This document shows, piece after piece, positions 1 through 64,000 of a stretch of DNA of 64,000 bases. How positions within the stretch are numbered: the first letter of the stretch is position 1; every line of letters begins with the position of its first letter. The notes beneath the pieces are model-generated. The model was not told the DNA's origin, made no database searches, and saw nothing but the letters and a program-made list of their open reading frames with translations. The position numbers and the translations under genes are program-made. The stretch lies in NCBI GenBank assembly GCA_022843465.1, contig JALHNO010000002.1:1-64000 (forward strand), written 5' to 3'. This DNA is from Pseudomonadota bacterium (lineage in GTDB: Bacteria; Pseudomonadota; Gammaproteobacteria; Xanthomonadales; Ahniellaceae).

Positions 1-48
1 TTCGATCGCCATCACCATCAGGCACAATGTATTCAGGATCGCCGTCAT
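1..48 (-). CDS. possible start of a CDS running off the left edge
   Basis: On the minus strand, an ATG at 48-46 is preceded by a GGAG Shine-Dalgarno-like motif about 8 nt upstream. It opens a frame of 16 codons beginning MTAILNTLCLMVMAIE that stays open to the window edge. The residues are hydrophobic, as at the start of a signal peptide or membrane segment. It lies downstream of the SRP RNA on the same strand. The visible part is too short to identify, and it could be chance. Confidence 0.3.
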   Translation of the reverse strand, partial: MTAILNTLCLMVMAIE

Positions 49-128
49 TGCCGTATCTCCGCTTTCGCCGGTTGGGGATCGCAGTGTCGGCGATCCGCTT
101 TAGGGCTCATAGGGTCTACCTTGTTGTT

Positions 129-226
129 GGGGAGTGGCGGCCTCCGCCGGCCGAACCCCGGCACCCGAATCAGCTACTACCGTTGCTCCCTTCCGGGCCT
201 GGCGGAGTTCGCAGCCTATCGTCGCG
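129..226 (-). ncRNA. ffs: signal recognition particle RNA (small bacterial 4.5S type)
   Basis: The minus strand carries the conserved SRP apical domain: CCAGGCCCGGAAGGGAGCA, with the GGAA tetraloop and the asymmetric internal loop that bind Ffh. It is followed by ACGGTAGTAGCTG and a distal stem. Length is about 98 nt, normal for a small bacterial SRP RNA; the exact ends are estimated from the fold. It works with Ffh to target nascent membrane proteins to FtsY and the translocon. Placement beside tRNA-Ser and dnaX-ybaB-recR matches the conserved neighbourhood known from other bacteria, including Bacillus (scr-dnaX-yaaK-recR). Confidence 0.92.
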
Positions 227-380
227 AGGAACCGACGGAAGCCACCATAGACTCTGGATCATCGCCGCGAGAATCCGGCGTTCATCCCGAACAGGTGGGG
301 AAGAAGGAAACCACGAGGTCTCTCTTTCTCCCTGATGTCGCCGACCACCAAGGTGGTCCACAACACCAATGAAACTTGAT

Positions 381-402
381 TGTGGCGGAGAGAGAGGGAT
401 TC
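381..402 (-). repeat. duplicated 3' end of tRNA-Ser
   Basis: Twenty-two bases here are identical to 551-572, which cover the 3' terminus (CCA and acceptor/T-arm side) of the tRNA-Ser gene. The copies are direct repeats 170 bp apart, and this one lies downstream of the tRNA in its direction of transcription. The rest of the tRNA is not duplicated. The spacing resembles the 178-bp tRNA-tail repeats downstream of E. coli tyrT, but no other part of the spacer is visibly repeated. Confidence 0.85.
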
Positions 403-552
403 ACTCGCCACATCCCTGTGGCTCGCCCTGCGGGCAGCTCCGCTGTGCGAATCGGCTTCCTGCCGATTCGTCGAACCGCGAGGCTTCTCACCCTCTCTCC
501 TCGATCCCTCCAGCCGCTTTCGCGGATGGCAAGACCGTGGAACTCACTGATG

Positions 553-644
553 TGGCGGAGAGAGAGGGATTCGAACCCTCGATACGGTTTAACCCGTATA
601 CACACTTTCCAGGCGTGCTCCTTAAGCCACTCGGACATCTCTCC
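553..644 (-). tRNA. tRNA-Ser, anticodon GGA
   Basis: The minus strand reads GGAGAGATGTCCGAGTGG at the 5' end, a CTGGAAA anticodon loop (anticodon GGA), a long variable arm typical of class II tRNAs (TATACGGGTTAAACCGTATC region), a GGTTCGAATCC T-loop, and an encoded CCA at 555-553. The 7-bp acceptor stem pairs fully (GGAGAGA with TCTCTCC). Length is 92 nt. It decodes UCC and UCU. Confidence 0.97.
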
Positions 645-787
645 GGTGTTGCTTGCTGCCTGCCAGCGGATGAGCCGGCGAGGGCCGCGCACTCTACCTT
701 CTGTTGCGGTTTGACTCAAGGACACAGCCGGTTTCGGGGCGGTCGACGTCCACTGACCGCCGGCCGGTGGCACAATAGCGGCCCCAG

Positions 788-2500
788 ATGAGCAATCCGA
801 TGTCCTATCAGGTGTTGGCGCGCAAGTGGCGCCCCAAACTGTTTGCCGAGCTGATGGGCCAGGAGCATGTGGTCCGCGCGCTCAGTCATGCGCTGGATTC
901 GGGGCGCATCCACCACGCCTTTCTGTTCACCGGCACCCGCGGCGTCGGCAAGACCACGATTGCGCGGATCTTCGCCAAGTCACTGAATTGCGAGACGGGC
1001 ATCTCGAGCACGCCCTGCGGCATCTGCAGTACCTGTGTCGATATCGCCGCCGGGCGGTTTTTCGATCTGCTGGAAATCGATGCCGCCAGCAATACCGGCG
1101 TCGATGATGTGCGCAGCCTGATCGAGAATGCCCAGTATGCGCCGGCGCGCGGGCGTATGAAGGTGTACCTGATCGATGAAGTCCACATGCTGTCCAAGAG
1201 CGCATTCAATGCGCTGTTGAAAACGCTGGAGGAGCCGCCGGAACACGTCAAGTTTCTGCTGGCCACTACCGATCCGCAGAAATTGCCTGTTACCGTGTTG
1301 TCGCGTTGCCTGCAGTTCAATCTCAAGCGGCTGTCGATCGAGCAGATCGAGACCCAGATCAATCGCATCCTGCAGGCCGAGTCGATCGAGCACGATGCTG
1401 CTTCGGTCCGCGAAATCGCCCGCGGTGGCAATGGCAGCATGCGCGACGCGCTGTCCCTGCTCGATCAGGCGATTGCCTATGGCGGTGGCCGTCTGCAGGG
1501 CAATGAGGTACAGAGCATGCTCGGCACCCTGGATCGCAGTGGCGTCACCGCGCTGCTGGAAGCGGTCGTCGGCGCTGATAGTGCGGCCCTGGCCGAACGG
1601 CTGGCTGCGCTCGCGGAGTTCCAGCCCGATTATGGGCAGGTCCTGGATGCACTGGCCGAGTTCCTGCATGGCATCCAGGTCGTGCAACTGCTGCCGGCCG
1701 CGCGTGTCGAGGATTCCTGGCCGGTGGCGGAATTCGTTGACCGGATTGCCGCGGAGACCGTGCAGCTGTTCTATCAGATCGCCATCTGCGGACGTCGCGA
1801 TCTGCACCTCGCGCCCAGTATGCGGATCGGCTTCGAGATGTGTCTGTTCCGGATGCTGGCATTTCAGCCGCGGGCGCCTGAGGGCGGGCGCTGGCCGGTA
1901 CCTGCCGGTTCGGCGGCCACCGCGGCAACGGTCGAAGGGGTGCGACCTGGAGCCTCCCCGGTGGTTGCTGAGTCGGCGAGCACCCCGCGTGCATCCGGCC
2001 GTCGCAGTGTCGATCCGGCACAGGCGGTTGCCGCCCTGGCCTCGTCAACGCCCCTGGCGACCGCTGCGCCGCTGGCTGTGTCGGAACCGCGCATTGCGGC
2101 ACGCCTGGATCCCGAAGCCTGGGCCGCGTTTCCAGAGCAATCCGGTCTGCGTGGCCCGGCGCGCGAGTTTGCTGCCAACCTCGCCTTCATCGAGGACGAT
2201 GGCCAGCAGATTCGGCTGGGTCTTGCCGAGGAGATGCGCAATCTGCAGAACGAGCTCGGCCAGCGCGCCTTGCGTGATGCCCTGTCGCGCCTGCTCGGCC
2301 GCGATGTGGTGCTTTCGATCCAGCCGATCGACCTCGGCGTTGACACGCCCGCAGCGCGTGCTGCACGCGAGCGCAGCGTCCGCCAGTCCGCAGCCGAACA
2401 GAAACTGGGCGAGGATGCCTTCGTCCAGCGTGCCCTCAGCGAGTTGGGCGCGCGCATTCTTCCTAACACCACCAGGCCTATAGACGGCGCAGCGAATTGA
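788..2500 (+). CDS. dnaX: DNA polymerase III subunit gamma/tau
   Basis: This is the clamp-loader ATPase that loads the beta sliding clamp and, through its C-terminal region, couples polymerase and helicase at the replication fork. Visible features are Walker A GTRGVGKTT (about residue 48), a zinc-binding Cys cluster at C68, C77, C80 and C83 (same spacing as the E. coli protein), the Walker B-like DEVHML segment, and the SRC sensor motif (LSRCLQF). A low-complexity Ala/Pro-rich linker begins near residue 365 and leads to a tau-type C-terminal domain. At 570 aa it is a little shorter than E. coli tau. Starts at Met1 or Met5 (MSYQVLARKWRP) are both possible. No A-rich slippery heptamer is visible, so programmed frameshifting to make gamma is not evident. 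It heads dnaX-ybaB-...-recR. Confidence 0.97.
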   Translation: MSNPMSYQVLARKWRPKLFAELMGQEHVVRALSHALDSGRIHHAFLFTGTRGVGKTTIARIFAKSLNCETGISSTPCGICSTCVDIAAGRFFDLLEIDAASNTGVDDVRSLIENAQYAPARGRMKVYLIDEVHMLSKSAFNALLKTLEEPPEHVKFLLATTDPQKLPVTVLSRCLQFNLKRLSIEQIETQINRILQAESIEHDAASVREIARGGNGSMRDALSLLDQAIAYGGGRLQGNEVQSMLGTLDRSGVTALLEAVVGADSAALAERLAALAEFQPDYGQVLDALAEFLHGIQVVQLLPAARVEDSWPVAEFVDRIAAETVQLFYQIAICGRRDLHLAPSMRIGFEMCLFRMLAFQPRAPEGGRWPVPAGSAATAATVEGVRPGASPVVAESASTPRASGRRSVDPAQAVAALASSTPLATAAPLAVSEPRIAARLDPEAWAAFPEQSGLRGPAREFAANLAFIEDDGQQIRLGLAEEMRNLQNELGQRALRDALSRLLGRDVVLSIQPIDLGVDTPAARAARERSVRQSAAEQKLGEDAFVQRALSELGARILPNTTRPIDGAAN

Positions 2501-2509
2501 GGAGCAATC

Positions 2510-2833
2510 ATGCGGGGACCCTTGGGAAACATCATGCAACAGGCGCAGAAGATGCAGGAAAACCTGCAGCGCGCACAGGAGCAACTGGGCACACTTGAAG
2601 TCACCGGCCAGGCGGGTGGTGGCATGGTCAGCGTCACCATGACCGGCAAGCACGAGGTGCGCGGCGTGCGCATCGACAAGGCCGCGATCGGCGATGACAT
2701 CGAGATGCTGGAAGACCTGGTCACCGCCGCCTGCAATGACGCGGTCAATCGGGTCGCGCAATTGACATCGGAGCGCATGGCTGCGGTGACCGGAGGAATG
2801 AATCTCCCGGCGGGTTTCAAGCTGCCCTTCTGA
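2510..2833 (+). CDS. ybaB: YbaB/EbfC family nucleoid-associated protein
   Basis: A small dimeric DNA-binding protein, 107 aa. It starts [19 protein letters not shown], continues with a heptad-rich helix, and has the family signature around [20 protein letters not shown] followed by VRIDKAAI. A good Shine-Dalgarno (TGAGGAGCAATC) precedes the ATG, 9 bp after dnaX ends, so it is probably co-transcribed with dnaX. The dnaX-ybaB-recR linkage is widely conserved. The exact physiological role of the family is unsettled; nucleoid binding is the known property. Confidence 0.93.
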
Positions 2834-2982
2834 GTGCCTGTGGCAGGGGTTTGCTCGGCATGCTGACCGCAAATCTCCGTTTGGCCATACTGTCGTCCGG
2901 GCGCGGTCTTTGACCAGGTTGGCGCCTCCTGCTGAATCTGATTCCCTGCTGTTGCCCACTAGCCCGTTCGTGAGCGTGTTCC

Positions 2983-4869
2983 TTGAGCAAGCAAGCGATT
3001 TCCACCGGCACCCCCCGACAGGCAGCCTTCGCAGCGCTGACCCAGACCCGTTTCGCCAGTCTGAATGAGTGTCTGGATGCGGTCCTGCACAGCGGGATCG
3101 CCACTCTGAAGGTTTCGCGGGCATCGGTCTGGCGCTTCGAAGGGGACGGTGGTCAGATCCATTGCGCCCGGCTGGCCCTGAGCGGCCGATCCGATGAACT
3201 TGGCGGAACAAGAATTCGCCGCGCGCAATGCCCAGCGTACTTTGATGCCCTGCATTCCAATCTGGTGATCGCTGCCTGCGATGCCCGTGAAGACCCGCGG
3301 ACGCAGGAACTCGCTACCTGTTATCTCGAGCCCCTCGGTGTGCGCGCGTTGCTCGACGTGCCGATCCGGATATTTGGTCGTCAGATCGGCGTGCTGTGCC
3401 TGGAATCGGAAGTCTTGCGTGACTGGCAGCTTCCAGAAGAGGCGTTTGCCATTGGTCTCGGTACCCTGGTCAGTCTCGCTTATGAACACGCGGAGCTGCT
3501 GCGCACACGCGCGCAGATGCAGATTTCTGCGGAGTTCGATCAGCGGACCGGTTTGGCCAATCTGAATCGGCTGGAGCGTACCCTGCTGCGGGTGTTCGGG
3601 TTACCGCAGCATGGTGGCGGCTGGCTCGTCCATCTGCAACTTCGTCAATACCCTTATCTGCGTTCCCATCTCAGCGAACCGTCGCTGAACGAGCTCTATC
3701 AGCTGGTTGCCGATCGCCTCCGCGATCAGGTGCCTGGGCTGGTCGAGCTCGCCCATGCCGGCGATGCCGAATACTGCTTGCTTAGCCTGCCATGCAGTCA
3801 GGAAGTGCTGGTCGACGCGATCCGCGCCAGCTTCCTCCAGCCGATCCTGCTGGATGGCGAGTCGCTCTTGCTGACCCCGCAATGCGGACTGCGGATGATC
3901 GCGCCTGCTATCCGTCCACAGGTCGCCGAGTGGATGCGTGAAGTCGAAACCGCCCTGCACGAGGCGCGCCAGGGGGCCGCGGAATTCGTCTGTCACAGTC
4001 CTTCCCTCAGTGCCGAACGCCAGCAGGCGCATATGCTGGAACAGTCGTTGCGACGCGCAGTGCGGCTGGACGAGTTTGTGCTGCATCTGCAGCCGATGTT
4101 CAGTATGCAGAGCGGGCGCGTGGTGGCGCTTGAAGCCCTGATCCGTTGGCGCCAGCCGGATGGCGTGCTGCTGCTTCCGGACTCGTTCCTGGATGTGTTG
4201 CTGCAGACCGGTCTGATCATTCCGGTGGGTCGCCGTCTGCTGCGACACGCGCTTGAAATTGTCGCGAATCTGCAGAAGCAGTGGTCGCGCCCCGACCTCG
4301 GGTTGAGTTTCAATCTGTCCGCTCCGGAACTGGTGCAGCCAGGATTGTGCGAGCTGCTTGCCGCGGAATTTGCCCGACTCCGGTTCTCTCCAGGTCAGCT
4401 CGCCATCGAGCTGACCGAGACTGTGGTGATCTCCGATCAGCAAGGCATCGTCGCTGTGCTGCGCGCGCTGCGCGCGATTGGCTGCCGGGTGCATCTGGAT
4501 GATTTCGGAACTGGTTATTCCTCGCTCAATCACATGCGCCTGCTGCCGTTTGACGCACTCAAGATCGACCGGAGTTTCCTGGGCGGTGCGCTCGAGTCCG
4601 ACGCCGACCGGCGCCTGATCCGGATGCTGGTCAAACTGTGCCGGGAACTTGATCGCGAGTCTGTCGCCGAAGGCATCGCCGACATCGATCATCTCAGGCT
4701 GGCCATTGCGCTGGCCGCCGACATCGGGCAGGGTTATCTGCTTTCGTATCCGGTCGCCATCGACTCGATCTCGACCGCATGGTTGGCAGATGTCGAGCAA
4801 TCGGCGCGGTGTCTGCTGGAGCAGGCGCGGTCTCCGCATGGATCCGGCGCTGCCCGGGTCGCGTGCTGA
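2983..4869 (+). CDS. GAF and EAL domain protein, probable cyclic-di-GMP phosphodiesterase
   Basis: A 628-aa soluble signalling protein starting at TTG; no in-frame ATG or GTG fits better. Residues about 20-175 resemble a GAF sensory domain. Residues about 180-340 look like a degenerate GGDEF domain (AHAGDAEYCLL where the signature should be), unlikely to make c-di-GMP. Residues about 355-605 form an EAL domain with its catalytic set visible: ALEALIRW, FNLSA, ELTET, LDDFGTGYSSL (about residue 506), LKIDRSF, VAEGI and GQGYL. It should hydrolyse c-di-GMP to pGpG in response to a small-molecule or redox signal sensed by GAF. It sits between ybaB and recR on the same strand with 150 and 86 bp gaps, so it may have its own promoter. 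Confidence 0.9.
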   Translation: MSKQAISTGTPRQAAFAALTQTRFASLNECLDAVLHSGIATLKVSRASVWRFEGDGGQIHCARLALSGRSDELGGTRIRRAQCPAYFDALHSNLVIAACDAREDPRTQELATCYLEPLGVRALLDVPIRIFGRQIGVLCLESEVLRDWQLPEEAFAIGLGTLVSLAYEHAELLRTRAQMQISAEFDQRTGLANLNRLERTLLRVFGLPQHGGGWLVHLQLRQYPYLRSHLSEPSLNELYQLVADRLRDQVPGLVELAHAGDAEYCLLSLPCSQEVLVDAIRASFLQPILLDGESLLLTPQCGLRMIAPAIRPQVAEWMREVETALHEARQGAAEFVCHSPSLSAERQQAHMLEQSLRRAVRLDEFVLHLQPMFSMQSGRVVALEALIRWRQPDGVLLLPDSFLDVLLQTGLIIPVGRRLLRHALEIVANLQKQWSRPDLGLSFNLSAPELVQPGLCELLAAEFARLRFSPGQLAIELTETVVISDQQGIVAVLRALRAIGCRVHLDDFGTGYSSLNHMRLLPFDALKIDRSFLGGALESDADRRLIRMLVKLCRELDRESVAEGIADIDHLRLAIALAADIGQGYLLSYPVAIDSISTAWLADVEQSARCLLEQARSPHGSGAARVAC

Positions 4870-4955
4870 TTTCTGCGGGGCTGCTCAGCTCCCAGCTTGC
4901 TGCCACAATGATGGGATCGGCGAGCAGATGGTCGTCGCCCGTTTGAAGGAATCCC

Positions 4956-5555
4956 GTGTCGAGTTCACCGCTGCTCAGTCAACTGATCGACGCCCTGCGC
5001 GTGCTTCCTGGTGTCGGCAACAAGACCGCACAACGGATGGCCTTTCATCTGCTTGAGCGGGAACGCGAAGGCGCACAACGATTGGCGGCGCGCCTGGTCG
5101 AGGCCTGCGCGCGGATCGGCAATTGCAGTCGCTGCCGAACGTTCAGCGAGGATGCGGTGTGCGCTCTGTGCGCCAGCAGCGCGCGTGACGACAGCCTGCT
5201 CTGCGTGGTCGAGTCCCCCGTCGACCAGATCGCGATCGAGCAGGCGACTGGTTTTCGCGGCCGCTATTTCGTGATGCTGGGCAGGCTCTCGCCGCTCGAT
5301 GGGCTGGGGCCCGACGAACTCGGGCTTGATGTACTGGCCCGGCGTCTGGGCGAGGGGCTGGTACGCGAGTTGATCGTGGCCACCAATCCCAGCGTGGAGG
5401 GCGAGGCAACGGCGCACTATCTGGGCCAGATTGCGCACCAGCATGGCGTGCGCGCCAGTCGCCTCGCCCATGGCATGCCGCTCGGTGGCGAGCTGGAATT
5501 CATCGATCGCGGTACCCTTGCGCATGCTTTTGGTGGCCGTCTCGAAATAACCTGA
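4956..5555 (+). CDS. recR: recombination mediator protein RecR
   Basis: A 199-aa protein of the RecFOR pathway, which helps load RecA onto SSB-coated single-stranded gaps. The N-terminal helix-hairpin-helix is visible ([20 protein letters not shown]). It is followed by a C4 zinc finger ([16 protein letters not shown], about residues 57-72) and a Toprim domain ([16 protein letters not shown] and later [15 protein letters not shown]). The start is GTG, with GAAGGAA placed as ribosome-binding site just upstream. Length is normal for the family. Confidence 0.97.
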
Positions 5556-5616
5556 GTGTGGCCCGACGCCTGCGCCGGCGCGGCCGTGCCTTGCTCAACA
5601 GACTGGAGGATGCGCG

Positions 5617-5961
5617 ATGGGCGATACCCTGTTTGCCAAGATCATCCGGCGGGAGATTCCGGCCGATATCGTTTTCGAGGATGCGCATGTGCTCGCGTTT
5701 CGCGATATCCATCCGCAGGCGCCGGTGCATGTGCTGTTCGTTCCCAAACGGCCGATTGCCACCCTGGACGATCTGCAGCCTGGGGACGCCGAGTTGGCCG
5801 GCCGATTGCTGCTGGCGGCAGCCGACTACGCGCGTCGCGAAGGATTCGCCGAGGCTGGCTATCGCACCGTGATCAACTGCAATCAGGATGGTGGCCAGAC
5901 CGTTTATCACATCCATCTGCATCTGCTCGCCGGTCGCGCGCTGCACTGGCCGCCGGGTTGA
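5617..5961 (+). CDS. hinT: HIT family (HinT-like) purine nucleotide phosphoramidase
   Basis: A 114-aa histidine-triad protein. The C-terminal HIHLHLLAGR is the HxHxHxx active-site motif, and the N-terminal part (DTLFAKIIRREIPADIVFED) is typical of bacterial HinT. The family hydrolyses AMP-N phosphoramidates such as AMP-lysine. It is 61 bp after recR on the same strand and converges on the minus-strand transglutaminase gene, with only 15 bp between stop codons. Confidence 0.93.
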   Translation: MGDTLFAKIIRREIPADIVFEDAHVLAFRDIHPQAPVHVLFVPKRPIATLDDLQPGDAELAGRLLLAAADYARREGFAEAGYRTVINCNQDGGQTVYHIHLHLLAGRALHWPPG

Positions 5962-5976
5962 TCCGCTGAGCCGGAA

Positions 5977-8016
5977 TCAGCGTCTGCGCGCAGCCGGCCG
6001 CGGACTGGCGCGGAATCGACGCAGTCGCCGGATCAGGGCGCGCTGAGCTTCTTCGTCGGCGGCGTGCTCAGGGTTGTAGCGCAGCTGTGCAAAGTCCCGG
6101 CCCAGTTGCAGGATTTCTCCGGCGGCTGATGGCAGCTGTCGTGCAGCGCGTCGACTGTAGTCGATCGGCCCCTCGTGGTGGCCGCGGGCAATGCCGCGAC
6201 GCTCAAGCTGGCGGCCAAAATGCCGCCACGCGACCAGCAGGGGATCGCGGCTGTGACCGCCGAGACCGCGCAACGACCACCAGATGCCAAAGGCCAACGC
6301 GGCGCTGCCCGAGATGATCAGCAGCAGCACCAGGTCCTTCAGCTCGGTGTCTTCGACGCCAAACGAGCCGAGCAGGTTGCGCTGCCGCTGCGCGTCAAAG
6401 TCGACCACGCGCTGGCGCCACCAGCGTGACACCACATCGAAACGATCCATGAACGGAGTAAGCCAGCTGTTCTGGTACCAGAGCGCAGCCTCGGGCAGGG
6501 CATCATAGATACTGCCGCGGTCGATGCGTTCGGGTGCCACCGCCGAGGTCGGATCGACCCGGATCCAGCCACGGCCGGCAATCCAGACTTCGCTCCAGGC
6601 ATGGGCATCGGAGTTGCGTACCACCAGGTAATTGCCACTGGCATTGCGATAGCCGCCGAGATAGCCGGTGACTACACGTGCCGGAACACCGGCAGCACGC
6701 ATCAGGAAAGTAAAGGCAGACGAAAAATGCTCGCAGTAGCCAATCCGGGTATCGAACAGGAATTCGTCCACGGAGCGGTCCGGCGCCAGGGGTGGCGGCT
6801 CCAGGGTGTAGGAAAAGCTCTGGTTGAACAGCGTCAGCGCGGCGTCGATGATCTGGGCGTCGTTCATCCCCTGTTCGCGCCAGCCGCCCGCCAGCGCGCG
6901 CGCGCGCGGATTGCTGGCGGCGGGCAGACGCAAGGCGAAAGCCATTTCTGCGGGACGGGCATTGGCATCGAAGCTGAAGCGGGTGGCCGACTGCATTCGC
7001 ACATTGCGCGGTGCGATGATCGGGCGAAAGGTAACCATCTGACCGTCCATCAGCAGGCGTGACTTGGCCGCTGCCCGTAATGGAAGATCGAGCGGGAAGT
7101 ACCAGACCCGCTCGGTGGCTTCGAGCAGGACTTCGTAGCTGACCACACTGCTCGGCTCGTAGCGGAAGTCGATGCGGTCGAAGCGGTCGAAGGCATCACC
7201 GCGGGTCCAGGCCTGGCCATCGAAGCGATCAAGTACCGGGCCGCGCCAATAGAGATCGCGTGCCGCCGGCGTTTCGCCGTCGAAACTGACGCGGAACACC
7301 GGCGTATCGTCCTGCCAGAGCTTGGACAGCATGCCGGGTCGCATCTCATCGCCGATGCCGGTGCGGCCCTGGGACGGGTCCCAGGGCGCACCCCACAGCG
7401 GCTGTCCGAGCCGCGGAAAGAACACGAAGGCAACCACCACCAGCGGCAGGGCCGCGGCCGCCGTGCGCGCGGTGCTGCGTGCGGCTGCCAGCACTTCGCT
7501 CCGGGCCGCGCCGGCGAGCAGACGCGCATCCGGATATTTTCGCAGCAGGGTAAGGCAGGCGAACGCGGCTACCGCTACCGCTGCCACCCAGAGCGTCAGC
7601 AGTGCGCTCTGACTGAAAAGAAACGCGGTCATCGATAGAAAGAACAGGGCGGCGATCAGCATGCGGCCATCGCGGACCGAGTCGGTTTCGACCAGCTTGA
7701 GCGTTGCCAGTGCGATCAGCAGGGCGACGCCGCCATCGCGCGAGACCGGCGAGCCCACATTCGAATACACCAGGGCCAGGGTCAGCACGAACAGTGGCAG
7801 CCGGATCCACTGCGCCGGAACGCGTGCGCTGTAGCGCTGCCAGGCGAGACGCAGGGCAATGATCGCGATCAGATAGCCGAGCAGTGTCCACGGCAGCCAG
7901 CCCGCATGTGCCGTGATCGCGGCGAACAGGACTACGGCGAGGGCGCGAAGCTGCAAGCTGCCCACAGCAACCGGAGCGGCTGCTGCCTGAGGCTTGGAAA
8001 CGGTGGCGGTGCTCAT
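5977..8016 (-). CDS. tgpA: DUF3488/transglutaminase-like membrane protein, TgpA family
   Basis: A 679-aa membrane protein. The N-terminal third has several hydrophobic helices (DUF3488-type). A periplasmic transglutaminase-like domain follows, with catalytic triad elements IGYCEHFSSAF (Cys), DAHAWSEVWI (His) and IRVDPTSAV (Asp). One more helix lies near residue 585 (VLLLIISGSAALAFGIWW), then a cytoplasmic tail of the DUF4129 type. Its Pseudomonas homologue TgpA is essential and linked to the cell envelope; the substrate is unknown. It overlaps the upstream DUF58 gene by 4 bp, and the moxR-DUF58-tgpA order is a conserved cassette. Confidence 0.9.
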   Translation of the reverse strand: MSTATVSKPQAAAAPVAVGSLQLRALAVVLFAAITAHAGWLPWTLLGYLIAIIALRLAWQRYSARVPAQWIRLPLFVLTLALVYSNVGSPVSRDGGVALLIALATLKLVETDSVRDGRMLIAALFFLSMTAFLFSQSALLTLWVAAVAVAAFACLTLLRKYPDARLLAGAARSEVLAAARSTARTAAAALPLVVVAFVFFPRLGQPLWGAPWDPSQGRTGIGDEMRPGMLSKLWQDDTPVFRVSFDGETPAARDLYWRGPVLDRFDGQAWTRGDAFDRFDRIDFRYEPSSVVSYEVLLEATERVWYFPLDLPLRAAAKSRLLMDGQMVTFRPIIAPRNVRMQSATRFSFDANARPAEMAFALRLPAASNPRARALAGGWREQGMNDAQIIDAALTLFNQSFSYTLEPPPLAPDRSVDEFLFDTRIGYCEHFSSAFTFLMRAAGVPARVVTGYLGGYRNASGNYLVVRNSDAHAWSEVWIAGRGWIRVDPTSAVAPERIDRGSIYDALPEAALWYQNSWLTPFMDRFDVVSRWWRQRVVDFDAQRQRNLLGSFGVEDTELKDLVLLLIISGSAALAFGIWWSLRGLGGHSRDPLLVAWRHFGRQLERRGIARGHHEGPIDYSRRAARQLPSAAGEILQLGRDFAQLRYNPEHAADEEAQRALIRRLRRFRASPRPAARRR

Positions 8017-8984
8017 GGCAGCAGGGCGAGTTCGCGCAGACAGCGGCTGACGAAATCGCTGCCTGCAGCAGGTCCCAGTTGCTGCGTTGGCAGGACCAGG
8101 CGAAAACTGGCCTGGGCGCGCTCGGCCTTGAGTACCCAGGCGGTGAGGCGGGAGATTCGCTGTTCGTGGTGCAGACGGGCAAGCTGGTGATAGTCGAACA
8201 CCATTGCCTCGGAAATCGGATCGGCGAACTCCTTCACCAGCAGGCGATCGCTGCGCGCGCTGGCCTTCCAGGCGACATGCCGGGGCGGGTCGCCGGCACG
8301 GTGATCGCGCAGCCCGGCCCAGTCGTCGCCCGGACTGCGCTGTTGGGCGCCAGGGCGGTCACGGTCGTCCTGTGGCAGGTCCGGTGCCGCGGCTTCGGGC
8401 TTCGGGTAGATCAGGATGGGCTCCTGCGGATGCAGATAACTCCAGGCCCAGACAATCCCGAACGGATACTCGGACCACAGCCGCCAGCGACCGATGCTCT
8501 GCCAGCCGCGACGGACCGGCAGGAATTCGACCGCGACCATCGCCGTTTCGTCGGCGGCCAGAGTGAATGGAATCTCCTGGCCGGACTGTTCCAGCATCAG
8601 GGCAGGACGCACGCGACCGCTGCCCTCCTTGAGGCTGAAGACGGCATGGGCACGGCTGCCAGCGTGCGGTCGCGCGGCGCTGACGCTGACCAGGCTGATA
8701 CCGCGCAGCTGACCCACCGTATGATGGAAGCTGACGATGGCAAGCCCCGACACCAGAAAGGCAAGCAACAGTGCCGGGTTGTTGTTGAAGTTCAGCGCGC
8801 CCATCAGCATCGCGAGCACGATGACGCCGAACACCATGCCGAAGCGGGTCGGCAGGATGTAGATGCGACGCGCGTGCAGATGTATCGGCAGCGGCTCGGC
8901 TTGCCGGTGCCGGGTCAGTGCCGGCAGTCTGCGTTCGGCCAGGCGACCGAGCCGATCACCCCAGCTGGCCGCCTCCGGTGCCAT
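8013..8984 (-). CDS. DUF58 domain protein
   Basis: A 323-aa protein with two hydrophobic segments near residues 48-92 (FGMVFGVIVLAMLMGAL, then ALLLAFLVSGLAIV). The DUF58 signature is in the C-terminal half (DHRAGDPPRHVAWKASAR; the family pattern is Y/H..GD..R.I.W...AR). DUF58 proteins are vWA-like and are almost always encoded next to a MoxR AAA+ ATPase, which is thought to act as a chaperone for them. Start and stop codons overlap both neighbours (1 bp with moxR, 4 bp with tgpA), indicating one translationally coupled operon. Confidence 0.9.
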   Translation of the reverse strand: MAPEAASWGDRLGRLAERRLPALTRHRQAEPLPIHLHARRIYILPTRFGMVFGVIVLAMLMGALNFNNNPALLLAFLVSGLAIVSFHHTVGQLRGISLVSVSAARPHAGSRAHAVFSLKEGSGRVRPALMLEQSGQEIPFTLAADETAMVAVEFLPVRRGWQSIGRWRLWSEYPFGIVWAWSYLHPQEPILIYPKPEAAAPDLPQDDRDRPGAQQRSPGDDWAGLRDHRAGDPPRHVAWKASARSDRLLVKEFADPISEAMVFDYHQLARLHHEQRISRLTAWVLKAERAQASFRLVLPTQQLGPAAGSDFVSRCLRELALLP

Positions 8985-9916
8985 CAGTCGACCCGGACGC
9001 TCTTGAGCACCAGTTCCGCGAGTTCATCGCGTGAACGCGGGGATTCGCCGCCGGGTACCAGGCGATGGGCGGCGACGCCGACGAAGACCTGCTGAACGTC
9101 CTCGGGGAGCGCGTGAGCGCGCGCCGACAGGAACGCCACGGCACGCGCCGCGGCGAGCAGTGCCAACCCGGCACGCGGCGACAGCCCGGCGCGAATGCCG
9201 GGGTGACTGCGCGATGCTGCCAGCAGACGTTGCACGTAGTCGATCAGGGCGGGGGAGGCCGCAACCGCCTGGACGCGCTGGCGCAGGCTCTGGATGCGGG
9301 CAGCATCGAGTTGGGCGCCGAGGCCGTCGAGCAGGGCGCGGCGATCGCTCGATCCGAGCATCGCGCGTTCCGCCTCCGCATCCGGGTAGCCAAGTGAGAG
9401 CCGCATCAGAAAGCGGTCCAGCTGCGAGTCGGGCAGCGCAAAGGTTCCTGCCATGTCCACCGGATTCTGGGTGGCGATGACGAAGAATGGCTTCGGCAGT
9501 GCACGGGTTTCGCCATCCCCGGTGACCTGCAACTCGGCCATCGCCTCCAGCAGGGCGCTCTGCGTTTTTGGCGTGGCCCGGTTAATCTCGTCGGCCAGAA
9601 TCAGCTGAGCGAAGATGGGTCCCGGATGAAATCGGAAACTGGCGCTTTCGCGTTCGAAGATGGATACCCCCAGAATGTCGGAGGGCAGCAGGTCACTGGT
9701 GAACTGGATGCGTTGATAGCTGAGCCCCGAACTGGCTGCGATCGCATGCGCCAGTGTGGTCTTGCCGACACCCGGCACATCTTCGATCAGCAGATGCCCG
9801 CCGGCAAGCAGGCAGGCAAAACAAAGCCGGATCTGTTCCTTCTTGCCGAGCACGATGCGGTTGACCTGGGTCATTGCAAGTTCAAGGGCGTGCAGTTCGG
9901 CGTTCTCGGAACTCAT
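8984..9916 (-). CDS. MoxR family AAA+ ATPase
   Basis: A 310-aa AAA+ ATPase. Walker A is EDVPGVGKTTLAHAI (about residue 50), Walker B is ILADEINRATPKTQ, and sensor 1 lies in FFVIATQNPVDMAGTF. The C-terminal lid (SPRAGLALLAAARAVAFL) is characteristic of MoxR. MoxR proteins act as chaperones for vWA/DUF58 partners in envelope stress or complex assembly. It is first in the moxR-DUF58-tgpA operon; its promoter should lie in 9917-10152, shared back to back with the plus-strand glycosyltransferase. Confidence 0.95.
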   Translation of the reverse strand: MSSENAELHALELAMTQVNRIVLGKKEQIRLCFACLLAGGHLLIEDVPGVGKTTLAHAIAASSGLSYQRIQFTSDLLPSDILGVSIFERESASFRFHPGPIFAQLILADEINRATPKTQSALLEAMAELQVTGDGETRALPKPFFVIATQNPVDMAGTFALPDSQLDRFLMRLSLGYPDAEAERAMLGSSDRRALLDGLGAQLDAARIQSLRQRVQAVAASPALIDYVQRLLAASRSHPGIRAGLSPRAGLALLAAARAVAFLSARAHALPEDVQQVFVGVAAHRLVPGGESPRSRDELAELVLKSVRVD

Positions 9917-10152
9917 GCAGGGTTTCTCGACATGCCGGTGGCGGCTGGGCGTGGTCCAGGTGACATTCTAGCCCGGACCCATCTGGACCATGGCGATGGG
10001 GTCGCAGTTCCTGATGCCCGCGCAAGTTGCGCCCATGCAGGTGAATTCCATGTCGAGCTCGATGGGCCGATGGTCAGGCATCGCCTTGCCGGCGTGCTGC
10101 GTGCGCGCAGTGGAGATTCCGGGGCCGGTAATTTTCAAGGCCGTGCACGGGT

Positions 10153-12045
10153 GTGAGTGCCGCCAGGGACATTGCAATCAATCGTGCCGTCTGGCTCGTC
10201 TGGGCCGGCTTGCTGGTGTTCCGCGCCGTGGTGGCGAGCGAACTGCCGCTGCTCGGCGACGAGGCGTTCTACTGGCAGGAGAGTCGCGCTCTGGCTTTAA
10301 GTTACAGCGATGTGCCGCCGATGACCGCCTGGTTGATCGCGCTCGGCACCGCACTCGCTGGTGACACCTTGCTCGGTGTGCGCTGGCCCTTTCTGCTGAT
10401 CGGCGCAGCGCTGCCCTTGCTGATGCGTGACTGGGCCTGCCGGAGCGGCCTGGCAGCCGCCGATGCCGACCGGCTCGCCCTCATCGTCATGTTGATGCCG
10501 CTCGGCACCATCGCGGGAATTCTCGCGCTGCCGGATGCTCCGCTGACCTTGCTGATGCTATCGGCGTTCGTCGCGCTGGATCGCGCGGCTGATCGGGGTC
10601 GCTGGCGTGACTGGTTCCTGCTGGGCGTCGTGCTCGCCGCCGCCTTGCTCACTCACTGGCGCGCCGCGCTGCTGTTCAGCACCGGTCTGATCTGGATTGC
10701 ATACAGCCGACGCGGTGCCGAATCGGTGCGGCGTCCGGGTCTGTGGCTGGCGCTGGCCATCGCCATGCTCGCCCTGGTTCCGTTGTTGCAGTTCAATCAG
10801 GCGCACGATTGGGCGGCATTGCGATTCCAGTTGCTTGAACGCAACCCCTGGGTATTCCAATGGTCAGGCCTGGCGATTGTTCCCGAACAGGTGCTGCTGT
10901 TGACACCCTTGCTCGCCGCTTCGATCGTCGCCGCAGGCACGGCCGTGTGGCGCCGCAGTCGCGGCGGCGTACATGATCTGGTGGTGCCCGCGGTGCTCGG
11001 CATCCTGCTGGTGTACTTTGCCCTCGGCGTGTTTGCAGACAATGAGCGCATGCGGGTGCACTGGCCGCTGCCCGGCTATTTTCCGCTGCTGCTGGCGGTA
11101 CCCGCCGTGCTCGGCGACTGGCGCGCTGCCTTGGGCTGGCGACGCTGGCTGGCCCGTCTGTACTGGCCGATGCTGGCAGCTGCCTGTCTGATCACCATGG
11201 CTGTGGCGGGCATGCTCAGCATGGCCAATACGCCGGCGCGACACTGGAACGCGCGTCTGTTCGACAGCAGCCTGATCGGCTGGCCGGAAGCCGCTGCGGG
11301 TACGCGAAAGCTGCTGGCCGAGCGGCCGGCATCCACCATTGTGATCGCCGACAATTTCCTGCTCGCTGCCGAACTTGATTTCGCGCTTGCGGGCGCGCGG
11401 CCGCTGTTTGTGCTGGATCACCCGCGCAATCTCAAGCATGGCCGCCAGCAGCAGTTGGCGATCTGGCGTCGCGATCAGGCAGGCCTGCGTGCCGCGAACT
11501 GGTCGCTGGGTTTGCTGGTCGTCGAACTGGCCGCGACCGAGCGCGCCGACCAGTTGCAGCAATGGCAGGCTCTGTGCACGCAATTCGGCGACGTGCGCTG
11601 GCTTGCCGAGGAGACCGTGATCGCCGACGAGGTACAGTTCCTGTATGCCGAGGTGCGCCCGCCGCAAACCGGCCAGAGCGAGGCCTGCACGGTTCCGGCG
11701 CTGGCACGGATCGATTGGCCGGCAGCCGGCCAGCGGTTCGCAGCCGATCAGGCGCTGGTGATTGCTGGCTGGGCGATGGCTGAGCCGCTCGGCATTGCCG
11801 AGGTGGTGGCCGTGATCGATGGCACCATCGTGCCCGCGCAGTTCGAGCGCCATCCGGCCGGACACGTACGCCAGCAGTGGCCGACATCGCGCGATCCCGA
11901 CCAGCCGAATGTCGGCTTCCGCCTGCTTGTCGACACCCGCCAGCTGACGCCGGGCATCCATACGATCGCGATCGAGGTGCGTCCACGCGGCAGACACGCC
12001 CTTCCAAGGCGCTTCGGTGCGCGCCAGATCGTGGTCACACGCTGA
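10153..12045 (+). CDS. polytopic GT-C glycosyltransferase, ArnT/PMT_2-like
   Basis: A 630-aa integral membrane protein with about ten predicted helices in residues 10-370. The first loop holds the acidic motif of lipid-phosphate-dependent sugar transferases (LLGDEAFYWQESR, about residues 34-46). Residues about 370-630 form a soluble periplasmic-type region, ending in a beta-rich segment with no family I can name. The family moves a sugar from a polyprenyl-phosphate carrier to lipid A, protein or glycolipid; the acceptor here is unknown. The GTG at 10153 is the best start, with no strong ribosome-binding site. It converges on maf with a 5-bp gap. Confidence 0.85.
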   Translation: MSAARDIAINRAVWLVWAGLLVFRAVVASELPLLGDEAFYWQESRALALSYSDVPPMTAWLIALGTALAGDTLLGVRWPFLLIGAALPLLMRDWACRSGLAAADADRLALIVMLMPLGTIAGILALPDAPLTLLMLSAFVALDRAADRGRWRDWFLLGVVLAAALLTHWRAALLFSTGLIWIAYSRRGAESVRRPGLWLALAIAMLALVPLLQFNQAHDWAALRFQLLERNPWVFQWSGLAIVPEQVLLLTPLLAASIVAAGTAVWRRSRGGVHDLVVPAVLGILLVYFALGVFADNERMRVHWPLPGYFPLLLAVPAVLGDWRAALGWRRWLARLYWPMLAAACLITMAVAGMLSMANTPARHWNARLFDSSLIGWPEAAAGTRKLLAERPASTIVIADNFLLAAELDFALAGARPLFVLDHPRNLKHGRQQQLAIWRRDQAGLRAANWSLGLLVVELAATERADQLQQWQALCTQFGDVRWLAEETVIADEVQFLYAEVRPPQTGQSEACTVPALARIDWPAAGQRFAADQALVIAGWAMAEPLGIAEVVAVIDGTIVPAQFERHPAGHVRQQWPTSRDPDQPNVGFRLLVDTRQLTPGIHTIAIEVRPRGRHALPRRFGARQIVVTR

Positions 12046-12050
12046 ACTGT

Positions 12051-12635
12051 TCAGCGCGGCTGCAAGGGATCAAGTCCGAATGCCGCCAGCGCGCGGCGCA
12101 GGGCAATCAGTGGCAAGCCGACAAGGGCGGTGGGATCGTCACTGCTGATGGAATCGAACAGCGCGATGCCGAGGGCCTCGCACTTGAACCCGCCGGCACA
12201 GTCGAGCGCGTCTTCGTGTCCGAGATAGTGCTCGATCATGGCGTCGCTGAGCCGGCGAAAACGCACCAGGGTGGGCTCGACATGCAATTCCCTACGCCCG
12301 CTCGCCTGGTGCAGCAGGCACAGCCCGGTATGGAACAGCATGCTGTGACCGGACGCAGATGCCAATTGGCGCAGGGATGCCGAGCGTTCCAGAGGTTTGC
12401 CGACGATCAGTCCGGCGCGCTCGGCAACCTGATCGGAGCCGATCACCAGGGCGTCAGGATGCCGGCTGGCGACGGCGCGGGCCTTGGCCTCGCTGAGTCG
12501 GCGACAGAGTTGCAGCGGCGACTCGCCGGGAAGTGCCTGTTCGTCCACTTCAGGCGCGATGCATTCGAACCCGAGCCCCAGCCGCGCCAGCAGATCGCGA
12601 CGGTAGGGCGAGGTCGAAGCGAGGATCAGACGCAT
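12051..12635 (-). CDS. yceF: Maf-like nucleoside triphosphate pyrophosphatase, YceF type
   Basis: A 194-aa protein with the Maf signature at the N-terminus (LILASTSPYRRDLLARLG), a conserved Glu/Asp pocket (APEVDEQ), and ALVIGSDQVAERAG. The YceF branch hydrolyses modified nucleotides such as m7GTP; the branch assignment rests on the SDQVA motif and on the location beside yceD-rpmF, as in E. coli. It is transcribed away from the fatty-acid block and follows the small membrane protein gene by 7 bp. Confidence 0.92.
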   Translation of the reverse strand: MRLILASTSPYRRDLLARLGLGFECIAPEVDEQALPGESPLQLCRRLSEAKARAVASRHPDALVIGSDQVAERAGLIVGKPLERSASLRQLASASGHSMLFHTGLCLLHQASGRRELHVEPTLVRFRRLSDAMIEHYLGHEDALDCAGGFKCEALGIALFDSISSDDPTALVGLPLIALRRALAAFGLDPLQPR

Positions 12636-12642
12636 GTCGGGA

Positions 12643-13143
12643 TCAGTGCGAGTGATCCATCTGGCCGTTGCGGGGTCGCGGGGCGTCGGGCGGATTGCCG
12701 CCCATCACGGCGTCGGAACGGGCATAGGCGGCCTGCAGTTCCTGGCTGACCGCATCGAGACGGCCGATCTGGCTGCCCAGCTCGATCAGCGAGCGCCGGA
12801 TCGAGCCCGATACCTCGGCGAGTCTGGATACCGGTGCCGTGTTGGCATTTTCCCGAATCCACAGTCGGTGCTGCAGCACGATCTTGAGGGCATTCTGGAT
12901 TCCTGACTCACTGTCCAGGGTGGCTCGGGCGCTGGCGGTGATATCGGCGGGCAGGCGGCCGAGCATGCCGCCGATGGATTTCATCTTCTCGCGGCAGTCC
13001 AGCAGCCGCGCCTCGACCTGGTCAGCATCATCCAGCATCCGCATGATCAGCAGGTTGCGCCGCCGCATCAGGTGCAACTGCCAGCCAAACCAGAGGGTGA
13101 TGGCAACCAGAGCGCTGGCGGCGACGATGCTCCAGATCAGCAT
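12643..13143 (-). CDS. membrane-anchored coiled-coil protein, function unknown
   Basis: A 166-aa protein chosen to start at MLIWSIVAASALVAITLWF, because GGAG lies 6 nt upstream. MES at 13155 or a longer frame to 13263 are alternatives with weaker signals. It has one N-terminal transmembrane helix, then a basic stop (MRRRN). The body is mainly helical with heptad-like stretches (DDADQVEARLLDCREKM; AEVSGSIRRSLIELGSQIGR), and a polar Pro/Asn-rich tail ends in HSH. I do not recognise the family. It is probably co-transcribed with yceF and diverges from yceD. Confidence 0.7.
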   Translation of the reverse strand: MLIWSIVAASALVAITLWFGWQLHLMRRRNLLIMRMLDDADQVEARLLDCREKMKSIGGMLGRLPADITASARATLDSESGIQNALKIVLQHRLWIRENANTAPVSRLAEVSGSIRRSLIELGSQIGRLDAVSQELQAAYARSDAVMGGNPPDAPRPRNGQMDHSH

Positions 13144-13240
13144 GAGGGACTCCATCCAGAGGCAGGGTGTAGACTGCAAGTCTGCCCCAGCTGCGGGCGC
13201 TGTGCAAAGGCAGCAAGTCTCCAGCCCCTGTCGTGCAATA

Positions 13241-13269
13241 TTGACTGCGCGGCGATCGATCAATACTAT
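13241..13269 (+). promoter_or_regulatory. sigma-70 type promoter for yceD-rpmF-fab
   Basis: TTGACT (13241-13246) and TACTAT (13264-13269) are separated by 17 bp, a near-consensus spacing. Transcription would be expected to start about 13275-13277, only 2-4 nt before the yceD ATG at 13279, so the message could be leaderless or nearly so. This is read from sequence only. Confidence 0.6.
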
Positions 13270-13278
13270 GGCGCGCTT

Positions 13279-13785
13279 ATGTCCGCGGACCTGCCCGAAT
13301 CAGTCGATGTATGGCGGATGGTTGCCCAGGGCCGGTGCTTTGAGGGCAGCCTGCCGCTGGCATCCATGCCGCGGCTGGCTGAGAGCTTGGTGGACACCTC
13401 GGGTTCGCTGGTGTTTTCTCTCGAATTCGGTCGAGACGAGTTTGGTATCGGTTTTGTCGCGGTTCAGGCCAGCGGCAGCCTGCCATTGCTCTGTCAGCGC
13501 CGTTTGGAGTCGTTTGACTGGCCCGTTGCGCTGGACACCCGTCTGGGTCTGATCCGCAAGGAAGAAGACGAGGCAGGCTTGCCACCGGGCTATGAGCCGT
13601 TGCTGGTGCAGGAAACCGACATCCGTCCCAGTGACGTGATCGAGGATGAGTTGATTCTGGCCTTGCCGGTGGTGCCTCAGAGCCCGCTCAAGGACGGCGA
13701 GGAAGAGCTGGTCTGGTCCAGTGAGATGGTGCGGCCCGAAAAGCCCAATCCATTTGCTGCCCTGTCGGCATTGAAAAAACAATGA
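13279..13785 (+). CDS. yceD: YceD family (DUF177) protein, 23S rRNA accumulation factor
   Basis: A 168-aa protein starting [18 protein letters not shown]. The DUF177 core is visible in the middle ([17 protein letters not shown] ... [16 protein letters not shown]) and in the acidic C-terminal part ([15 protein letters not shown]), with a terminal [12 protein letters not shown] typical of the family. E. coli YceD is linked to 23S rRNA accumulation and plants have a related factor. Linkage to rpmF is near universal in proteobacteria. There is no ribosome-binding site in front of the ATG, which fits the close promoter. The open frame continues upstream to 13072, but that part lacks family character. 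Confidence 0.9.
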
Positions 13786-13801
13786 GTCGTTGGAGATAGT
13801 C

Positions 13802-13999
13802 ATGGCAGTTCAGAAAAGTCGAGTCAGCCCTTCCCGCCGCGGCCAGCGCCGTTCGCACAACGCGCTTACTACCGCGCAGATCGCGACCGACAAGGTGAGC
13901 GGTGAGTTGCACCTGCGCCACCACATCACGAAAGACGGTTTCTACCGCGGCAAGAAGGTCATCCAGACCAAGGCCGACCGGGTTCAGATCGAAGATTGA
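13802..13999 (+). CDS. rpmF: 50S ribosomal protein L32
   Basis: A 65-aa basic protein starting [20 protein letters not shown], the L32 hallmark, with a strong Shine-Dalgarno (GGAGATAGTC) before the ATG. It lacks the four cysteines of zinc-binding L32 forms, as in most gammaproteobacteria. It lies 16 bp after yceD in the expected order. The usual next gene, plsX, is absent; fabH follows after 184 bp. Confidence 0.97.
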
Positions 14000-14183
14000 G
14001 TCTCGGCTCGTCGGGGCTGAGCGCCCTGGCAATATGCCTGTGTTGCCCTGATACGCTTCGCTGCCGTACAACGGCAGTCTGGTGGGGTCGCGTCAGTGGG
14101 CGCGGGTCCGCCTGGTGCCGGGCCTTGCTTCGTCGTCTTGAAGAGCAGCCAGGCGGGCCTGGTGATGCATGGGAGCAAACCGC

Positions 14184-15155
14184 ATGAGCTACTCGCGAAT
14201 CGTGGGCACCGGCAGCTATCTGCCGGAAAAGATTCTCACCAACGACGACATCTCCAAGTTCGTCGACACCTCGGACGAGTGGATCCGTGAGCGCACCGGT
14301 ATCCGTCAGCGTCATGTCGCTGCGGAGGGTCAGACCACCAGCGATCTCGGCTACGAGGCCGCGCTGCGCGCTTTGAAGGCGGCTGGCGTTGCCGCCAGCG
14401 AGATCGATCTGCTGATTGTCGGCACCACCACGCCCGATGTCATTTTTCCGTCAACCGCCTGTCTGATCCAGCATCGGCTCGGTGCCAATGGCTGTGCGGC
14501 GTTCGATGTCAACGCTGCCTGTTCCGGTTTCATCTATGCGCTCGGCGTCGCCGACAAGTTCATCCGCAGCGGGGCTTCGCGTACCGCCCTGGTGATCGGT
14601 GCCGAAACCTTGACGCGGATGCTCGACTGGTCCGATCGCGGAACCTGCGTGCTGTTCGCCGATGGCGCCGGTGCGGTCGTGCTGAAGGCGGACGCCGAGG
14701 CTGGCATCCTGTCCACCCATCTTCATGCCGATGGCGGTTTCCGCCATCTGCTGCACAATCCGGTCGGCGTCTCGGTGGGCTTCAAGCCCGAAGAGAAGAA
14801 TGTGGGCGTGCGGGTGATGATGACCGGCAACGAAGTGTTCAAGGTTGCCGTCAAGACGCTCGACGCCGTGGTCGAGGAAACCCTCGCCGCCAATAATCTC
14901 GACAAGTCCGCGATCGACTGGTTGATTCCGCACCAGGCCAATCTGCGCATCATCGAAGCCACCGCACGCCGGCTCGCGATGCCGATGGATCGCGTCATCG
15001 TGACCGTGGATCGCCACGGCAACACTTCGTCGGCATCGGTCCCGCTGGCGCTTGATGAGGCGGTGCGGAGCGGCAGGATCCAGCGCGGCGAACTCTTGCT
15101 GATGGAGGCCTTTGGCGGCGGCTTCACCTGGGGATCGGCACTGGTCCGCTTCTAG
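14184..15155 (+). CDS. fabH: beta-ketoacyl-ACP synthase III
   Basis: A 323-aa condensing enzyme that starts fatty-acid synthesis by joining acetyl-CoA to malonyl-ACP. The triad is visible at C113 ([11 protein letters not shown]), H250 (PHQANLRI) and N280 (RHGNTSSAS). The start [15 protein letters not shown] is supported by GGGAG 8 nt upstream; an in-frame ATG at 14169 is less likely. It begins the fabH-fabD-fabG-acpP-fabF run. Confidence 0.97.
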
Positions 15156-15298
15156 AATCGACGCGGTGCGCGCTGGAATGCCCGGGTCTCGCTGCTCGAT
15201 CCGTCATGACAGCGCAAGGTAGAACTGCGACCGCGCTGTGGACATATTCCGCTACGCCGCACCGGAACCCTGTGGCAGCGACCAAGGAGAAATTATTG

Positions 15299-16252
15299 AT
15301 GGCCAACGCGCTCAATCTTGCCTTTGTATTTCCCGGCCAGGGCTCGCAGTCGCTGGCCATGCTCGCCGAGTTGGCCGAGCGTCATCACGGCATTCGGGCG
15401 ACGTTCGACGAGGCTTCGTCTGGCTGTGGGCTTGACCTCTGGCAGTTGTCCCAGCAGGGGCCCGAATCGGAACTCAATCGCACCGAAATCACCCAGCCAG
15501 CCTTGCTCGCCGCCAGCGTGGCTGTCTATCGGTTGTGGCGCGATGCGGCCGGCGTTGCGCAGCCCAACCTGTTTGCAGGGCACAGTCTGGGCGAGTACAG
15601 CGCCCTGGTCTGTGCCGAGTCGCTGTCGCTGGCTGCGGGTGCCGAACTGGTTCGCGAGCGCGGTCGGCTGATGCAGGAAGCCGTCGTGCCGGGCGCCGGT
15701 GCGATGGCGGCGATACTTGCGGCTGACGATGCGCTGATCGCGCAGGCCTGTGTCGACGCGGCCGAGGGAGAGGTGGTGTCTCCGGCAAACTTCAATAGCC
15801 CAGGCCAGACCGTGATTGCCGGCAACGTTGCTGCAGTAGACCGGGCGATCGCCCTGCTCGCCGAGCGCGGTGTCCGCAAGGCAATCCGCCTGCCGGTCTC
15901 GGTTCCCTCGCACTGTGCCCTGATGCGGCCCGCCGCTGATGCGCTGCGCCAGAAGATGGCGAAGCTGGACTGGTCGCTTCCCAAGGTGCCCGTCGTGCAG
16001 AATGCTGACGCCGCAGCCCACGATCGGATCGACGCCATCCAGGAGGCACTGGTTCGCCAGCTCTACCTGCCGGTGCGCTGGACGGAGTGTGTCCAGGTGC
16101 TGATCGCCACCGGTGTCAGTCGCCTCGGCGAGTGCGGACCCGGCAAGGTGCTGACGGGGCTGGTAAAGCGGATCGACAAGACGGTCGATGCCCGCGCACT
16201 GGGAACAGATGCCGAATTCGAAGCGGCGAAGAGTGAATGGAGGACACCATGA
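15299..16252 (+). CDS. fabD: malonyl-CoA:ACP transacylase
   Basis: A 317-aa protein that transfers malonyl from CoA to ACP. Visible motifs are FVFPGQGSQSLAML (oxyanion loop), nucleophile S96 in AGHSLGEYSAL, catalytic H205 in VPSHCALM, and GPGKVLTGLVKRI near the C-terminus. The start is set by AAGGAG 9 nt upstream of the ATG. The stop codon overlaps the fabG start (ATGA). Confidence 0.97.
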   Translation: MANALNLAFVFPGQGSQSLAMLAELAERHHGIRATFDEASSGCGLDLWQLSQQGPESELNRTEITQPALLAASVAVYRLWRDAAGVAQPNLFAGHSLGEYSALVCAESLSLAAGAELVRERGRLMQEAVVPGAGAMAAILAADDALIAQACVDAAEGEVVSPANFNSPGQTVIAGNVAAVDRAIALLAERGVRKAIRLPVSVPSHCALMRPAADALRQKMAKLDWSLPKVPVVQNADAAAHDRIDAIQEALVRQLYLPVRWTECVQVLIATGVSRLGECGPGKVLTGLVKRIDKTVDARALGTDAEFEAAKSEWRTP

Positions 16253-16992
16253 AGATCGATCTGAACGGCGAAATTGCCCTGGTCACGGGCGCTTCGCGCG
16301 GTATCGGCGCTGCCATCGCCGATCGACTGGCCGAATGCGGTGCCCGCGTAATCGGCACCGCGACCACGAATGCCGGGGCCGAAGCCATCAGCAGCCGTCT
16401 GCAGGCGCATGGCGGCGTCGGCCGCGTGCTGGAGATTACCGACAGCAGTTCGGTCGACGGCCTGATCGACTCGATCGGCAAGGAATTTGGACCGATCTCC
16501 GTGCTCGTCAACAATGCCGGCATTGCCCGTGACGGGCTGCTTATGCGGATGAAGGACGAGGACTGGGAAGCTGTCGTCAATACCAACTTGAGTTCGATCT
16601 ACCGCGCCAGCAAGGCGGTGATGCGCGGCATGATGAAGGCACGCAGGGGCCGTATCATCAGCATTGCCTCGGTGATCGGGGTGATGGGCAATGCCGGCCA
16701 GACCAGCTATGCGGCGGCCAAGGCCGGCATCATCGGCTTCAGCAAGTCGCTGGCGCGCGAGGTCGGCAGCCGCGGAATCACGGTCAATGTGGTCGCGCCC
16801 GGTTTCATCGAGACCGACATGACCCGCGTGCTGACCCCCGAGTATCGCCAGAAGATGCTGGATGCGACGGCTCTGGGCAGCTTTGGCAGTGTCGATGACA
16901 TCGCCAACGCGGTGCTGTTCCTGGCGTCCCCGATGGGCAACTACGTCACCGGCGAGACCCTGCACGTCAATGGCGGAATGTACATGATCTGA
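16249..16992 (+). CDS. fabG: 3-oxoacyl-ACP reductase
   Basis: A 247-aa short-chain dehydrogenase. It has the NADPH-binding VTGASRGIGAAIADRL near residue 13, the NNAG motif (VLVNNAGIARDGLLM) and the catalytic Ser-Tyr-Lys (SIASVIG ... SYAAAKAG). It ends VNGGMYMI, as FabG proteins do. The Shine-Dalgarno GGAGGACACC lies inside the end of fabD, so translation is coupled to fabD. Confidence 0.96.
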   Translation: MKIDLNGEIALVTGASRGIGAAIADRLAECGARVIGTATTNAGAEAISSRLQAHGGVGRVLEITDSSSVDGLIDSIGKEFGPISVLVNNAGIARDGLLMRMKDEDWEAVVNTNLSSIYRASKAVMRGMMKARRGRIISIASVIGVMGNAGQTSYAAAKAGIIGFSKSLAREVGSRGITVNVVAPGFIETDMTRVLTPEYRQKMLDATALGSFGSVDDIANAVLFLASPMGNYVTGETLHVNGGMYMI

Positions 16993-17070
16993 GCGGGCCA
17001 CCGCGTCGAGGCCGGCGCGGTATCGGTGACGCCGCCGATGCCTGCAACAAACGCTTGTTCGGACCAGGGT

Positions 17071-17098
17071 TTGTGTGTGTGAAGGATTGCTCTACAAT
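17071..17098 (+). promoter_or_regulatory. possible internal promoter for acpP
   Basis: TTGTGT (17071-17076) and TACAAT (17093-17098) are 16 bp apart in the 166-bp gap between fabG and acpP. The -10 is close to consensus and the -35 only partly so. A separate acpP promoter would fit the high demand for acyl carrier protein. Confidence 0.45.
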
Positions 17099-17158
17099 GC
17101 CTGCCCGTTTTCTGTCCCCGGAGCACTTCCGGGTTTTCCCTCCGGAGGAAGCAAAGAG

Positions 17159-17398
17159 ATGAGCAGTATTGAAGAGCGCGTCAAAAAGATTGTGGTGGAG
17201 CGTCTGGGCGTGAAGGAAGATGAGGTAACTGCGAATGCCTCGTTCGTCGACGACCTGGGTGCCGACTCGCTCGACACCGTTGAACTGGTGATGGCGCTTG
17301 AAGAAGAGTTCGAGTGCGAGATTCCTGACGAAGATGCCGAGAAGATCACCAGTGTCCAGATGGCGATCGACTACGTCAAAGCCCATTCCAAGGGCTGA
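17159..17398 (+). CDS. acpP: acyl carrier protein
   Basis: A 79-aa acidic protein. Ser37 in [10 protein letters not shown] is the 4'-phosphopantetheine attachment site, and the flanking helices ([36 protein letters not shown]) match the family closely. GGAGGAAGC lies upstream of the ATG. It carries growing acyl chains for the neighbouring Fab enzymes. Confidence 0.98.
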
Positions 17399-17417
17399 TG
17401 CTGCCGGCTTTCCCCAT

Positions 17418-17447
17418 AGACTGCGCCCATGTGGCGCAGTCTGCGTT
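17418..17447 (+). terminator. intrinsic terminator or attenuator between acpP and fabF
   Basis: AGACTGCGCC (17418-17427) and GGCGCAGTCT (17433-17442) form a perfect 10-bp stem with a 5-nt loop, followed by GCGTTTT. The T tract is short, so readthrough into fabF is likely. It would let acpP be made in excess over fabF. Confidence 0.65.
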
Positions 17448-17507
17448 TTGAAGGTTGCAAAACATCCGCGGGCGTACTGACTGGTGCGCGCCGCAGTGGA
17501 GCAGAAC

Positions 17508-18746
17508 ATGAGCAAGCGTCGCGTCGTCATTACCGGCATGGGCATCGTCTCGCCCGTGGGCAACGATCTGGCCACCGCCTGGGACAACATCCGCAATGGC
17601 CGTTCCGGCATCGGGCCGATCACCAGCTTCGACCCGGCGCTGTATGCGACGCGCATCGCCGGGGAAGTGCGCGATTTCGACTTCACCCGCTGGGTGAACG
17701 CGAAAGACGCGCGCAAGATGGACACCTTTATCCACTACGGCATCGCTGCCTCGATGATGGCGATGGATGACGCTGGCCTGGAGATCACCGAGGCCAATGC
17801 CGAGCGCACCGGTGTCCTGGTCGGCTCCGGCATCGGCGGCATCCACGGCATCGAACAGACCGCGATTGCCCTGCATACCGGTGGCCCGCGCAAGGTTTCT
17901 CCGTTTTACGTGCCGTCAACCATCATCAATATGCTGCCCGGTCAGTTGAGCATCCTCAAGGGCATCAAGGGCCCCAATTTCTCGGCGGTCTCCGCCTGCG
18001 CCACGGCGAATCACAGCGTTGGCATGGCGATGCGTCTGATCCAGTACGGCGATGCCGATGTCATGGTCGCTGGCGGCGCCGAGTTCGGCTCGGCGCCGAC
18101 CTCGGTCGCCGGCTTCTGCTCGATGAAGGCGATGAGCACGCGCAACGATGAGCCCACCCGCGCCAGCCGCCCCTGGGATCGTGATCGCGATGGCTTTGTG
18201 CTCGGCGATGGTGCCGGCATTCTGGTCATCGAAGAATACGAGCACGCCAAGGCACGCGGCGCCCGAATCTATGCCGAACTGGCTGGTTTCGGTGCCAGCT
18301 CGGATGCGCATCACATGACCGCGCCCAGCGAGAACGGCGAGGGACCAGCGCGCTGCCTGGTCTCGGCACTGCGCGATGCTGGCGTCAATGCCGATCAGGT
18401 CGGTTATCTGAATGCACACGGCACCTCGACGCCGCTCGGCGATCTCGCCGAGACCCTCGCGCTCAAGCGCGCCCTTGGCGACCACGCCTACAAGACCATG
18501 GTCAGTTCCACCAAGTCGATGACCGGACATCTGCTCGGTGCCGCCGGCGGCATCGAAGCGATCTTCACCACCCTGGCCGTCCACCACGGCGTGATCCCAC
18601 CCACGATCAACCTCGACAATCCCGGCGAAGGCTGTGACCTCGACTACGTGCCAAACGTCGCCCGCGACAAGTCGGTGGATGTGGCCGTCTCCAATGGCTT
18701 CGGCTTTGGTGGCACCAATGCCACCCTGGTCATGCGCAGGATCTGA
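17508..18746 (+). CDS. fabF: beta-ketoacyl-ACP synthase II
   Basis: A 412-aa elongating condensing enzyme. The nucleophile is C164 in VSACATANHSVG, with His in NAHGTSTPLGD and His in STKSMTGHLLGAAGG. The terminal NGFGFGGTNATLV is characteristic. Start MSKRRVVITGMGIVSP has GGAG 6 nt upstream. The genes that often follow fabF in related genomes (pabC, mltG, tmk, holB) are not next; a REP-like repeat and a convergent deaminase gene follow instead. Confidence 0.97.
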   Translation: MSKRRVVITGMGIVSPVGNDLATAWDNIRNGRSGIGPITSFDPALYATRIAGEVRDFDFTRWVNAKDARKMDTFIHYGIAASMMAMDDAGLEITEANAERTGVLVGSGIGGIHGIEQTAIALHTGGPRKVSPFYVPSTIINMLPGQLSILKGIKGPNFSAVSACATANHSVGMAMRLIQYGDADVMVAGGAEFGSAPTSVAGFCSMKAMSTRNDEPTRASRPWDRDRDGFVLGDGAGILVIEEYEHAKARGARIYAELAGFGASSDAHHMTAPSENGEGPARCLVSALRDAGVNADQVGYLNAHGTSTPLGDLAETLALKRALGDHAYKTMVSSTKSMTGHLLGAAGGIEAIFTTLAVHHGVIPPTINLDNPGEGCDLDYVPNVARDKSVDVAVSNGFGFGGTNATLVMRRI

Positions 18747-18752
18747 GCCTCT

Positions 18753-18824
18753 CTGTAGGAGCACCCAAGGGGTGCGACCGCGCACGCGATCAACCCCACG
18801 GTCGGCCCGCCTCGGGCCTCCTAC
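18753..18824. repeat. REP-like inverted repeat between convergent genes
   Basis: CTGTAGGAG (18753-18761) and CTCCTAC (18818-18824) form an outer inverted repeat. Inside are two short hairpins, GCACCC..GGGTGC and GGCCCG..CGGGCC. The right end overlaps the stop codon of the convergent codA-like gene. The layout fits a bidirectional terminator made from a REP-type repeat. Confidence 0.6.
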
Positions 18825-20092
18825 GGGCAGCTGAGTTCCACGCGTTCCGGTCGCCCGGCCAGGTGCAACGCACTCTGCTGCACAGGCGCTTCCGAGATCA
18901 CCACACCGCCGCGTATCACGAACAATCGATTTGCCTTGAGCCGGATCGCCTCGAACGGATCGGCGGCCTGCAGCACCACCAGGTCGGCGCGACAACCGGG
19001 CTCCAGCCCGTAGTCAGCGAGGCCGAGAATCCGCGCCGGATTTACCGTGATGGCATCGAAGCAGCGTGCGATCGCGTCCTGTGAGGTCATCTGGCCGACA
19101 TGCACTGCCATGTGCGCGACTTCCAGCATGTCGGCAGAGCCGAACGAATACCAGGGATCCATCACGCAGTCGTGACCGAAGGCGACATCGACGCCGGCTG
19201 CCATCAGTTCGGGCACCCGCGTCATGCCGCGGCGTTTCGGATAACTGTCGTGGCGCCCCTGCAGGGTGATATTGATCAGCGGGTTGGCGATCGCAGCCAC
19301 GCCACTCTCGGCGATCAGCGGCAACAGTTTGGACACATAGTAGTTGTCCATCGAATGCATCGAGGTCAGATGCGAACCGGCAACGCGGCCTTCCAGTCCG
19401 GTGCGCAGCGTCTCTGCGGCAAGGGTCTCGATGTGCCGCGAATTCGGATCGTCGGTTTCGTCGCAATGCATGTCCACCCGCAGGCCGCGCGCTGCGGCGA
19501 TCTCGCAGAGGTGCCGCACCGAGGCCGCGCCTTCGGCCATGGTGCGTTCGAAGTGCGGGATGCCGCCGACCACATCAACGCCCCGGTTGAGTGCGCGGAT
19601 CAGGTTTTCCTGGGCATTGGGCGAGCGGTAGAAACCATCCTGCGGAAATGCCACCAGTTGCAGATCGAGATACGGCTGCACCTGGCGCTTGACCTCAAGC
19701 AGGGCATCGACCGCGAGCAGACGGTCGTCACAGATATCGACGTGACTGCGGATCGCCAACAGACCGCGGGCGACGGCCATGTCGCAGTAGCGCAGGGCGC
19801 GTTCGATCAGCGCATCGATGGTCAACTGCGGCTTCAGTTCACCCCAGAGCGCGATGCCTTCGAGCAGGGTGCCCGAGCGGTTCAAGCGCGGTAGCCCGAG
19901 CGACAGCGTCGCATCCATGTGGAAATGCGCATCTACGAACGGTGTGCTGACCAGGCGGCCGCTGGCATCGATCTCCTTGGCGGCGTTTGCGGCAATGGCC
20001 GGAGTCAGTTCGACGATGCGACCGTCCTGGATGCCGATATCGATATCACGGCGCCCATCGGGCAGATTGGCGTGGCGCAGGATCAAATCCAT
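18821..20092 (-). CDS. codA: cytosine deaminase-like amidohydrolase
   Basis: A 423-aa amidohydrolase close to E. coli CodA in length and motifs. Metal ligands are FVDAHFHMD (HxH), the His and catalytic Glu in DMHCDETDDPNSR, and the Asp in FGHDCVMDPWYS. Long shared stretches include NPLINITLQGRHDSYPKRRG. The residue after the zinc-binding Asp is Cys; in E. coli CodA it is Asp314, which shapes substrate choice, so the substrate may be cytosine or a related ring. The start MDLILRHANLPDG was chosen by alignment with CodA; MLEPASH at 20125 is an alternative. It diverges from mmsA, and deamination to uracil would feed PreTA encoded downstream. Confidence 0.87.
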   Translation of the reverse strand: MDLILRHANLPDGRRDIDIGIQDGRIVELTPAIAANAAKEIDASGRLVSTPFVDAHFHMDATLSLGLPRLNRSGTLLEGIALWGELKPQLTIDALIERALRYCDMAVARGLLAIRSHVDICDDRLLAVDALLEVKRQVQPYLDLQLVAFPQDGFYRSPNAQENLIRALNRGVDVVGGIPHFERTMAEGAASVRHLCEIAAARGLRVDMHCDETDDPNSRHIETLAAETLRTGLEGRVAGSHLTSMHSMDNYYVSKLLPLIAESGVAAIANPLINITLQGRHDSYPKRRGMTRVPELMAAGVDVAFGHDCVMDPWYSFGSADMLEVAHMAVHVGQMTSQDAIARCFDAITVNPARILGLADYGLEPGCRADLVVLQAADPFEAIRLKANRLFVIRGGVVISEAPVQQSALHLAGRPERVELSCP

Positions 20093-20261
20093 GGTGAAGT
20101 CCGGGTGGCTCGCGGGTTCAAGCATCGCATGCGGGACCGCCTCGCTCCAGCCGGAATGGCGTCCTGTCGCGCACGCCCATGCGCAGCGCCTGCGCCGGTG
20201 GTAAAAAGGGCGTCCGGAGCTTGCCTGTTCCGGACCTCGACCGGACCATTGCGAGAACAGC

Positions 20262-21767
20262 ATGACCCAGCCTGTGCGGATACCCCACTACATCAACGGT
20301 GCACGTGAGCAGGGCAGCGATGCCCGCCTGGCGCCGGTGTTCAACCCGGCCAGCGGCGCCCAGTCGGGCACGATTTCGCTGGCCGATCAGGCCACAGTCG
20401 ATGCGGCCGTGGCCGCGGCCAAAGCGGCGTTTCCCGCCTGGGCGGCAACTTCACCAATGCGACGCGCCCGGGTCATGTTCAAGCTGCGCGATCTGGTCGA
20501 GGCCAACGCGGACCAGTTGGCTGCGCAGATCACCGCCGAACATGGCAAGACCCATGGCGATGCGCTCGGCGAAGTCCAGCGTGGCCTGGAAGTCATCGAA
20601 TTCGCCTGCGGCATTCCGCAGTTGCTGAAGGGCGAAACCACCGAGAACATCGGCGCCGGTGTCGATGCGCTGTCGCTGCGCCAGCCACTCGGGGTCGTCG
20701 CCGGCATCACCCCGTTCAATTTTCCGGCGATGGTGCCGATGTGGATGTTCCCGATCGCCATCGCCTGCGGCAATACCTTTGTGCTGAAACCCTCCGAGCG
20801 CGACCCTTCTTCTTCGCTGCTGCTGGCCGACTGGCTGAAGCAGGCGGGTTTGCCGGATGGCGTGTTCAACGTCGTCCACGGCGACAAGGTCGCGGTCGAT
20901 GCCCTGCTGGCACACCCGGATGTGCGTGCCCTGAGCTTTGTCGGCTCGACACCGATTGCAAGGTACATCTACGAGACCGGTGCCCATCATGGCAAGCGCG
21001 TACAGGCGCTCGGTGGTGCCAAGAACCATATGCTGGTGATGCCCGACGCCGATCTTGAGCAGACCGCCGATGCCCTGATGGGTGCGGGCTATGGTTCCGC
21101 CGGTGAACGCTGCATGGCGATATCGGTTGCGGTGGCCGTCGGCGACAAGGTCGCCGATGCCCTGGTCGCAGCGTTGGCGCCGCGCGTGCGGGCACTCAGG
21201 ATCGGGCCGGGCATGACGACGGGCATGGACATGGGCCCGCTGATCACCACCCAGCATCGCGAGCGCGTCAGCGGCTATGTCGATCTCGGTGTCAGCGAAG
21301 GCGCTGAACTGGTTGTCGATGGCCGCGGTCATGTTGTGGCCGGCAGTGAGCTGGGCTTCTTCCTCGGTGGCTGCCTGTTCGACCGGGTGACCGAGCACAT
21401 GCGCATCTACAAGGAAGAAATCTTCGGACCGGTGCTGTGCATCGTGCGCGCCGCCGACTATGAAGAAGGCCTGCGCCTGATCAATGAGCACGAGTATGGC
21501 AATGGGACCGCGATCTTCACCCGTGACGGCGATGCCGCGCGCGACTTCGTCCAGCGTGTCCAGGTCGGCATGGTCGGCGTCAACGTGCCGATTCCGGTTC
21601 CGGCCGCGTTCCACAGCTTCGGTGGCTGGAAGAATTCCCTGTTCGGCGACCTGCACATCTACGGCCCGGACGGCGTGCGCTTTTATACCAAGCTCAAAGC
21701 GGTCACCTCGCGCTGGCCGACCAGTATCCGATCCGGCGCGCAGTTTGTGATGTTTACCGGCGAGTAG
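20262..21767 (+). CDS. mmsA: CoA-acylating methylmalonate/malonate-semialdehyde dehydrogenase
   Basis: A 501-aa aldehyde dehydrogenase of the MmsA/IolA class. It has [30 protein letters not shown] and catalytic C284 in [12 protein letters not shown], and the C-terminal PFAALSW-type region is replaced by the MMSDH pattern ([18 protein letters not shown]). It oxidises malonate semialdehyde to acetyl-CoA, the last step from beta-alanine in reductive pyrimidine breakdown. That role is inferred from the deaminase, carbamoylase and PreTA neighbours; valine or inositol degradation are other known uses of the family. It is followed 24 bp later by the carbamoylase gene. Confidence 0.92.
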
Positions 21768-21791
21768 GTTCTTCTGTACGGAGGATTTCCC

Positions 21792-23048
21792 ATGAACGCA
21801 CAACTCAAACCTGAAACCCAGCCCATCCGCATCAATGGCCAGCGTCTGTGGGACTCCTTGATGGAGATGGCCAGGATCGGCGCCACGCCCAAGGGCGGCG
21901 TCTGCCGACTGGCGTTGACCGATCTTGATCGCGACGGCCGCGATCTGTTTGCGCGCTGGTGCAAGGAGGCTGGCTGCAGCATCAGCGTGGACAAGATGGG
22001 CAATGTGTTTGCGCGCCGGCCCGGCAAGGACAATAGCCTGGCGCCGGTGGTGACCGGATCGCATGCGGATTCGCAGCCCACCGGCGGCCGCTTCGATGGC
22101 ATCTACGGTGTCCTCGGCGGACTCGAAGTGATCCGCAGTCTCAACGATCACGGCATCGAGACCGACCGGCCGATCGAGGTGGTGATCTGGACCAATGAGG
22201 AGGGCTCGCGCTTTGCACCCGCGATGGTCGCCTCCGGGGTGTTCGCTGGCGTGTTCACGCTCGAGTATGGTCTCTCGCGCGCCGACGTCGATGGCAAGAC
22301 CATGGGCGAAGAGCTCGCGCGCATCGGCTACGCCGGTGACCAGCCGATGGGCAAACCCATTCACGCCGCCTTCGAGCTGCATATCGAGCAGGGCCCGATC
22401 CTGGAAGCCGAGGGCAAGACGATTGGCGTCGTGCACGCCGCCCAAGGGCAGCGCTGGTACGAAGTGGTCTTTACCGGACAGGAGTCACACGCCGGTCCGA
22501 CGCCGATGCCGCGTCGGCGCGATGCCCTGCTTGGTGCCGCCCGCGTGATCGAACTGGTCAACCGTGTCGGACTCGAACACGCGCCCTACGCTTGCGCGAC
22601 GGTCGGCATGATCCAGAATCATCCCAATTCGCGCAATGTGATTCCGGGTCGCGTGTTTTTCACCATCGATATCCGCCATCCGGAAGACGCCGTGCTGGCC
22701 GAAATGGATCGCAAGGTGCGGGAAGGTGTCGCGCGGATTGCGGAACAGACCAGGCTTGAAGTCACCCGCCTTGAGCAGATTTTCTATTACGCGCCGATTG
22801 CCTTCGACAAGGCCTGTGTCGATTCTGTGCGCGCGGCTGCCGAGCGCCTCGGCTATTCGCATCGCGAGATCGTTTCGGGTGCCGGCCACGACGCCTGCTA
22901 TCTGTCCAAGGTCGCCCCGACCGCGATGATCTTTGTGCCCTGCGTGGATGGCATCAGCCACAACGAAGTGGAAGACGCCACCCCGGAGTGGATCGAGGCC
23001 GGCGGCAATGTGCTGCTGCATGCGATTCTGGGACGGGTGGATCGCTGA
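21792..23048 (+). CDS. Zn-dependent N-carbamoyl-beta-alanine amidohydrolase (hydantoinase/carbamoylase family)
   Basis: A 418-aa M20-fold hydrolase. The binuclear metal site is visible: GSHADSQPTGGRFDG (His, Asp), WTNEEGSRFAPAM (Glu pair) and FELHIEQGPILE (His). The dimerisation domain contains SHAGPTPMPRRRDAL, and the C-terminal His is in DGISHNEVE. In this context it should release CO2 and NH3 from N-carbamoyl-beta-alanine to give beta-alanine. Allantoate amidohydrolase and L-N-carbamoylase share the fold and cannot be excluded by sequence alone. It has its own ribosome-binding site (GGAGG region) after mmsA. Confidence 0.87.
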   Translation: MNAQLKPETQPIRINGQRLWDSLMEMARIGATPKGGVCRLALTDLDRDGRDLFARWCKEAGCSISVDKMGNVFARRPGKDNSLAPVVTGSHADSQPTGGRFDGIYGVLGGLEVIRSLNDHGIETDRPIEVVIWTNEEGSRFAPAMVASGVFAGVFTLEYGLSRADVDGKTMGEELARIGYAGDQPMGKPIHAAFELHIEQGPILEAEGKTIGVVHAAQGQRWYEVVFTGQESHAGPTPMPRRRDALLGAARVIELVNRVGLEHAPYACATVGMIQNHPNSRNVIPGRVFFTIDIRHPEDAVLAEMDRKVREGVARIAEQTRLEVTRLEQIFYYAPIAFDKACVDSVRAAAERLGYSHREIVSGAGHDACYLSKVAPTAMIFVPCVDGISHNEVEDATPEWIEAGGNVLLHAILGRVDR

Positions 23049-23540
23049 ATCAGCTGGGGGCTGCGGCGCCTGCATGCTGCTGGCCAGCTGGGCCGCTCTG
23101 AGCTTCGTTGTGCGCGGAGCCGGTCGCCAGCGGAACAACAGGTGATGACAGCCTGCGCGAGCGCATTAGCCGCTTGGGCCGCGGTCGGCGCGGCTCGACC
23201 GGGTTTTCTCCCAGCAGCTCCAGCAACTGGCAGTTGTATGCGTGGTTGAGCAGAGCTCTGGACATTGCCGGTTTCCTCGCACTGGCTGGCGAGGAAAGGC
23301 TACGCAACCTGCCCGTCAGCGGTTTGGCCGCAGGTTGCAGCGACTTGTCACCAGGTTGCGATCGCTCCGGGTCTGCCGACGCTTTGCCCGGCGAGACGGC
23401 CGACTGCCAGGCTTGCGCGCCGCGATTCCAGTCGGCTTGGCAGCTCCGCAGTCAGGGGCCCCGTCCTCCGCCACGCCCGAACCAACGCTCTGCCTGCCGG
23501 TCCGCTAGCATGCGCAGCAGGCCGATTACCCGGGTCCCGT
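23049..23540. other. 492-bp intergenic region, no gene recognised
   Basis: The frame of the downstream sensor stays open back to 23265, but that part encodes Arg/Cys-rich sequence without family character, ahead of a clear signal peptide at 23541. I see no tRNA, no convincing terminator and no strong promoter. It probably carries the promoter of the sensor gene. Confidence 0.5.
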
Positions 23541-26500
23541 ATGCGCGTGCCAGGTCTGATGCTGCTGCTTGCCATGACCGGCCTGGTGGCCGGCGGCGAG
23601 CGCGGCAGTCCGCCTGTGCAGGTCTACGAGACCCAGCCGCTGGGCGGCGCCCATCTGAACACGCATCTGCTGCAGTTGCCCGATGGACGGCTGTGCGTGT
23701 CCAACATGGTGGGGTTGTTGCGCTTCGACGGCGTCCGCTGGCTGCTGGCTACGCACCCGCGCGCGCTCGGCGGCATGGAATTTCTCTCGCTTGGGCCGCA
23801 GGATCGGATCTACACAAGTTTCAACGGAGATATTGGCTATTTTGCCGACGATGCCGCCGGGATTCCGCAGTGGCACAGTGTGGCTGAGCGCGTGCCGGAA
23901 GCGGCACGCGATTTCGGCGAGATCATTGGCGTCGTCCATGACCCAGGCCGCAAGGGCGTCTGGTATACGAGCTTCGAACATATCCTGTTCATTCCTGATG
24001 ATGGCGGTCCGGTCAGCAGCCTGAGTACCTCAGACGCTGAGCGACGTTTCGCCTTTGGCGGTCTCGTCGGCGATGAGTTCTGGCTGCAGCGGTATCCGGA
24101 TCTGGTACCGACGCGCGTCCACTCGCTCGATCCGCTGCAACTCGAGCCGGTGCCCGGCGCGGAGGCAGCCGCACAACAGATTCGTGCCGTGGCCGGGCGG
24201 ACCGGACAGCTGAAGATCGGCCTGCTCAACGGCGTCCTGCTCGACTATGACGGCACCCGGCTGTCGTTGTGGACGGATGCCTTGCGGCCGCTGCTGGTGC
24301 AGAGCAAGCTGCATGATCTGCTCGAACTGCGCGACGGCCGCTACGCAGTCGGCAGCAGCACCCTCGGACTGATGGTGCTGGATGCAGGGGGCGAGCTGGT
24401 TGACCACTACAGGGATGCAGATGGTCTGGCCACGCATCGGCGCACGCACTCGCTGCTGGAGGATCGCGAGGGCGACATCTGGTTTGCCCAGGATCAGATC
24501 GTTACGCGCCTGGCGATGGCGCGGTCGGTCAGTGTCTACGACGAATCCCGTGGCCTGCCTTCGGCCTATGAGGCCAGCCGATGGCAGGGACAGATCTACG
24601 TCGGCAGCAATGTCGGGCTGTATCGGCTGCAGGCTGCACCCGGCCCCGGCGGCGGAAGGTTCGAGCGCGTACTACCGCAACTCAAGGATGTCCGCTCGCT
24701 GGCCGTGGTCGATGAGCGCACGCTGATGGTGATCGACGGCGATGTCCATCAGGTCCGCGCTGCCGAAGACGGCACCCTCAGCGCAGGCAAGCTCGGCGAC
24801 TTCGAACCGGCCAATGTGCTGGAACCCTCGCGCTTCGTTCCAGGCCGGGTCTGGGTCGCACATGCAGCGGGATTGTCGCGCTTCGACCGGGCAGTCAACG
24901 GAGTGTTGCAGCAGACCGATGTGGCGGGTGTAACTGCCGCCTACTACAAGCTTGCGGAACGCGATCGCGACGCGGTCTGGGCCGCCGACCGTGTCGGTGG
25001 CGTGGACCTGATCGATGCCAATGGCATCCTGCCGGTGCGCCATTATGGCGTCGCCCAGGGCCTTCCTGCTGGCCAGGTCCGTATCTACAGTGGCCCTCGC
25101 GAACCCTGGTTCACCACCATGCTCGGGCTGCGCGTCTACGATGCCCGCAGTGATCGGTTCATTGTGCCCGCTGGCCTGCCCGCCAGCCTCAGCCAGGACC
25201 GACTGTTCTCGGTACTGCAGGATGAGCATGAAAATCTCTGGGTGCGCGGCGGCGAAATCGAGAACGATGTGTTCTGGCGCAGCGCGCAGGGCTGGCGTCC
25301 CGATCATGGCCTGCTGCATGCGGTCGACCCGCATCCGACAATCTTCAATTTCCGCCGCGAGGGCGATGTTGTCTGGGCGGTGCGCGCCACTGGCCTGCTG
25401 CGGATCGATCTGGCTGGGCGGCAGACACTGCCGCCGCCGGTGCTGCCGATCCTGACCCAGGTCTACGACCTGCGTGCCAGGACGGCGTTGCCGCTGACCG
25501 AGTTGGACTCGCTCGACAGTACACAGCGCGACCTCCGCTTCGAATTTGCGCAGCCAGCCTTGCACCGACCAGAGGCCATCCACTTCCGCAGCCGTTTGCG
25601 CGGTTTTGATGATGACTGGTCGGAGTGGGCGGGTCGCGAGGCAAGCTCGCGTGTCTACACCAATCTGCCGGATGGCGCGTACACGCTCGAGGTTGAGGCG
25701 AGGGACAGCTTCCTGCGGATCGCTGCGATGCCGGCGCGATCACTGGCCATCGCGCCGCCGTGGTGGCGGTCGGGGTCAGCGCGTGCCGCCTATCTGCTGT
25801 TTGCCGCGCTGATGCTCTGGCTTGCTGCCCGCCTCGGTGCGCGGCTACGTCAGCGCCAGTTGCTTATCCGCCAGCACGAACTCGAGGCAACCGTCGAGCT
25901 GCGTACGATCGAACTCAAGCGCAGCAATGAACAGCTTGCCGAGCAGGCCGAGCGGCTGACCGAAATCGACCGGTTGAAGACCCGCTTCTTCGTCAATGTC
26001 GGGCATGAATTCCGCACGCCGCTGACCCTGGTGCTTGGTCCGATCGACGATTTGCTGCGCGATGACAGCGAACGCCTGAGCCCGCGCGCGCGCCAGCAAC
26101 TGGAAATGGCCAACCGCAATGCGCGGCGTGTGCTGGATCTGATTGTCGAACTGCTCGACGTCAATCGATTCGAGCAAGGTCAGATGCGGCTGACGCCGGT
26201 ACGCACCGATCTCTCGGTACTCGCTGCTCGCGTACTCGAAGAGCAGCGGCCCCTGCTCGATCGTCATGGTCATCATGCTTCATTGCAGATCGTCGGCGCG
26301 GGCCCCTGGCTGGCCCTGGTCGATCCGATCCAGATCGAGCGCTGTCTCGGCAATCTGATCGGCAATGCCGCCAAGTACATGACGCGTGGCGGTCAGATCG
26401 AGCTGCACCTTCGACGCACTGGTGCCTTGATCGAAATCTCGGTCTCCGATCAGGGTCGTGGCATTGCGGCCACGGCCTTGCCGCATGTCTTCGATCGCTT

Positions 26501-27500
26501 CTTCCAGTCCGAAGATTCAGACCATGCAAGTGGCTATGGCATCGGACTGGCGCTGGTGCGCGAGATTGCCGAGGCACACCAGGGCAGGGTGTCCGTGGAG
26601 AGCGAAGCCGGCGTCGGCAGCACCTTTGTGGTGGCGCTGCCTGCGGCCGCCGATGTGACTGACGATGTGGCGACCGCCGCCGCGCCGCACGCCGATACGG
26701 TGGCTGCAGACAGCGATACGGTGGCACTGTCACGGGGGCGACCGCTGGTGCTGGTGGTCGATGATCACGACGATTTGAGAGCGCGGGCACGCGAGTTGCT
26801 GAGCGCGCGGTTCGAGGTCATCGAGGCCGCGGATGGCCCGAGTGCCTGGAAGGCCGCCCGCGATCAGCTGCCAGATCTGATTGTCTGTGATGTGATGATG
26901 CCGGGCTTCGACGGCATCGAGCTGACCCGGCGCCTGCGTGCCGAGGCGGATACTGCTGCGATCGCCTTGCTGTTGCTGACCGCCAAGGCTGGATCGGAAC
27001 ACGCGGTTGCCGGACTCGCTGCCGGCGCCGATGACTATCTGGCCAAACCATTTGACGCCAGCGAATTGCTGGCACGCATCGACGCCTTGCTCGCGCGCGC
27101 GCAGCGACTGCGCCTGCGGCTGGCGCGTGAACGCCAACCGGTGGTCGCAGCGCCGGCTCAGGAATCTGCCGATCAGCGCTGGCGTCGTCGCCTTGATGCG
27201 GTGATCCTGCAAAGGCTCGACGATCCGGAGCTCAGCGTGGAGGCGCTGGCGCGCGCCCTGCACAGCGACCGCAGCCAGTTGTTTCGCAAATCCAGAGAAC
27301 TGCTCGGCATGAGCCCCAGTGAATACCTGCGCGATCAGCGACTGCGGCATGCCCAGCAGTTGTTGGGCGGTGGTGCTGGCAGCATTTCCGAAGTGGCTTA
27401 TGCGGTCGGCTTCGACAGCTTGTCGAGCTTCACCCGTGCCTTCAAGTCACGCTACGGCATCGCGCCGAGCCAGCTGCCGGTGAATCACAAGCTGAGCTGA
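23541..27500 (+). CDS. hybrid two-component system protein (beta-propeller sensor, kinase, receiver, AraC output)
   Basis: A 1319-aa all-in-one regulator. An N-terminal signal peptide (VPGLMLLLAMTGLVAGG) leads to about 640 residues of Reg_prop beta-propeller repeats (recurring FDG.RW, DIWFAQD, LWVRGGE). A Y_Y_Y domain (about 675-735) and a transmembrane helix (about 745-770) follow. Then come HisKA with the phospho-acceptor in VGHEFRTPLT (about residue 823), HATPase (GNLIGNAAKY; DQGRGIAATALPHVFDRFF), a receiver with Asp in LIVCDVMMPGFDG (about 1116), and a C-terminal AraC-type helix-turn-helix (ISEVAYAVGFDSLSSFTRAF). Such proteins sense periplasmic ligands and directly regulate adjacent catabolic genes. 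It lies inside the pyrimidine locus, so it may control it; that is inference. Confidence 0.93.
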   Translation: MRVPGLMLLLAMTGLVAGGERGSPPVQVYETQPLGGAHLNTHLLQLPDGRLCVSNMVGLLRFDGVRWLLATHPRALGGMEFLSLGPQDRIYTSFNGDIGYFADDAAGIPQWHSVAERVPEAARDFGEIIGVVHDPGRKGVWYTSFEHILFIPDDGGPVSSLSTSDAERRFAFGGLVGDEFWLQRYPDLVPTRVHSLDPLQLEPVPGAEAAAQQIRAVAGRTGQLKIGLLNGVLLDYDGTRLSLWTDALRPLLVQSKLHDLLELRDGRYAVGSSTLGLMVLDAGGELVDHYRDADGLATHRRTHSLLEDREGDIWFAQDQIVTRLAMARSVSVYDESRGLPSAYEASRWQGQIYVGSNVGLYRLQAAPGPGGGRFERVLPQLKDVRSLAVVDERTLMVIDGDVHQVRAAEDGTLSAGKLGDFEPANVLEPSRFVPGRVWVAHAAGLSRFDRAVNGVLQQTDVAGVTAAYYKLAERDRDAVWAADRVGGVDLIDANGILPVRHYGVAQGLPAGQVRIYSGPREPWFTTMLGLRVYDARSDRFIVPAGLPASLSQDRLFSVLQDEHENLWVRGGEIENDVFWRSAQGWRPDHGLLHAVDPHPTIFNFRREGDVVWAVRATGLLRIDLAGRQTLPPPVLPILTQVYDLRARTALPLTELDSLDSTQRDLRFEFAQPALHRPEAIHFRSRLRGFDDDWSEWAGREASSRVYTNLPDGAYTLEVEARDSFLRIAAMPARSLAIAPPWWRSGSARAAYLLFAALMLWLAARLGARLRQRQLLIRQHELEATVELRTIELKRSNEQLAEQAERLTEIDRLKTRFFVNVGHEFRTPLTLVLGPIDDLLRDDSERLSPRARQQLEMANRNARRVLDLIVELLDVNRFEQGQMRLTPVRTDLSVLAARVLEEQRPLLDRHGHHASLQIVGAGPWLALVDPIQIERCLGNLIGNAAKYMTRGGQIELHLRRTGALIEISVSDQGRGIAATALPHVFDRFFQSEDSDHASGYGIGLALVREIAEAHQGRVSVESEAGVGSTFVVALPAAADVTDDVATAAAPHADTVAADSDTVALSRGRPLVLVVDDHDDLRARARELLSARFEVIEAADGPSAWKAARDQLPDLIVCDVMMPGFDGIELTRRLRAEADTAAIALLLLTAKAGSEHAVAGLAAGADDYLAKPFDASELLARIDALLARAQRLRLRLARERQPVVAAPAQESADQRWRRRLDAVILQRLDDPELSVEALARALHSDRSQLFRKSRELLGMSPSEYLRDQRLRHAQQLLGGGAGSISEVAYAVGFDSLSSFTRAFKSRYGIAPSQLPVNHKLS

Positions 27501-28088
27501 GACGTGGCGGTTGCCCGTGCCGGGTACTGGCGCCGAGTTGCTGTGGACGCTGGTAGCCACGCTATCGGCAACGCGCCGAGCCATCCTGTCACCTGCGACA
27601 GCATCGACGATCGGCGCCCGGATACGAGACCGGCGCAGCTGTGTCGGTGCTGCGCAGCGTGCGGTCTGCCGTCGTCGGCGCATGATGTGCGCGCTCAGGT
27701 TTGACGCATGTGTGCATGCGCATCGCGCTCAGCGGGATGGGCCCGAGTGGGCGTCCCTGCCCACTGGCGCAAGCCAAAGCGCTATGCGATGCTTGGGCAC
27801 GCCGGACGGTAGTTCTCGGCGCCCCGCCATGCGTGCCTCGGCAGATTGATCGAGGTCCCTGGTACAGAGGGGCGGTGAACTACCGGTCGCGGCACCGTTG
27901 CGAGGCCGTGCAGGCTGGACCCGCATGCTTCCGGCTCTGCCTCCAGTGGGAAGGCGCCGCCGCAGGCGCGATGGCTCCGGCATGGAAGAATCGGGTTGGG
28001 TCCCGGTCTGTGCGTACCCCTCGTGGGCCAAAGCCCGCGCCCTGGTCGACCAGGGTGCTGTTTCGCACGCCATTCATGGGGAGCACGC
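27501..28088. other. 588-bp intergenic region, no gene recognised
   Basis: Several frames are open here on both strands, as expected at this GC content, but none has a ribosome-binding site and a recognisable protein. The preT frame stays open to 27996, yet its ribosome-binding site is at 28079. A short palindrome-rich patch (GCATGTGTGCATGCGCAT, about 27708-27725) is the only local structure I noticed. The promoter of the preT-preA-permease operon is likely here. Confidence 0.45.
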
Positions 28089-29444
28089 ATGGCACGCAAG
28101 CAATTCGCTGATGTCGCCGCTGGCAGACTGTCGGCGTCGCAGCTGGAACGAAATTTTTCTGATGTCGCGCCGCCGCTTGATCGGCAACGCGCCCTGATCG
28201 AAGCGCAGCGCTGTCACTACTGCTACGACGCGCCCTGTACCACCGCCTGTCCGACCGGCATCGATATAGCCAGCTTCATCCGCAGCATCACCACCGACAA
28301 TCTGCGCGGTGCCGCCGAGACCATCCTCGACGCCAACATCTTTGGCGGCATCTGCGCCCGCGTCTGTCCGACCGAAATTCTGTGCGAGGGTGCCTGCGTG
28401 CGCAATGGGCCCGAGGAGAAGCCAGTCGAGATCAGCGCGTTGCAGCGCTATGCCACCGACTGGGTGTTCGACGACGACGTGCAATTGTTTGAACGCGCTG
28501 CTGCCACTGGCAAGCGCGTCGCCGCGGTAGGTGCCGGTCCCGCCGGACTCGCCTGCGCGCACGCACTGGCACGACTGGGGCATGATGTGGTCGTGTTCGA
28601 GGCACGCGAGAAATCCGGCGGCCTCAACGAATACGGCATCGCCGCCTACAAGGTGCCTGGCTTCGCCGAGCGCGAGGTCGAGTGGCTGCTGTCGATCGGC
28701 GGTATCGAGATTCGACATGCCCAGGCACTGGGGCGCAATATTTGGCTGGAGGATCTGCGCAAGGACTTTGACGCCGTGTTTCTTGGCATGGGTCTGACCG
28801 GCGTCAACGCCCTCGGATTGGAGAGTGAGGCCGTCGATGGTGTGCGCAATGCGGTCGACTTCATCGCCGAACTGCGTCAGGCCGGCGACCTGTCGGCCTT
28901 GCCCGTTGGCCGTCGCGTGGTCGTGATCGGCGGCGGCAATACCGCCATCGACGCTGCTGTGCAGAGCAAAAAGCTCGGCGCCGAGTCGGTGACCCTGGTC
29001 TACCGGCGCGGTCCCGAATCGATGAGCGCTACCGATGTCGAGCAGGCCTTCGCGCAGACCGAAGGTGTGCACGTGGTGCACTTCGCGCAGCCGCGTCGCG
29101 TGTTGAGCGAGCAGGGCAGGGTGTCCGGCGTCGAGTTCGAGCACACGGCGCTTGATGACGCCGGCAAGCTGAAGGGCAGTGGCGAGTATTTTTCATTGGC
29201 AGCCGACAGCGTGTTGAAGGCGATCGGCCAGGTGCTGCTGATCGAGGGCGTGAGCCGGACCGGCGATCAACTGGCCCTGAGCAATGGCCGTATCCGCGTC
29301 GACGAGCACTTTGCGACCTCGGTCGCCGGCGTGTGGGCTGGCGGCGATTGCGTCGGTGGCAAGGTCGATCTCACCGTTCAGGCCGTCGAGGATGGCAAGC
29401 GCGCAGCGCGCGCCATCCACGCTGCCATCAGCAAGCAGGCCTGA
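28089..29444 (+). CDS. preT: NAD(P)-dependent dihydropyrimidine dehydrogenase, small/flavin subunit PreT (PydX)
   Basis: A 451-aa electron-input subunit. N-terminal iron-sulfur cysteines are in CHYCYDAPCTTACPTGIDI and CARVCPTEILCEGACV. An FAD-binding GAGPAGLACAHAL follows near residue 150, then an NADPH-binding VVVIGGGNTAIDAA. The closing FAD motif is GVWAGGDCVGG. It passes electrons from NAD(P)H to PreA for reduction of uracil and thymine to dihydropyrimidines. Start MARKQFADVAAGRL has GGGGAG upstream. It is coupled to preA (11-bp gap). Confidence 0.93.
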   Translation: MARKQFADVAAGRLSASQLERNFSDVAPPLDRQRALIEAQRCHYCYDAPCTTACPTGIDIASFIRSITTDNLRGAAETILDANIFGGICARVCPTEILCEGACVRNGPEEKPVEISALQRYATDWVFDDDVQLFERAAATGKRVAAVGAGPAGLACAHALARLGHDVVVFEAREKSGGLNEYGIAAYKVPGFAEREVEWLLSIGGIEIRHAQALGRNIWLEDLRKDFDAVFLGMGLTGVNALGLESEAVDGVRNAVDFIAELRQAGDLSALPVGRRVVVIGGGNTAIDAAVQSKKLGAESVTLVYRRGPESMSATDVEQAFAQTEGVHVVHFAQPRRVLSEQGRVSGVEFEHTALDDAGKLKGSGEYFSLAADSVLKAIGQVLLIEGVSRTGDQLALSNGRIRVDEHFATSVAGVWAGGDCVGGKVDLTVQAVEDGKRAARAIHAAISKQA

Positions 29445-29455
29445 GGAGAAACTGC

Positions 29456-30721
29456 ATGGCCGATCTCTCATGCAATTTTGTCGGTATCAAGTCGCCCAAT
29501 CCGTTCTGGCTGGCGTCGGCACCACCGACCGACAAGTACTACAACGTCGTCCGCGCCTTCGAAGCCGGCTGGGGCGGTGTGGTCTGGAAAACTCTTGGAC
29601 TTGATCCGCACGTGGTCAATGTCAGCTCGCGCTACGGCGCGGTGCAATGGAATGGTCAGCGAATCGCTGGCCTCAACAACATCGAACTGATCACCGACCG
29701 GCCGCTGGCAGTGAATCTGGCCGAGATCCGTCAGGTCAAGCGCGAATGGCCGGATCGGGCGATGATCGTGTCCTTGATGGTGCCCTGCGATGAGGAATCC
29801 TGGAAATACATTCTGCCCATGGTCGAGGACACCGGCGCCGATGCGGTCGAGCTCAATTTCGGTTGTCCGCATGGCATGAGCGAGCGTGGCATGGGCTCGG
29901 CGGTGGGCCAGGTGCCCGGGTATGTCGAGATGGTCGCGCGCTGGGTCAAGCAGTATTCCCGGCTGCCCTGCATCGTCAAGCTGACGCCGAACATCACCGA
30001 TATCCGCAGCTCGGCGCGCGGCGCCTTCCGTGGTGGCGCCGATGCCGTCTCGCTGATCAACACGATCAATTCGATCACCAGTGTCGATCTCGATCTGATG
30101 GCACCGACGCCCACTGTCGATGGCAAGGGCACCCATGGTGGCTACTGCGGCCCCGCAGTGAAACCGATCGCGCTGAGCATGGTGTCGGAAATCGCCCGCG
30201 ACAAGGAAACGCCCGGACTGCCGATCTCGGGCATCGGTGGCATCGGCACCTGGCGCGACGCCGCCGAGTTCATGGCACTGGGCGCCGGTTCGGTGCAGGT
30301 CTGTACCGCGGCGATGCACTATGGCTTCCGGATTGTCGAGGACATGATCTCCGGGCTGTCTTCATGGATGGATCAGAAGGGCTATGCGCGCCTGGACGAT
30401 TTCGTCGGCAAGGCGGTGCCCAATGTCACAGACTGGAAGTTCCTCAATCTCAAGTACGACATCAAGGCCCGGATCAACCAGGATCTCTGCATCAAGTGCG
30501 GGCTCTGCCATATCGCCTGCGAAGACACCGCGCATCAGGCAATCACCACGACGAAGGCTGGGCTGCGTCACTTCGAAGTGGTCGATGATGAATGCGTCGG
30601 CTGCAATCTCTGCATGCACGTCTGCCCGGTCGACAACTGCATCACCATGGAGCGGGTCGATGACGGTGCCTTCGGGGACTGGACCACGCATCCGAACAAT
30701 CCGATGCGGGCGGGAGCCTGA
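29456..30721 (+). CDS. preA: NAD-dependent dihydropyrimidine dehydrogenase subunit PreA
   Basis: A 421-aa catalytic subunit. The FMN-binding barrel resembles dihydroorotate dehydrogenase: NPFWLASAPPTDKYYNVVRA, NFGCPHGMSERGMGSAVGQ, INTINSITSVDLD and ISGIGGIGTWRDAAEF. The C-terminal ferredoxin part has two 4Fe-4S motifs (CIKCGLCHIACED and CVGCNLCMHVCPVDNC). With PreT it reduces uracil/thymine, the first step of the reductive pathway. GAGGAGAAACTGC precedes the ATG. The permease gene begins 1 bp after its stop codon. Confidence 0.94.
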   Translation: MADLSCNFVGIKSPNPFWLASAPPTDKYYNVVRAFEAGWGGVVWKTLGLDPHVVNVSSRYGAVQWNGQRIAGLNNIELITDRPLAVNLAEIRQVKREWPDRAMIVSLMVPCDEESWKYILPMVEDTGADAVELNFGCPHGMSERGMGSAVGQVPGYVEMVARWVKQYSRLPCIVKLTPNITDIRSSARGAFRGGADAVSLINTINSITSVDLDLMAPTPTVDGKGTHGGYCGPAVKPIALSMVSEIARDKETPGLPISGIGGIGTWRDAAEFMALGAGSVQVCTAAMHYGFRIVEDMISGLSSWMDQKGYARLDDFVGKAVPNVTDWKFLNLKYDIKARINQDLCIKCGLCHIACEDTAHQAITTTKAGLRHFEVVDDECVGCNLCMHVCPVDNCITMERVDDGAFGDWTTHPNNPMRAGA

Positions 30722-30722
30722 G

Positions 30723-32198
30723 ATGCGCGCCAAGGCAATGGAGTTCGACCGCGAAGCGCCGGCGAGCAGCGATCTGGTCAATGTCGATCTGCTGCCGGTA
30801 CCAGCGAAGGATCGTACCTGGGACTGGAAAGCGATCGCCGCACTCTGGGTCGGCATGGTGGTCTGCGTGCCGGCCTACATGCTCGCTGCCGGACTGGTCA
30901 GCGAGGGCATGTCGTGGAAGCAGGCGGTGTTCACCGTCCTGCTTGCCAACTGCATCGTACTGATTCCGATGCTGCTGATTGGTCATGCCGGCACCAAGCA
31001 CGGCATACCGTTTCCAGTGCTGTTGCGCGCCTCGTTCGGGACTCGCGGCGCCAAGGTGCCGGCCCTGCTGCGTGGCCTCGTCGCCTGCGGCTGGTTCGGC
31101 ATCCAGACCTGGGTCGGTGGTGCCGCGATCTACGCGATCGGCAATATCCTGACCGGCGATGCCCTGGTCGGATCGGCACTCCCGCTCCTCGGAATCGACC
31201 TTGGCCAGACATTGTGCTTTCTCGCGTTCTGGGCGCTGCATGTCTGGTTCATCGCCAAGGGTACCGAGTCGATCCGCTGGCTCGAGCTCTGGGCTGCGCC
31301 GCTGCTGATCGTCATGTGCCTGGCCCTGCTGTGGTGGGCCTACCAGCGCGCTGATGGTTTTGGACCCATGTTGTCGACGCCTTCGGCATTCGCGCCGGGC
31401 GGTGCCCGCGAAGGTCAGTTCCTCAGCGTGTTCTGGCCTTCGTTGACGGCAATGGTGGGCTTCTGGGCGACGCTCGCATTGAATATTCCAGACTTCACCC
31501 GTTACGCGCGCAGCCAGCGTGACCAGATCATCGGCCAGTCGCTCGGCTTGCCGATTCCGATGGCGATGCTGGCCTTCATTGGCGTCGCGGTCACGTCGGC
31601 TACCGTAGTGATCTTCGGCGAGGCGATCTGGGATCCGGTGAAACTGACCGCACGGATGGGCGGCGTCGGCGTTGTCGTGGCCTTGATTGCCCTGATTCTG
31701 GCCACGCTGACCACCAATCTCGCGGCCAATGTGGTGGCGCCGGCCAATGGCTTCTCCAACCTCAGTCCGCAGCGCATCTCGTTCAAGATGGGCGGCTACA
31801 TCACCGCCGGTCTCGGTATCGCGATCTTTCCGTGGAAGCTGCTGGAGAGTACCGGTGCCTATATCTTTACCTGGCTGATCGGCTACTCGGCCCTGCTCGG
31901 TCCGATTGCGGGCGTGATGATGGCCGATTATTTCCTGATTCGCAGGACCGAACTCGATCGCGACGATCTGTTCCGTCATGGTGGTCAGTACCACTACCGC
32001 GGCGGCTGGAATCCGGTCGCCTTCGTTGCGCTGATCCTCGGCGTGTTGCCCAATCTGCCTGGCTTCCTGCATGCAGCGGGTTTCGTCGAATCGGTGCCTG
32101 CGCTGTTCACTGCCATCTACGCCTACGCCTGGTTTGTCGGGCTGGCGATCGCGGCGGCGGTGTACTGGATCGGAATGAAAGTCCGCAGCGCCGGCTGA
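30723..32198 (+). CDS. NCS1 family nucleobase (cytosine/uracil/allantoin-type) permease
   Basis: A 491-aa membrane protein with about 12 hydrophobic segments. It has NCS1 features such as KHGIPFPVLLRASFGTRGAK in an early loop, FGIQTWVGGAAIYAIG, LNIPDFTRYARSQRDQ, and a C-terminal GVMMADYFLIRRTELDRDDL. NCS1 proteins import nucleobases or hydantoins with H+ or Na+. Direct linkage to preTA and a CodA-like gene points to a pyrimidine base. The predicted start MRAKAMEFDREAP follows preA immediately, and a longer in-frame extension into preA is not credible. Confidence 0.93.
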   Translation: MRAKAMEFDREAPASSDLVNVDLLPVPAKDRTWDWKAIAALWVGMVVCVPAYMLAAGLVSEGMSWKQAVFTVLLANCIVLIPMLLIGHAGTKHGIPFPVLLRASFGTRGAKVPALLRGLVACGWFGIQTWVGGAAIYAIGNILTGDALVGSALPLLGIDLGQTLCFLAFWALHVWFIAKGTESIRWLELWAAPLLIVMCLALLWWAYQRADGFGPMLSTPSAFAPGGAREGQFLSVFWPSLTAMVGFWATLALNIPDFTRYARSQRDQIIGQSLGLPIPMAMLAFIGVAVTSATVVIFGEAIWDPVKLTARMGGVGVVVALIALILATLTTNLAANVVAPANGFSNLSPQRISFKMGGYITAGLGIAIFPWKLLESTGAYIFTWLIGYSALLGPIAGVMMADYFLIRRTELDRDDLFRHGGQYHYRGGWNPVAFVALILGVLPNLPGFLHAAGFVESVPALFTAIYAYAWFVGLAIAAAVYWIGMKVRSAG

Positions 32199-32213
32199 AA
32201 GCCGCGCGCCGCT

Positions 32214-35200
32214 TCAGGGTGGTGGGCCACCACATACCTGATTGCGCCCGTTGCGCTTGGCCTGGTAGAGCGCGTTGTCAGCGATCTGCAGCAGTTCGGC
32301 AGCACCTTCGCCGGCGGCGGGTACCCGCGATGCAATGCCTGCGCTGACGGTCAGCGTCTGTGATTCGCTGCCGATGGCGCGCGGTGGCAGCGCCTCGACC
32401 AGGGCGCGCATGCGCTCGGCGATGCGCTGCACCGATTCGATGTCCGCATCAAGCAGCAGGCAGGCAAACTCTTCGCCGCCGAATCGCGCGACCAGATCCT
32501 GGCCGCGCGATGCACTGTCGATCGCTTTGGCGACGGCGCGCAGCGCGATGTCGCCGGCGAGATGACCATAGCGGTCGTTGAAATCCTTGAAGTGATCGAC
32601 ATCGAGGACGATGAGCCCGAGTGGCAGCTGCTGGGCGCGGGCACGATCGAGCGCGGCTTCGATGGCCTCCATCAGCCGACGGCGATTGGCGATGCCGGTC
32701 AGTGGATCGCGATAGGAGAGTTCGGTCAGTCTGGCATTCGCGGTATGCAATTCGGCGGTCTGCTCGGCGACGGTCTGCTGCAGTACGCGCTGACGCTGAC
32801 GCAGCTGCCGGTTGTACAGCAGCACCAGGAATACCGCCGCCGACAGCAGCAGAATTCCGCCCAGCCACTGCACCGGCGCGCGCTGCCACCACAGCGCCGC
32901 AACTGTGATTGCCAGCTCTGTGGTCTCGCCGGCGGCGCCCTGGTAATCGCGACCCTCGACGCGCAAGGTGTATTCACCTGGTGGCAAGGCGCTGAAGGTC
33001 CGTCCGTGCTCGAGAGTCCACGGGCCGGGCTGCTCCTCGTAGCCCAGCAACTGGCTGCGGTAGCTCGACTCCTCCTCGCGCAGACCGGTGAGCAGCGCGT
33101 AGTTGACGCGCAACTCGTGTTTGCCGGCAGGGAGCTGGATGCCAGCGGCACCCACAATGCCCTGCAACATCCCGTCGATCCGTGCCTCGGTGAAATGCAG
33201 TGGCCGCGTTTGCTTGCGCGCAGCGGGTTTCTTGATGTCGGGATTGAACACGCTGAGCCCGGCGAGCGTGCCCACCCAGTAGCGGTCCAGGGCATCGATC
33301 TGCTGTCCGTTGCTGTTGCACTCATCGTGTACCAGGCCATCGTGGCGTCGGAAGACGCGTTCCTCATAGCCGCCGCCGGCGCGCGGCGTCAGTTGCTGGA
33401 CGCCGTTGTTGGTACAGACGTAGATCCGGCCCTTGCTGTCTTCATGAACGCTGTAGACCGTGGGGTCGGGCGCGGGCGGCACGGCTGCGTCCTCAAGCAG
33501 GCGAGGCCGTTCGGGATCAGTGACATCGACGCGGACCACGCCATGCCGGTTGCTGCTGGCCCAGAGCACACTGCGCGTGCCTTCCTGGATCAGGCGCACG
33601 CCACGGTAGCCATCTTCGGGCAGACCCTGCGAGGCGGGCAGCAGCTCGAATCGCGCGCCGACCAGGCGGGCCAGCCCTTCACTACCTGCGGCCCACAGCA
33701 CCGACTGCCCGGCGGAGTCGACCTGTTCGGCAAACCCGTGTACCGACCAGGGCTGTGTGCCTCCGGTCTCGGGAAAGGAAGTCCAACGGCCATCGGCATA
33801 GCGATGGATGCCCGAGCGAAACGTGCCGAACCACAACTCGGTGCGGCCATCGACCGTGCGTGACAGGGCCGCTGTGGCAGCTTCGCCGCCAACTGCAGGC
33901 CAGGGCACGGCGACCGGGGTGAATTGCAGCGCATCGTCAATGCGCTGCAGACTGCCGCCCATGAAGCTCACCAGTCGCCAGCTCTGGCCATCCGGCCCGG
34001 GCAGGCGCCAGATTGCACGCACCGATTCCTCGGGAATGGCGCCCTGGGCAGCCGTGAAATAGCGCCAATGGCCATCATCCAGCAGACCAATGCCCTCGCG
34101 GGCGCTGCCCACCCAGAGACGCTCACCGCCGCGACCATTGGGTTCGAGCAACACGCCAAATATTCCATTCTCGCTGGCGCCCAACAAGGAGACGGTCTGC
34201 CACTGGCTGGAACTCAGCAGGGCACGGGCGATCCCGCCCTCGGTAGCCAGCCAGAGCATGTCGGCACCATCGAGATCGCGCTGTATTTCGATACCACGCA
34301 CGGCATTGGACGGCAGTCCATGGCGGCGATCAAATACCCGAACTTCGTCACCGCGGATGCGCAGCAGGCCGGCGCGCGTCGCAACCCATAGAGTCCGCTC
34401 GCCGTTGTCGCCATAGGTGGCCAAGGCGGAATAGATCGCTTCACTGGGAAGCTCGCCCTGCGCCGCACTCCAGTGACGCAGGCCGTCCTCGCGCAGCCGA
34501 TAGATTCCGCTGCCATAGGCCAGGAACCAGAGTTCCTCGACGCCGCGATCAAAGGTTCGCACCAGATCGGTCGGCAGTTGCAGATTCAATTCGGGGTGCT
34601 CGAAGCGTTGCCAGCTGGACTCCGCCGAGGCGACGTCCGCTTTCCGGAACCAGATCTGTCCGGGAGAGCGCACCAACCATTCGCGCGGTCCGCCGAATAG
34701 TCGCTCGCTGCGCTCGAACTTGATCGTCGTGCCCGCCGGCAAAGCGAGACTGCCGACATCGATCTGGAGGGCGCCGCCATTGAGCGCAGCGATCGCCCCG
34801 GCCTGGGCCACCCAGTCCTGCTGACGGCCATCGGGCAGCAGTGTGTGCGAAAAACGATGGGCAAAGGTCGTATGGCCGGTGAGCTGCCAGTGTTTGCCAT
34901 CATATCGGGCGAGTCCCTCACGCTCGAAGATTGCCCAAAGTGTGCCACTGCGGTCCTGGTGCATGTCGCGGACCAGGCTGCGTGCCTCGGGGAAGTCGGC
35001 AATCGTCCAGCGATAGCCGTCGAAGCGCGCCAGCGACGAGGCCGAGCCTGCCCAGACAAAGCCCTGGGCGTCGAAGTCGACATTGCTCCAGATCTCGTCC
35101 GAGAGCCCGTCCTTGGCGCTGTAGACCTGAAAAATGGGTGCGCTCTGATCGGTGACATCCAGGGCGGATGCGGCCATAGCCGACCCTGCCGTTGTCAGCA

Positions 35201-35249
35201 GGCACGACAGCACGAGCCGCAGTGCCGGCATTCGGTACTTTGCACGCAT
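32214..35249 (-). CDS. beta-propeller sensor diguanylate cyclase
   Basis: A 1011-aa membrane sensor. A signal peptide (LRLVLSCLLTTAGSAMA) precedes about 650 residues of Reg_prop propeller blades (FVWAGSASSLARFDGYRW; LWVATRAGLLRI), then a Y_Y_Y domain and a transmembrane helix (WLGGILLLSAAVFLVLLY). A coiled-coil linker leads to a C-terminal GGDEF domain with an active signature GGEEF at 924-928 and an intact RxxD inhibitory site (RGQD) five residues before it. It should make c-di-GMP in response to a periplasmic ligand. It converges on the permease gene with a 15-bp gap. Start MRAKYRMPALR chosen; the frame is open to 35282. Confidence 0.92.
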   Translation of the reverse strand: MRAKYRMPALRLVLSCLLTTAGSAMAASALDVTDQSAPIFQVYSAKDGLSDEIWSNVDFDAQGFVWAGSASSLARFDGYRWTIADFPEARSLVRDMHQDRSGTLWAIFEREGLARYDGKHWQLTGHTTFAHRFSHTLLPDGRQQDWVAQAGAIAALNGGALQIDVGSLALPAGTTIKFERSERLFGGPREWLVRSPGQIWFRKADVASAESSWQRFEHPELNLQLPTDLVRTFDRGVEELWFLAYGSGIYRLREDGLRHWSAAQGELPSEAIYSALATYGDNGERTLWVATRAGLLRIRGDEVRVFDRRHGLPSNAVRGIEIQRDLDGADMLWLATEGGIARALLSSSQWQTVSLLGASENGIFGVLLEPNGRGGERLWVGSAREGIGLLDDGHWRYFTAAQGAIPEESVRAIWRLPGPDGQSWRLVSFMGGSLQRIDDALQFTPVAVPWPAVGGEAATAALSRTVDGRTELWFGTFRSGIHRYADGRWTSFPETGGTQPWSVHGFAEQVDSAGQSVLWAAGSEGLARLVGARFELLPASQGLPEDGYRGVRLIQEGTRSVLWASSNRHGVVRVDVTDPERPRLLEDAAVPPAPDPTVYSVHEDSKGRIYVCTNNGVQQLTPRAGGGYEERVFRRHDGLVHDECNSNGQQIDALDRYWVGTLAGLSVFNPDIKKPAARKQTRPLHFTEARIDGMLQGIVGAAGIQLPAGKHELRVNYALLTGLREEESSYRSQLLGYEEQPGPWTLEHGRTFSALPPGEYTLRVEGRDYQGAAGETTELAITVAALWWQRAPVQWLGGILLLSAAVFLVLLYNRQLRQRQRVLQQTVAEQTAELHTANARLTELSYRDPLTGIANRRRLMEAIEAALDRARAQQLPLGLIVLDVDHFKDFNDRYGHLAGDIALRAVAKAIDSASRGQDLVARFGGEEFACLLLDADIESVQRIAERMRALVEALPPRAIGSESQTLTVSAGIASRVPAAGEGAAELLQIADNALYQAKRNGRNQVCGGPPP

Positions 35250-35394
35250 CGCATTCGGCTTCCCGGCCCTGCTTGCCGACAAGATATCGCCGTTGCAGTG
35301 GTATCAGTGTGAAATCCTGTGTCCCAACCCGGTACGGCATTGCATAGGGAGGAGGATGCCGCCGGCTGCCGTCGCGTCGGACTTCGGCAGAGTG

Positions 35395-35730
35395 TTATTT
35401 CACGTCGACCAGCTTCCAGTGGGCACCGATCAGCAGATTGAGGCGGTGTGCCAGGATCCGGTGCGCCAGCCGCGTGGAAACCTGCATGCTCACCTGCTGG
35501 GCGCGTTCCTCAATCTGGACGCGCGCGCCAGCGTCAGTTTCGAGCAGGCCGGGTTCGATCTCTTCAGGCTCGGACTGGGCATCGCGCCAGGCGCGCACGA
35601 AGTCGGCCTGGGCCAGCGCGTCTTCCAGTGCCTGAGCAAGATGCCGCGGCGATTGCCCGCTCCAGCTGAAACGCGCATCGCTACCCGCGGCCTCCGACAG
35701 ATCTTCGATTCTCAGGTAGTAAAGGGTCAT
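35395..35730 (-). CDS. small acidic protein of unknown function
   Basis: A 111-aa protein starting MTLYYLRIEDLSEAAGSD, with GAGAA just upstream of the ATG; a GTG one codon earlier is possible. It has an acidic middle (EPEEIEPGLLETD) and no signal peptide or membrane helix. I do not recognise it. It lies 120 bp downstream of the TANGO2-like gene on the same strand and may share its transcript. Confidence 0.6.
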   Translation of the reverse strand: MTLYYLRIEDLSEAAGSDARFSWSGQSPRHLAQALEDALAQADFVRAWRDAQSEPEEIEPGLLETDAGARVQIEERAQQVSMQVSTRLAHRILAHRLNLLIGAHWKLVDVK

Positions 35731-35850
35731 CACGTTCTCATTCGCTGATCGCCACGATGGCAGCAGACCCAGGCTTGGTAAACCCCATGCCAGGACCGCC
35801 TGTGCGTCGCCCTCTGGCCCGGTGCCCAGGGGCCAGCCCGGAATGGTTCT

Positions 35851-36612
35851 CTATTCGAGGCCAAACTCGATATCGCTGCCGCCGTCGGGACGACCGTCAG
35901 GTCCGAAGCGCCGCTCAATGCAGCGCAGGCTTTGGCGACCGACCAGCACAACGGTGCTCGCCCGCGTGCCGTACTCGGCCCCGCGGATGAACGCGGCGGA
36001 CAGTCGACGCTCCAACGCCAACCCCACGCCGGTGTCGGGCAGTTCCTCATCAGGCGCCAGTTCCTCGTCAGCAAGCGCCTGCAAGAGTGGCGTGACATTG
36101 TCGTTGTCGCGGCTGATCCACGCAGCGACTCGCTGCTGCAACTGGCGCGTCTTGGGCCATGGGGTATCCAGTGCAGCATTGGAAATCGCGTGCACCCCTT
36201 GCTCCAACCGTTGCGTGGAAAACCCCGGCGTGTTGCCGGCCACCAGGATCTGCCCCGCCTCAAAGGCCAGCAGATTGAATCGGCCGTACGCATTGGCACG
36301 GTCGGCAATCCGGGCGAGTTCCTGCTCGACGCTCGCCCGGCCGCGTACCAACTCGTGCACCAGCGCACCGCGCGAACGCGCTGCGGTTTCGGCCAGCCCC
36401 AGCCGGACATTGGTCACGGCGACCACCCGCCCACTGCGATGCATCGACAACCAACTGCCACCGGCGCGCAGGTCGCGGCCGCCATAGACATCCGGGTCAT
36501 CGGAGTGGAACGCCGCTGGCGCACTGGGCCGCGCATGAAACTCGTCGCGGTTGCCTGCCAGCACCAGCGGATAGCGCGGATGCATATTGATGGCGAAGGC
36601 GATCAGGCACAT
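35851..36612 (-). CDS. NRDE/TANGO2 family protein
   Basis: A 253-aa protein with the family-defining N-terminus MCLIAFAINMHPRYPLVLAGNRDEFHARPS; the NRDE box is visible. YGGRDLRAGGSWLSM and VTNVR are also conserved in TANGO2. The cytosolic family includes human TANGO2 and has been linked to heme or lipid trafficking; the bacterial role is not settled. Length matches the family. Confidence 0.9.
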   Translation of the reverse strand: MCLIAFAINMHPRYPLVLAGNRDEFHARPSAPAAFHSDDPDVYGGRDLRAGGSWLSMHRSGRVVAVTNVRLGLAETAARSRGALVHELVRGRASVEQELARIADRANAYGRFNLLAFEAGQILVAGNTPGFSTQRLEQGVHAISNAALDTPWPKTRQLQQRVAAWISRDNDNVTPLLQALADEELAPDEELPDTGVGLALERRLSAAFIRGAEYGTRASTVVLVGRQSLRCIERRFGPDGRPDGGSDIEFGLE

Positions 36613-36710
36613 GGGGTTCGCTGTTCCGGCAGGCTTCGAGTGCTGGGAGTTGGTGCAGCGTCTGCGTCGCGCAGAAGTGATTCACCCTGCGCGCGCATAC
36701 GTATTCTGCC

Positions 36711-39374
36711 TCAGGCGGGTCGGTTGTCCGGCACCGGCCGAGGCGCATGCTGGCGCTGTATCCACTCGCCCAAAGTAGCAGGCATCTGGGCGCGGCACAG
36801 TTCGTCGAGCGTGGTCAGGCCGAGCATGCGGTAGCTCTCGGTCTGCGATTCGTCAAACCACTGGTCGGCCGTGCTCTGGTGCGGGAAGTCTGGCTGCGAT
36901 GCGGCGTAGCTCAGCACATCGGGAGGCTCGCTGCCGAGCAGCACCGGTTTGATGTAGACCAGCTTGCCATCAGCCAGTGTCGAGTCGACCAGGCTATAGC
37001 GGATAATCGCGCTCGCCGAGCGACACTTGCGGGCACGCAGATCGCGCATTGCCACCTCGTCGAACTCGATCGCGACGCGCTGGTCGATCCGGATCTTGCG
37101 CAGGGCATTGCCGAGGTCATCACAACTGAAAGTCGGGTCGCAGCCGGAATCGAGTACCACGATCTGCTGGCAGCGGCGCCGCACCATCTCATAGAGGCCG
37201 AGGTTTTCGAAATGGCCGCCATCGGACAGATAGACATAGGCGCTGTCGTCGGATGTCTGGCCGAGGGTTTCGCGAATCAGCGAGGCGATCGCCGAGCGCG
37301 GTCCCGCGTCCCTCCAGGTGCGCGCGCCCGGAGGCCCCGGGTTGCCGAGCCATGCGCCCAGGCGGGCATTGAACAGACTCATGATGAAGCCGACCACGGC
37401 CGAGGAGTGGTAGCCCATGTTCGGGCTCGCCGCGGCGCCGGATATCGCGACGGCGGTACCCAGGCTGATGCCGCCTGCGTACTCTGCCGAGGGACGATAG
37501 CCGAGTTCGGCGCTGCCGCTGTGCAGTGGCGACACGGTGAACGAGGTCGCCTTGCGTTGTTGCCACGCCAGCCGTTGGCCGGCGACAAGATTCAGCGTGA
37601 GGTTGACCACGTGAAACGGTCGCAGGGTCGGGTCGAGCGCCGCCATCGGCACATCGTCACCGGAACAGAAGCCGGTGAAGGCGCTGGCGCGGCGTTTGGG
37701 ATTGGAAGCGCCCAGGTAGGCGCGAATCAGCCGATCCCGGTACATGCCATGCAACGAGAAGGTATTGATGTTGACCCAGCGCGCCATCAGCCAGCTCAGC
37801 AGCAGCAGCCCGACAGTCAGCAGCAACACCAGCAGTGGCTGCGCCCGCGTCAGCATCGCGTAGTGTTCGGTCCAATGCACCGGCAGGCCCATCGCTGTGC
37901 TCAGCGTCATGCCAGCGCCGTTGTGCAGACCCTGCAGCACAATATTGGTCAGGATCGACAGCGCGCCGGCCAGCACCAGCAGGAAGACCGGCGGTGCAAC
38001 GTGGGCGATCACGGCGAGCGCACGTACGCGGGAAGACGGGGGTTCCGCGCCGGGATTGCTGTTGCTGCTGTCGCCGCCGCCCAGTGTGCTGAGCCAGGCG
38101 CTGAGCAGGGCGCCCAATCCGATGCCGCCATGTGCCGCGGGATGCCAGTCCAACGCCCACTTCGGCAACACCAGCACCATGAACCCGATCAGGGACCAGG
38201 CCACGCAGAACAGCAAAACGCCGCCGGTCGCCCGTGCCATCCATTCGCGGTCCTCATCACGCAGAAAGCTGCTGGACAGGCCGGCAAACAGCACGCTGCC
38301 CAGGCAGTAGCCGAGCAGGATCGTGGCTGGACCGAAGCTCACGTATTCGGCCCAGCTCGGGCTCAGATGCGGATCGCTGTTCCACAGCAGGAAATTGGTC
38401 GCAGCCCAGGTGGCCAGGCCGATGCCGGCGGCCATCACCGCGATTGCCAGCGACATCGGACCAAACAGCAGGCGCAGCTTTGTCGTCAGCGGTTGCCGAT
38501 GGAACAGCAAGAAAATCAGCCAGGCGCTGATGCAGGGCACGCTGGCCCAGAGCACCACCGAGGGCAGATTGGTATGCGCAACATAGTCCTGGCCCAGGTA
38601 ATACAGAGAATCGAACATCAGGAACAGCAGCACCGAACCGACCAGCGGAAGCAGGACACCCAGCACATACTGTTGGCGCGAATGCGCACGAGCGCCGACG
38701 CCGGGCAGGTAGCGCAGGGTATTGAACAGTGCCGTCGTCAGCAGCGCACAGCTAAGCAGGGGCAAGTACAGCTCGACCCAGGCGGATTCGCTGATGGCAT
38801 CCAGTATGGGCGCACTGTAGTCCGGGTCACTGCCCGCAAAGATGGTCGCGCCGTAGACAAGTTCCGGAAAGGACAGGGCAGACAGATACAGGCGCGGCAG
38901 CATCAGCGCAGCCATCAGCAGCGGGATCAGGACGATCCAGTTGAGCAGAATATTGCGCGCCACCGTGGCAATGACGGTCCACAGATCGCTCGAAAACGCA
39001 CCAGCCCTGGGAGTCAGATAGCTGTTGTAGTCGCGCAGGTGCTGCAGTGGATCCGGTGTGCCGTCTGTGGCTGGCGTGGCGTCCCGACGCAGCGCCTCGG
39101 CAACCTTGTCGACCGATCCCGCGCGTTGCTTCCAGGCGCTCAACCAGCCGCCGATGTAGCCACCGCCAGATACCGTCGACAGGTAGTCGAATTGTTTCAG
39201 CAAGCCGTGTTCCGCCATGCCCTGCAGGGCGCCGAGAGCAAAGGTTGCACTGCGGATGCCGCCACCCGAGATGCACAGGGCGCTGGTCGGCGCTGCCGTC
39301 GTTGCGCCAGCGGCCAGCGCGGTGCGCTCTGCCTGCAGAATATCGTCGACACCCAACGGCGCTGGTTCCTGCAT
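36711..39374 (-). CDS. large membrane patatin-like phospholipase
   Basis: An 887-aa protein. The patatin oxyanion motif CISGGGIRSATFALGALQG is near residue 40, the nucleophile is in the non-canonical TVSGGGYIGG, and the catalytic Asp is in SDGGHFENLGLYE near residue 715. Between nucleophile and Asp lie about eleven hydrophobic segments (for example LNWIVLIPLLMAALMLP, SMLAIAVM-like and MLTRAQPLLVLLLTVGLLLL), so the lipase is split by a long membrane insert. Start MQEPAPLGVDD chosen because AGGGGGAACC precedes it; a 915-aa frame from 39458 is the alternative. Likely a lipid acyl hydrolase at the inner membrane. Confidence 0.85.
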   Translation of the reverse strand: MQEPAPLGVDDILQAERTALAAGATTAAPTSALCISGGGIRSATFALGALQGMAEHGLLKQFDYLSTVSGGGYIGGWLSAWKQRAGSVDKVAEALRRDATPATDGTPDPLQHLRDYNSYLTPRAGAFSSDLWTVIATVARNILLNWIVLIPLLMAALMLPRLYLSALSFPELVYGATIFAGSDPDYSAPILDAISESAWVELYLPLLSCALLTTALFNTLRYLPGVGARAHSRQQYVLGVLLPLVGSVLLFLMFDSLYYLGQDYVAHTNLPSVVLWASVPCISAWLIFLLFHRQPLTTKLRLLFGPMSLAIAVMAAGIGLATWAATNFLLWNSDPHLSPSWAEYVSFGPATILLGYCLGSVLFAGLSSSFLRDEDREWMARATGGVLLFCVAWSLIGFMVLVLPKWALDWHPAAHGGIGLGALLSAWLSTLGGGDSSNSNPGAEPPSSRVRALAVIAHVAPPVFLLVLAGALSILTNIVLQGLHNGAGMTLSTAMGLPVHWTEHYAMLTRAQPLLVLLLTVGLLLLSWLMARWVNINTFSLHGMYRDRLIRAYLGASNPKRRASAFTGFCSGDDVPMAALDPTLRPFHVVNLTLNLVAGQRLAWQQRKATSFTVSPLHSGSAELGYRPSAEYAGGISLGTAVAISGAAASPNMGYHSSAVVGFIMSLFNARLGAWLGNPGPPGARTWRDAGPRSAIASLIRETLGQTSDDSAYVYLSDGGHFENLGLYEMVRRRCQQIVVLDSGCDPTFSCDDLGNALRKIRIDQRVAIEFDEVAMRDLRARKCRSASAIIRYSLVDSTLADGKLVYIKPVLLGSEPPDVLSYAASQPDFPHQSTADQWFDESQTESYRMLGLTTLDELCRAQMPATLGEWIQRQHAPRPVPDNRPA

Positions 39375-39589
39375 GGTTCCCCCTGGTTTGCGAATGGTTT
39401 TCGGCGACGTTGCTGCAATGTCTGCGATCCCCTGAGCTTTTAGCGCGACTGCAGGCAATGAGTAAACAGTATTGTCGGCAGCAGGAGAATCCTCACTGAC
39501 ATCTGCGCCGAATTTGATACCGGGGAGATTTCATGTTCTGGGCTTGCCCCGCTGATCTCGTCAGGCTCCTGTCCCCGGGGGGATTGCAT

Positions 39590-39835
39590 AGAGCGGGGCT
39601 TGCCCCGCTGCGGTTGATCTGGCTTGTGCTCCTGTGGAGCGGGGCAAACCCCATAGGCGTCAGCCTGTTTTTCCTGGCGAATGATTGCCCTGTCCAACGC
39701 GCGGCTGTCGATCATCCGGCCTTGGTTTGCGCTCGCCCCGAAGGGGCGTAAGTCCTGGTGTGCCGGGCCAAAATTCAGGAACCAGCCAAATAGGTCAACG
39801 CCTATGGGGCAAGCCCCGCTCTGCAACAGCAACGG
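39590..39835. repeat. REP-like palindromes with an intact 161-bp MITE-like element
   Basis: Outer palindromes of the dispersed family (AGCGGGGCTTGCCCCGCT near 39594; GGGGCAAGCCCCGCTCT near 39806) enclose an element at 39649-39809. Its ends are inverted repeats: CCCCATAGGCGTCAGCCT (39649-39666) against AGGTCAACGCCTATGGGG (39792-39809). A 13-bp palindrome GCCCCGAAGGGGC lies at 39735-39747. A second copy at 48496-48895 has the same flanks but is interrupted exactly at this palindrome. No coding content. The rest of 39375-39979 holds no gene that I can support. Confidence 0.85.
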
Positions 39836-39979
39836 CGACTTCAACGCCAGCACACGAAGCTCCGATTTTCTGCGCTGGCTTTGTTGCAGGGCATCTCTGT
39901 GAGATGCCGTGCTGAATTTGCCGGGGTGCTCGGATGGCATCACGCTGCGATGCCAGACCGGTGCAATACCCAAGCGACG

Positions 39980-40492
39980 TCATCGGTTTCGCGTCTGCAA
40001 CGCAAACCAGATGCCGCCCAATGATCCGCCCAGTGCCATCAGCAACCAGCCAGCGATGTCGCGGGTGGCCGCGATCAAGGTCGGCGGTGGCGTCACCGCA
40101 TCGACCAGTCGGATCGCCAGCGCAATGGCCACGCCGCCGGCGAGCGCAAACAATGCCGTCCGCAGTCGCGGCAGCCAGTGTGCGATCATGGCGGCGCAGG
40201 GCAGGGCGATGATCAGGGCGCTGACGACGATGATGCTGTAGAGCGGCGAGAAGCCAAGCAGATCGCTCGCGCTCATCTGCAAGCGCAGGCTCAAGGGAAT
40301 TTCCGCACCGATCCCCTGCAGCGCGGATATGTTGAACTGGGTCTGCACCACGGCACCCCATACCACCGCAATGGCGACCGCCATCACGAATGCCAGCAAG
40401 CGCGGTCTCCAGCCGGCCCCGGATTGCGATGACGTCTTCATCGATCGAGCGCTCTGCGTCTGTGCCGCCGCATCAACCTGCTCCGTCACCAT
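39980..40492 (-). CDS. small membrane protein, function unknown
   Basis: A 170-aa protein with four hydrophobic segments: LLAFVMAVAIAVVWGAVV, LYSIIVVSALIIALPCAAM, TALFALAGGVAIALAI and IAGWLLMALGGSLGGIWF. The N-terminal 30 residues are polar. No family recognised. Start at 40492 is supported by a weak GAGAG; MKTSSQSG at 40441 is an alternative. It diverges from the sugar dehydrogenase gene across about 70 bp. Confidence 0.65.
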   Translation of the reverse strand: MVTEQVDAAAQTQSARSMKTSSQSGAGWRPRLLAFVMAVAIAVVWGAVVQTQFNISALQGIGAEIPLSLRLQMSASDLLGFSPLYSIIVVSALIIALPCAAMIAHWLPRLRTALFALAGGVAIALAIRLVDAVTPPPTLIAATRDIAGWLLMALGGSLGGIWFALQTRNR

Positions 40493-40563
40493 CTGGGGCT
40501 CTCAAGATACCAGCTGCACTGATCGCTGCTATGTTTGGCGGAGGCGATAGGGACGGAATTGCC

Positions 40564-41661
40564 ATGAGAGTTCTGGCTGCCGGGTTCGTGTGGTTACTGA
40601 TCGTGTTGGGGGCGTCGGTTCAGGCGCAGAATTATCGCGTCGAGACCCTGGCCAAGGGGCTCGAATTTCCCTGGTCTTTGGCGTTCCTGCCGGACGGCCG
40701 GATACTCGTTACCGAGCGCCCAGGGCGCCTGCGCATCATCGCCGACGGTCAGTTGCTGGCCGAACCGGTCGCCGGCGTTCCCGCGGTTCATTCTGCCGGT
40801 CAGGCTGGTCTGTTCGAAGTCCTGGTGGACCCGGGCTTCGCCAGCAATCAGACGATCTATCTTTCGCTTGCACACGGCAGCACGCGCAAGAATCATCTGC
40901 GCATCGTGCGTGCCCGCCTGGTCGGCAATGCGCTCGAGCAGGTGATGCCCATCTTCAGCGCCAAGCCCGACAAGCGCGGCGATGTCCACTACGGCGGGCG
41001 CATGGCGTGGTTGCCCGATGGCACCCTGGTGGCGGGCACGGGAGATGGCTTCAATTATCGCGAGCAGGCACAGAAGCTTGACAACCACTTCGGCAAGATT
41101 GTGCGGATCGGGCCGGATGGCTCGCTGCCCGCAGACAATCCCTTCCGCAACAATCCCAAGGCGTTGCCGGAGATCTACAGTCTTGGCCATCGCAATGTGC
41201 AGGGTCTGTTGTTCGATGCCGAATCAGCGACGCTGTACGCGCATGAGCATGGTCCGCGCGGCGGCGATGAAATCAATGTGATCCAGCCCGGGCGCAATTA
41301 CGGCTGGCCGTTGATTACCTTTGGCGTCGACTACAGCGGCGCCATCATCAGTCCATTCACCGAGAAACCCGGGCTTGAGCAGCCTTTGCTGCATTGGACG
41401 CCTTCGATCGCGCCGGCGGGCATGATGCTGTATCGCGGTGCGCTGTTCCCGGAATGGCGCGGCAGCCTGTTTGTTGCCGCGTTGGCTGGCCAGGTGGTGC
41501 AGCGGGTCACCTTGGTGGACGGGCAGGTCAGCGCGCAGGAACCATTGTTCGCTGAACTGCGCACCCGTTTCCGCGATGTCCGCAGTGGTCCCGAGGGCGC
41601 GATCTATCTGTTGACCGACAAGTCTTTCGGTCGCGTGTTGCGGGTCGTGCCGCGCCAGTAG
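40564..41661 (+). CDS. PQQ-dependent soluble aldose sugar dehydrogenase
   Basis: A 365-aa exported protein with a signal peptide (VLAAGFVWLLIVLGASVQAQ). The sixfold propeller has motifs of the GdhB/YliI group: LEFPWSLAFLPDGRILVTER, VHYGGRMAWLPDG (His of the active site), LGHRNVQGLLFD and HEHGPRGGDEINV. It should oxidise sugars in the periplasm with PQQ and pass electrons to the respiratory chain. No PQQ biosynthesis genes are in the window. Flanking genes give no operon context. Confidence 0.92.
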   Translation: MRVLAAGFVWLLIVLGASVQAQNYRVETLAKGLEFPWSLAFLPDGRILVTERPGRLRIIADGQLLAEPVAGVPAVHSAGQAGLFEVLVDPGFASNQTIYLSLAHGSTRKNHLRIVRARLVGNALEQVMPIFSAKPDKRGDVHYGGRMAWLPDGTLVAGTGDGFNYREQAQKLDNHFGKIVRIGPDGSLPADNPFRNNPKALPEIYSLGHRNVQGLLFDAESATLYAHEHGPRGGDEINVIQPGRNYGWPLITFGVDYSGAIISPFTEKPGLEQPLLHWTPSIAPAGMMLYRGALFPEWRGSLFVAALAGQVVQRVTLVDGQVSAQEPLFAELRTRFRDVRSGPEGAIYLLTDKSFGRVLRVVPRQ

Positions 41662-41903
41662 GGCAATGCCGTCGCTGGTCACGCTCTGAACCCGTCATCG
41701 GAACGTCGTCGCTACCCAGCCAGGTGTTCGCAAAACCCCGAAAAACCTGCTGTTTTTCGCCCCCTTGTTGCGGCACCGGGTCTGCTTTGAGCTCTCCTGG
41801 ATGACGGTGCTGCATTGAGTTTGCCCGGCAACTTGGCTAGTTTGCGTTGACCAGCTCTTCACCTCGCGGTCACGCTGGACCCTATAAATCCTTCGGAGTA
41901 CTC

Positions 41904-43547
41904 ATGAAAAGCAAAGTGCAGAACGATGCCGCCCCGTCGGCGGCAGGCGTAAGCATTGATCGTCGCGGATTTCTTGGTGGTGCCGGCGCAGCCGCTGCGC
42001 TCGGTGTGGTTGGTGCCGGGGCGGTGCTCGCCAGTGGCCAGGCCAGAGCCGGCGGATTCGTCCCGCGGCCAACCCTAAACCCGCGCGGCACGAAGGCCAT
42101 CCAGTTGCGCGTGGACCGTGCCTACAGCAACCTCGCCAGCTATGTCGAAGATGCCCACGGCAACCTTGACGAGCCTGAAGTCGGCAACTTTGCCGCCTGC
42201 TATTCCAAGGGCCTGCCGCACGACGCGCTCGGTGAAGTGAACCCTGCGGCCTATGCCGCCTTGCGTCGTGCCTGCCTGAGCAATCTCGAAGCCGACTGGG
42301 CCGCGGTTCCGATGGGCGGCACGATGAAACAGGTCAGCCCACAGTCGGCGATCGCCTATCAGCTCGAAGGCGCCGATCCCATGCGTCTGCGCATCGATCC
42401 CGCGCCCAAATTTTCCAGCGAGCAGCGCGGCGCCGAAATGGCCGAGGTGTACTGGATGGCCCTGCTGCGCGATGTCCCGTTCGCGCAGTATGCCAATCAT
42501 CCGCTGGCCGCCGAGGCGGTGGCCGATCTGCGTCGGTTTGCGCTGTTTCGCGACCTCACCGTGCAGAATCTGTTTCGTGGCACCACGGCCGGCGAGCGCG
42601 TCGGTCCCTATCTCTCGCAGTTCCTGCTGAAGGATGTGCCGTTCGGTCCGATGACGATCACTCAGAAGTACGCGGCGGGACTGCCCGGTGTCGACTTCAT
42701 GACCACCACCGCTGACTGCCTCAGTATCCAGAACGGTATCGCGCCGACGCGACCGTTGCTGCTGGATGCGCCGCACTATGCCCGCAATGGTCGCGACCTC
42801 AGCGAGTACGTGCACAGGGACTTCTCCTATCAGGCTTTTCTCAATGCCGCGCTGATCCTGCTGGGCCTTGGAGGCGGAGCACTGGACGATGGCAATCCGT
42901 ACAAGTCTTCGGCCAATCGTGCAGCCTTTGTCACCATGGGTGGACCCGATGTGCTGTCGATGGTGGCCCAGGTCGCCGTGCTTGCGCTCAAGGCTGCCTG
43001 GTTCCAGAAATGGACAGTCAATCGCACGCTGCGCCCCGAGGCGTTTGGCCTGCGCGTGCACCAGGACATGACGCATGCGCGCGCCTATCCGATTCATGGC
43101 GCCTTGCTGTCCTCACCGGTGCTCGGCAAGCTGTTTTCCGCCAATGGCAGCTATCTGTTGCCGATGGCCTATACCGAAGGCTCGCCCACGCACCCTTCGT
43201 ATCCGGCCGGACACGCCACCATCGCCGGCGCCTGCGTCACGGTGCTGAAGTGGTTCTTCAAGGAATCCTTTGTGCTGCCCAACCCGGTCGTCGGCAGTGA
43301 CGATGGCAGCTCGGTCACGCCCTACGCCGGAGCGCTCACGGTGGGTGGCGAACTCGACAAGCTGGCAGCGAACATCGCGATCGGACGCAACATCGCAGGT
43401 GTCCACTACTGGTCCGACGGCATCCAGGGCATGTATCTCGGCGAACAGGTCGCGCTGGCTTTCCTGGCGGATCAGCGGGTGACCTATCACGAGGGTTTTG
43501 CCGGGTTCAGTCTCAATCGCTTCGACGGCTCCACCGTGACCATCTGA
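41904..43547 (+). CDS. Tat-exported vanadium-dependent haloperoxidase family protein
   Basis: A 547-aa protein. A twin-arginine signal (IDRRGFLGGAGAAAALG) predicts export of a folded enzyme. The PAP2/haloperoxidase core carries the vanadate site: the Lys and Arg in KWTVNRTLRPEAFG, SPTHPSYPAGHATIAGA (His; the usual Ser of PSGH is Ala) and the Arg and His in GRNIAGVHYWSDG. Family members oxidise halides with H2O2, making reactive halogen species that can halogenate organics or quench signals. Start MKSKVQND chosen from the Tat signal position. Confidence 0.88.
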   Translation: MKSKVQNDAAPSAAGVSIDRRGFLGGAGAAAALGVVGAGAVLASGQARAGGFVPRPTLNPRGTKAIQLRVDRAYSNLASYVEDAHGNLDEPEVGNFAACYSKGLPHDALGEVNPAAYAALRRACLSNLEADWAAVPMGGTMKQVSPQSAIAYQLEGADPMRLRIDPAPKFSSEQRGAEMAEVYWMALLRDVPFAQYANHPLAAEAVADLRRFALFRDLTVQNLFRGTTAGERVGPYLSQFLLKDVPFGPMTITQKYAAGLPGVDFMTTTADCLSIQNGIAPTRPLLLDAPHYARNGRDLSEYVHRDFSYQAFLNAALILLGLGGGALDDGNPYKSSANRAAFVTMGGPDVLSMVAQVAVLALKAAWFQKWTVNRTLRPEAFGLRVHQDMTHARAYPIHGALLSSPVLGKLFSANGSYLLPMAYTEGSPTHPSYPAGHATIAGACVTVLKWFFKESFVLPNPVVGSDDGSSVTPYAGALTVGGELDKLAANIAIGRNIAGVHYWSDGIQGMYLGEQVALAFLADQRVTYHEGFAGFSLNRFDGSTVTI

Positions 43548-43683
43548 TCCCAGCAGCGGCGGCGGGCAGGTCCCGCCGTCGCTGCCGGCAGCCGCGCGCT
43601 GGCTGTCCGCTCTGCTCGGGAATTGACGATTGCTCCAGTGACCGCGGCGTTTGCCCCGCGGCATTCACCTCATGGAGCGATAA

Positions 43684-45006
43684 ATGAAGTATCTGATTCT
43701 GGCGCTGGCACTTGCTGCCGGCGCTCTGCCTACCGATGCCGCAACGCCCGGCGAATTCGATCCCGCTTACGGCACTGCCGGTCCCGGCTACAGCCTGACG
43801 CCGCTGCACGACCACAATGAGTCGCACGATCTGGTGCTCTACCCGGATGGCTCCAAGGTCACCAGCGGGATCGCGCAGTCCGGCACCACGGTGGAACCGG
43901 TGCTCACGCGCTACAAGCCCGACGGGAGTATTGATTTCGCTTTCGGCGCCGCGGGTCACGCCGTCGTGTCGGCAATGCCGGAGGTGCCCAACGGCTATAC
44001 CCAGCTGACCCAGTATCGTGACCAGCTTTACCTGCTGGTGCCCGCCGGTTCGCGCCTGTATGTCTACAACTTCAACAGCGCCGGCGTCCTCAACACGGCG
44101 TTCGGCACTGGCGGCGCCAGTGTGGTCAATGTCAACGCGGGCAATGCCATCGTCGATATCGCCATGCAGAAATCTCGCATCATTCTGGCCGGACGCATGC
44201 GCAATCCGGCGACTGCCGAGATCGACTTCGTGCTGATCGGCATGAAGACCACCGGCGTGCTCGATGCCGGCTTCGGCAGCGGCGGAATTGCCCTGCATTC
44301 CCTGCGCACCGGTACGCAGTCCAGCGAGTACTTCACCGGACTGGCGATTACGCCGGACTACCGCATCGTCGCGGGCGGCCGCAGCGCCAAGCGCGTCAGC
44401 GATCCGGATCCGTATGATTTTGTGGTCGCGCGCTTCCGCAGCAATGGCAGTGTCGATCCAGGCTTCGGTACGGCCGCTGCCGGGTTCACCCTGGTCGATT
44501 TCGGCTACAACGACTTCGGACGTCGGGTCGCGCTCTATGCCAATTACCAGGTGCTGATCGTCGGTTCGGTCTGCAAGACCATCGATCCGGCAACCGGGCA
44601 GCTGTACTGCGTGATCGGCAGCGCACGCGTACTGAACAACGGTGCGCTGGATGCCAGCTGGAACGGCAGCGGCATGCAACTGAGCGATCTGGGTGGCGAC
44701 GGCCTGGTGGTGACTGACGTCACGCTCGATCGCCGCGAGCGTGCCGTGGTCAGTCATGCCTGGTACCGCGTGCAATCGGTGGATCATCGCGCCGGACTCA
44801 GCCGCTATGATTTTCTCGGTGCACTCGACCCTGGCTTCGCTGCTGGCGGCCATGGACTCTACGACTTTGGCCTGCCCTTCAACGTGTACCACACGGTCAA
44901 GCTGCTCGACGGCAACTACGTCGATACCTGCGGTGGTGCCTCCAAGGAAACTGCGCCAGGGGTGCTCATCGGCGCGAGTGTGGTAGCCCGGCATTTCAAT
45001 TTCTAA
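43684..45006 (+). CDS. secreted delta-60 repeat beta-propeller protein
   Basis: A 440-aa protein with a short signal peptide (YLILALALAAGALPTDA). About seven imperfect repeats follow of the form LDAGFGSGGI ... VVAGRS ... VARFRSNGSVDPGFG, the delta-60 repeat pattern first noted in Myxococcus proteins. It has no catalytic motif. Probably an extracellular or periplasmic structural or binding protein. It lies 136 bp after the haloperoxidase on the same strand; the link between them is unknown. Its stop codon lies within the left end of the MITE-like element. Confidence 0.85.
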   Translation: MKYLILALALAAGALPTDAATPGEFDPAYGTAGPGYSLTPLHDHNESHDLVLYPDGSKVTSGIAQSGTTVEPVLTRYKPDGSIDFAFGAAGHAVVSAMPEVPNGYTQLTQYRDQLYLLVPAGSRLYVYNFNSAGVLNTAFGTGGASVVNVNAGNAIVDIAMQKSRIILAGRMRNPATAEIDFVLIGMKTTGVLDAGFGSGGIALHSLRTGTQSSEYFTGLAITPDYRIVAGGRSAKRVSDPDPYDFVVARFRSNGSVDPGFGTAAAGFTLVDFGYNDFGRRVALYANYQVLIVGSVCKTIDPATGQLYCVIGSARVLNNGALDASWNGSGMQLSDLGGDGLVVTDVTLDRRERAVVSHAWYRVQSVDHRAGLSRYDFLGALDPGFAAGGHGLYDFGLPFNVYHTVKLLDGNYVDTCGGASKETAPGVLIGASVVARHFNF

Positions 45007-45318
45007 CCCGGACGTTCATGAGCGAACACGGATGTTCGCGAAGGGTGAAGGCCGGCAGCTTCGCGCAGCGCGCCAGACTGGACGCCTGGCGGCTGCGCCG
45101 CCCGAGCGGCCCCTTGCGCCGGAATCGAGGTGCGAGCGGGAGCAATGGACATGCGCTGGCGTCGATGCGCAACGACGAGTCCGGCGCAGGTACCGAGCGA
45201 GGGCCGCGTTGGCCAGGGAATGATTGCGAGCGTTCCGGCATCCGATCCAGTCGCAGCTTGCCGCACCGCCACCTGGAAATCGGACCGTATCATCGCGATC
45301 TCATGAAATGTCCGGGTT
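45005..45318. repeat. MITE-like intergenic element with terminal inverted repeats
   Basis: The left end AACCCGGACGTTCATGAG (45005-45022) and right end CTCATGAAATGTCCGGGTT (45300-45318) are imperfect inverted repeats (about 17 of 19 positions with one gap). They bound 314 bp of GC-rich sequence with no credible gene. No flanking target duplication was identified. A 111-residue minus-strand frame inside has no ribosome-binding site or family character. Confidence 0.6.
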
Positions 45319-45683
45319 GGAATGCCTTTGCATTGCACAGCTCCTGATACCGAATTGATACTGACTAGAGCGCGCGAGGAATATCAATATTTTCTAGTCT
45401 CTGCAGCACGCGCCATGGTTTTTCGCAAGTATTTGAATCCTGGTTTCTCGGTAAACGGGTCCTTGACACCCATCGGCGTGCAGCGTAGATTTTTGGCTCC
45501 CGGGGATGGGATTGTCGCGAGCGTCAAGATCTGCGCATTTGCGTCAGCGAGCAGTTGATCAGACGAATTCTGTTGGCGAGTGGTTGCTTCACTTCAGTGC
45601 TTTCAGGTTCGAGCAACAGATCGCGTGATCGTGCGGCGACATTGAGTAACCTGAAATGTTTCATTCCACCTAGGGAGTCAAAA
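45319..45683. other. 365-bp AT-richer intergenic region, probable promoter region
   Basis: This stretch is visibly richer in A and T than its surroundings (for example GGAATATCAATATTTTCTAG near 45381), which suits regulatory DNA for the heme-motif protein gene that follows. I could not assign a well-spaced -35/-10 pair with confidence. The frame of the next gene is open back to 45555, but its Shine-Dalgarno is at about 45672. Confidence 0.4.
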
Positions 45684-47453
45684 ATGAAAAACCCAGTGCA
45701 AGCCCCGGTGCGGCATGGCCGCTCGGCGAGTATCCTGTTGCTCGCAGCTTCATGTTTCACGGCGCTGTCGCTGCAGGCGCAGACGCTTCCAAGCGACGCC
45801 AGTCCGACCTGTACGGTTTCGCCGAGCAACTTTGCCGGCTGGTTCGCGTCCGGCAAGGTCACTGCCAATGGTGGCGTGAATCCGGCCAACAGCATCAATT
45901 TTGTTGGCAATTCGAACTGCGCCTTTTTTCTTTGGTCCGAACAGATGTTTCTTTGGGTAACGTCGCCCGCGCCGGCGACGTACGGCGGTGGCAAGTTTGT
46001 CTTCGAGTCCCCGGTGTTCTTCGATGTGTCGCCGCCGGATGCCAATGGCGATCGCACACTCAGCCAAAATACCGGAAAGGATGTCCGCAATTTCTCGGTC
46101 CGCGTTGCCCAGAAGGGCCCGAATGGTCTGCCGGTCGTCTTTGACAATAACGGCCGCATGCTCGATGTCGTCCAGCCGCCGCCGGGTCCCGCGAGCCAGT
46201 TGCTGCTGCAACTGCCGGATGGCAGCCAGATTGCGCCCGCGCAGGTCAAGGTTGATCCGGCCGGCACGGTGCAATTCACCGACAAGAACGGTCAGCCGGT
46301 GGACGCCGCCACGGCACGCAGCGCCAAGCCGTTCGCGTTGCATTCCTCAGGCCGCTCGGTTGAGATCAAGAATATTGTTCAGGGTCGCAACGGGCATGTG
46401 CTGTTCCTCAACGCCCAGGGCCAGGTGGTCGATGTCGAGCAGGGCCAGGCCGGTGGCAACGGCGTGCTGCTGTCGCAGGGGAACTCGCTGGTGTACTACT
46501 CGACCCAGGTCAACGACGTTTTCGCGTATTTCATGACCGGGGCGAAGGACAACAAGCTCTCGCCGGCACCGACCACGTTTCCGACCACACAGGCAGCGCT
46601 GAACCAGATCACGGCGTTCGCGCAAGGGGCCCCCGCGCCATATACCAAACAGAGCTTTCCGGATGCCAATGCACTTGCCATCGAGCTGAAGTCGGCCTGG
46701 GTGGAAGCGTCCACCCTTCCCAACAATGCCGCCGGCTACATCACGCTGACCGCGACCATTCCGACCTATACCAAGACCAGCACAGCGACCTGGACTTCGA
46801 GTGGCTCAAGGCAGGCACTGCTGGCCATGGTGGGCATGCATGTGGTGGGCAGCGCGGCCGGTCATCCGGAGATGATCTGGGCCTCGTTCGAGCGCTTCGG
46901 CAACTCGCCCAATGCCACCTACAGCTACAACTCGACCTCGGGTCCGAAGACGGTGGCGCAGAACACCTCGGGTGCATGGCTGTTCAGCAAGACAAATTCC
47001 GCTGGGCCGTTCAATATCGAGTACATGAACTGGTCCGCAGCCACCACCGGGGTCGCCGCCACCATTCAGGCAGCGGCCGCCGGCTCGCCGCCGCCGCCGC
47101 CCGGCACCATCAGCGCGAGCGATACCCTGCGCGAAAATCCCTTCGGTACACCGGGTTCCGGCTCTGGTTCCAGCATCGCGTTGAATACCGATGTGATCTC
47201 GATCAACAACAGCGTGATCAGCCAGTTGCTGTCGGGCGATCTGCGCAAGAGCTACTACATGATCGGTTCGACCTGGACCAATGGCGGCAATCCGGCCGAT
47301 CCCGGTGTCCCGCAGCTCGGCACCAATCTGCTCGCCAATACCACGATGGAGACCTACCATCAGGCCGACAACTGCTTCAGCTGCCACCAGCAGTCGGGTA
47401 GCATGCTGAGCGGACTGAGCCACATCTACAGCGCGCTTGAGCCCCTGTTCTGA
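45684..47453 (+). CDS. exported protein with a C-terminal heme c motif
   Basis: A 589-aa protein with a signal peptide (SILLLAASCFTALSLQAQ). A single CxxCH heme-attachment motif (NCFSCHQQSG) is about 25 residues from the C-terminus. The body includes a segment with WSEQMFLWVTSPAPATYGGG, two short beta-rich repeats (LPDGSQIAPAQVKVDPAG), and a Pro/Gly-rich linker near residue 472. I do not recognise a named family for the main domain. Export and heme attachment suggest a periplasmic redox or sensing role. Start is set by GGGAG upstream of MKNPVQ. Confidence 0.75.
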   Translation: MKNPVQAPVRHGRSASILLLAASCFTALSLQAQTLPSDASPTCTVSPSNFAGWFASGKVTANGGVNPANSINFVGNSNCAFFLWSEQMFLWVTSPAPATYGGGKFVFESPVFFDVSPPDANGDRTLSQNTGKDVRNFSVRVAQKGPNGLPVVFDNNGRMLDVVQPPPGPASQLLLQLPDGSQIAPAQVKVDPAGTVQFTDKNGQPVDAATARSAKPFALHSSGRSVEIKNIVQGRNGHVLFLNAQGQVVDVEQGQAGGNGVLLSQGNSLVYYSTQVNDVFAYFMTGAKDNKLSPAPTTFPTTQAALNQITAFAQGAPAPYTKQSFPDANALAIELKSAWVEASTLPNNAAGYITLTATIPTYTKTSTATWTSSGSRQALLAMVGMHVVGSAAGHPEMIWASFERFGNSPNATYSYNSTSGPKTVAQNTSGAWLFSKTNSAGPFNIEYMNWSAATTGVAATIQAAAAGSPPPPPGTISASDTLRENPFGTPGSGSGSSIALNTDVISINNSVISQLLSGDLRKSYYMIGSTWTNGGNPADPGVPQLGTNLLANTTMETYHQADNCFSCHQQSGSMLSGLSHIYSALEPLF

Positions 47454-47527
47454 GCAACGCAATCAGCCGGACTGTTGACGAGGAACCTGACCGGGCCGAC
47501 CGCATTGCGGTCGGCCCGGTTGCCCGC

Positions 47528-48403
47528 ATGCAAGACTTCGATAGACCAGGTGAGAACGAATCGCTGACCGCGCTGTTGACGCTTTCCGATCCTGCTGTCC
47601 TGAGTTCGGAACAGGATGCCCAGTCGATCCTGTTTCACTACCCGGCGGCCAAGCTGGGTCTGCGTTCGGGCATTCGATTCTGTGCCGGGAAGCTGGTCGA
47701 AGCGGTTCGCAATCTGCATCGCGATGGTCTGTCGAGTCAGCCCTGGGTGGTGGCCAGCCCACCTCGTTTTGTGTTGCCGGGCGCGGCCAATCTGATGGCC
47801 AGGGAGTTGACGCAGTTGCTTGGCACGGCTTGGGATCTCGCGCCGACGCTGGCCGAACTGTGGCTGGCCACGGCGGCTGAGCACATCGAAGTGGAAGATT
47901 CACCGGGTCTCTACGCGCAGGCGGCGTTTGCAGCCCGCATCAAGGAGCGGTCGCGACTGCACCAGCGACTCAAGCCCCTGGCGGTGGCGCAATTTCAGGG
48001 TCGCCCGGTACTTTTCGTCAATGACATCCATGTCACCGGCGCGCAGCAGCATTTCATGCGACAGGCACTGCAAGCCGCGGGTGTGGCGCACATCCACTGG
48101 TTGTATCTGGTGATTGTTCCGCCCGAAATCGGCCGCGACCATCCGCAGATCGAGTACGCCCTGAACTACTCGCGCCATGGCTCATTCGACGATTTCGCAG
48201 AGCTGCTGAGACATGCCGATATCGAATTCACCGCGCGCTGCATCCATCGACTGTTCGACCACGCGGAATCCGAACTCCATGCGTTCCTGGATTCTCTGCC
48301 GAGCGAGCGCCGGCAGGAGCTGATCGGGCTGGCCGCGCAGGAAGCGCAGTGCGAGGGAAGGTCGGCGGAATACTGGGCAAAGCTGCAGCGGCTCTCCGAA
48401 TGA
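47528..48403 (+). CDS. phosphoribosyltransferase-fold protein
   Basis: A 291-aa soluble protein. The motif GRPVLFVNDIHVTGAQQHF (about residues 158-176) matches the PRPP-binding loop of type I phosphoribosyltransferases (hydrophobic strand, D/E-D/I, then TG). An upstream strand WVVASPPRFVLPGAANLMA could form the companion loop. The C-terminal 80 residues are helical and charged. The substrate cannot be named; related PRTase-like proteins occur in stress-associated clusters. It lies between the heme-motif gene and a repeat cluster, with no operon partner. Confidence 0.65.
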   Translation: MQDFDRPGENESLTALLTLSDPAVLSSEQDAQSILFHYPAAKLGLRSGIRFCAGKLVEAVRNLHRDGLSSQPWVVASPPRFVLPGAANLMARELTQLLGTAWDLAPTLAELWLATAAEHIEVEDSPGLYAQAAFAARIKERSRLHQRLKPLAVAQFQGRPVLFVNDIHVTGAQQHFMRQALQAAGVAHIHWLYLVIVPPEIGRDHPQIEYALNYSRHGSFDDFAELLRHADIEFTARCIHRLFDHAESELHAFLDSLPSERRQELIGLAAQEAQCEGRSAEYWAKLQRLSE

Positions 48404-48420
48404 AGCAACCGGCTGAGCGT

Positions 48421-48485
48421 GATCCCGGGCTTGACCTTGATCCTGATCGCGATCCCGATCCCGATCTTGATCTTGATCTTGAAGA
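48421..48485. repeat. degenerate TTGATC-type hexamer tract
   Basis: A run of imperfect hexamers (TTGATC, CTGATC, CGATCC, TTGATC) begins 18 bp after the PRTase-fold gene and ends at a family palindrome (AGCGGGGCTTTCCCC, 48484-48499). The same hexamer-plus-palindrome arrangement recurs near 48.9, 58.6 and 61.5 kb. Confidence 0.75.
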
Positions 48486-48594
48486 GCGGGGCTTTCCCCA
48501 TAGGCGTTAGCCTAATTTTCCTGGCAAATGATTGCCCTGTCCAACGCGCAGCTGTCTATCATCTGGCATTGGTTTGCCCTCGCCCCGAAGGGGC

Positions 48595-48834
48595 ACATCA
48601 ATTCAGCCCAGGGCAACGCCCTGGGAAGGCGGGCAGATCATCCCGAAGCCCTGAAAGGGCGATTCAGTTCCCTGCAACCAAGGTACACCGTTCTTCTTGC
48701 TGAATACCAGATGCACATATAAACGCGCCAGCGATTGAGGCATCGATTTGACTCGCCCTTTCAGGGCTTTTCGGGTGACGCGCGACCATACCCAGGGCGT
48801 TGCCCTGGGCTGAATTGATGTGCCCCTTCGGGGC
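48595..48834. mobile_element. 240-bp insertion with perfect 44-bp inverted repeats
   Basis: Relative to the empty copy near 39.74 kb, 240 bp have been added after the palindrome GCCCCGAAGGGGC. The inverted repeats 48582-48625 and 48791-48834 are exact reverse complements over 44 bp. A second inverted pair (48646-48662 and 48753-48769, built on GCCCTGAAAGGGC) is nested inside, around a transposase stub. This is the arrangement expected of a REP/RAYT-derived or IS200-like non-autonomous element. Confidence 0.85.
48669..48743 (-). pseudogene. N-terminal remnant of an IS200/IS605-type (Y1) transposase
   Basis: The minus strand encodes MPQSLARLYVHLVFSKKNG followed by VPWLQG, which closely resembles the first 25 residues of Y1-family (HUH) transposases. 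The similarity stops there and the sequence runs into the nested inverted repeat. The HUH pair and catalytic Tyr, which lie further on in full-length proteins, are absent. It cannot be active. Confidence 0.75.
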
Positions 48835-48930
48835 GTAAGTCCTGGTGTGCCGTGCCAAAATTCAGGAACCAGCCAAATAGGTTGACGCCTATGGGCCTTG
48901 CCCCGCTGCGGTTGATCTTGACCTTGATCC

Positions 48931-48998
48931 TGATGTTGATGTTGATGTTGATGTTGATGTTGATGTTGATGTTGATGTTGATGTTGATGTTGATGTTG
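48931..48998. repeat. tandem hexamer repeat (TGATGT)11
   Basis: Eleven perfect copies of TGATGT run from 48931 to 48996, preceded by degenerate hexamers (TTGATC TTGACC TTGATCC). The tract is bordered by family palindromes at about 48896 (CCTTGCCCCGCTGCGG) and 49021 (GCAGCGGGGCAAGCCCCG); the latter touches the stop codon of the VanX-like gene. The tract would be prone to length change by slippage. Confidence 0.95.
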
Positions 48999-49039
48999 TC
49001 CACTCGGGGACAACGTCAAGTGCAGCGGGGCAAGCCCCG

Positions 49040-49861
49040 TTACAGAATCTCCGCGATGCGCGGGGGTTCCTCGATATAGCCGTACCAGGCCGCGACCGGC
49101 GCCGAGGCGCCAAGATGACGACGCATTTGCACGTAGAGCTGGTTACCCAGATCGTAATGCCAGAAAACCCAGGGTGAGTTGACCCAGTCTTCCGATTCCA
49201 GAGCCCAATGCGCCAGCCGTCGGTGCCAGAGTCGCGGGTCGTCGGCTGCGATATTCCCGAGCGCCAGCTGCCGCTCAAAATAGTCATTGTGGGATGTTTC
49301 GGACATCTCTTCGAAATTCGAGCCCATATCGACCTGTTCGCGGGTGGCGAGCGAGCGCAGGGTGATGTCCACCGCCGCACCGGTCGAATGCGCCGGCCAG
49401 GCATCAGAGTTGTGCGGGCTGAAGCGTGCGGTGTTGCGAACGAATTGATTGGCATAGGCATGGCAGGCGTCGTCTGTCGGCATATCCAGCGACGCCCGGC
49501 CCTGCTCGAAATAGAAATCGTACAGCGCCTGCTGACATTCGACCGAACGATAACCGTCCAGCACCAGCAACTCGTAGCCATAGGGGCGCAGCCGTTCGTT
49601 CACGCGCGCCAGGCTTGTTGCCGCGCCCGCGCGCAGCCAGGTGTCGCGGCGGCTGCCGCGCAATGGCCGGTGATAGGGCGGGTTGCCGCCATCGCTGCGG
49701 GCGTGATACGAGTCGTAGGCCACATTCACGGTGTCGAGCAACACCAGTGGCTCCTGTGAGCGCGGATCGGTCGGATCATGCGGAACGCTGCCATACGCCT
49801 TCCCGTAGCGGGCCGGATCGATGATCGGAATGCGATGGGACAGTTCCTGCAGGGCGATCAT
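49040..49861 (-). CDS. VanX-like (M15) dipeptidase family protein with altered active site
   Basis: A 273-aa protein of the D-Ala-D-Ala dipeptidase type. The zinc motif is visible as AHSTGAAVDITL (H158, D165) with the third ligand H235 in WVFWHYDLGN, and VLDGYRSVECQQALYDFY is also typical. In VanX the catalytic Glu sits three residues before the last His; here that position is Val232. It may therefore be inactive, use another base, or belong to a different subgroup. No signal peptide, so cytoplasmic, as for VanX. It diverges from the hydrogenase-like operon, and its stop codon lies within a repeat. Confidence 0.8.
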   Translation of the reverse strand: MIALQELSHRIPIIDPARYGKAYGSVPHDPTDPRSQEPLVLLDTVNVAYDSYHARSDGGNPPYHRPLRGSRRDTWLRAGAATSLARVNERLRPYGYELLVLDGYRSVECQQALYDFYFEQGRASLDMPTDDACHAYANQFVRNTARFSPHNSDAWPAHSTGAAVDITLRSLATREQVDMGSNFEEMSETSHNDYFERQLALGNIAADDPRLWHRRLAHWALESEDWVNSPWVFWHYDLGNQLYVQMRRHLGASAPVAAWYGYIEEPPRIAEIL

Positions 49862-50191
49862 GGAAACGCTCCAATGGATTGACAGCGACGTCGAATTGCG
49901 AGCTGACTGTCACGAAAAAGCCGGCTCAATCTACGTCAGCCATGGCGCAAAGACAATATGCGGGCCAAAGACAAAAGTCTGCCGCGGAGCGCTTTGGCGA
50001 CGCCATTGCGCTCAGCGGAAAAATGTTACGCCGCAGAGTTTTTTTGTTCTAACATTGGGCCGGCAATCTCTGAGGCGCGGATCGGTCGGGGGCCTGCAAT
50101 GATTCTCTTTTGATACTGTGCGCGAAGCCTGCGGTGTCATTATTTCGCTTGGCGGAAAATCGCGATCCATCGAGGTCGAAGAGGGGGAGAC
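49862..50191. promoter_or_regulatory. 330-bp divergent intergenic region upstream of the hydrogenase-like operon
   Basis: This AT-richer stretch separates the VanX-like gene (minus) and the hydrogenase-like operon (plus). It contains a T7 tract after GCCGCAGAG (about 50031-50047) and TTGATA at 50110-50115, but no -10 at a normal distance, so no promoter is called. I saw no clear sigma-54 box. Both promoters should be here. Confidence 0.4.
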
Positions 50192-52006
50192 ATGAGCGCC
50201 CAATCAGTTTTGCGCCCGCAATCTGCGGTAGACCCGGATGCTGGCGCCGGCTTGCTGGCGCTGATCGCCCAGCGCAATCAGTCGCTCGACACCGGGCCTG
50301 CCGCTGGCCTGACCCGAGTGGGTGGTCGCCTGGAAATCCACTGCACGATCGATGAAGCCGTCGGTCGCGTCAGCGGTGTGGCGTCGGTAGCCACGGCGTT
50401 TCGCGGCTATGAGGCCTTGCTGGTCAAGCGCGGATTGCGCGACGCTGGTCTGGTCAGTTCCACTGCCTCGGGCATCTGCGGTGGAGTGCATGCCACGGCA
50501 TCCAGCCAGTGCCTGGAAATGGCGCTGGGACTGCGGCCGCCACCGCTCGGCATCGTGACCCGAAACCTTCTGCTCAGCTGCCAGTATCTGGACGAGAATC
50601 CGATCCAGCTGTTCGTGTTCTCCGGTCCCGACTACTCGCGGGAGACCCTGCAACGCAGCAACCCGGCCCTGTGGCAGCGTGCCGAACGCAGTGCCGCCGC
50701 GCGACAGTCGATACACGGCTACAACCGTGTTGGCGCGATCATGGCCGATCTCGACAAGGGCAGCGGCAAGCTCTACCTTGAGGCGATGACCATGGTGCGC
50801 ACCGCACGTGAGGCCTATGCCGCGATTGGCGGAAAATATCCGCATTCCGAGTCGATCGTGCCGGGCGGGGTCACCCTCAAGCCGAGCGAGGATCAGCTCG
50901 ACCAGTTCCTTGCGAAACTGCGTCCGTTCTGCGATTACGCCAAGCGCTGCGTCGCCATCTGGGACGACATCTTCGATTTTCTGTACGAGGCCAATCCCGC
51001 CTATGCCAAGGTCGGCGAGGCGCCGGCCACCATGGTGGACTTCGGTCAGTGGGACCACGACGAAGCCTATGATGCGACCTATGCACATTGCGACAACTGG
51101 GGCCTGATGCGTTGGTCCACGCCGGGCGCTATCGTTGACGGCAAACTGGTCACGACCCGATTGACCGAGCTCAATTGCGGTCTGGAGGAATTCGTCGACC
51201 GTTCCTATTACGAGCGCGGATCGGATGCGGTCCGTTTCAGCAGCGATCCGCTCGGCAATGCACTGAGCCCGCACCATCCCTGGAATCGCGATTTCTCCGC
51301 CAATGCGGACAAGCCCGGCACGCCAGAGCCCTATTCCTGGGCGTCCACGATGACCTGGCGCCAACGTGTTTTTGAGGTGGGTGCCTATGCACGCATCTAT
51401 CTTTCCGCTCTGGGTGGCTGCCTGCCCAAGAGCGCGCATTTTCATTCCACGGGGCGCAGTCTGCAGATGCATCTGCCGGCAGATCAGCTGCCGGCAATGG
51501 ATATCGAGTGGCGGCCGCCAGCCGTCTGGAACGCCTTCGAGCGCAATCGTGCGCGCGCCTATGCGGTGGCTTTCAATCTGATGGTGCTCAAGGAAAACGC
51601 CGAGCGCGCCCGCCGTCTGTTGCGCGCCGGCGCATCCACCCTGGTCGAGTCCTTCGAGATTCCGAGCAGCGGTCAGACCATGGGCGCCGGATTCTGCGGC
51701 GCAGGCCGCGGCTTTCTGGCGCACTGGGCGGTGGTCCGCGATGGCGCGTTCGCCAACTATCAGATTGCCGTGCCCTCACGCATCAATGCCGGGCCGCGGT
51801 CGCCCTGGGGCGAGTTGGGCGCGGTCGAGCGCGCGGTGATGAACACCCCGATCCTGGAAACCCGTAACGACCCAGGCGACCCGCTCAGCGGCATCGATAT
51901 CGTCCGCGCCATTCAGAGTTTCGATCCCTGCATGCCCTGCGCCGCATATCTGCACACGCAGGACGGGCAGTCGTTCGAGCGCACCATTGCGACCACGGGT
52001 CCCTGA
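50192..52006 (+). CDS. [NiFe]-hydrogenase large subunit-like protein with degenerate metal site
   Basis: A 604-aa homologue of hydrogenase large subunits, with conserved stretches FRGYEALLVKRGLRDA, GVHATASSQCLEMAL, LFVFSGPDYSRETL, IHGYNRVG and GRGFLAHWAVV. Key positions differ from active enzymes. The N-terminal RxEGH box reads RVGGR (Gly44 for the proton-relay Glu), and the first Cys of CxxC is Ser93 (S93-G-I-C96, then H100). The C-terminal DPCxxCxxH is DPCMPCAAY (C580, C583 kept; Tyr586 for the processing His), with an 18-residue tail. Arg506, equivalent to the active-site Arg of E. coli Hyd-1, is kept. It starts with a strong ribosome-binding site (AGGGGGAGAC). It heads a tight operon with hypF, hypC, SIS, hypD and hypE. 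No small-subunit gene is nearby. Confidence 0.88.
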   Translation: MSAQSVLRPQSAVDPDAGAGLLALIAQRNQSLDTGPAAGLTRVGGRLEIHCTIDEAVGRVSGVASVATAFRGYEALLVKRGLRDAGLVSSTASGICGGVHATASSQCLEMALGLRPPPLGIVTRNLLLSCQYLDENPIQLFVFSGPDYSRETLQRSNPALWQRAERSAAARQSIHGYNRVGAIMADLDKGSGKLYLEAMTMVRTAREAYAAIGGKYPHSESIVPGGVTLKPSEDQLDQFLAKLRPFCDYAKRCVAIWDDIFDFLYEANPAYAKVGEAPATMVDFGQWDHDEAYDATYAHCDNWGLMRWSTPGAIVDGKLVTTRLTELNCGLEEFVDRSYYERGSDAVRFSSDPLGNALSPHHPWNRDFSANADKPGTPEPYSWASTMTWRQRVFEVGAYARIYLSALGGCLPKSAHFHSTGRSLQMHLPADQLPAMDIEWRPPAVWNAFERNRARAYAVAFNLMVLKENAERARRLLRAGASTLVESFEIPSSGQTMGAGFCGAGRGFLAHWAVVRDGAFANYQIAVPSRINAGPRSPWGELGAVERAVMNTPILETRNDPGDPLSGIDIVRAIQSFDPCMPCAAYLHTQDGQSFERTIATTGP

Positions 52007-52009
52007 ACC

Positions 52010-54499
52010 ATGTCTGCGGTCCTGTCCCCGGCTGCGGCGAGTGCTTCGGAGATTCGCATCTCCGGTACGGTGCAGGGCGTCGGCTTTCGGCCGACGGTGT
52101 GGCGACTGGCACGCGAGGAGGGGCTGCTCGGCGAAGTGCTCAATGATGGTCAAGGCGTGCTGATCCGCACGGTGGGCAGCGCCGAAGCGATCACGCGGCT
52201 GATGCAACGCATCCGCACAGAAGCGCCCGTACTCGCGCGTATCGAATCGATGCAGCAATCGCCTCTGGGCCGGGTGCCTGCGTATAACGAATTTCGAATC
52301 GTTGAAAGCGTTGCCGGCGAAAATCAGACGCGCATCGCAGCCGACGCCGCCATCTGTGCCGAGTGTCGCGATGAGGTGCTCAGCCACTCCGATCGCAGGC
52401 AGGGCTATGCCTTCACCAATTGCACGCACTGCGGCCCGCGTTTTTCGATCGTGCACAGCGTGCCCTACGACCGCGCACGTACCACGATGGCGCGTTTTCC
52501 GATGTGTCCGCTGTGCGCGGCCGAGTTTGGCAATCCGGCGGACCGTCGTTTTCATGCCCAGCCCATTGCCTGCGCAGACTGCGGACCCAGGCTCTGGATC
52601 GAGACCGCCGCAAGCGCCGACCTGGCTGCCGAGGCCGAAACTGTGGGCGACGCCGCGCCAGATTGCATCGCCTTGGCCGCGGCGGCGATCCGCGACGGCC
52701 GCATTCTGGCCCTGCGCGGACTCGGTGGCTTCCATCTTGCCTGCGATGCCGGCAATGCCGAAGCTGTCGCGCGGCTGCGTGAACGCAAGCGCCGCTATGC
52801 CAAACCGTTCGCCCTGATGGCGCGTGACATCGCCATGGTCGAACGCTACTGCAGCGTTTCTGCTGCGGCCGCTGAACATCTGTGCAGTCCGGAGGCAGCC
52901 ATTGTCGTGTTGCAAGCCGACGGTGCTGAGCAGCTGCCCGAGGCGATTGCGCCCGACCTCGATCTGCTCGGCTTCATGCTGCCCTACACGCCCTTGCATG
53001 TGTTGCTGATGCAGGCGCTCGATCGCCCGGTCGTGATGACCAGCGCCAACCTGTCTTCCGAGCCGCAGGTGATTGCCAATCAGGAAGCACGCGACAAGCT
53101 TGGCGGTATCGCTGACCTTTTCTTGATGCACGATCGCGAGATCGCCAACCGCATTGATGATTCCGTCCTGCGTTTTGCCGGTGGCCGCGCGCGTCTGCTG
53201 CGGCGCGCCCGTGGCTACGCGCCGGCGGCGCTCAGGCTTCCTGCGGGATTTGAGCAGGCGCCGGAGATTCTGGCTTGCGGCGCCGAGCTGAAATCAACGT
53301 TTTGCCTGGTCAAGAACGGCGCCGCCGTGCTGTCCCAGCACCAGGGCGATCTCGAAGATCTTGCCACCTTCGAGGACTATCAGAAAAATCTCGATCTCTA
53401 CGCACGGACCTATGATCATCGGCCGCGTCTGCTCGCGGTGGATCTGCATCCCGAGTACCTGTCCACCAAGCTGGCGCTGGAGATGGCGGAGCGCGAAGGA
53501 TTGCCGGTCGAACGCATCCAGCATCACCACGCGCACCTGGCCAGTTGCATGGCCGAGAACGGCGTGGCGCTGGCCACCAGGCCGGTGCTGGGTCTTGTGC
53601 TCGATGGCCTCGGCATGGGTGAGGACGGCAGTTTCTGGGGTGGCGAACTGCTGCTCGGAGATTATCGCAGTGCGCGCCGGCTTGCCGCCTTGACTGCGTT
53701 GCCGATGCTGGGTGGCATGCGCGCCATCATCGAGCCCTGGCGCAGCACCTACGCGCATCTGCTGGCTGCCATGCCATGGCCTGAATTCGTCGAACAATTT
53801 GGCATGCTGGACTTGCATCGTCGGCTGCAGCAGAAGCCCCTGGATGCCATGAACCGCATGCTGGCGGCGCAGCTGAATTGCCCACTGGCATCATCCTGTG
53901 GCCGGCTGTTTGATGCGGTTGCCGCTGCGATCGGTCTGTGCTTCGATCAGGTGGCCTACGAAGGGCAGGGCGCGATGGCGCTCGAGTCTGCGGCAGCGCG
54001 TTGTCCCGGTCTTCACAAATCCGATCCGTATGACTATGTGTTTGGCATCGTCGCTGCCACCGATACCGACATCGCCCGCCTCGATGCCGGCCCGATGTGG
54101 CGCGCCCTGTTGCGTGATCTGTCCCAGGGGATTTCACAGTCGATCATGGCGGCGCGCTTCCATCGTGGATTGGCGCAGAGCCTGGTGGCCCTGGTCGCGC
54201 ATGCGCTGCGCGACCAGCGCAACTTCGCCAACGGCAACGGTCCGGCGGCGGGCGCCGACTCGGCCTCCCGGCCGGAGGCGATAGCGCTATCCGGTGGTTG
54301 TCTGCAGAACAGCATCCTGCTGGAGGCCCTGCTTGCTGGTCTCGGCAGCCTCGGGTTCAAGGTTCTGTCGCATGAAAAGGTGCCCGCCAATGATGGCGGT
54401 ATTGCACTCGGTCAGGCCGCGATCAGCGCGGCACGTCAGCTGTCGGCCCCGGGCCGACCTTCCTTCGCCCAACCAGAACGGAGCGCACCATGTGCCTAG
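52010..54499 (+). CDS. hypF: carbamoyltransferase HypF
   Basis: An 829-aa protein that converts carbamoyl phosphate to thiocarboxamide on HypE, the source of the CN ligands of the Fe(CN)2CO group. It has an acylphosphatase domain (SGTVQGVGFRPTVWRLA, about 18-34) and two C4 zinc fingers (CAECRDEV/CTHCGPRFS and CPLCAAEF/CADCGPR, about 110-200). A YrdC-like domain follows (residues 205-390, with KRRYAKPFALMARD), then a Kae1-like C-terminal domain with the metal His motif (IQHHHAHLASCMAENG) and ALSGGCLQNS. It begins 3 bp after the large-subunit stop and overlaps hypC by 10 bp. Confidence 0.96.
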   Translation: MSAVLSPAAASASEIRISGTVQGVGFRPTVWRLAREEGLLGEVLNDGQGVLIRTVGSAEAITRLMQRIRTEAPVLARIESMQQSPLGRVPAYNEFRIVESVAGENQTRIAADAAICAECRDEVLSHSDRRQGYAFTNCTHCGPRFSIVHSVPYDRARTTMARFPMCPLCAAEFGNPADRRFHAQPIACADCGPRLWIETAASADLAAEAETVGDAAPDCIALAAAAIRDGRILALRGLGGFHLACDAGNAEAVARLRERKRRYAKPFALMARDIAMVERYCSVSAAAAEHLCSPEAAIVVLQADGAEQLPEAIAPDLDLLGFMLPYTPLHVLLMQALDRPVVMTSANLSSEPQVIANQEARDKLGGIADLFLMHDREIANRIDDSVLRFAGGRARLLRRARGYAPAALRLPAGFEQAPEILACGAELKSTFCLVKNGAAVLSQHQGDLEDLATFEDYQKNLDLYARTYDHRPRLLAVDLHPEYLSTKLALEMAEREGLPVERIQHHHAHLASCMAENGVALATRPVLGLVLDGLGMGEDGSFWGGELLLGDYRSARRLAALTALPMLGGMRAIIEPWRSTYAHLLAAMPWPEFVEQFGMLDLHRRLQQKPLDAMNRMLAAQLNCPLASSCGRLFDAVAAAIGLCFDQVAYEGQGAMALESAAARCPGLHKSDPYDYVFGIVAATDTDIARLDAGPMWRALLRDLSQGISQSIMAARFHRGLAQSLVALVAHALRDQRNFANGNGPAAGADSASRPEAIALSGGCLQNSILLEALLAGLGSLGFKVLSHEKVPANDGGIALGQAAISAARQLSAPGRPSFAQPERSAPCA

Positions 54500-54798
54500 G
54501 TATTCCAGGTCAAGTTGTCGAGATCACCGACCGAGCGCGCAATCTCGGGCGTGCCAGCGTGGCCGGTGTATTCCGGGAAATCAGTCTGGCCTGCATCGTC
54601 AGCGATGAGCATCCGCTCGATGCCTGCATTGGCGACTGGGTGCTGATCCATGTCGGATTCGCGATGAGCCGCATCAACGAGGCCGAGGCCGAGGCGACGC
54701 TGAAGGTGCTGACCGAACTGGGTGAGCTTGATGAAGAACTTGCCGCCATGAACGCGGCCGATCAGGCGACGCAGAAAGGCCTGGTTGAAAATGTCTGA
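54490..54798 (+). CDS. hypC: hydrogenase maturation chaperone HypC
   Basis: A 102-aa protein with the diagnostic start MCLGIPGQVVEI; Cys2 binds the Fe(CN)2CO intermediate in HypCD. GDWVLIHVGFAMSRINEAEA is also characteristic. The C-terminal helix is somewhat longer than in E. coli HypC. It overlaps hypF (10 bp) and the SIS gene (8 bp), so translation is coupled. Confidence 0.95.
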   Translation: MCLGIPGQVVEITDRARNLGRASVAGVFREISLACIVSDEHPLDACIGDWVLIHVGFAMSRINEAEAEATLKVLTELGELDEELAAMNAADQATQKGLVENV

Positions 54799-55537
54799 CG
54801 GCCAGAACACAGAGGCGCTCAGCAGGCTCTATCCCTTCCTGCACGCCCGCAAGCAGGATCCGGCGCTGATGAATCAGGCGCTGCTCGAATCGGTGCGGCA
54901 GAAGGTCGCCTCGCATCAGGAGGTGATCGCGCAGTTCTGTGCCCAGCACGCACAGGCGATCGTGTCTGCAGCGGGCGCGATTGCCCAGGTCTATCGCGGT
55001 GGCGGGCGGCTCTACACCATGGGCAATGGCGGATCGAGCTGCGATGCGGCGCATGTGGCAGTGGAATTTCTGCATCCGGTCACCGCCGGTCGTCCTGCCC
55101 TGACGGCGGTGGATCTGACTGCCGATCGCACCATGCTGACGGCGGTCGCCAATGATGTCGGTTATGCCAATGTCTTTGTCCGCCAGATCATCGCCCAGGG
55201 CAGAGCCGGCGACGGACTGATCGGATTGTCCACCAGTGGCGGTTCGGAAAATCTGCTCAAGGCCTTTCGCAAGGCCAGGGAGATGGGGCTGGTCACCATC
55301 GGGATTACTGGAATGACCGGTGGCGAGATGGCGACCATGGGACTTGATCACTGCCTGGTGGTCAGTTCCTCAAGCATTCACCGCATCCAGGAATGTCACG
55401 TTCTGATCTATCACATGCTCTGGGATCTGGTGCATACCCTGCTCGCCGACGACCGCGGCAATCTGTCGCCGAACAAGGGTGAGGCACCGCTTGCCGCAGA
55501 GTCGGAACTCAATCTCAAGCAGAAGGAAATCCCATGA
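54791..55537 (+). CDS. SIS domain protein, GmhA-like phosphosugar isomerase
   Basis: A 248-aa protein with a single SIS domain: GGGRLYTMGNGGSSCDAAHVAVEF (phosphosugar-binding loop), GLSTSGGSENLLKAF and VVSSSSIHRIQECHVLIYH. It resembles sedoheptulose-7-phosphate isomerases. It lies inside the hyp operon, overlapping hypC by 8 bp and hypD by 4 bp, so it is part of the system rather than of LPS heptose synthesis. Its role with Hyp proteins is unknown to me. A TTG two codons upstream is an alternative start. Confidence 0.88.
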   Translation: MSDGQNTEALSRLYPFLHARKQDPALMNQALLESVRQKVASHQEVIAQFCAQHAQAIVSAAGAIAQVYRGGGRLYTMGNGGSSCDAAHVAVEFLHPVTAGRPALTAVDLTADRTMLTAVANDVGYANVFVRQIIAQGRAGDGLIGLSTSGGSENLLKAFRKAREMGLVTIGITGMTGGEMATMGLDHCLVVSSSSIHRIQECHVLIYHMLWDLVHTLLADDRGNLSPNKGEAPLAAESELNLKQKEIP

Positions 55538-56694
55538 AGTTCGTTGATGAGTTTCGCGATCCGGCCAAGGCGCAATCCCTGCTTGTCGAGATCCGGCAGA
55601 TGGTCGAGCGCATCCGTCCAAAGATGAATCGTCCGCTCTACATCATGGAAGTCTGTGGCGGGCATACCCATGCCATCTTCCGCTATGGCATCGAGACCAT
55701 GCTGCCCGACGAGATCGAACTGGTGCACGGGCCCGGCTGTCCGGTCTGCGTGCTGCCGATGGGACGCATCGATGATTGCATCGCGATCGCCGAGCGGCCG
55801 AATGTCATCATGACCACGTTCGGCGACGCCATGCGCGTACCTGGCTCCAAGAAGAGCCTGCTCACCGCCAAGGCCGAGGGCGCCGATGTCCGCATGGTCT
55901 ATTCGCCGCTGGATGCCCTGCAACTGGCCAAGGCCAATCCTGACAAGGAGGTCGTGTTTTTCGGTCTCGGTTTTGAAACCACCATGCCGAGCACCGCCTT
56001 GACCGTGCTGCGTGCCGAGGCCGAAGGCATCCGCAACTTCTCGCTGTTCTGCAATCACATCACGATTATCCCCACCGTCAAGGCGATTCTGGATTCGCCC
56101 GATTTCCAGATCGATGGATTCCTCGGGCCGGGTCACGTCAGCATGGTGATCGGCAACGAGCCGTACCAGTTCATCGCCCAGCATTACAACCGGCCGATCG
56201 TGGTGTCCGGCTTCGAACCGCTGGATGTCCTGCATGGCATCTGGATGGTGCTCAAGCAGATCGACGAAGGCCGCTCCGAGGTGGAGAACCAGTACCGCCG
56301 CATCGTGCCCGAGGGTGGCAACGCGGTGGCGCTCGACGCGATCGGCAAGGTCTTCGAATTGCGCGAGTTCTTTGAATGGCGCGGCCTGGGTTCGATCGAT
56401 CACTCCGGCGTGCGCGTTCGCGAAGCCTATGCGGCATTTGACGCCGAGAAAAAATTCACCATGCCGGCGGTGATGATTGCCGATCCCAAGGCCTGCCAGT
56501 GCGGCGAGGTGCTCAAGGGCATCATCAAACCCTGGGCCTGCCGGGTCTATGGCAAGGGCTGCACACCAGAAACACCGATGGGCGCCTTGATGGTCTCATC
56601 CGAGGGTGCCTGTGCCGCCTATTTCCGCTTTGGTGACATCGAGAAAATTCGCAGCCGTCGGGTCGAGGCAGGTATTGAGGAGGCCAGCGCATGA
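55534..56694 (+). CDS. hypD: hydrogenase maturation protein HypD
   Basis: A 386-aa scaffold on which Fe(CN)2CO is assembled with HypC and HypE. Conserved motifs are visible: MEVCGGHTHAIFRYG, HGPGCPVCVLPMG, FGLGFETTMPSTA, GFLGPGHVSMVIG, and the 4Fe-4S cysteines near the C-terminus (ADPKACQCGEVLKG, AC-RVYGKGCTPETP, SSEGACAAYFRF). ATG overlaps the SIS gene by 4 bp, and its stop overlaps hypE by 4 bp. Length is typical. Confidence 0.97.
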   Translation: MKFVDEFRDPAKAQSLLVEIRQMVERIRPKMNRPLYIMEVCGGHTHAIFRYGIETMLPDEIELVHGPGCPVCVLPMGRIDDCIAIAERPNVIMTTFGDAMRVPGSKKSLLTAKAEGADVRMVYSPLDALQLAKANPDKEVVFFGLGFETTMPSTALTVLRAEAEGIRNFSLFCNHITIIPTVKAILDSPDFQIDGFLGPGHVSMVIGNEPYQFIAQHYNRPIVVSGFEPLDVLHGIWMVLKQIDEGRSEVENQYRRIVPEGGNAVALDAIGKVFELREFFEWRGLGSIDHSGVRVREAYAAFDAEKKFTMPAVMIADPKACQCGEVLKGIIKPWACRVYGKGCTPETPMGALMVSSEGACAAYFRFGDIEKIRSRRVEAGIEEASA

Positions 56695-57767
56695 GTGTTG
56701 TCGATCCGGATGTCCGTACTGAAAAGCCGGTGCGTGCGCGCCTGAGCGCCGCCAATGTCACCCTCGCGCACGGCGGCGGCGGCAAGGCCATGCACGATCT
56801 GATCGATAGCGTATTCATCGACAGCTTTGACAACGCCCTGCTCGAGACCATGGAGGATCAGGCGCGGATGAGTCTGTCCGCGCTGATGCGTCACGGTGAT
56901 CGGCTTGCCTTCACCACGGATTCCTATGTGGTCAGCCCGCTCGAGTTTCCGGGTGGCGATATCGGCAAGCTCGCCGTCTGTGGCACGATCAATGATCTCG
57001 CCGTCGGCGGCGCCACGCCCCTGTATCTGAGCTGCGCCGTGATCATCGAAGAAGGGCTCGATGTCGAACTGCTGCGGCGGATGGTGCGCTCGATGGCCGA
57101 CACCGCGAAGGCGGCAGGGGTTGCCATTGTCACCGGCGATACCAAGGTAGTCGGGCGCGGCGCCTGTGACCGCCTGTTCATCAATACCACCGGCATCGGC
57201 GTCATTCGCGAGGGGCTCAATCTGAGTGTGTCGTCCGCCCGGAGCGGGGACGCCATCCTGGTCAATGGCATGCTCGGCGATCATGGCGCCACCATCCTCA
57301 ATGCGCGCGGCGATATGGCCCTGACCACGCCGATCGCCAGCGACTGCGCGGCCCTGCATGGCCTGATCGAAGACCTGTTGCGCGCTGCACCGGGTACCCG
57401 GTTCATCCGTGACGCCACCCGCGGCGGATTGGCCACCGTGCTCAACGAGATCGCCGTTGCCTCCAAGGTCGGCATCGATATCGAAGAGGCACAGACGCCG
57501 CTGCGCGAAGAGGTCAAGGGATTCTGCGAAATCCTCGGACTCGATCCGCTCTATCTGGCCAATGAGGGCAAGATCGTCTGCGTCGTGCCGCCGGGCGAAG
57601 AGCAGACGGCACTGAAGGCAATGCGCGCGCATCCGCTGGGCTCGGAATCGGCCCTGATTGGCCGCATCACGGATGGCCGCGCCGGCCGGGTATCGATGCA
57701 GACGGTCTTTGGCGGGCGCCGCATTGTCGACATGCTGATCGGCGAACAGCTGCCGCGCATCTGTTGA
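56691..57767 (+). CDS. hypE: hydrogenase maturation protein HypE
   Basis: A 358-aa AIR synthase-like ATPase that dehydrates the thiocarboxamide to a thiocyanate on its own C-terminal Cys. Visible are TLAHGGGGKAMHDLID, FTTDSYVVSPLEFPGGDIG, VTGDTKVVGRG and the obligatory C-terminus PRIC. The intact terminal Cys and a complete HypCDEF set argue that cyanide-ligand synthesis is functional here. It overlaps hypD by 4 bp. Confidence 0.97.
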   Translation: MSVVDPDVRTEKPVRARLSAANVTLAHGGGGKAMHDLIDSVFIDSFDNALLETMEDQARMSLSALMRHGDRLAFTTDSYVVSPLEFPGGDIGKLAVCGTINDLAVGGATPLYLSCAVIIEEGLDVELLRRMVRSMADTAKAAGVAIVTGDTKVVGRGACDRLFINTTGIGVIREGLNLSVSSARSGDAILVNGMLGDHGATILNARGDMALTTPIASDCAALHGLIEDLLRAAPGTRFIRDATRGGLATVLNEIAVASKVGIDIEEAQTPLREEVKGFCEILGLDPLYLANEGKIVCVVPPGEEQTALKAMRAHPLGSESALIGRITDGRAGRVSMQTVFGGRRIVDMLIGEQLPRIC

Positions 57768-57925
57768 GGGGCCAGCGCGGATCGGGCGTCTATCCACAGG
57801 CTCGATCGGCGCCGGGACCGCGCGCAGCAGTGCAGGGAATTGAATTCAAACCAGTACGAACGAGCGAGGCTTTGTCAGTGCGCTCAACGAATTTTCCAGA
57901 ACAGCCAGCACGGAGATCAATCATC

Positions 57926-58579
57926 ATGATCCACGCAATAGACAAGGCGCCAGCTTCGACCCAGGCGCATAGCGGCACCACGATTCGCGTCATGGAAGCG
58001 GGCAAGCTCATCGAACTGGACTACGACGGCGCCATGAGTGCGCACGCCGGCTCGCTCTGGTGGGGCACGGCCGTGGCCTATCGCGCCATGCAGGTGGTGG
58101 CCGCCGCGCTGTCGCGCGATGGACTCTGGAGCCGGGATCAGCTCACGGTAGTCACCGCGCATCCTGGTGGCGGCGTTCGCGATGCAGTGAACTACGTTAC
58201 CCGCGCGGTCGAGCAGAAACGCTTCACCGTGGTCTCCGACAAGGACTGCGGCATGCGTTGCAACAGCACCATGAAATACGAATGGTGGGTCAGCGATGGC
58301 GAGAAGACCGCGCATGTCGCCCTGCGCTCCGACTTCGTGCCGTGGAATTTCTATCTGCTGATGGATCGCCTGGGCAAGCCCGACACCACCGACGCCGACA
58401 AGGCCGCGTTCGATATCTTCAAGGTCAATCTTTCGGCAAAGATCTGGAACTACCCGCTGATGGAAAGCTACAGCGTCAGCGTGGTGGATCGTGCCCTGCA
58501 ACCTGGCGAACTGCCCGAAGCCGTGAAGGCGCCCAACTTCTGGGACAGCGTCAAGGAGATCCAGGCCAGCGCGCGCTAG
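57926..58579 (+). CDS. FmdE-like domain protein linked to the hydrogenase-like operon
   Basis: A 217-aa protein whose central part resembles the formylmethanofuran dehydrogenase subunit E (FmdE) family: SAHAGSLWWGTAVAYRAMQV, then TAHPGGGVRDAVNYVTRAV and DKDCGMRCNSTMKYEWW. It has possible metal-binding His and Cys pairs. There is no signal peptide. Start MIHAIDKAPAS chosen, with CGGAG 10 nt upstream; the frame is open back to 57764, where it would overlap hypE. It is the last gene of the operon direction, 158 bp after hypE. Assignment to FmdE is from motif resemblance and should be tested. Confidence 0.65.
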   Translation: MIHAIDKAPASTQAHSGTTIRVMEAGKLIELDYDGAMSAHAGSLWWGTAVAYRAMQVVAAALSRDGLWSRDQLTVVTAHPGGGVRDAVNYVTRAVEQKRFTVVSDKDCGMRCNSTMKYEWWVSDGEKTAHVALRSDFVPWNFYLLMDRLGKPDTTDADKAAFDIFKVNLSAKIWNYPLMESYSVSVVDRALQPGELPEAVKAPNFWDSVKEIQASAR

Positions 58580-58610
58580 CGAGCCGATTGCAGCTGTCTC
58601 GGGAGAAATG

Positions 58611-58696
58611 TGTAGAGCGGGGCTTGCCCCGCTGAACTTGATCTTGCGTCACATCCGCACAAGGATCAGCCGCCGCGGGGCAAGCCCCGATCTACA
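58611..58696. repeat. 86-bp REP-like element of the dispersed palindrome/hexamer family
   Basis: The left end TGTAGAGCGGGGCTTGCCCC (58611-58630) and right end GCGGGGCAAGCCCCGATCTA (58675-58694) are inverted repeats, each containing its own palindrome. A short TTGATC-like hexamer tract lies between. It is located between the FmdE-like gene and the ATP-grasp gene, where it may act as a terminator. No gene in 58580-58776. Confidence 0.85.
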
Positions 58697-58776
58697 AGGG
58701 CTGTTGCGCCTGCCTTCGTCGCCTCGGGGACCGGAGCAAGAGCTGATTTGCATGACGATTTCCTGGGAATTTTTCC

Positions 58777-59709
58777 ATGCGCGTGCGCAAACTCGACTGC
58801 GTACTGGTCTATCACTGGCAGGCCTGGGAGGACTTCTATATCTCCCACCTGGTCGATCCGGCTTGCCAGGTTCCGGCGCGCTACAGCGATGACTTCAAAA
58901 GTATCGCCCGCCACCTGAGCCCCAATATTCGTGCTGTGCTGTTCCAGATCAATCTCTCGCGCGCCGATCTTTTTCCCGAGCGGCGCAAGCGGCTGACCAC
59001 CATGCTGCAGCGACGTGGGCTGCTTGTGCTCAACAGCGAAGTCCAGGACATCACCAAGAACAATCTCCATCGCCTGCTGAAACGTGCCGGCATCGACTCA
59101 CTCAAGGCAAGTCGTCGCGGTCCGGCCGAGGAGCTGGTCTTTCTGAAGACCAATCTGAATTTTGGCGGCATGAACGAACAGCGCCTGCCGGAATCCCTGC
59201 GCCGGATCTTCCTGCCCGCTCCGGCCTGTCCGATAAAGCGTTGGGATGAGTACTACGTCGTCCTGCGTCGCAATGTGCCACCGGCCCTGTGGTCTGACTC
59301 CAGCGTCGTGATCGAGCGCTACATCGGCAATGCCGCCGACAGCTTCTATCGCGTCTATGGCTTTGGCGACGCCATCGTCGTGGTGGAAGGGCGGGCGCCG
59401 CAGTTGATCAAGAAGCTGCTTGGCCGCCGTGATGAGCCGCATTGGCTGCTGACGCGCCGTCAGTTGCTGAGTCAGACAACGCAACTGCCGCGAGACTTGC
59501 AGCGCGTGTTGAAGCGCTTTGTCGCGCACTATCCGTTGGCCTATTTCTGCCTCGATCTGGTCCATGATGGGCAGAGGCACTACATCATCGATCTGAATCT
59601 GACGCCGTACTCCGACCCCAGGCGCCAGACGGCCGAGATCAGGGAGTTCCTCATTCGTGGTGCCGAGCGGTTCGTCCGCCGCGCTGCTCGCCACTTGGTC
59701 CGCTCCTGA
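58777..59709 (+). CDS. ATP-grasp-like protein
   Basis: A 310-aa soluble protein. Features in the order expected of ATP-grasp ligases are LVFLKTNLNFGGMNEQ (nucleotide-binding Lys and Gly-rich loop, about 125-140), VVIERYIGNAADSFYRVYGF (about 182-200), and YFCLDLVHDGQRHYIIDLNL TPYSD (metal-binding acid and Asn, about 270-290). The N-terminal 100 residues form the substrate part and resemble no family I can name. The stop overlaps the next glycosyltransferase by 1 bp. It may ligate an amino acid or modify a sugar in the same pathway as the two glycosyltransferases; that is inference. Confidence 0.75.
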   Translation: MRVRKLDCVLVYHWQAWEDFYISHLVDPACQVPARYSDDFKSIARHLSPNIRAVLFQINLSRADLFPERRKRLTTMLQRRGLLVLNSEVQDITKNNLHRLLKRAGIDSLKASRRGPAEELVFLKTNLNFGGMNEQRLPESLRRIFLPAPACPIKRWDEYYVVLRRNVPPALWSDSSVVIERYIGNAADSFYRVYGFGDAIVVVEGRAPQLIKKLLGRRDEPHWLLTRRQLLSQTTQLPRDLQRVLKRFVAHYPLAYFCLDLVHDGQRHYIIDLNLTPYSDPRRQTAEIREFLIRGAERFVRRAARHLVRS

Positions 59710-60488
59710 TGCGCACCCTGTCGGTACTGATTGCGGCCTATCGCGCGCCGGCCTGGATCTCCGGCTGCCTGGGCGCGGTATTTGCCCAGCAACTGCCCGC
59801 CGGTTGGCGCCTGCAGGTGCTGCTCGGCATTGACGGTTGCGAAGCTACATTGATTGCTGCGCGCTCCTTGCGCCACGAGACGCTTGAAGTCGTGTACGTG
59901 CCGCGCAACCAGGGCACCTACCTGATGTTCAATGCCCTGATGCTGTATGCCCGCGGTGACCTGATCTGCCGCTTCGATGCCGACGATCTGATGTGCCCGG
60001 GTTTTCTATCGACGCAGATCGCCGCCATCGAGGCCGGTGCCGACATGACCCTGACCTGGAGCATCTATACCGACGCCGACCTGAATCGGATCCCGGTGTA
60101 CTCGAAGCGCAATGGCCTTGAGGATGCCGATGGTCATTGCCGGATCGGTTGGGAAGGGCAGTTCGTGATGCGCAGAGAGGTATGGAAGCGCCTGCGCGCG
60201 TTTCGACCCTGGCGCACCAGCGCCGACACGGATTTTTCCAACCGGGTCCGCGCCGCTGGCTTCAGACAGCTGGTGATCGAGCAGTTTCTGTATCTGCGCC
60301 GCAAGCACGCCGACGCGCTTACCGTGCACCCGGACAGCAATTTCCAGTCTCCGATGCGGCGGGAAGTCGAGCGGTGCAATGCCGAGCTGCTGCTGCAGTA
60401 TCAGGCCGGCACCGGCGATCTCGGCATCGAACCGGAGTACGCGCAGGGGCATCGCCTGCTGTGGTCGGGTCAGGACTTCGCAGCGTGA
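59709..60488 (+). CDS. family 2 glycosyltransferase
   Basis: A 259-aa GT-A protein with LSVLIAAYRAPAWISGCLG at the N-terminus, the nucleotide-sugar/metal motif CRFDADDLMCPGFL (DxD, about residue 91), and acceptor-side WRTSADTDFSNRVRAAGF. No transmembrane helix, so it would act at the inner face of the membrane on a lipid-linked or soluble acceptor. It overlaps both neighbours by 1 bp (TGATG), so the trio is translated together. Confidence 0.88.
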   Translation: MRTLSVLIAAYRAPAWISGCLGAVFAQQLPAGWRLQVLLGIDGCEATLIAARSLRHETLEVVYVPRNQGTYLMFNALMLYARGDLICRFDADDLMCPGFLSTQIAAIEAGADMTLTWSIYTDADLNRIPVYSKRNGLEDADGHCRIGWEGQFVMRREVWKRLRAFRPWRTSADTDFSNRVRAAGFRQLVIEQFLYLRRKHADALTVHPDSNFQSPMRREVERCNAELLLQYQAGTGDLGIEPEYAQGHRLLWSGQDFAA

Positions 60489-61324
60489 TGAAGTACTCGG
60501 TGATCATTCCTGCATTCAATCGACGCGAGCTGCTGGTCTCGGCCATCGACAGTGTCCTCAGTCAGCACCATGCCGATATCGAGATCATCGTGGTCGATGA
60601 CGGTTCCGGCGATGGCACCAGTGGGATGCTCAGGCAACGTTTTCCGATGGTGCGCGCCCTGCATCAGACCAACCAGGGTCCAGCGGCGGCGCGCAATCGT
60701 GGCATCGCAGTCGCGAAGGGTAGCTTCATCGCATTTCTGGATTCCGACGATGTCTGGCTCGAGCGCAAGATCGAGCGAGAACTCGCGCTCTTCGAGCGTT
60801 TTCCTGAGGCCGACCTGCTCGCAGGCAATGCCAGCTCCTTCATCGAAGGCGCGCTGCGTTCGGCCGACACCTTTGCGCAACGGAAGATTCCGTTTGTGGG
60901 CGCGACTCCGCGCTACTTCGACTGGTCATTGCCGATCATGAAGCTGGGCCCGACCTGCTGCATCAGCGCCATGGTGTTCCGTGCCGAGACCTTGCGTTCA
61001 TTCGGCCCGCAGCCGTTCGACGAGCGCCTGCGTCTGGATGAGGACTGGGACCTGGAGTTTCGCCTGTTCGCCCGATTCAAGGCGCTGCTCTATCCCGAGG
61101 TCGTGTGCCACCGTCACGTGTTCCACGACGGCACCCGCCAGCACTACAGCCCCAGCGGTCAGATCAGGAGCGCCGCCGAACAGCAGCGGATCTGGCGACA
61201 GCAGCGCGAGATCATTGCGCGCTATCTCGATGTTTTACCCTGGGATGCCGACACCAGGGCAGGATTCCTGCAACGCCATCGTGAGCTTGAATCCCTATTG
61301 CAAGGCCACGAGCACGAAGCCTGA
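60488..61324 (+). CDS. family 2 glycosyltransferase
   Basis: A 278-aa GT-A protein with the classical N-terminus YSVIIPAFNRRELLVSAIDS, VVDDGSGDGTS, FLDSDDVWLERK (DxD region) and the catalytic-base motif LDEDWDLEFRLF. It is clearly related in fold to the preceding glycosyltransferase but not a recent duplicate. The start codon overlaps the stop of that gene. The product is probably an exported oligosaccharide or glycolipid; no polymerase or flippase is in the window. The longer in-frame extension back to 60137 lies inside the upstream gene. Confidence 0.92.
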   Translation: MKYSVIIPAFNRRELLVSAIDSVLSQHHADIEIIVVDDGSGDGTSGMLRQRFPMVRALHQTNQGPAAARNRGIAVAKGSFIAFLDSDDVWLERKIERELALFERFPEADLLAGNASSFIEGALRSADTFAQRKIPFVGATPRYFDWSLPIMKLGPTCCISAMVFRAETLRSFGPQPFDERLRLDEDWDLEFRLFARFKALLYPEVVCHRHVFHDGTRQHYSPSGQIRSAAEQQRIWRQQREIIARYLDVLPWDADTRAGFLQRHRELESLLQGHEHEA

Positions 61325-61427
61325 CCGTGCAGCAAACAGGCGGATTGATCATGGCGCCCGATTCGCGGCGCCGTTGACCTTGATCCTGTCCCCATCGGAA
61401 TCGACCGGCTCCGCTGTTGAGCGCGAT

Positions 61428-61805
61428 GGAGCGGGGCTTGCCCACAGATCCTGGCTTTGATCCTGATGTTGACCTTGATGTTGAGGTTGATGCTGACGTT
61501 GATGTTGTAGAGCGCGGCTTGCCGCGCTGCGTTTGATTTTTTCTCGCATTGATGAAGATCAATAGCTTCAGGAGCGAAGGTAAAGAGCGGCGCGGCAAGC
61601 CACGCTCTATGCAATCCCCCAGGTGACAAGAGCATGAATCAAGCGCAGCGGGGCAAGCCCGCGCTCTACAACATCAACGTCAACATCAACGTCAAGAGCA
61701 GCGGGGCAAGCCCGCGCTCTACAACGTCAACATCAACGTCAAGAGCAGCGGGGCAAGCCCGCGCTCTACAACATCAACGTCGACGCCAACTTCGACTTCG
61801 ACTTC
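61428..61805. repeat. cluster of palindrome/hexamer repeats with three tandem units
   Basis: Family palindromes occur near 61431, 61510 and 61590. Three direct units then start at 61645, 61698 and 61745, each GCAGCGGGGCAAGCCCGCGC followed by TCTACAAC and AACRTC hexamers. The periods are 53 and 47 bp, differing by exactly one hexamer. The array ends in a TTCGAC hexamer tract (about 61789-61806) close to the multicopper oxidase stop. No gene in 61325-61829. Confidence 0.88.
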
Positions 61806-61829
61806 AAGAGAAGGGCAACAGGCGAACCG

Positions 61830-63800
61830 TCAATGATGCCCTTGCGCCGCCGCGCCGCCCTTGCCGTCCGGCAAGACGACTTCGACGTTTTGCATCATGC
61901 CCTGGTCTTCGTGATCCAGGATGTGGCAATGCAGGACGAACTCGCCGATGTAGCGCTGGTAGCGGGTGTAGATGTCTATCACCACGTCGGACTGCACGAA
62001 GATCGTGTCCTTCCAGGTATTGAGCATGCCCGCGTATTGGCCATCGGTGATTTCCGGTCCGGTCGGTTGTCCGTCCGCGCCCTTTCTGCGCACGCTCTTG
62101 ATCTGGAACGGATTGACGTGGATATGGAAGGGGTGCGAGCCCCCCGAAGAAGTCAGCCGCCAGGCCTGTGCCTTGTGCAGGATCAGGGTCTGGTCCATGC
62201 GGTCGGGCTTGAAGGGTTTGCCATTGACCATGAAGTCCGAGCCGACGATATTGAAGTCGATGCTGATGTCTTTTAGCCCGGAGCGATCGATTTCTGCCCT
62301 GTCGATGCTCCTGTGCGGTACAAAGCGCGTGAGCTGCATATTGCCGATATCGCGAACGATCTGGTCGCGGACATCGGCGGGAAAGGTCCGTGCCGACGCG
62401 GTCAATTCGGCCTGCATGAAGGCCTTCTGATCGGTCACCCGACGTCCGCCGGTGGCCTCGATGATTGCCAGCACCTTGGGGTTTTCGGCTGATGCCGAGA
62501 TCGAACCCGTGGCCGTGGCTCCATCATCGAACACGCAGTAAGCGCCCGCTTCCGGCAGGCTGAACAGTACGTCGCTGCGGTATCCGGATTGCAGATACAG
62601 GGTGTTCTTAGGATAGATGTCGGCACGCGTCAGGCCATCTGCGGCGACTTCAAACAGGCTGACATCGGTACCGGTGCAGGCCTTGGCCACTTCATCGGCG
62701 CGCTCTTCGGGGCTGCCGGCCGTGGCCTTCAACAGGGAGGCATCACCGATCTTGCGGATCCGCAGGGCGATGCTCTCGCGCACGCCCGCATGCACAAAGC
62801 GCCAGCGATACAGACGGCCCGCCATCATCGGCAAGGTCGGACGGACGTGACCATTGATCGAGGTATAGCGGCCCGATGCCTTCCAGACGCCAGGGGTCAT
62901 CTGCTTCTTGAAGTCCTCGATCTTGCCGACCTGTCCGTCCTTGCAGATCCAGCGTTGGGTGACCGGGTCCACCTCGATATTGCCGGCCGCGTCAAAGCAG
63001 GCATAGGGAATCTGCTGGATCAGCATTTCCTCGCTGTAGTCATTTGTCGATCGCGGCGCAAACGGCTTGAGCAGAACATCCAGATCACCATTGCTGCCAT
63101 TGCCCTTGGGCAGTCGATCACCGCGGATGATCAGCATGCCGGCCATGCCGCTGCCGACCTGCATGGAGGTGGAACCATGACGATGCGGGTGATACCAGAA
63201 GGTGCCTGCGGGGTGGTCGTCCGGCACGTTGTACTCGTACTCGAAATTCACGCCCGGATACAGCGACAGCAAAACGTTGTCGCTATTGCCGGTGGGTGAG
63301 ACCCAGAGACCATGCGAGTGCAGGTTGGTGGTATTGAAGCAATGCGGCTCATTGACGCCGCGGCCGACATTGCAGTCGGGCTCGGCCGGCAACTGATTCT
63401 GCAGTCCAATACGCACGGTCTGGCCCGGTTCCATATCGATCGTCGGTGCCACGAACTCGTCCCCGTAGGAACGCAGATTCACGGCATCGAACTTTCCCGT
63501 GGCCGGATTGAAAATCCTGCCCTGGGTGTATTTGATCGGCAGGATGAAATGCTGTTGCCGGCCCTCGCGGATGGCTTCACTTTCCGCGCCCGGTGACAGC
63601 AGATTGGTGCCGGCCCGAAACGATTCGGCCATGGCGCCAGCGCGCTTCGCCTGCGCAGGTTCTGCCGATTGTGCCGGCAAGCGTGGCGGCGGACGAAACA
63701 CTGGTGCCTGCTCGGCCTGTTGAGCAAGGCTCACGCCGCCGTGCAAGGCCATCATCGCGAACAAACAGAATCGAATTTCCCAGCGCGCATGCTTTTGCAT
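61830..63800 (-). CDS. exported multicopper oxidase
   Basis: A 656-aa protein with a signal peptide (WEIRFCLFAMMALHGGVSLA). Copper-site motifs are in order: LHSHGLWVS and WYHPHRHGSTSM (N-terminal domain), then HPFHIHVNPF and HCHILDHEDQGMM (C-terminal type 1 and trinuclear sites). It should oxidise phenolic or metal substrates and reduce O2 to water in the periplasm; it could serve in copper tolerance, but no other copper genes are visible. Start MQKHARWE has GGGAAG upstream; the frame is open to 63881. Confidence 0.92.
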   Translation of the reverse strand: MQKHARWEIRFCLFAMMALHGGVSLAQQAEQAPVFRPPPRLPAQSAEPAQAKRAGAMAESFRAGTNLLSPGAESEAIREGRQQHFILPIKYTQGRIFNPATGKFDAVNLRSYGDEFVAPTIDMEPGQTVRIGLQNQLPAEPDCNVGRGVNEPHCFNTTNLHSHGLWVSPTGNSDNVLLSLYPGVNFEYEYNVPDDHPAGTFWYHPHRHGSTSMQVGSGMAGMLIIRGDRLPKGNGSNGDLDVLLKPFAPRSTNDYSEEMLIQQIPYACFDAAGNIEVDPVTQRWICKDGQVGKIEDFKKQMTPGVWKASGRYTSINGHVRPTLPMMAGRLYRWRFVHAGVRESIALRIRKIGDASLLKATAGSPEERADEVAKACTGTDVSLFEVAADGLTRADIYPKNTLYLQSGYRSDVLFSLPEAGAYCVFDDGATATGSISASAENPKVLAIIEATGGRRVTDQKAFMQAELTASARTFPADVRDQIVRDIGNMQLTRFVPHRSIDRAEIDRSGLKDISIDFNIVGSDFMVNGKPFKPDRMDQTLILHKAQAWRLTSSGGSHPFHIHVNPFQIKSVRRKGADGQPTGPEITDGQYAGMLNTWKDTIFVQSDVVIDIYTRYQRYIGEFVLHCHILDHEDQGMMQNVEVVLPDGKGGAAAQGHH

Positions 63801-64000
63801 TGGACTTCCCGTGGATGCTTGTTGACAGTAAATGTCCGGCTCCCAGCGCACAACACAGCGGCGCTGGCCCCCACCAGACAAGCCCGGCCACTATCCGCGC
63901 ACCGACTTGCACAATCAATAGACCGACCCCTGTCGAATCTTCCAGCTGTTCGACCTTGCCATTGAAATCCGATACTCGCAGGGGAAAATCGCAGCATTCT
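63801..64000. other. 200 bp upstream of the multicopper oxidase, no gene recognised
   Basis: This should contain the promoter of the minus-strand multicopper oxidase gene. Open frames here on both strands lack start signals and family character. Confidence 0.4.

Follow-up and report, generated by a model that had tools for sequence, protein, structure and literature searches.

In Haloquadratum, small repeats with terminal inverted repeats (TIRs) lie nested in the palindromes of IS605-type elements, and deletion of the core between near-terminal palindromes turns PATEs into terminal-only elements with one palindrome, according to the published account (PMC3119063). In TIRtrons and TIRYTs, the Y1 gene is flanked by inverted repeats that in part belong to dispersed repeat families, and the description of these systems also presents REP dimers inside palindromes and GTAG-type REPs that carry GTAG on one side (PMC3733652). 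It is well known that mobile DNA inserts into REPs (PMC1525189). The published account of TnpA Y1 subclass 1.2 gives Y---Q--HH with DH[IV]H and WQ as its printed signature, and describes it as lacking REP-type hairpins and as occurring mainly in Cyanobacteria and Bacteroidetes (PMC6006769).

We compared these systems with a TIR element that occurs twice in a window of 64,000 nucleotides (the whole stretch of DNA that was analysed), once as an ‘empty’ 161-bp copy with one hairpin (39649-39809, plus strand) and once as a filled copy with a nested second element (48496-48895). The earlier note took this pair as a captured insertion event. Our measurements instead favour, with somewhat better than even confidence, a reading in which the empty copy and the window's filled copy are deletion derivatives of an old composite, rather than the before-and-after of an insertion.

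Alignment of the two window copies shows that they are related outside their palindromes, with 85% identity between the left parts (39616-39747 and 48463-48594) and 90% between the right parts (39735-39820 and 48822-48907). The two parts of the empty copy also match the filled copy in the genome search (E-values of 3e-33 and 1e-23). The extra DNA of the filled copy, placed at the palindrome by the earlier note, is exactly 240 bp long (48595-48834) and follows directly after GCCCCGAAGGGGC, with GTAAG on its other side; the copy lengths given before differ by 239 rather than 240 bp, because the earlier end points lay one base apart. The window contains GCCCCGAAGGGGC three times, with one occurrence in the empty copy (39735-39747, plus strand) and two in the filled copy, compared to a mean of 0.24 in shuffled sequences. 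The boundaries of the extra DNA are less sharp than had been claimed: GCCCC/GGGGC is present at both edges, and an ambiguity of 5 bp remains.

On the plus strand, the filled copy begins with the left half of the TIR element (48496-48581), which starts with the terminal inverted repeat CCCCATAGGCGT, and continues into the left copy of the outer hairpin GCCCCGAAGGGGC (48582-48594). The 240 extra bp, assigned to the minus strand, consist of two inverted hairpin repeats around a Y1 transposase gene that has lost about 370 bp internally. Within them lie the left middle hairpin CCCAGGGC-AAC-GCCCTGGG (48607-48625), of a type that flanks Y1 relatives in other phyla, the left inner hairpin GCCCT-GAA-AGGGC (48648-48660), the right inner hairpin (48755-48767), the right middle hairpin (48791-48809) and the right copy of the outer hairpin, GCCCCTTCGGGGC (48822-48834), all read on the plus strand. 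Between the inner hairpins, 24 codons of the transposase N-terminus (MPQSLARLYVHLVFSKKNGVPWLQ) remain on the minus strand (48672-48743), too short a remnant for a Pfam match. The right half of the TIR element (48835-48895, plus strand) ends in the inverted repeat ACGCCTATGGG. When folded as single strands, shuffled sequences fall far short of the filled copy (z = -16), an outcome to be expected for nested inverted repeats. An Rfam search of the whole window returned nothing but the SRP RNA and a tRNA. Hexamer arrays of the TTGATG and TTGATC types adjoin the filled copy (48914-49010 and 48427-48487), and comparable arrays are found at C13:36010-36294, C10:83167-83272, C9:470-628 and C7:82690-82770.

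Both copies are framed by half-sites of a GTAG-type REP palindrome: AGCGGGGC on the left (39638-39645 for the empty and 48485-48492 for the filled copy) and GCCCCGCT on the right (39813-39820 and 48900-48907). An intact site of the kind that holds both copies, AGCGGGGCTTGCCCCGCT, lies at 39592-39609 (plus strand), and AGCGGGGCNNGCCCCGCT occurs at 41 places in the genome, compared to 0 for a reversed-pattern control. In the fetched stretches there were 34 such or near-identical sites, most of them with GTAG or a near variant on one side. The TIR element is present at many genomic places, each time between the halves of such a palindrome. The ends shared by the two window copies are those of one element; their shared outer flanks, also pointed out before, are no evidence of a shared locus, because they are halves of a common REP palindrome. 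The element sits in both orientations relative to the surrounding REPs, in one sense for the window's filled copy and a C12 copy and in the opposite sense for the empty copy on contig C13, and several copies have mixed REP flanks that fit neither sense. A check for target-site duplications found edge repeats of 5-12 bp, which are part of the palindrome itself.

Other palindromes accompany these sites. A GGCATCTC-GAGATGCC hairpin lies at 39885-39915 of the window, and hairpins of this type form long alternating arrays at a short Y1 match on contig C28 (L056); they are apparently a second REP system in this genome. A cluster of REP-like palindromes with hexamer tracts, which form inverted repeats of 42-56 bp, occupies 61435-61814 of the window. 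At another Y1 match (L054, G000:C16:12814-16071), alternating hairpins of two stems (GGCGTCGC.. and GGCCGCGC..) stand on both sides. Y1 genes were considered as the source of the GTAG-REPs and set aside, as no AGCGGGGC palindromes were found within about 1.5 kb at any of the 8 Y1 matches inspected, out of 16. We take the repeats described here to resemble those of Xanthomonadales.

A search of the window's genome (5.18 Mb in 45 contigs) yielded 120 matches. Of the 19 places aligned, 5 contain an empty copy (about 161 bp), 8 a filled copy and 6 a fragment that is truncated or stops where the contig ends. Genome copies and window alignment agree in showing one TIR element, made of 85 + 62 bp around one hairpin and bounded by inverted repeats of 18-30 bp, with and without a nested second element at its palindrome. 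The insert, normally about 610 bp long, is best seen in the longest filled copies, where an outer, a middle and an inner hairpin are followed by a minus-strand transposase gene and then by the same three hairpins mirrored. Core lengths form a series of about 610 bp, about 393 bp (a pair on contig C17), 240 bp (the window copy) and none; the two C17 copies share an internal deletion that differs from that of the window copy. Every junction in the 19-copy alignment, 11 on the left and 11 on the right, is identical in position and orientation. The pair in the window was read before as an insertion caught in the act, but its 240 bp are the remnant of a core of about 610 bp, whose orientation and exact point of attachment do not vary between the junctions. 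Since the core always has one orientation, unlike the TIR element within the REPs, we infer that the core was acquired once and that the composite then spread.

A terminal-repeat search of the genome gave no further family beyond the 19 copies and five tandem left ends on contig C17; these left ends, 46 bp each, precede a filled copy (L171, G000:C17:52100-52350). Beyond this genome, the TIR element was found in 0 of 60 relatives. With the whole composite as query, and with about two candidates scored per genome, 12 of 397 other genomes of the order gave matches, and at that scoring depth these fell in hairpin repeats or short transposase pieces and never in the TIR halves. Nine other genomes of the family, searched with the region 47528-49861, contained none of its genes; the same search gave one hexamer-array match in the only genome of the same genus and REP matches in one other.

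The transposase gene is broken in every composite copy long enough to judge, and frameshifts are common to the filled copies. Differences between the filled copies in this dead gene are spread evenly over the codon positions (10.2, 9.5 and 8.1% of cells), while the differences between their consensus and an intact relative on contig C25 fall mostly on third positions (32, 21 and 82 sites). Together with the shared frameshifts, these patterns indicate that the gene was once functional and was copied after breaking. The even distribution further indicates that the copies drifted after the gene broke; the hairpins were nevertheless kept. Hairpin letters never deviate from the consensus in the set of 14 filled copies and fragments (0 of 977), whereas deviations affect 5.4% of the core letters in spacers and dead gene (225 of 4174) and about 8.7% of the letters in the flanks; 53 hairpin changes are expected at the core rate, and the nominal P-value of 1e-23 is overstated because letters are not independent. 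The simplest reading is a candidate mechanism whereby only copies with intact hairpins multiplied, through an enzyme acting in trans; gene conversion or a role in the host may explain the invariance as well. The outer hairpin is also carried by stand-alone repeats, exactly in 14 of 17 distinct cases, with one change in two and two changes in one. The GCRAG tail behind the palindrome of the empty copies recurs in 5 of these 17, in favour of core deletion, and the tails of the stand-alone hairpins are GCRAG and others, with no GTAG. On contig C3, tandem units of about 199 bp each contain one three-hairpin repeat (L037, G000:C3:32964-33661).

Hairpins that stay invariant amid drift could also have been kept by a host function, such as the termination of transcription between genes, in which case the family would be old repeats shuffled by gene conversion and not mobile. 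The window's filled copy indeed sits between convergent open reading frames (47528-48403 on the plus strand and 49040-49861 on the minus strand). Moreover, the five full composites (L021, L025, L027, L028 and L029) have 57 informative sites without tree signal at any distance; the four-gamete test fails in 933 of 1596 pairs of informative sites, about as many as random splits would give, and close pairs do no significantly better. The copies behave as if they exchanged sequence in very short tracts, and some exchange between copies is likely. However, the copies lie in unrelated contexts between REP half-sites, so that dispersal is needed, and termination requires neither three different mirror-paired hairpins nor TIRs. 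We consider maintenance by host function without mobility to be highly improbable.

The core has an intact relative, a 150-aa Y1 protein that is encoded twice on contig C25; hairpins of the same types accompany it, and nothing there matches the TIR halves. The protein contains the Pfam domain Y1_Tnp (PF01797, E = 4e-24), with the DHVH (HUH) and YIADQ tyrosine motifs. It scores 62.5 bits against the NCBIfam IS200/IS605 model (cut-off 55) and 17.7 bits against the RAYT model NF047646 (cut-off 80). Its matches among solved structures are weak and bear the name transposase (2fyx, 2xm3 and 2xma, with E-values of 0.006 to 0.009). The core has the marks of an IS200/IS605 element, namely a Y1_Tnp domain with HUH and tyrosine motifs in the C25 copy and three hairpins near each end. 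The whole composite departs from that class, which has no terminal inverted repeats, by the presence of its TIRs.

In its motifs, the C25 protein agrees with subclass 1.2, as Y---Q--HH, DH[IV]H and WQ are all present. The account of this subclass is that of Quentin and colleagues. A scan of public genomes with the intact protein gave 236 relatives, and the best 80 of these (48-67% identical) come mostly from Verrucomicrobia and Planctomycetota, with some from Armatimonadetes and Chloroflexi. All three motifs, DHuH, WQ and Y---Q--HH, are found in 68 of these best 80. Of the 71 relatives with enough sequence, 25 have the middle hairpin on either side of the gene at a distance of no more than 200 bp, compared to 0 of 51 in a control offset by 1 kb; any GC-rich hairpin within 150 bp downstream is found in 48 of 76 relatives, while the offset controls gave 2 to 8 among 58 to 67. 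The link between hairpin and Y1 gene is common but not universal, the remaining relatives having no hairpin or a sequence that is cut. The protein resembles subclass 1.2 as published in its length of 150 aa and in its DHVH, WQ and Y---Q--HH motifs, and differs in that three-hairpin repeats flank the gene and that most named relatives belong to Verrucomicrobia or Planctomycetota (PMC6006769). This link across phyla between a Y1 group and a three-hairpin repeat contradicts the published description of a subclass without hairpins. In the open PMC literature, within the portions of text accessible there, we found no paper that links this Y1 subclass to three-hairpin repeats.

Three lines of evidence bear on the direction of change between the empty and filled forms. 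First, the empty copies have as their palindrome the outer hairpin of the core itself, which fits deletion of the core better than a pre-insertion target. Second, the loop of the empty-copy hairpin is GAA, the left-hairpin type, in 4 of 5 copies and TTC, the right-hairpin type, in 1 of 5 (the C13 copy); these are the two products expected from deletion between GGGGC or GCCCC arms. Third, over about 145 flank positions, mean pairwise differences are 8.1 between empty copies, 18.9 between filled copies and 14.8 between empty and filled copies (computed from the 5 empty copies and from 7 filled ones, all but the left-truncated C17 copy, with the 6 fragments left out). The filled-filled distance exceeds the empty-filled distance in 99.65% of 2000 bootstraps, and 1 of the 792 possible five-copy subsets is as tight as the empty set, namely the empty set itself. 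Removing the two filled copies that diverge most leaves the order unchanged (16.4 filled-filled and 13.0 empty-filled). The lower diversity and the bootstrap order point to the empty copies as the younger group, so that these flank distances favour, without amounting to proof, a younger empty form. A flank tree was dropped as proof of the nesting because its support was too low, and the distances and bootstraps were used instead.

Alternatively, the 161-bp copies could be pre-insertion targets, with the Y1 core having entered the palindrome once or several times and the window copy having later lost part of it. Core and TIR halves do have independent relatives, the core occurring without the halves on contig C25 and in other phyla, and hairpins and REPs are known insertion targets (PMC1525189; PMC3733652). 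Among the filled copies, the distances between cores do not follow those between flanks (r = -0.02; Mantel P = 0.53), and the flanks are more diverged than the cores (12.4% versus 7.2%). The lack of correlation counts against co-amplification, and repeated insertion of a younger core would give the same pattern; both this and the exchange of sequence between copies weaken the age argument. However, a symmetrical palindrome should accept the core in both orientations, whereas the 11 + 11 junctions show one; the target would need to have possessed beforehand a hairpin identical to the core's own end; and the empty copies are less diverse and nearer to the filled copies than the filled copies are to each other. 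We rate pre-insertion targets as unlikely, while giving them appreciable weight. The empty copies are best read as core-deleted, terminal-only derivatives that later spread, and the original nesting was probably one old insertion.

The deletion reading brings the family close to the PATEs and terminal-only IS605-type elements of Haloquadratum walsbyi, which have near-terminal palindromes, no working transposase of their own, core-deleted copies with one palindrome, and TIR repeats nested with IS605-type palindromes (PMC3119063). Near-terminal palindromes and transposase-free copies are likewise found here. Unlike the outer element here, PATEs are without terminal inverted repeats; they belong to another domain of life, and the likeness drawn here is one of organization; and deletions were seen there between strains, whereas here they are inferred (PMC3119063). 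By analogy, a process of this kind would be at work in the present case too, with the TIRs as an additional layer. TIRtrons and TIRYTs share the Y1 gene between inverted repeats, and the present elements differ from them in having two nested sets of inverted repeats and a Y1 that is not RAYT-like (PMC3733652). REPs and REPtrons are similar in their dispersed palindromes and in a Y1 gene flanked by inverted hairpin repeats. They differ from the present elements, whose core hairpins have no GTAG foot, which have several gene copies and a three-hairpin unit, and in which we found neither a RAYT-type transposase nor a GTAG/GTGG foot beside the hairpin.

The 161-bp form by itself looks like a MITE, being short, bounded by terminal inverted repeats and without coding capacity. 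Its small size and its TIRs of 18-30 bp would suit a classical MITE that depends on a DDE transposase, in which case the Y1 core would be a bystander. However, this genome holds no partner transposon or other element with the same TIR: all 15 exact CCATAGGCGTNANNCTG matches belong to the family or to its left-end fragments, and the weaker matches found elsewhere hardly differ in level from those of the reversed-pattern control. There is also no clear target duplication, as the edge repeat belongs to the palindrome. We give a DDE-driven MITE next to no weight.

Returning to the deletion reading, the family would be a non-autonomous composite mobile element, a TIR element with a nested Y1 core. 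The core may have landed in or fused with the TIR element once, after which the composite would have multiplied as a passenger, its broken copies being moved in trans; the intact Y1 on contig C25 is the leading candidate for the enzyme. Successive deletions would have shortened the core from about 610 bp to about 393 bp (the C17 pair), to 240 bp (the window copy) and to none. The final deletion, between the two GCCCC/GGGGC hairpin arms, would have removed the core together with one hairpin, and the resulting 161-bp form with one hairpin would then have spread as the youngest group. Combining these steps with the motifs of the enzyme, we tentatively propose a joint reading, rather unlikely to hold in all its parts, in which a terminal-only remnant of an IS200-like composite, with one hairpin, is itself mobile and depends on a trans-acting Y1 enzyme that has subclass 1.2 motifs; the three-hairpin recognition repeat of this enzyme would be conserved across several phyla and newly tied to this enzyme group. 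If the joint reading is true, nesting in palindromes followed by loss to one palindrome would be a general cycle, seen here in the layers of GTAG-REP, TIR element and Y1 core. If the deletion reading is right, about a dozen and a half places in one genome would preserve a graded series from gene-bearing core to one-hairpin relic, the birth of MITE-like repeats from IS200-like elements would become directly testable, and an apparent empty site can be a scar.

Follow-up and report, generated by a model that had tools for sequence, protein, structure and literature searches.

Gene content of the locus

The window, a stretch of 64,000 nucleotides from an Ahniellaceae bacterium of the Xanthomonadales, carries on its forward strand (50192-52006) a gene for a homologue of the hydrogenase large subunit in which SxxC replaces the N-terminal CxxC (here called HLS), as identified from profile, structure-relative and tree evidence. 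The open reading frame encodes 604 amino acids, and its ATG is preceded by a purine-rich stretch. The protein matches the Pfam family NiFeSe_Hases (PF00374) with an E-value of 5e-55, and its closest solved relative is HofG (5aa5_C) from the actinobacterial-type (group 1h) hydrogenase of C. necator (E 6e-101, residues 40-585). As expected of a group 1 [NiFe]-hydrogenase, homology to the large-subunit fold spans the full length of HLS. Identity with the complex I subunit NuoD is ruled out by this full-length hydrogenase similarity, together with a separate, weak NuoD-like match at C2:111173. An AlphaFold model of HLS (mean pLDDT 52.5) was too poor for inspection of the pocket and was not used.

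The hyp genes lie directly behind HLS. Starting 3 bases past the HLS stop (52006 to 52010), hypF (52010-54499, forward strand) encodes a carbamoyltransferase (TIGR00143, 741 bits) in which the four CxxC motifs and HHHAH are intact. It is followed on the same strand by hypC (54490-54798), encoding the chaperone with an intact MCLGIPG N terminus (Cys2), a gene for a SIS/GmhA-like protein (54785-55537) that is also found within the group 1h hyp operon of C. necator, hypD (55534-56694), with Cys41 (CGGHT), GPGCPVC and the C-terminal Cys cluster intact, and hypE (56691-57767), with an intact C-terminal PRIC. From hypF to hypE, successive genes overlap. HypD, HypE and HypF pass the TIGR equivalog cut-offs and HypC passes a subfamily cut-off. 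The known catalytic and metal-binding residues of these four proteins, including the 4Fe-4S cysteines of HypD and the zinc fingers of HypF, are intact both in the window and in every complete relative that was examined, i.e., the features expected for Fe(CN)2CO assembly are in place. To our knowledge, the only established role of HypCDEF is to make the iron half of [NiFe]-hydrogenases.

Upstream of HLS are genes for a secreted-looking protein with a single CxxCH motif at its end (45555-47453, forward strand), which in other clusters lies upstream of hypF, and for a homologue of ComF-like phosphoribosyltransferases (PRTase, PF15610; 47528-48403, forward strand), which co-occurs one-to-one with HLS in the order. 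On the reverse strand, 49040-49861 encodes a VanX/DdpX-like M15 protein. Its zinc ligands (His/Asp/His) are kept in all seven aligned sequences, and the catalytic Glu of EWWH, the other hallmark of a VanX/DdpX dipeptidase, is missing, with Val in its place in the window and Leu in relatives. An inverted repeat with two perfectly matching 45-nt arms (48581-48625 and 48791-48835) separated by 165 nt lies between the PRTase and VanX-like genes and resembles a small mobile element or one of REP type. Related units of the TTGATG/CAACATCAACGT type form short tandem arrays on either side of the cluster (48413-48478, 48911-48998, 61464-61507 and 61639-61781).

Downstream of hypE, a forward-strand frame open from 57764 contains orfX, of which the conserved part begins at 57926 and ends at 58579. 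This protein is weakly FmdE-like: PF02663 matched three of six members (best E 0.009), the window's own member being unmatched. Next on the forward strand are a conserved protein of unassigned fold (58777-59709) and two family 2 glycosyltransferases (59709-60488 and 60497-61324), and on the reverse strand a multicopper oxidase (61830-63881). An ATP-grasp identity for the 58777-59709 protein (orf310) is not established, the likeness being by eye only and one of three members matching an ATP-grasp family at E 0.073. The orf310 protein, the first glycosyltransferase and the oxidase (31% identical to its counterparts) are common to the window and to the clusters of genomes G027 and G539; the second glycosyltransferase is common to the window and G027 (54% identity).

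In five genomes of family f12 the gene order is CxxCH protein, hypF, hypC, SIS, hypD, hypE, orfX, PRTase, VanX-like and HLS, part of these genes having been detected by tblastn and not by simple gene calling. Conservation of the core cluster extends beyond one family and reaches another order. Among 398 genomes of the window's order, the PRTase profile matches exactly the same seven genomes as HLS; the two samples carry matching genome handles and were therefore taken as identical. Membership of HLS in the gene set is thus strongly supported. Profile searches of the PDB with orfX and PRTase returned no matches, and a domain scan covering part of the neighbours detected neither a sensor kinase nor a receiver. 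The plasmid collection contained no SxxC member, its best matches being to 1h enzymes at about 37% identity, and no PRTase match. In public plasmid records, the protein directly upstream of the 1h large subunit is labelled 'hydrogenase expression protein HypE' (L051:14827-15882, also L060, L061 and L062); these proteins align with 1l small subunits at 47-52% identity, and the label is a misannotation.

Active-site residues and phylogeny of the SxxC clade

In [NiFe]-hydrogenases, the first N-terminal Cys of CxxC is a terminal Ni ligand. The initial annotation had named a set of altered and intact active-site residues in HLS, and all of them were found where it had placed them: R42-V-G44-G-R46, S93 (codon TCG), C96, H100, R506, C580, C583 and Y586. 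Relatives were gathered from GTDB-type genome collections, and active-site columns were compared for nine clade members, nine 1l-like proteins, four 1h proteins, one actinobacterial relative and three outgroup proteins. The clade members originate from three families of the window's order, from G539 (another part of the class) and from one Methylococcaceae MAG. The label 1l was assigned from taxa and operon layout, with no classifier behind it.

All nine clade members, the window included, have A-S-G-I-C-G-G-V-H in common, with Ser at the position of the first N-terminal Cys, and position 93 is Cys in every 1l-like, 1h, actinobacterial and outgroup protein of the set. The proposed loss of this Cys is therefore real and clade-wide, and its presence in nine of nine members rules out Ser93 as a sequencing error or isolated mutation. 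C96, H100, R506, P528-S529 and C580 are also kept throughout the clade. C583 is kept in eight members and is Thr in L007, which means that a two-Cys iron site is not universal in the clade. Three of the four Cys ligands are thus present in eight of nine members, and the four ligands in two CxxC motifs that mark group 1 [NiFe]-hydrogenases are found in no member, all nine having SxxC.

The other two alterations are present in HLS but turned out not to be signatures. At position 44, every 1l-like protein has Ala and every 1h protein Val, and the clade members themselves vary among Gly, Ala, Glu and Asp; Gly44 is for that reason uninformative on the clade. Position 586 is Tyr in three members and His in six, and positions 42 and 583 likewise vary within the clade. 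A check of the active-site columns of the nine members and their relatives revealed no co-variation of S93, G44 and Y586. In this alignment, Ser93 emerges as the only diagnostic one of the three altered positions. Of the 153 columns invariant across 1l-like and 1h proteins, 12 are altered in all nine clade members, including P82, F87, R91 and C93 in the N-terminal loop that runs up to the lost ligand. The clade also gains an invariant Cys51 and Arg530.

In the tree, the nine SxxC proteins form one clade (support 100/100) beside or within the 1l-like proteins. Some end branches are long, that of the window's own HLS (0.82) among them, so the clade can be trusted and its exact sister group cannot. 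By sequence comparison, the clade is best described as derived from group 1l/1h-like [NiFe]-hydrogenases. HLS is under purifying selection in the f12 family: pairwise dN/dS values among its genomes are 0.12-0.16, comparable to those of hypE and hypF, and the gene is therefore not decaying in this family.

The 1l-like large subunits (L004 from Hyphomicrobium, L006, L010 from HIMB30 and L052; 53-56% identity) resemble the clade in full-length homology, in C96, C580, C583, H100 and R506, in the P-S cyanide pocket and in related hypF-C-(SIS)-D-E genes, but they keep the N-terminal CxxC, with a small subunit gene upstream and a maturation protease gene downstream. The group 1h system of C. necator (HofG, PDB 5aa5) has the same order of hypF, hypC, SIS, hypD and hypE, whereas HofG, unlike HLS, has four Cys ligands, the small subunit HofK, a protease, HypA and HypB. 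A Thermoleophilaceae large subunit (L012:10040-11725) ends in DPCMPCATQ, with Gln for the processing His and no C-terminal extension; its CxxC is intact and a small subunit gene lies upstream.

Search for the missing hydrogenase parts

The window's genome is 99.99% complete and seven further clade genomes are each about 99% complete, together giving eight complete genomes. Genome-wide searches found no HypA in any of the eight, the window's included; in the window's genome alone, such searches found no HypB and no HycI-type maturation protease. That genome also has no second large subunit. HLS is the sole full-length large-subunit match in each of the eight genomes, and G188 adds a second, N-terminally truncated copy (L054:7082-8110, on G188:C13), probably a pseudogene that arose via duplication. 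For the small-subunit family Oxidored_q6, a genome-wide Pfam search gave one match in seven of the eight genomes and none in G539. The lone match in the window's genome (C2:109934) looks like NuoB, because it lies about 1 kb from the weak NuoD-like match.

In tblastn searches, for which HofK and a small subunit of 1l type served as small-subunit queries, neither a small subunit nor a protease was found in any SxxC locus, the window included, and both were present in all seven CxxC loci tested. A hidden small subunit, protease, HypA or HypB was searched for in the window's genome and none was found. In G762, the genome of the ninth member, HypA is present beside a second, ordinary hydrogenase. 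Since the four Cys ligands, a small subunit, HypA/HypB-dependent Ni insertion and endoproteolytic maturation were not found, HLS is not a [NiFe]-hydrogenase, though descended from one.

Proposed role of HLS

The H2-sensing regulatory hydrogenases of groups 2b and 2d differ from HLS in having a NiFe site, a small subunit and a sensor kinase partner, no such kinase having been seen in the HLS cluster as far as it was scanned. They resemble HLS in that C-terminal processing is not needed (PMC12134894). Normal maturation starts with the assembly of Fe(CN)2CO by HypCD and its delivery by HypC; HypAB then insert Ni, and cleavage of the tail by a protease is followed by docking of the small subunit (PMC12134894, PMC11565642). 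The protease works only after Ni insertion, and enzymes of groups 2b, 2d, 4c and 4e dispense with cleavage (PMC12134894). A Ni-free large-subunit intermediate of the C. necator membrane-bound hydrogenase (MBH) has a 5-coordinate Fe(CN)2CO that is presumably bound by two cysteines (PMC11565642). A large subunit with Fe(CN)2CO and no Ni is the state proposed here for HLS, with the difference that the MBH subunit passes through it transiently and has the full set of four cysteines, whereas HLS has lost the Ni-only Cys and the Ni-insertion genes.

The initial annotation had suggested that HLS may hold Fe(CN)2CO or an altered centre and lack ordinary H2 activity. This proposal has gained strong indirect support from sequence comparison, through the Ser93 signature of the clade, and, in the window's genome, the retention of HypC, HypD, HypE and HypF and the absence of HypA, HypB, the protease and the small subunit, but the changes at positions 44 and 586 do not carry the argument. 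The clade keeps the genes for Fe(CN)2CO assembly and delivery and has lost those for the later steps as far as searched; given the MBH precedent, we propose that HLS is fixed in the Ni-free state. Our preferred reading, held with somewhat better than even confidence, is that HLS functions with neither Ni nor a small subunit, takes up Fe(CN)2CO and acts in a dedicated pathway whose genes lie nearby; we infer its occupancy, the absence of Ni and the pathway role. The pathway is probably biosynthetic or redox, and the conserved neighbours argue for such a role over that of a sensor.

In the proposed mechanism, HypF and HypE would make cyanide on the HypE tail, and HypC-HypD would assemble Fe(CN)2CO, which HypC would hand to HLS. 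The unit would be held at the iron half-pocket by C96 and C583/C580, with R506 and P528-S529 surrounding the CN and CO ligands and H100 adjoining C96. HLS would then remain in the state that is transient in normal hydrogenases, with no Ni added, no tail cut and no Fe-S subunit docked, and its mononuclear or otherwise altered iron site would serve a pathway together with the FmdE-like protein, the PRTase, the VanX-like protein and the CxxCH protein. In E. coli HycE, C241, the equivalent of Ser93, is essential for interaction with HypC, and C244, which corresponds to the C96 kept in HLS, is regarded as the first landing site of the Fe group (PMC12134894). Because of the role of C241, Ser93 might impair delivery by HypC, and delivery to HLS would have to differ.

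Among other readings, it is conceivable, though unlikely, that HLS is a way station that takes Fe(CN)2CO from HypCD and passes the unit, or its CN/CO, to another protein or to a small molecule made by the neighbours. The missing Ni ligand and small-subunit partner would fit a site that is never catalytic, some conserved neighbours are metal-protein-like (the FmdE-like orfX, and the VanX-like protein with zinc ligands and without the catalytic Glu), and the co-occurrence of HLS and PRTase is perfect; however, no acceptor was identified, HypCD can itself donate, and an extra carrier of 600 residues would be unusual. We consider it less probable still that HLS holds a bimetallic centre, with Fe(CN)2CO next to another metal or to Ni loaded without HypAB and with Ser93 as an oxygen ligand. 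Three of four cysteines are kept in eight of nine members and high Ni can bypass HypAB in the laboratory (PMC12134894), but HypA is absent from all eight complete genomes, the bridging C583 is also lost in L007, and there is no small subunit for wiring.

It seems improbable to us that HLS is a relic, whether decaying or metal-free, or a HypC-binding regulator, kept for a structural reason. Positions 42, 44, 583 and 586 do vary in the clade, and HypC binds apo large subunits (PMC12134894); against this stand the strong purifying selection on HLS, the invariant Fe-pocket residues and the intact HypDEF, which would lack a client in the clade genomes. There is very little chance that HLS is an ordinary hydrogenase whose small subunit escaped recognition: it has the fold and descent of group 1l/1h, but no small subunit was found by genome-wide Pfam searches, nor by tblastn with HofK and the 1l small subunit in any SxxC locus, and the protease and HypAB are missing from the window's genome.

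Returning to the preferred reading of HLS as a Ni-free Fe(CN)2CO protein, the hyp genes kept in a conserved cluster suggest a so far undescribed Ni-free use of iron-cyanide-CO chemistry. In the open-access literature we found no description of a large subunit with HypCDEF but without HypAB or a small subunit, and no report of non-hydrogenase large subunits or of hyp genes in biosynthetic clusters; as only open-access papers were covered, this is weak evidence of novelty. We see about even chances that the SxxC proteins form a family that carries Fe(CN)2CO without Ni or a small subunit and is equipped with a HypCDEF set of its own; the unit would then be used in a setting other than [NiFe]-hydrogenases, within a dedicated cluster of metabolic or biosynthetic genes. 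For annotation, the clade is a caution that PF00374 and hyp genes are insufficient for assigning H2 metabolism. If a Ni-free Fe(CN)2CO were demonstrated, HLS would be categorically new, and it would offer a naturally Ni-free large subunit for studying Fe(CN)2CO delivery. A lineage that keeps HypCDEF without a hydrogenase, Ni-insertion proteins or a small subunit would then separate Fe(CN)2CO chemistry from H2, and HLS may reveal a new cofactor-dependent reaction.
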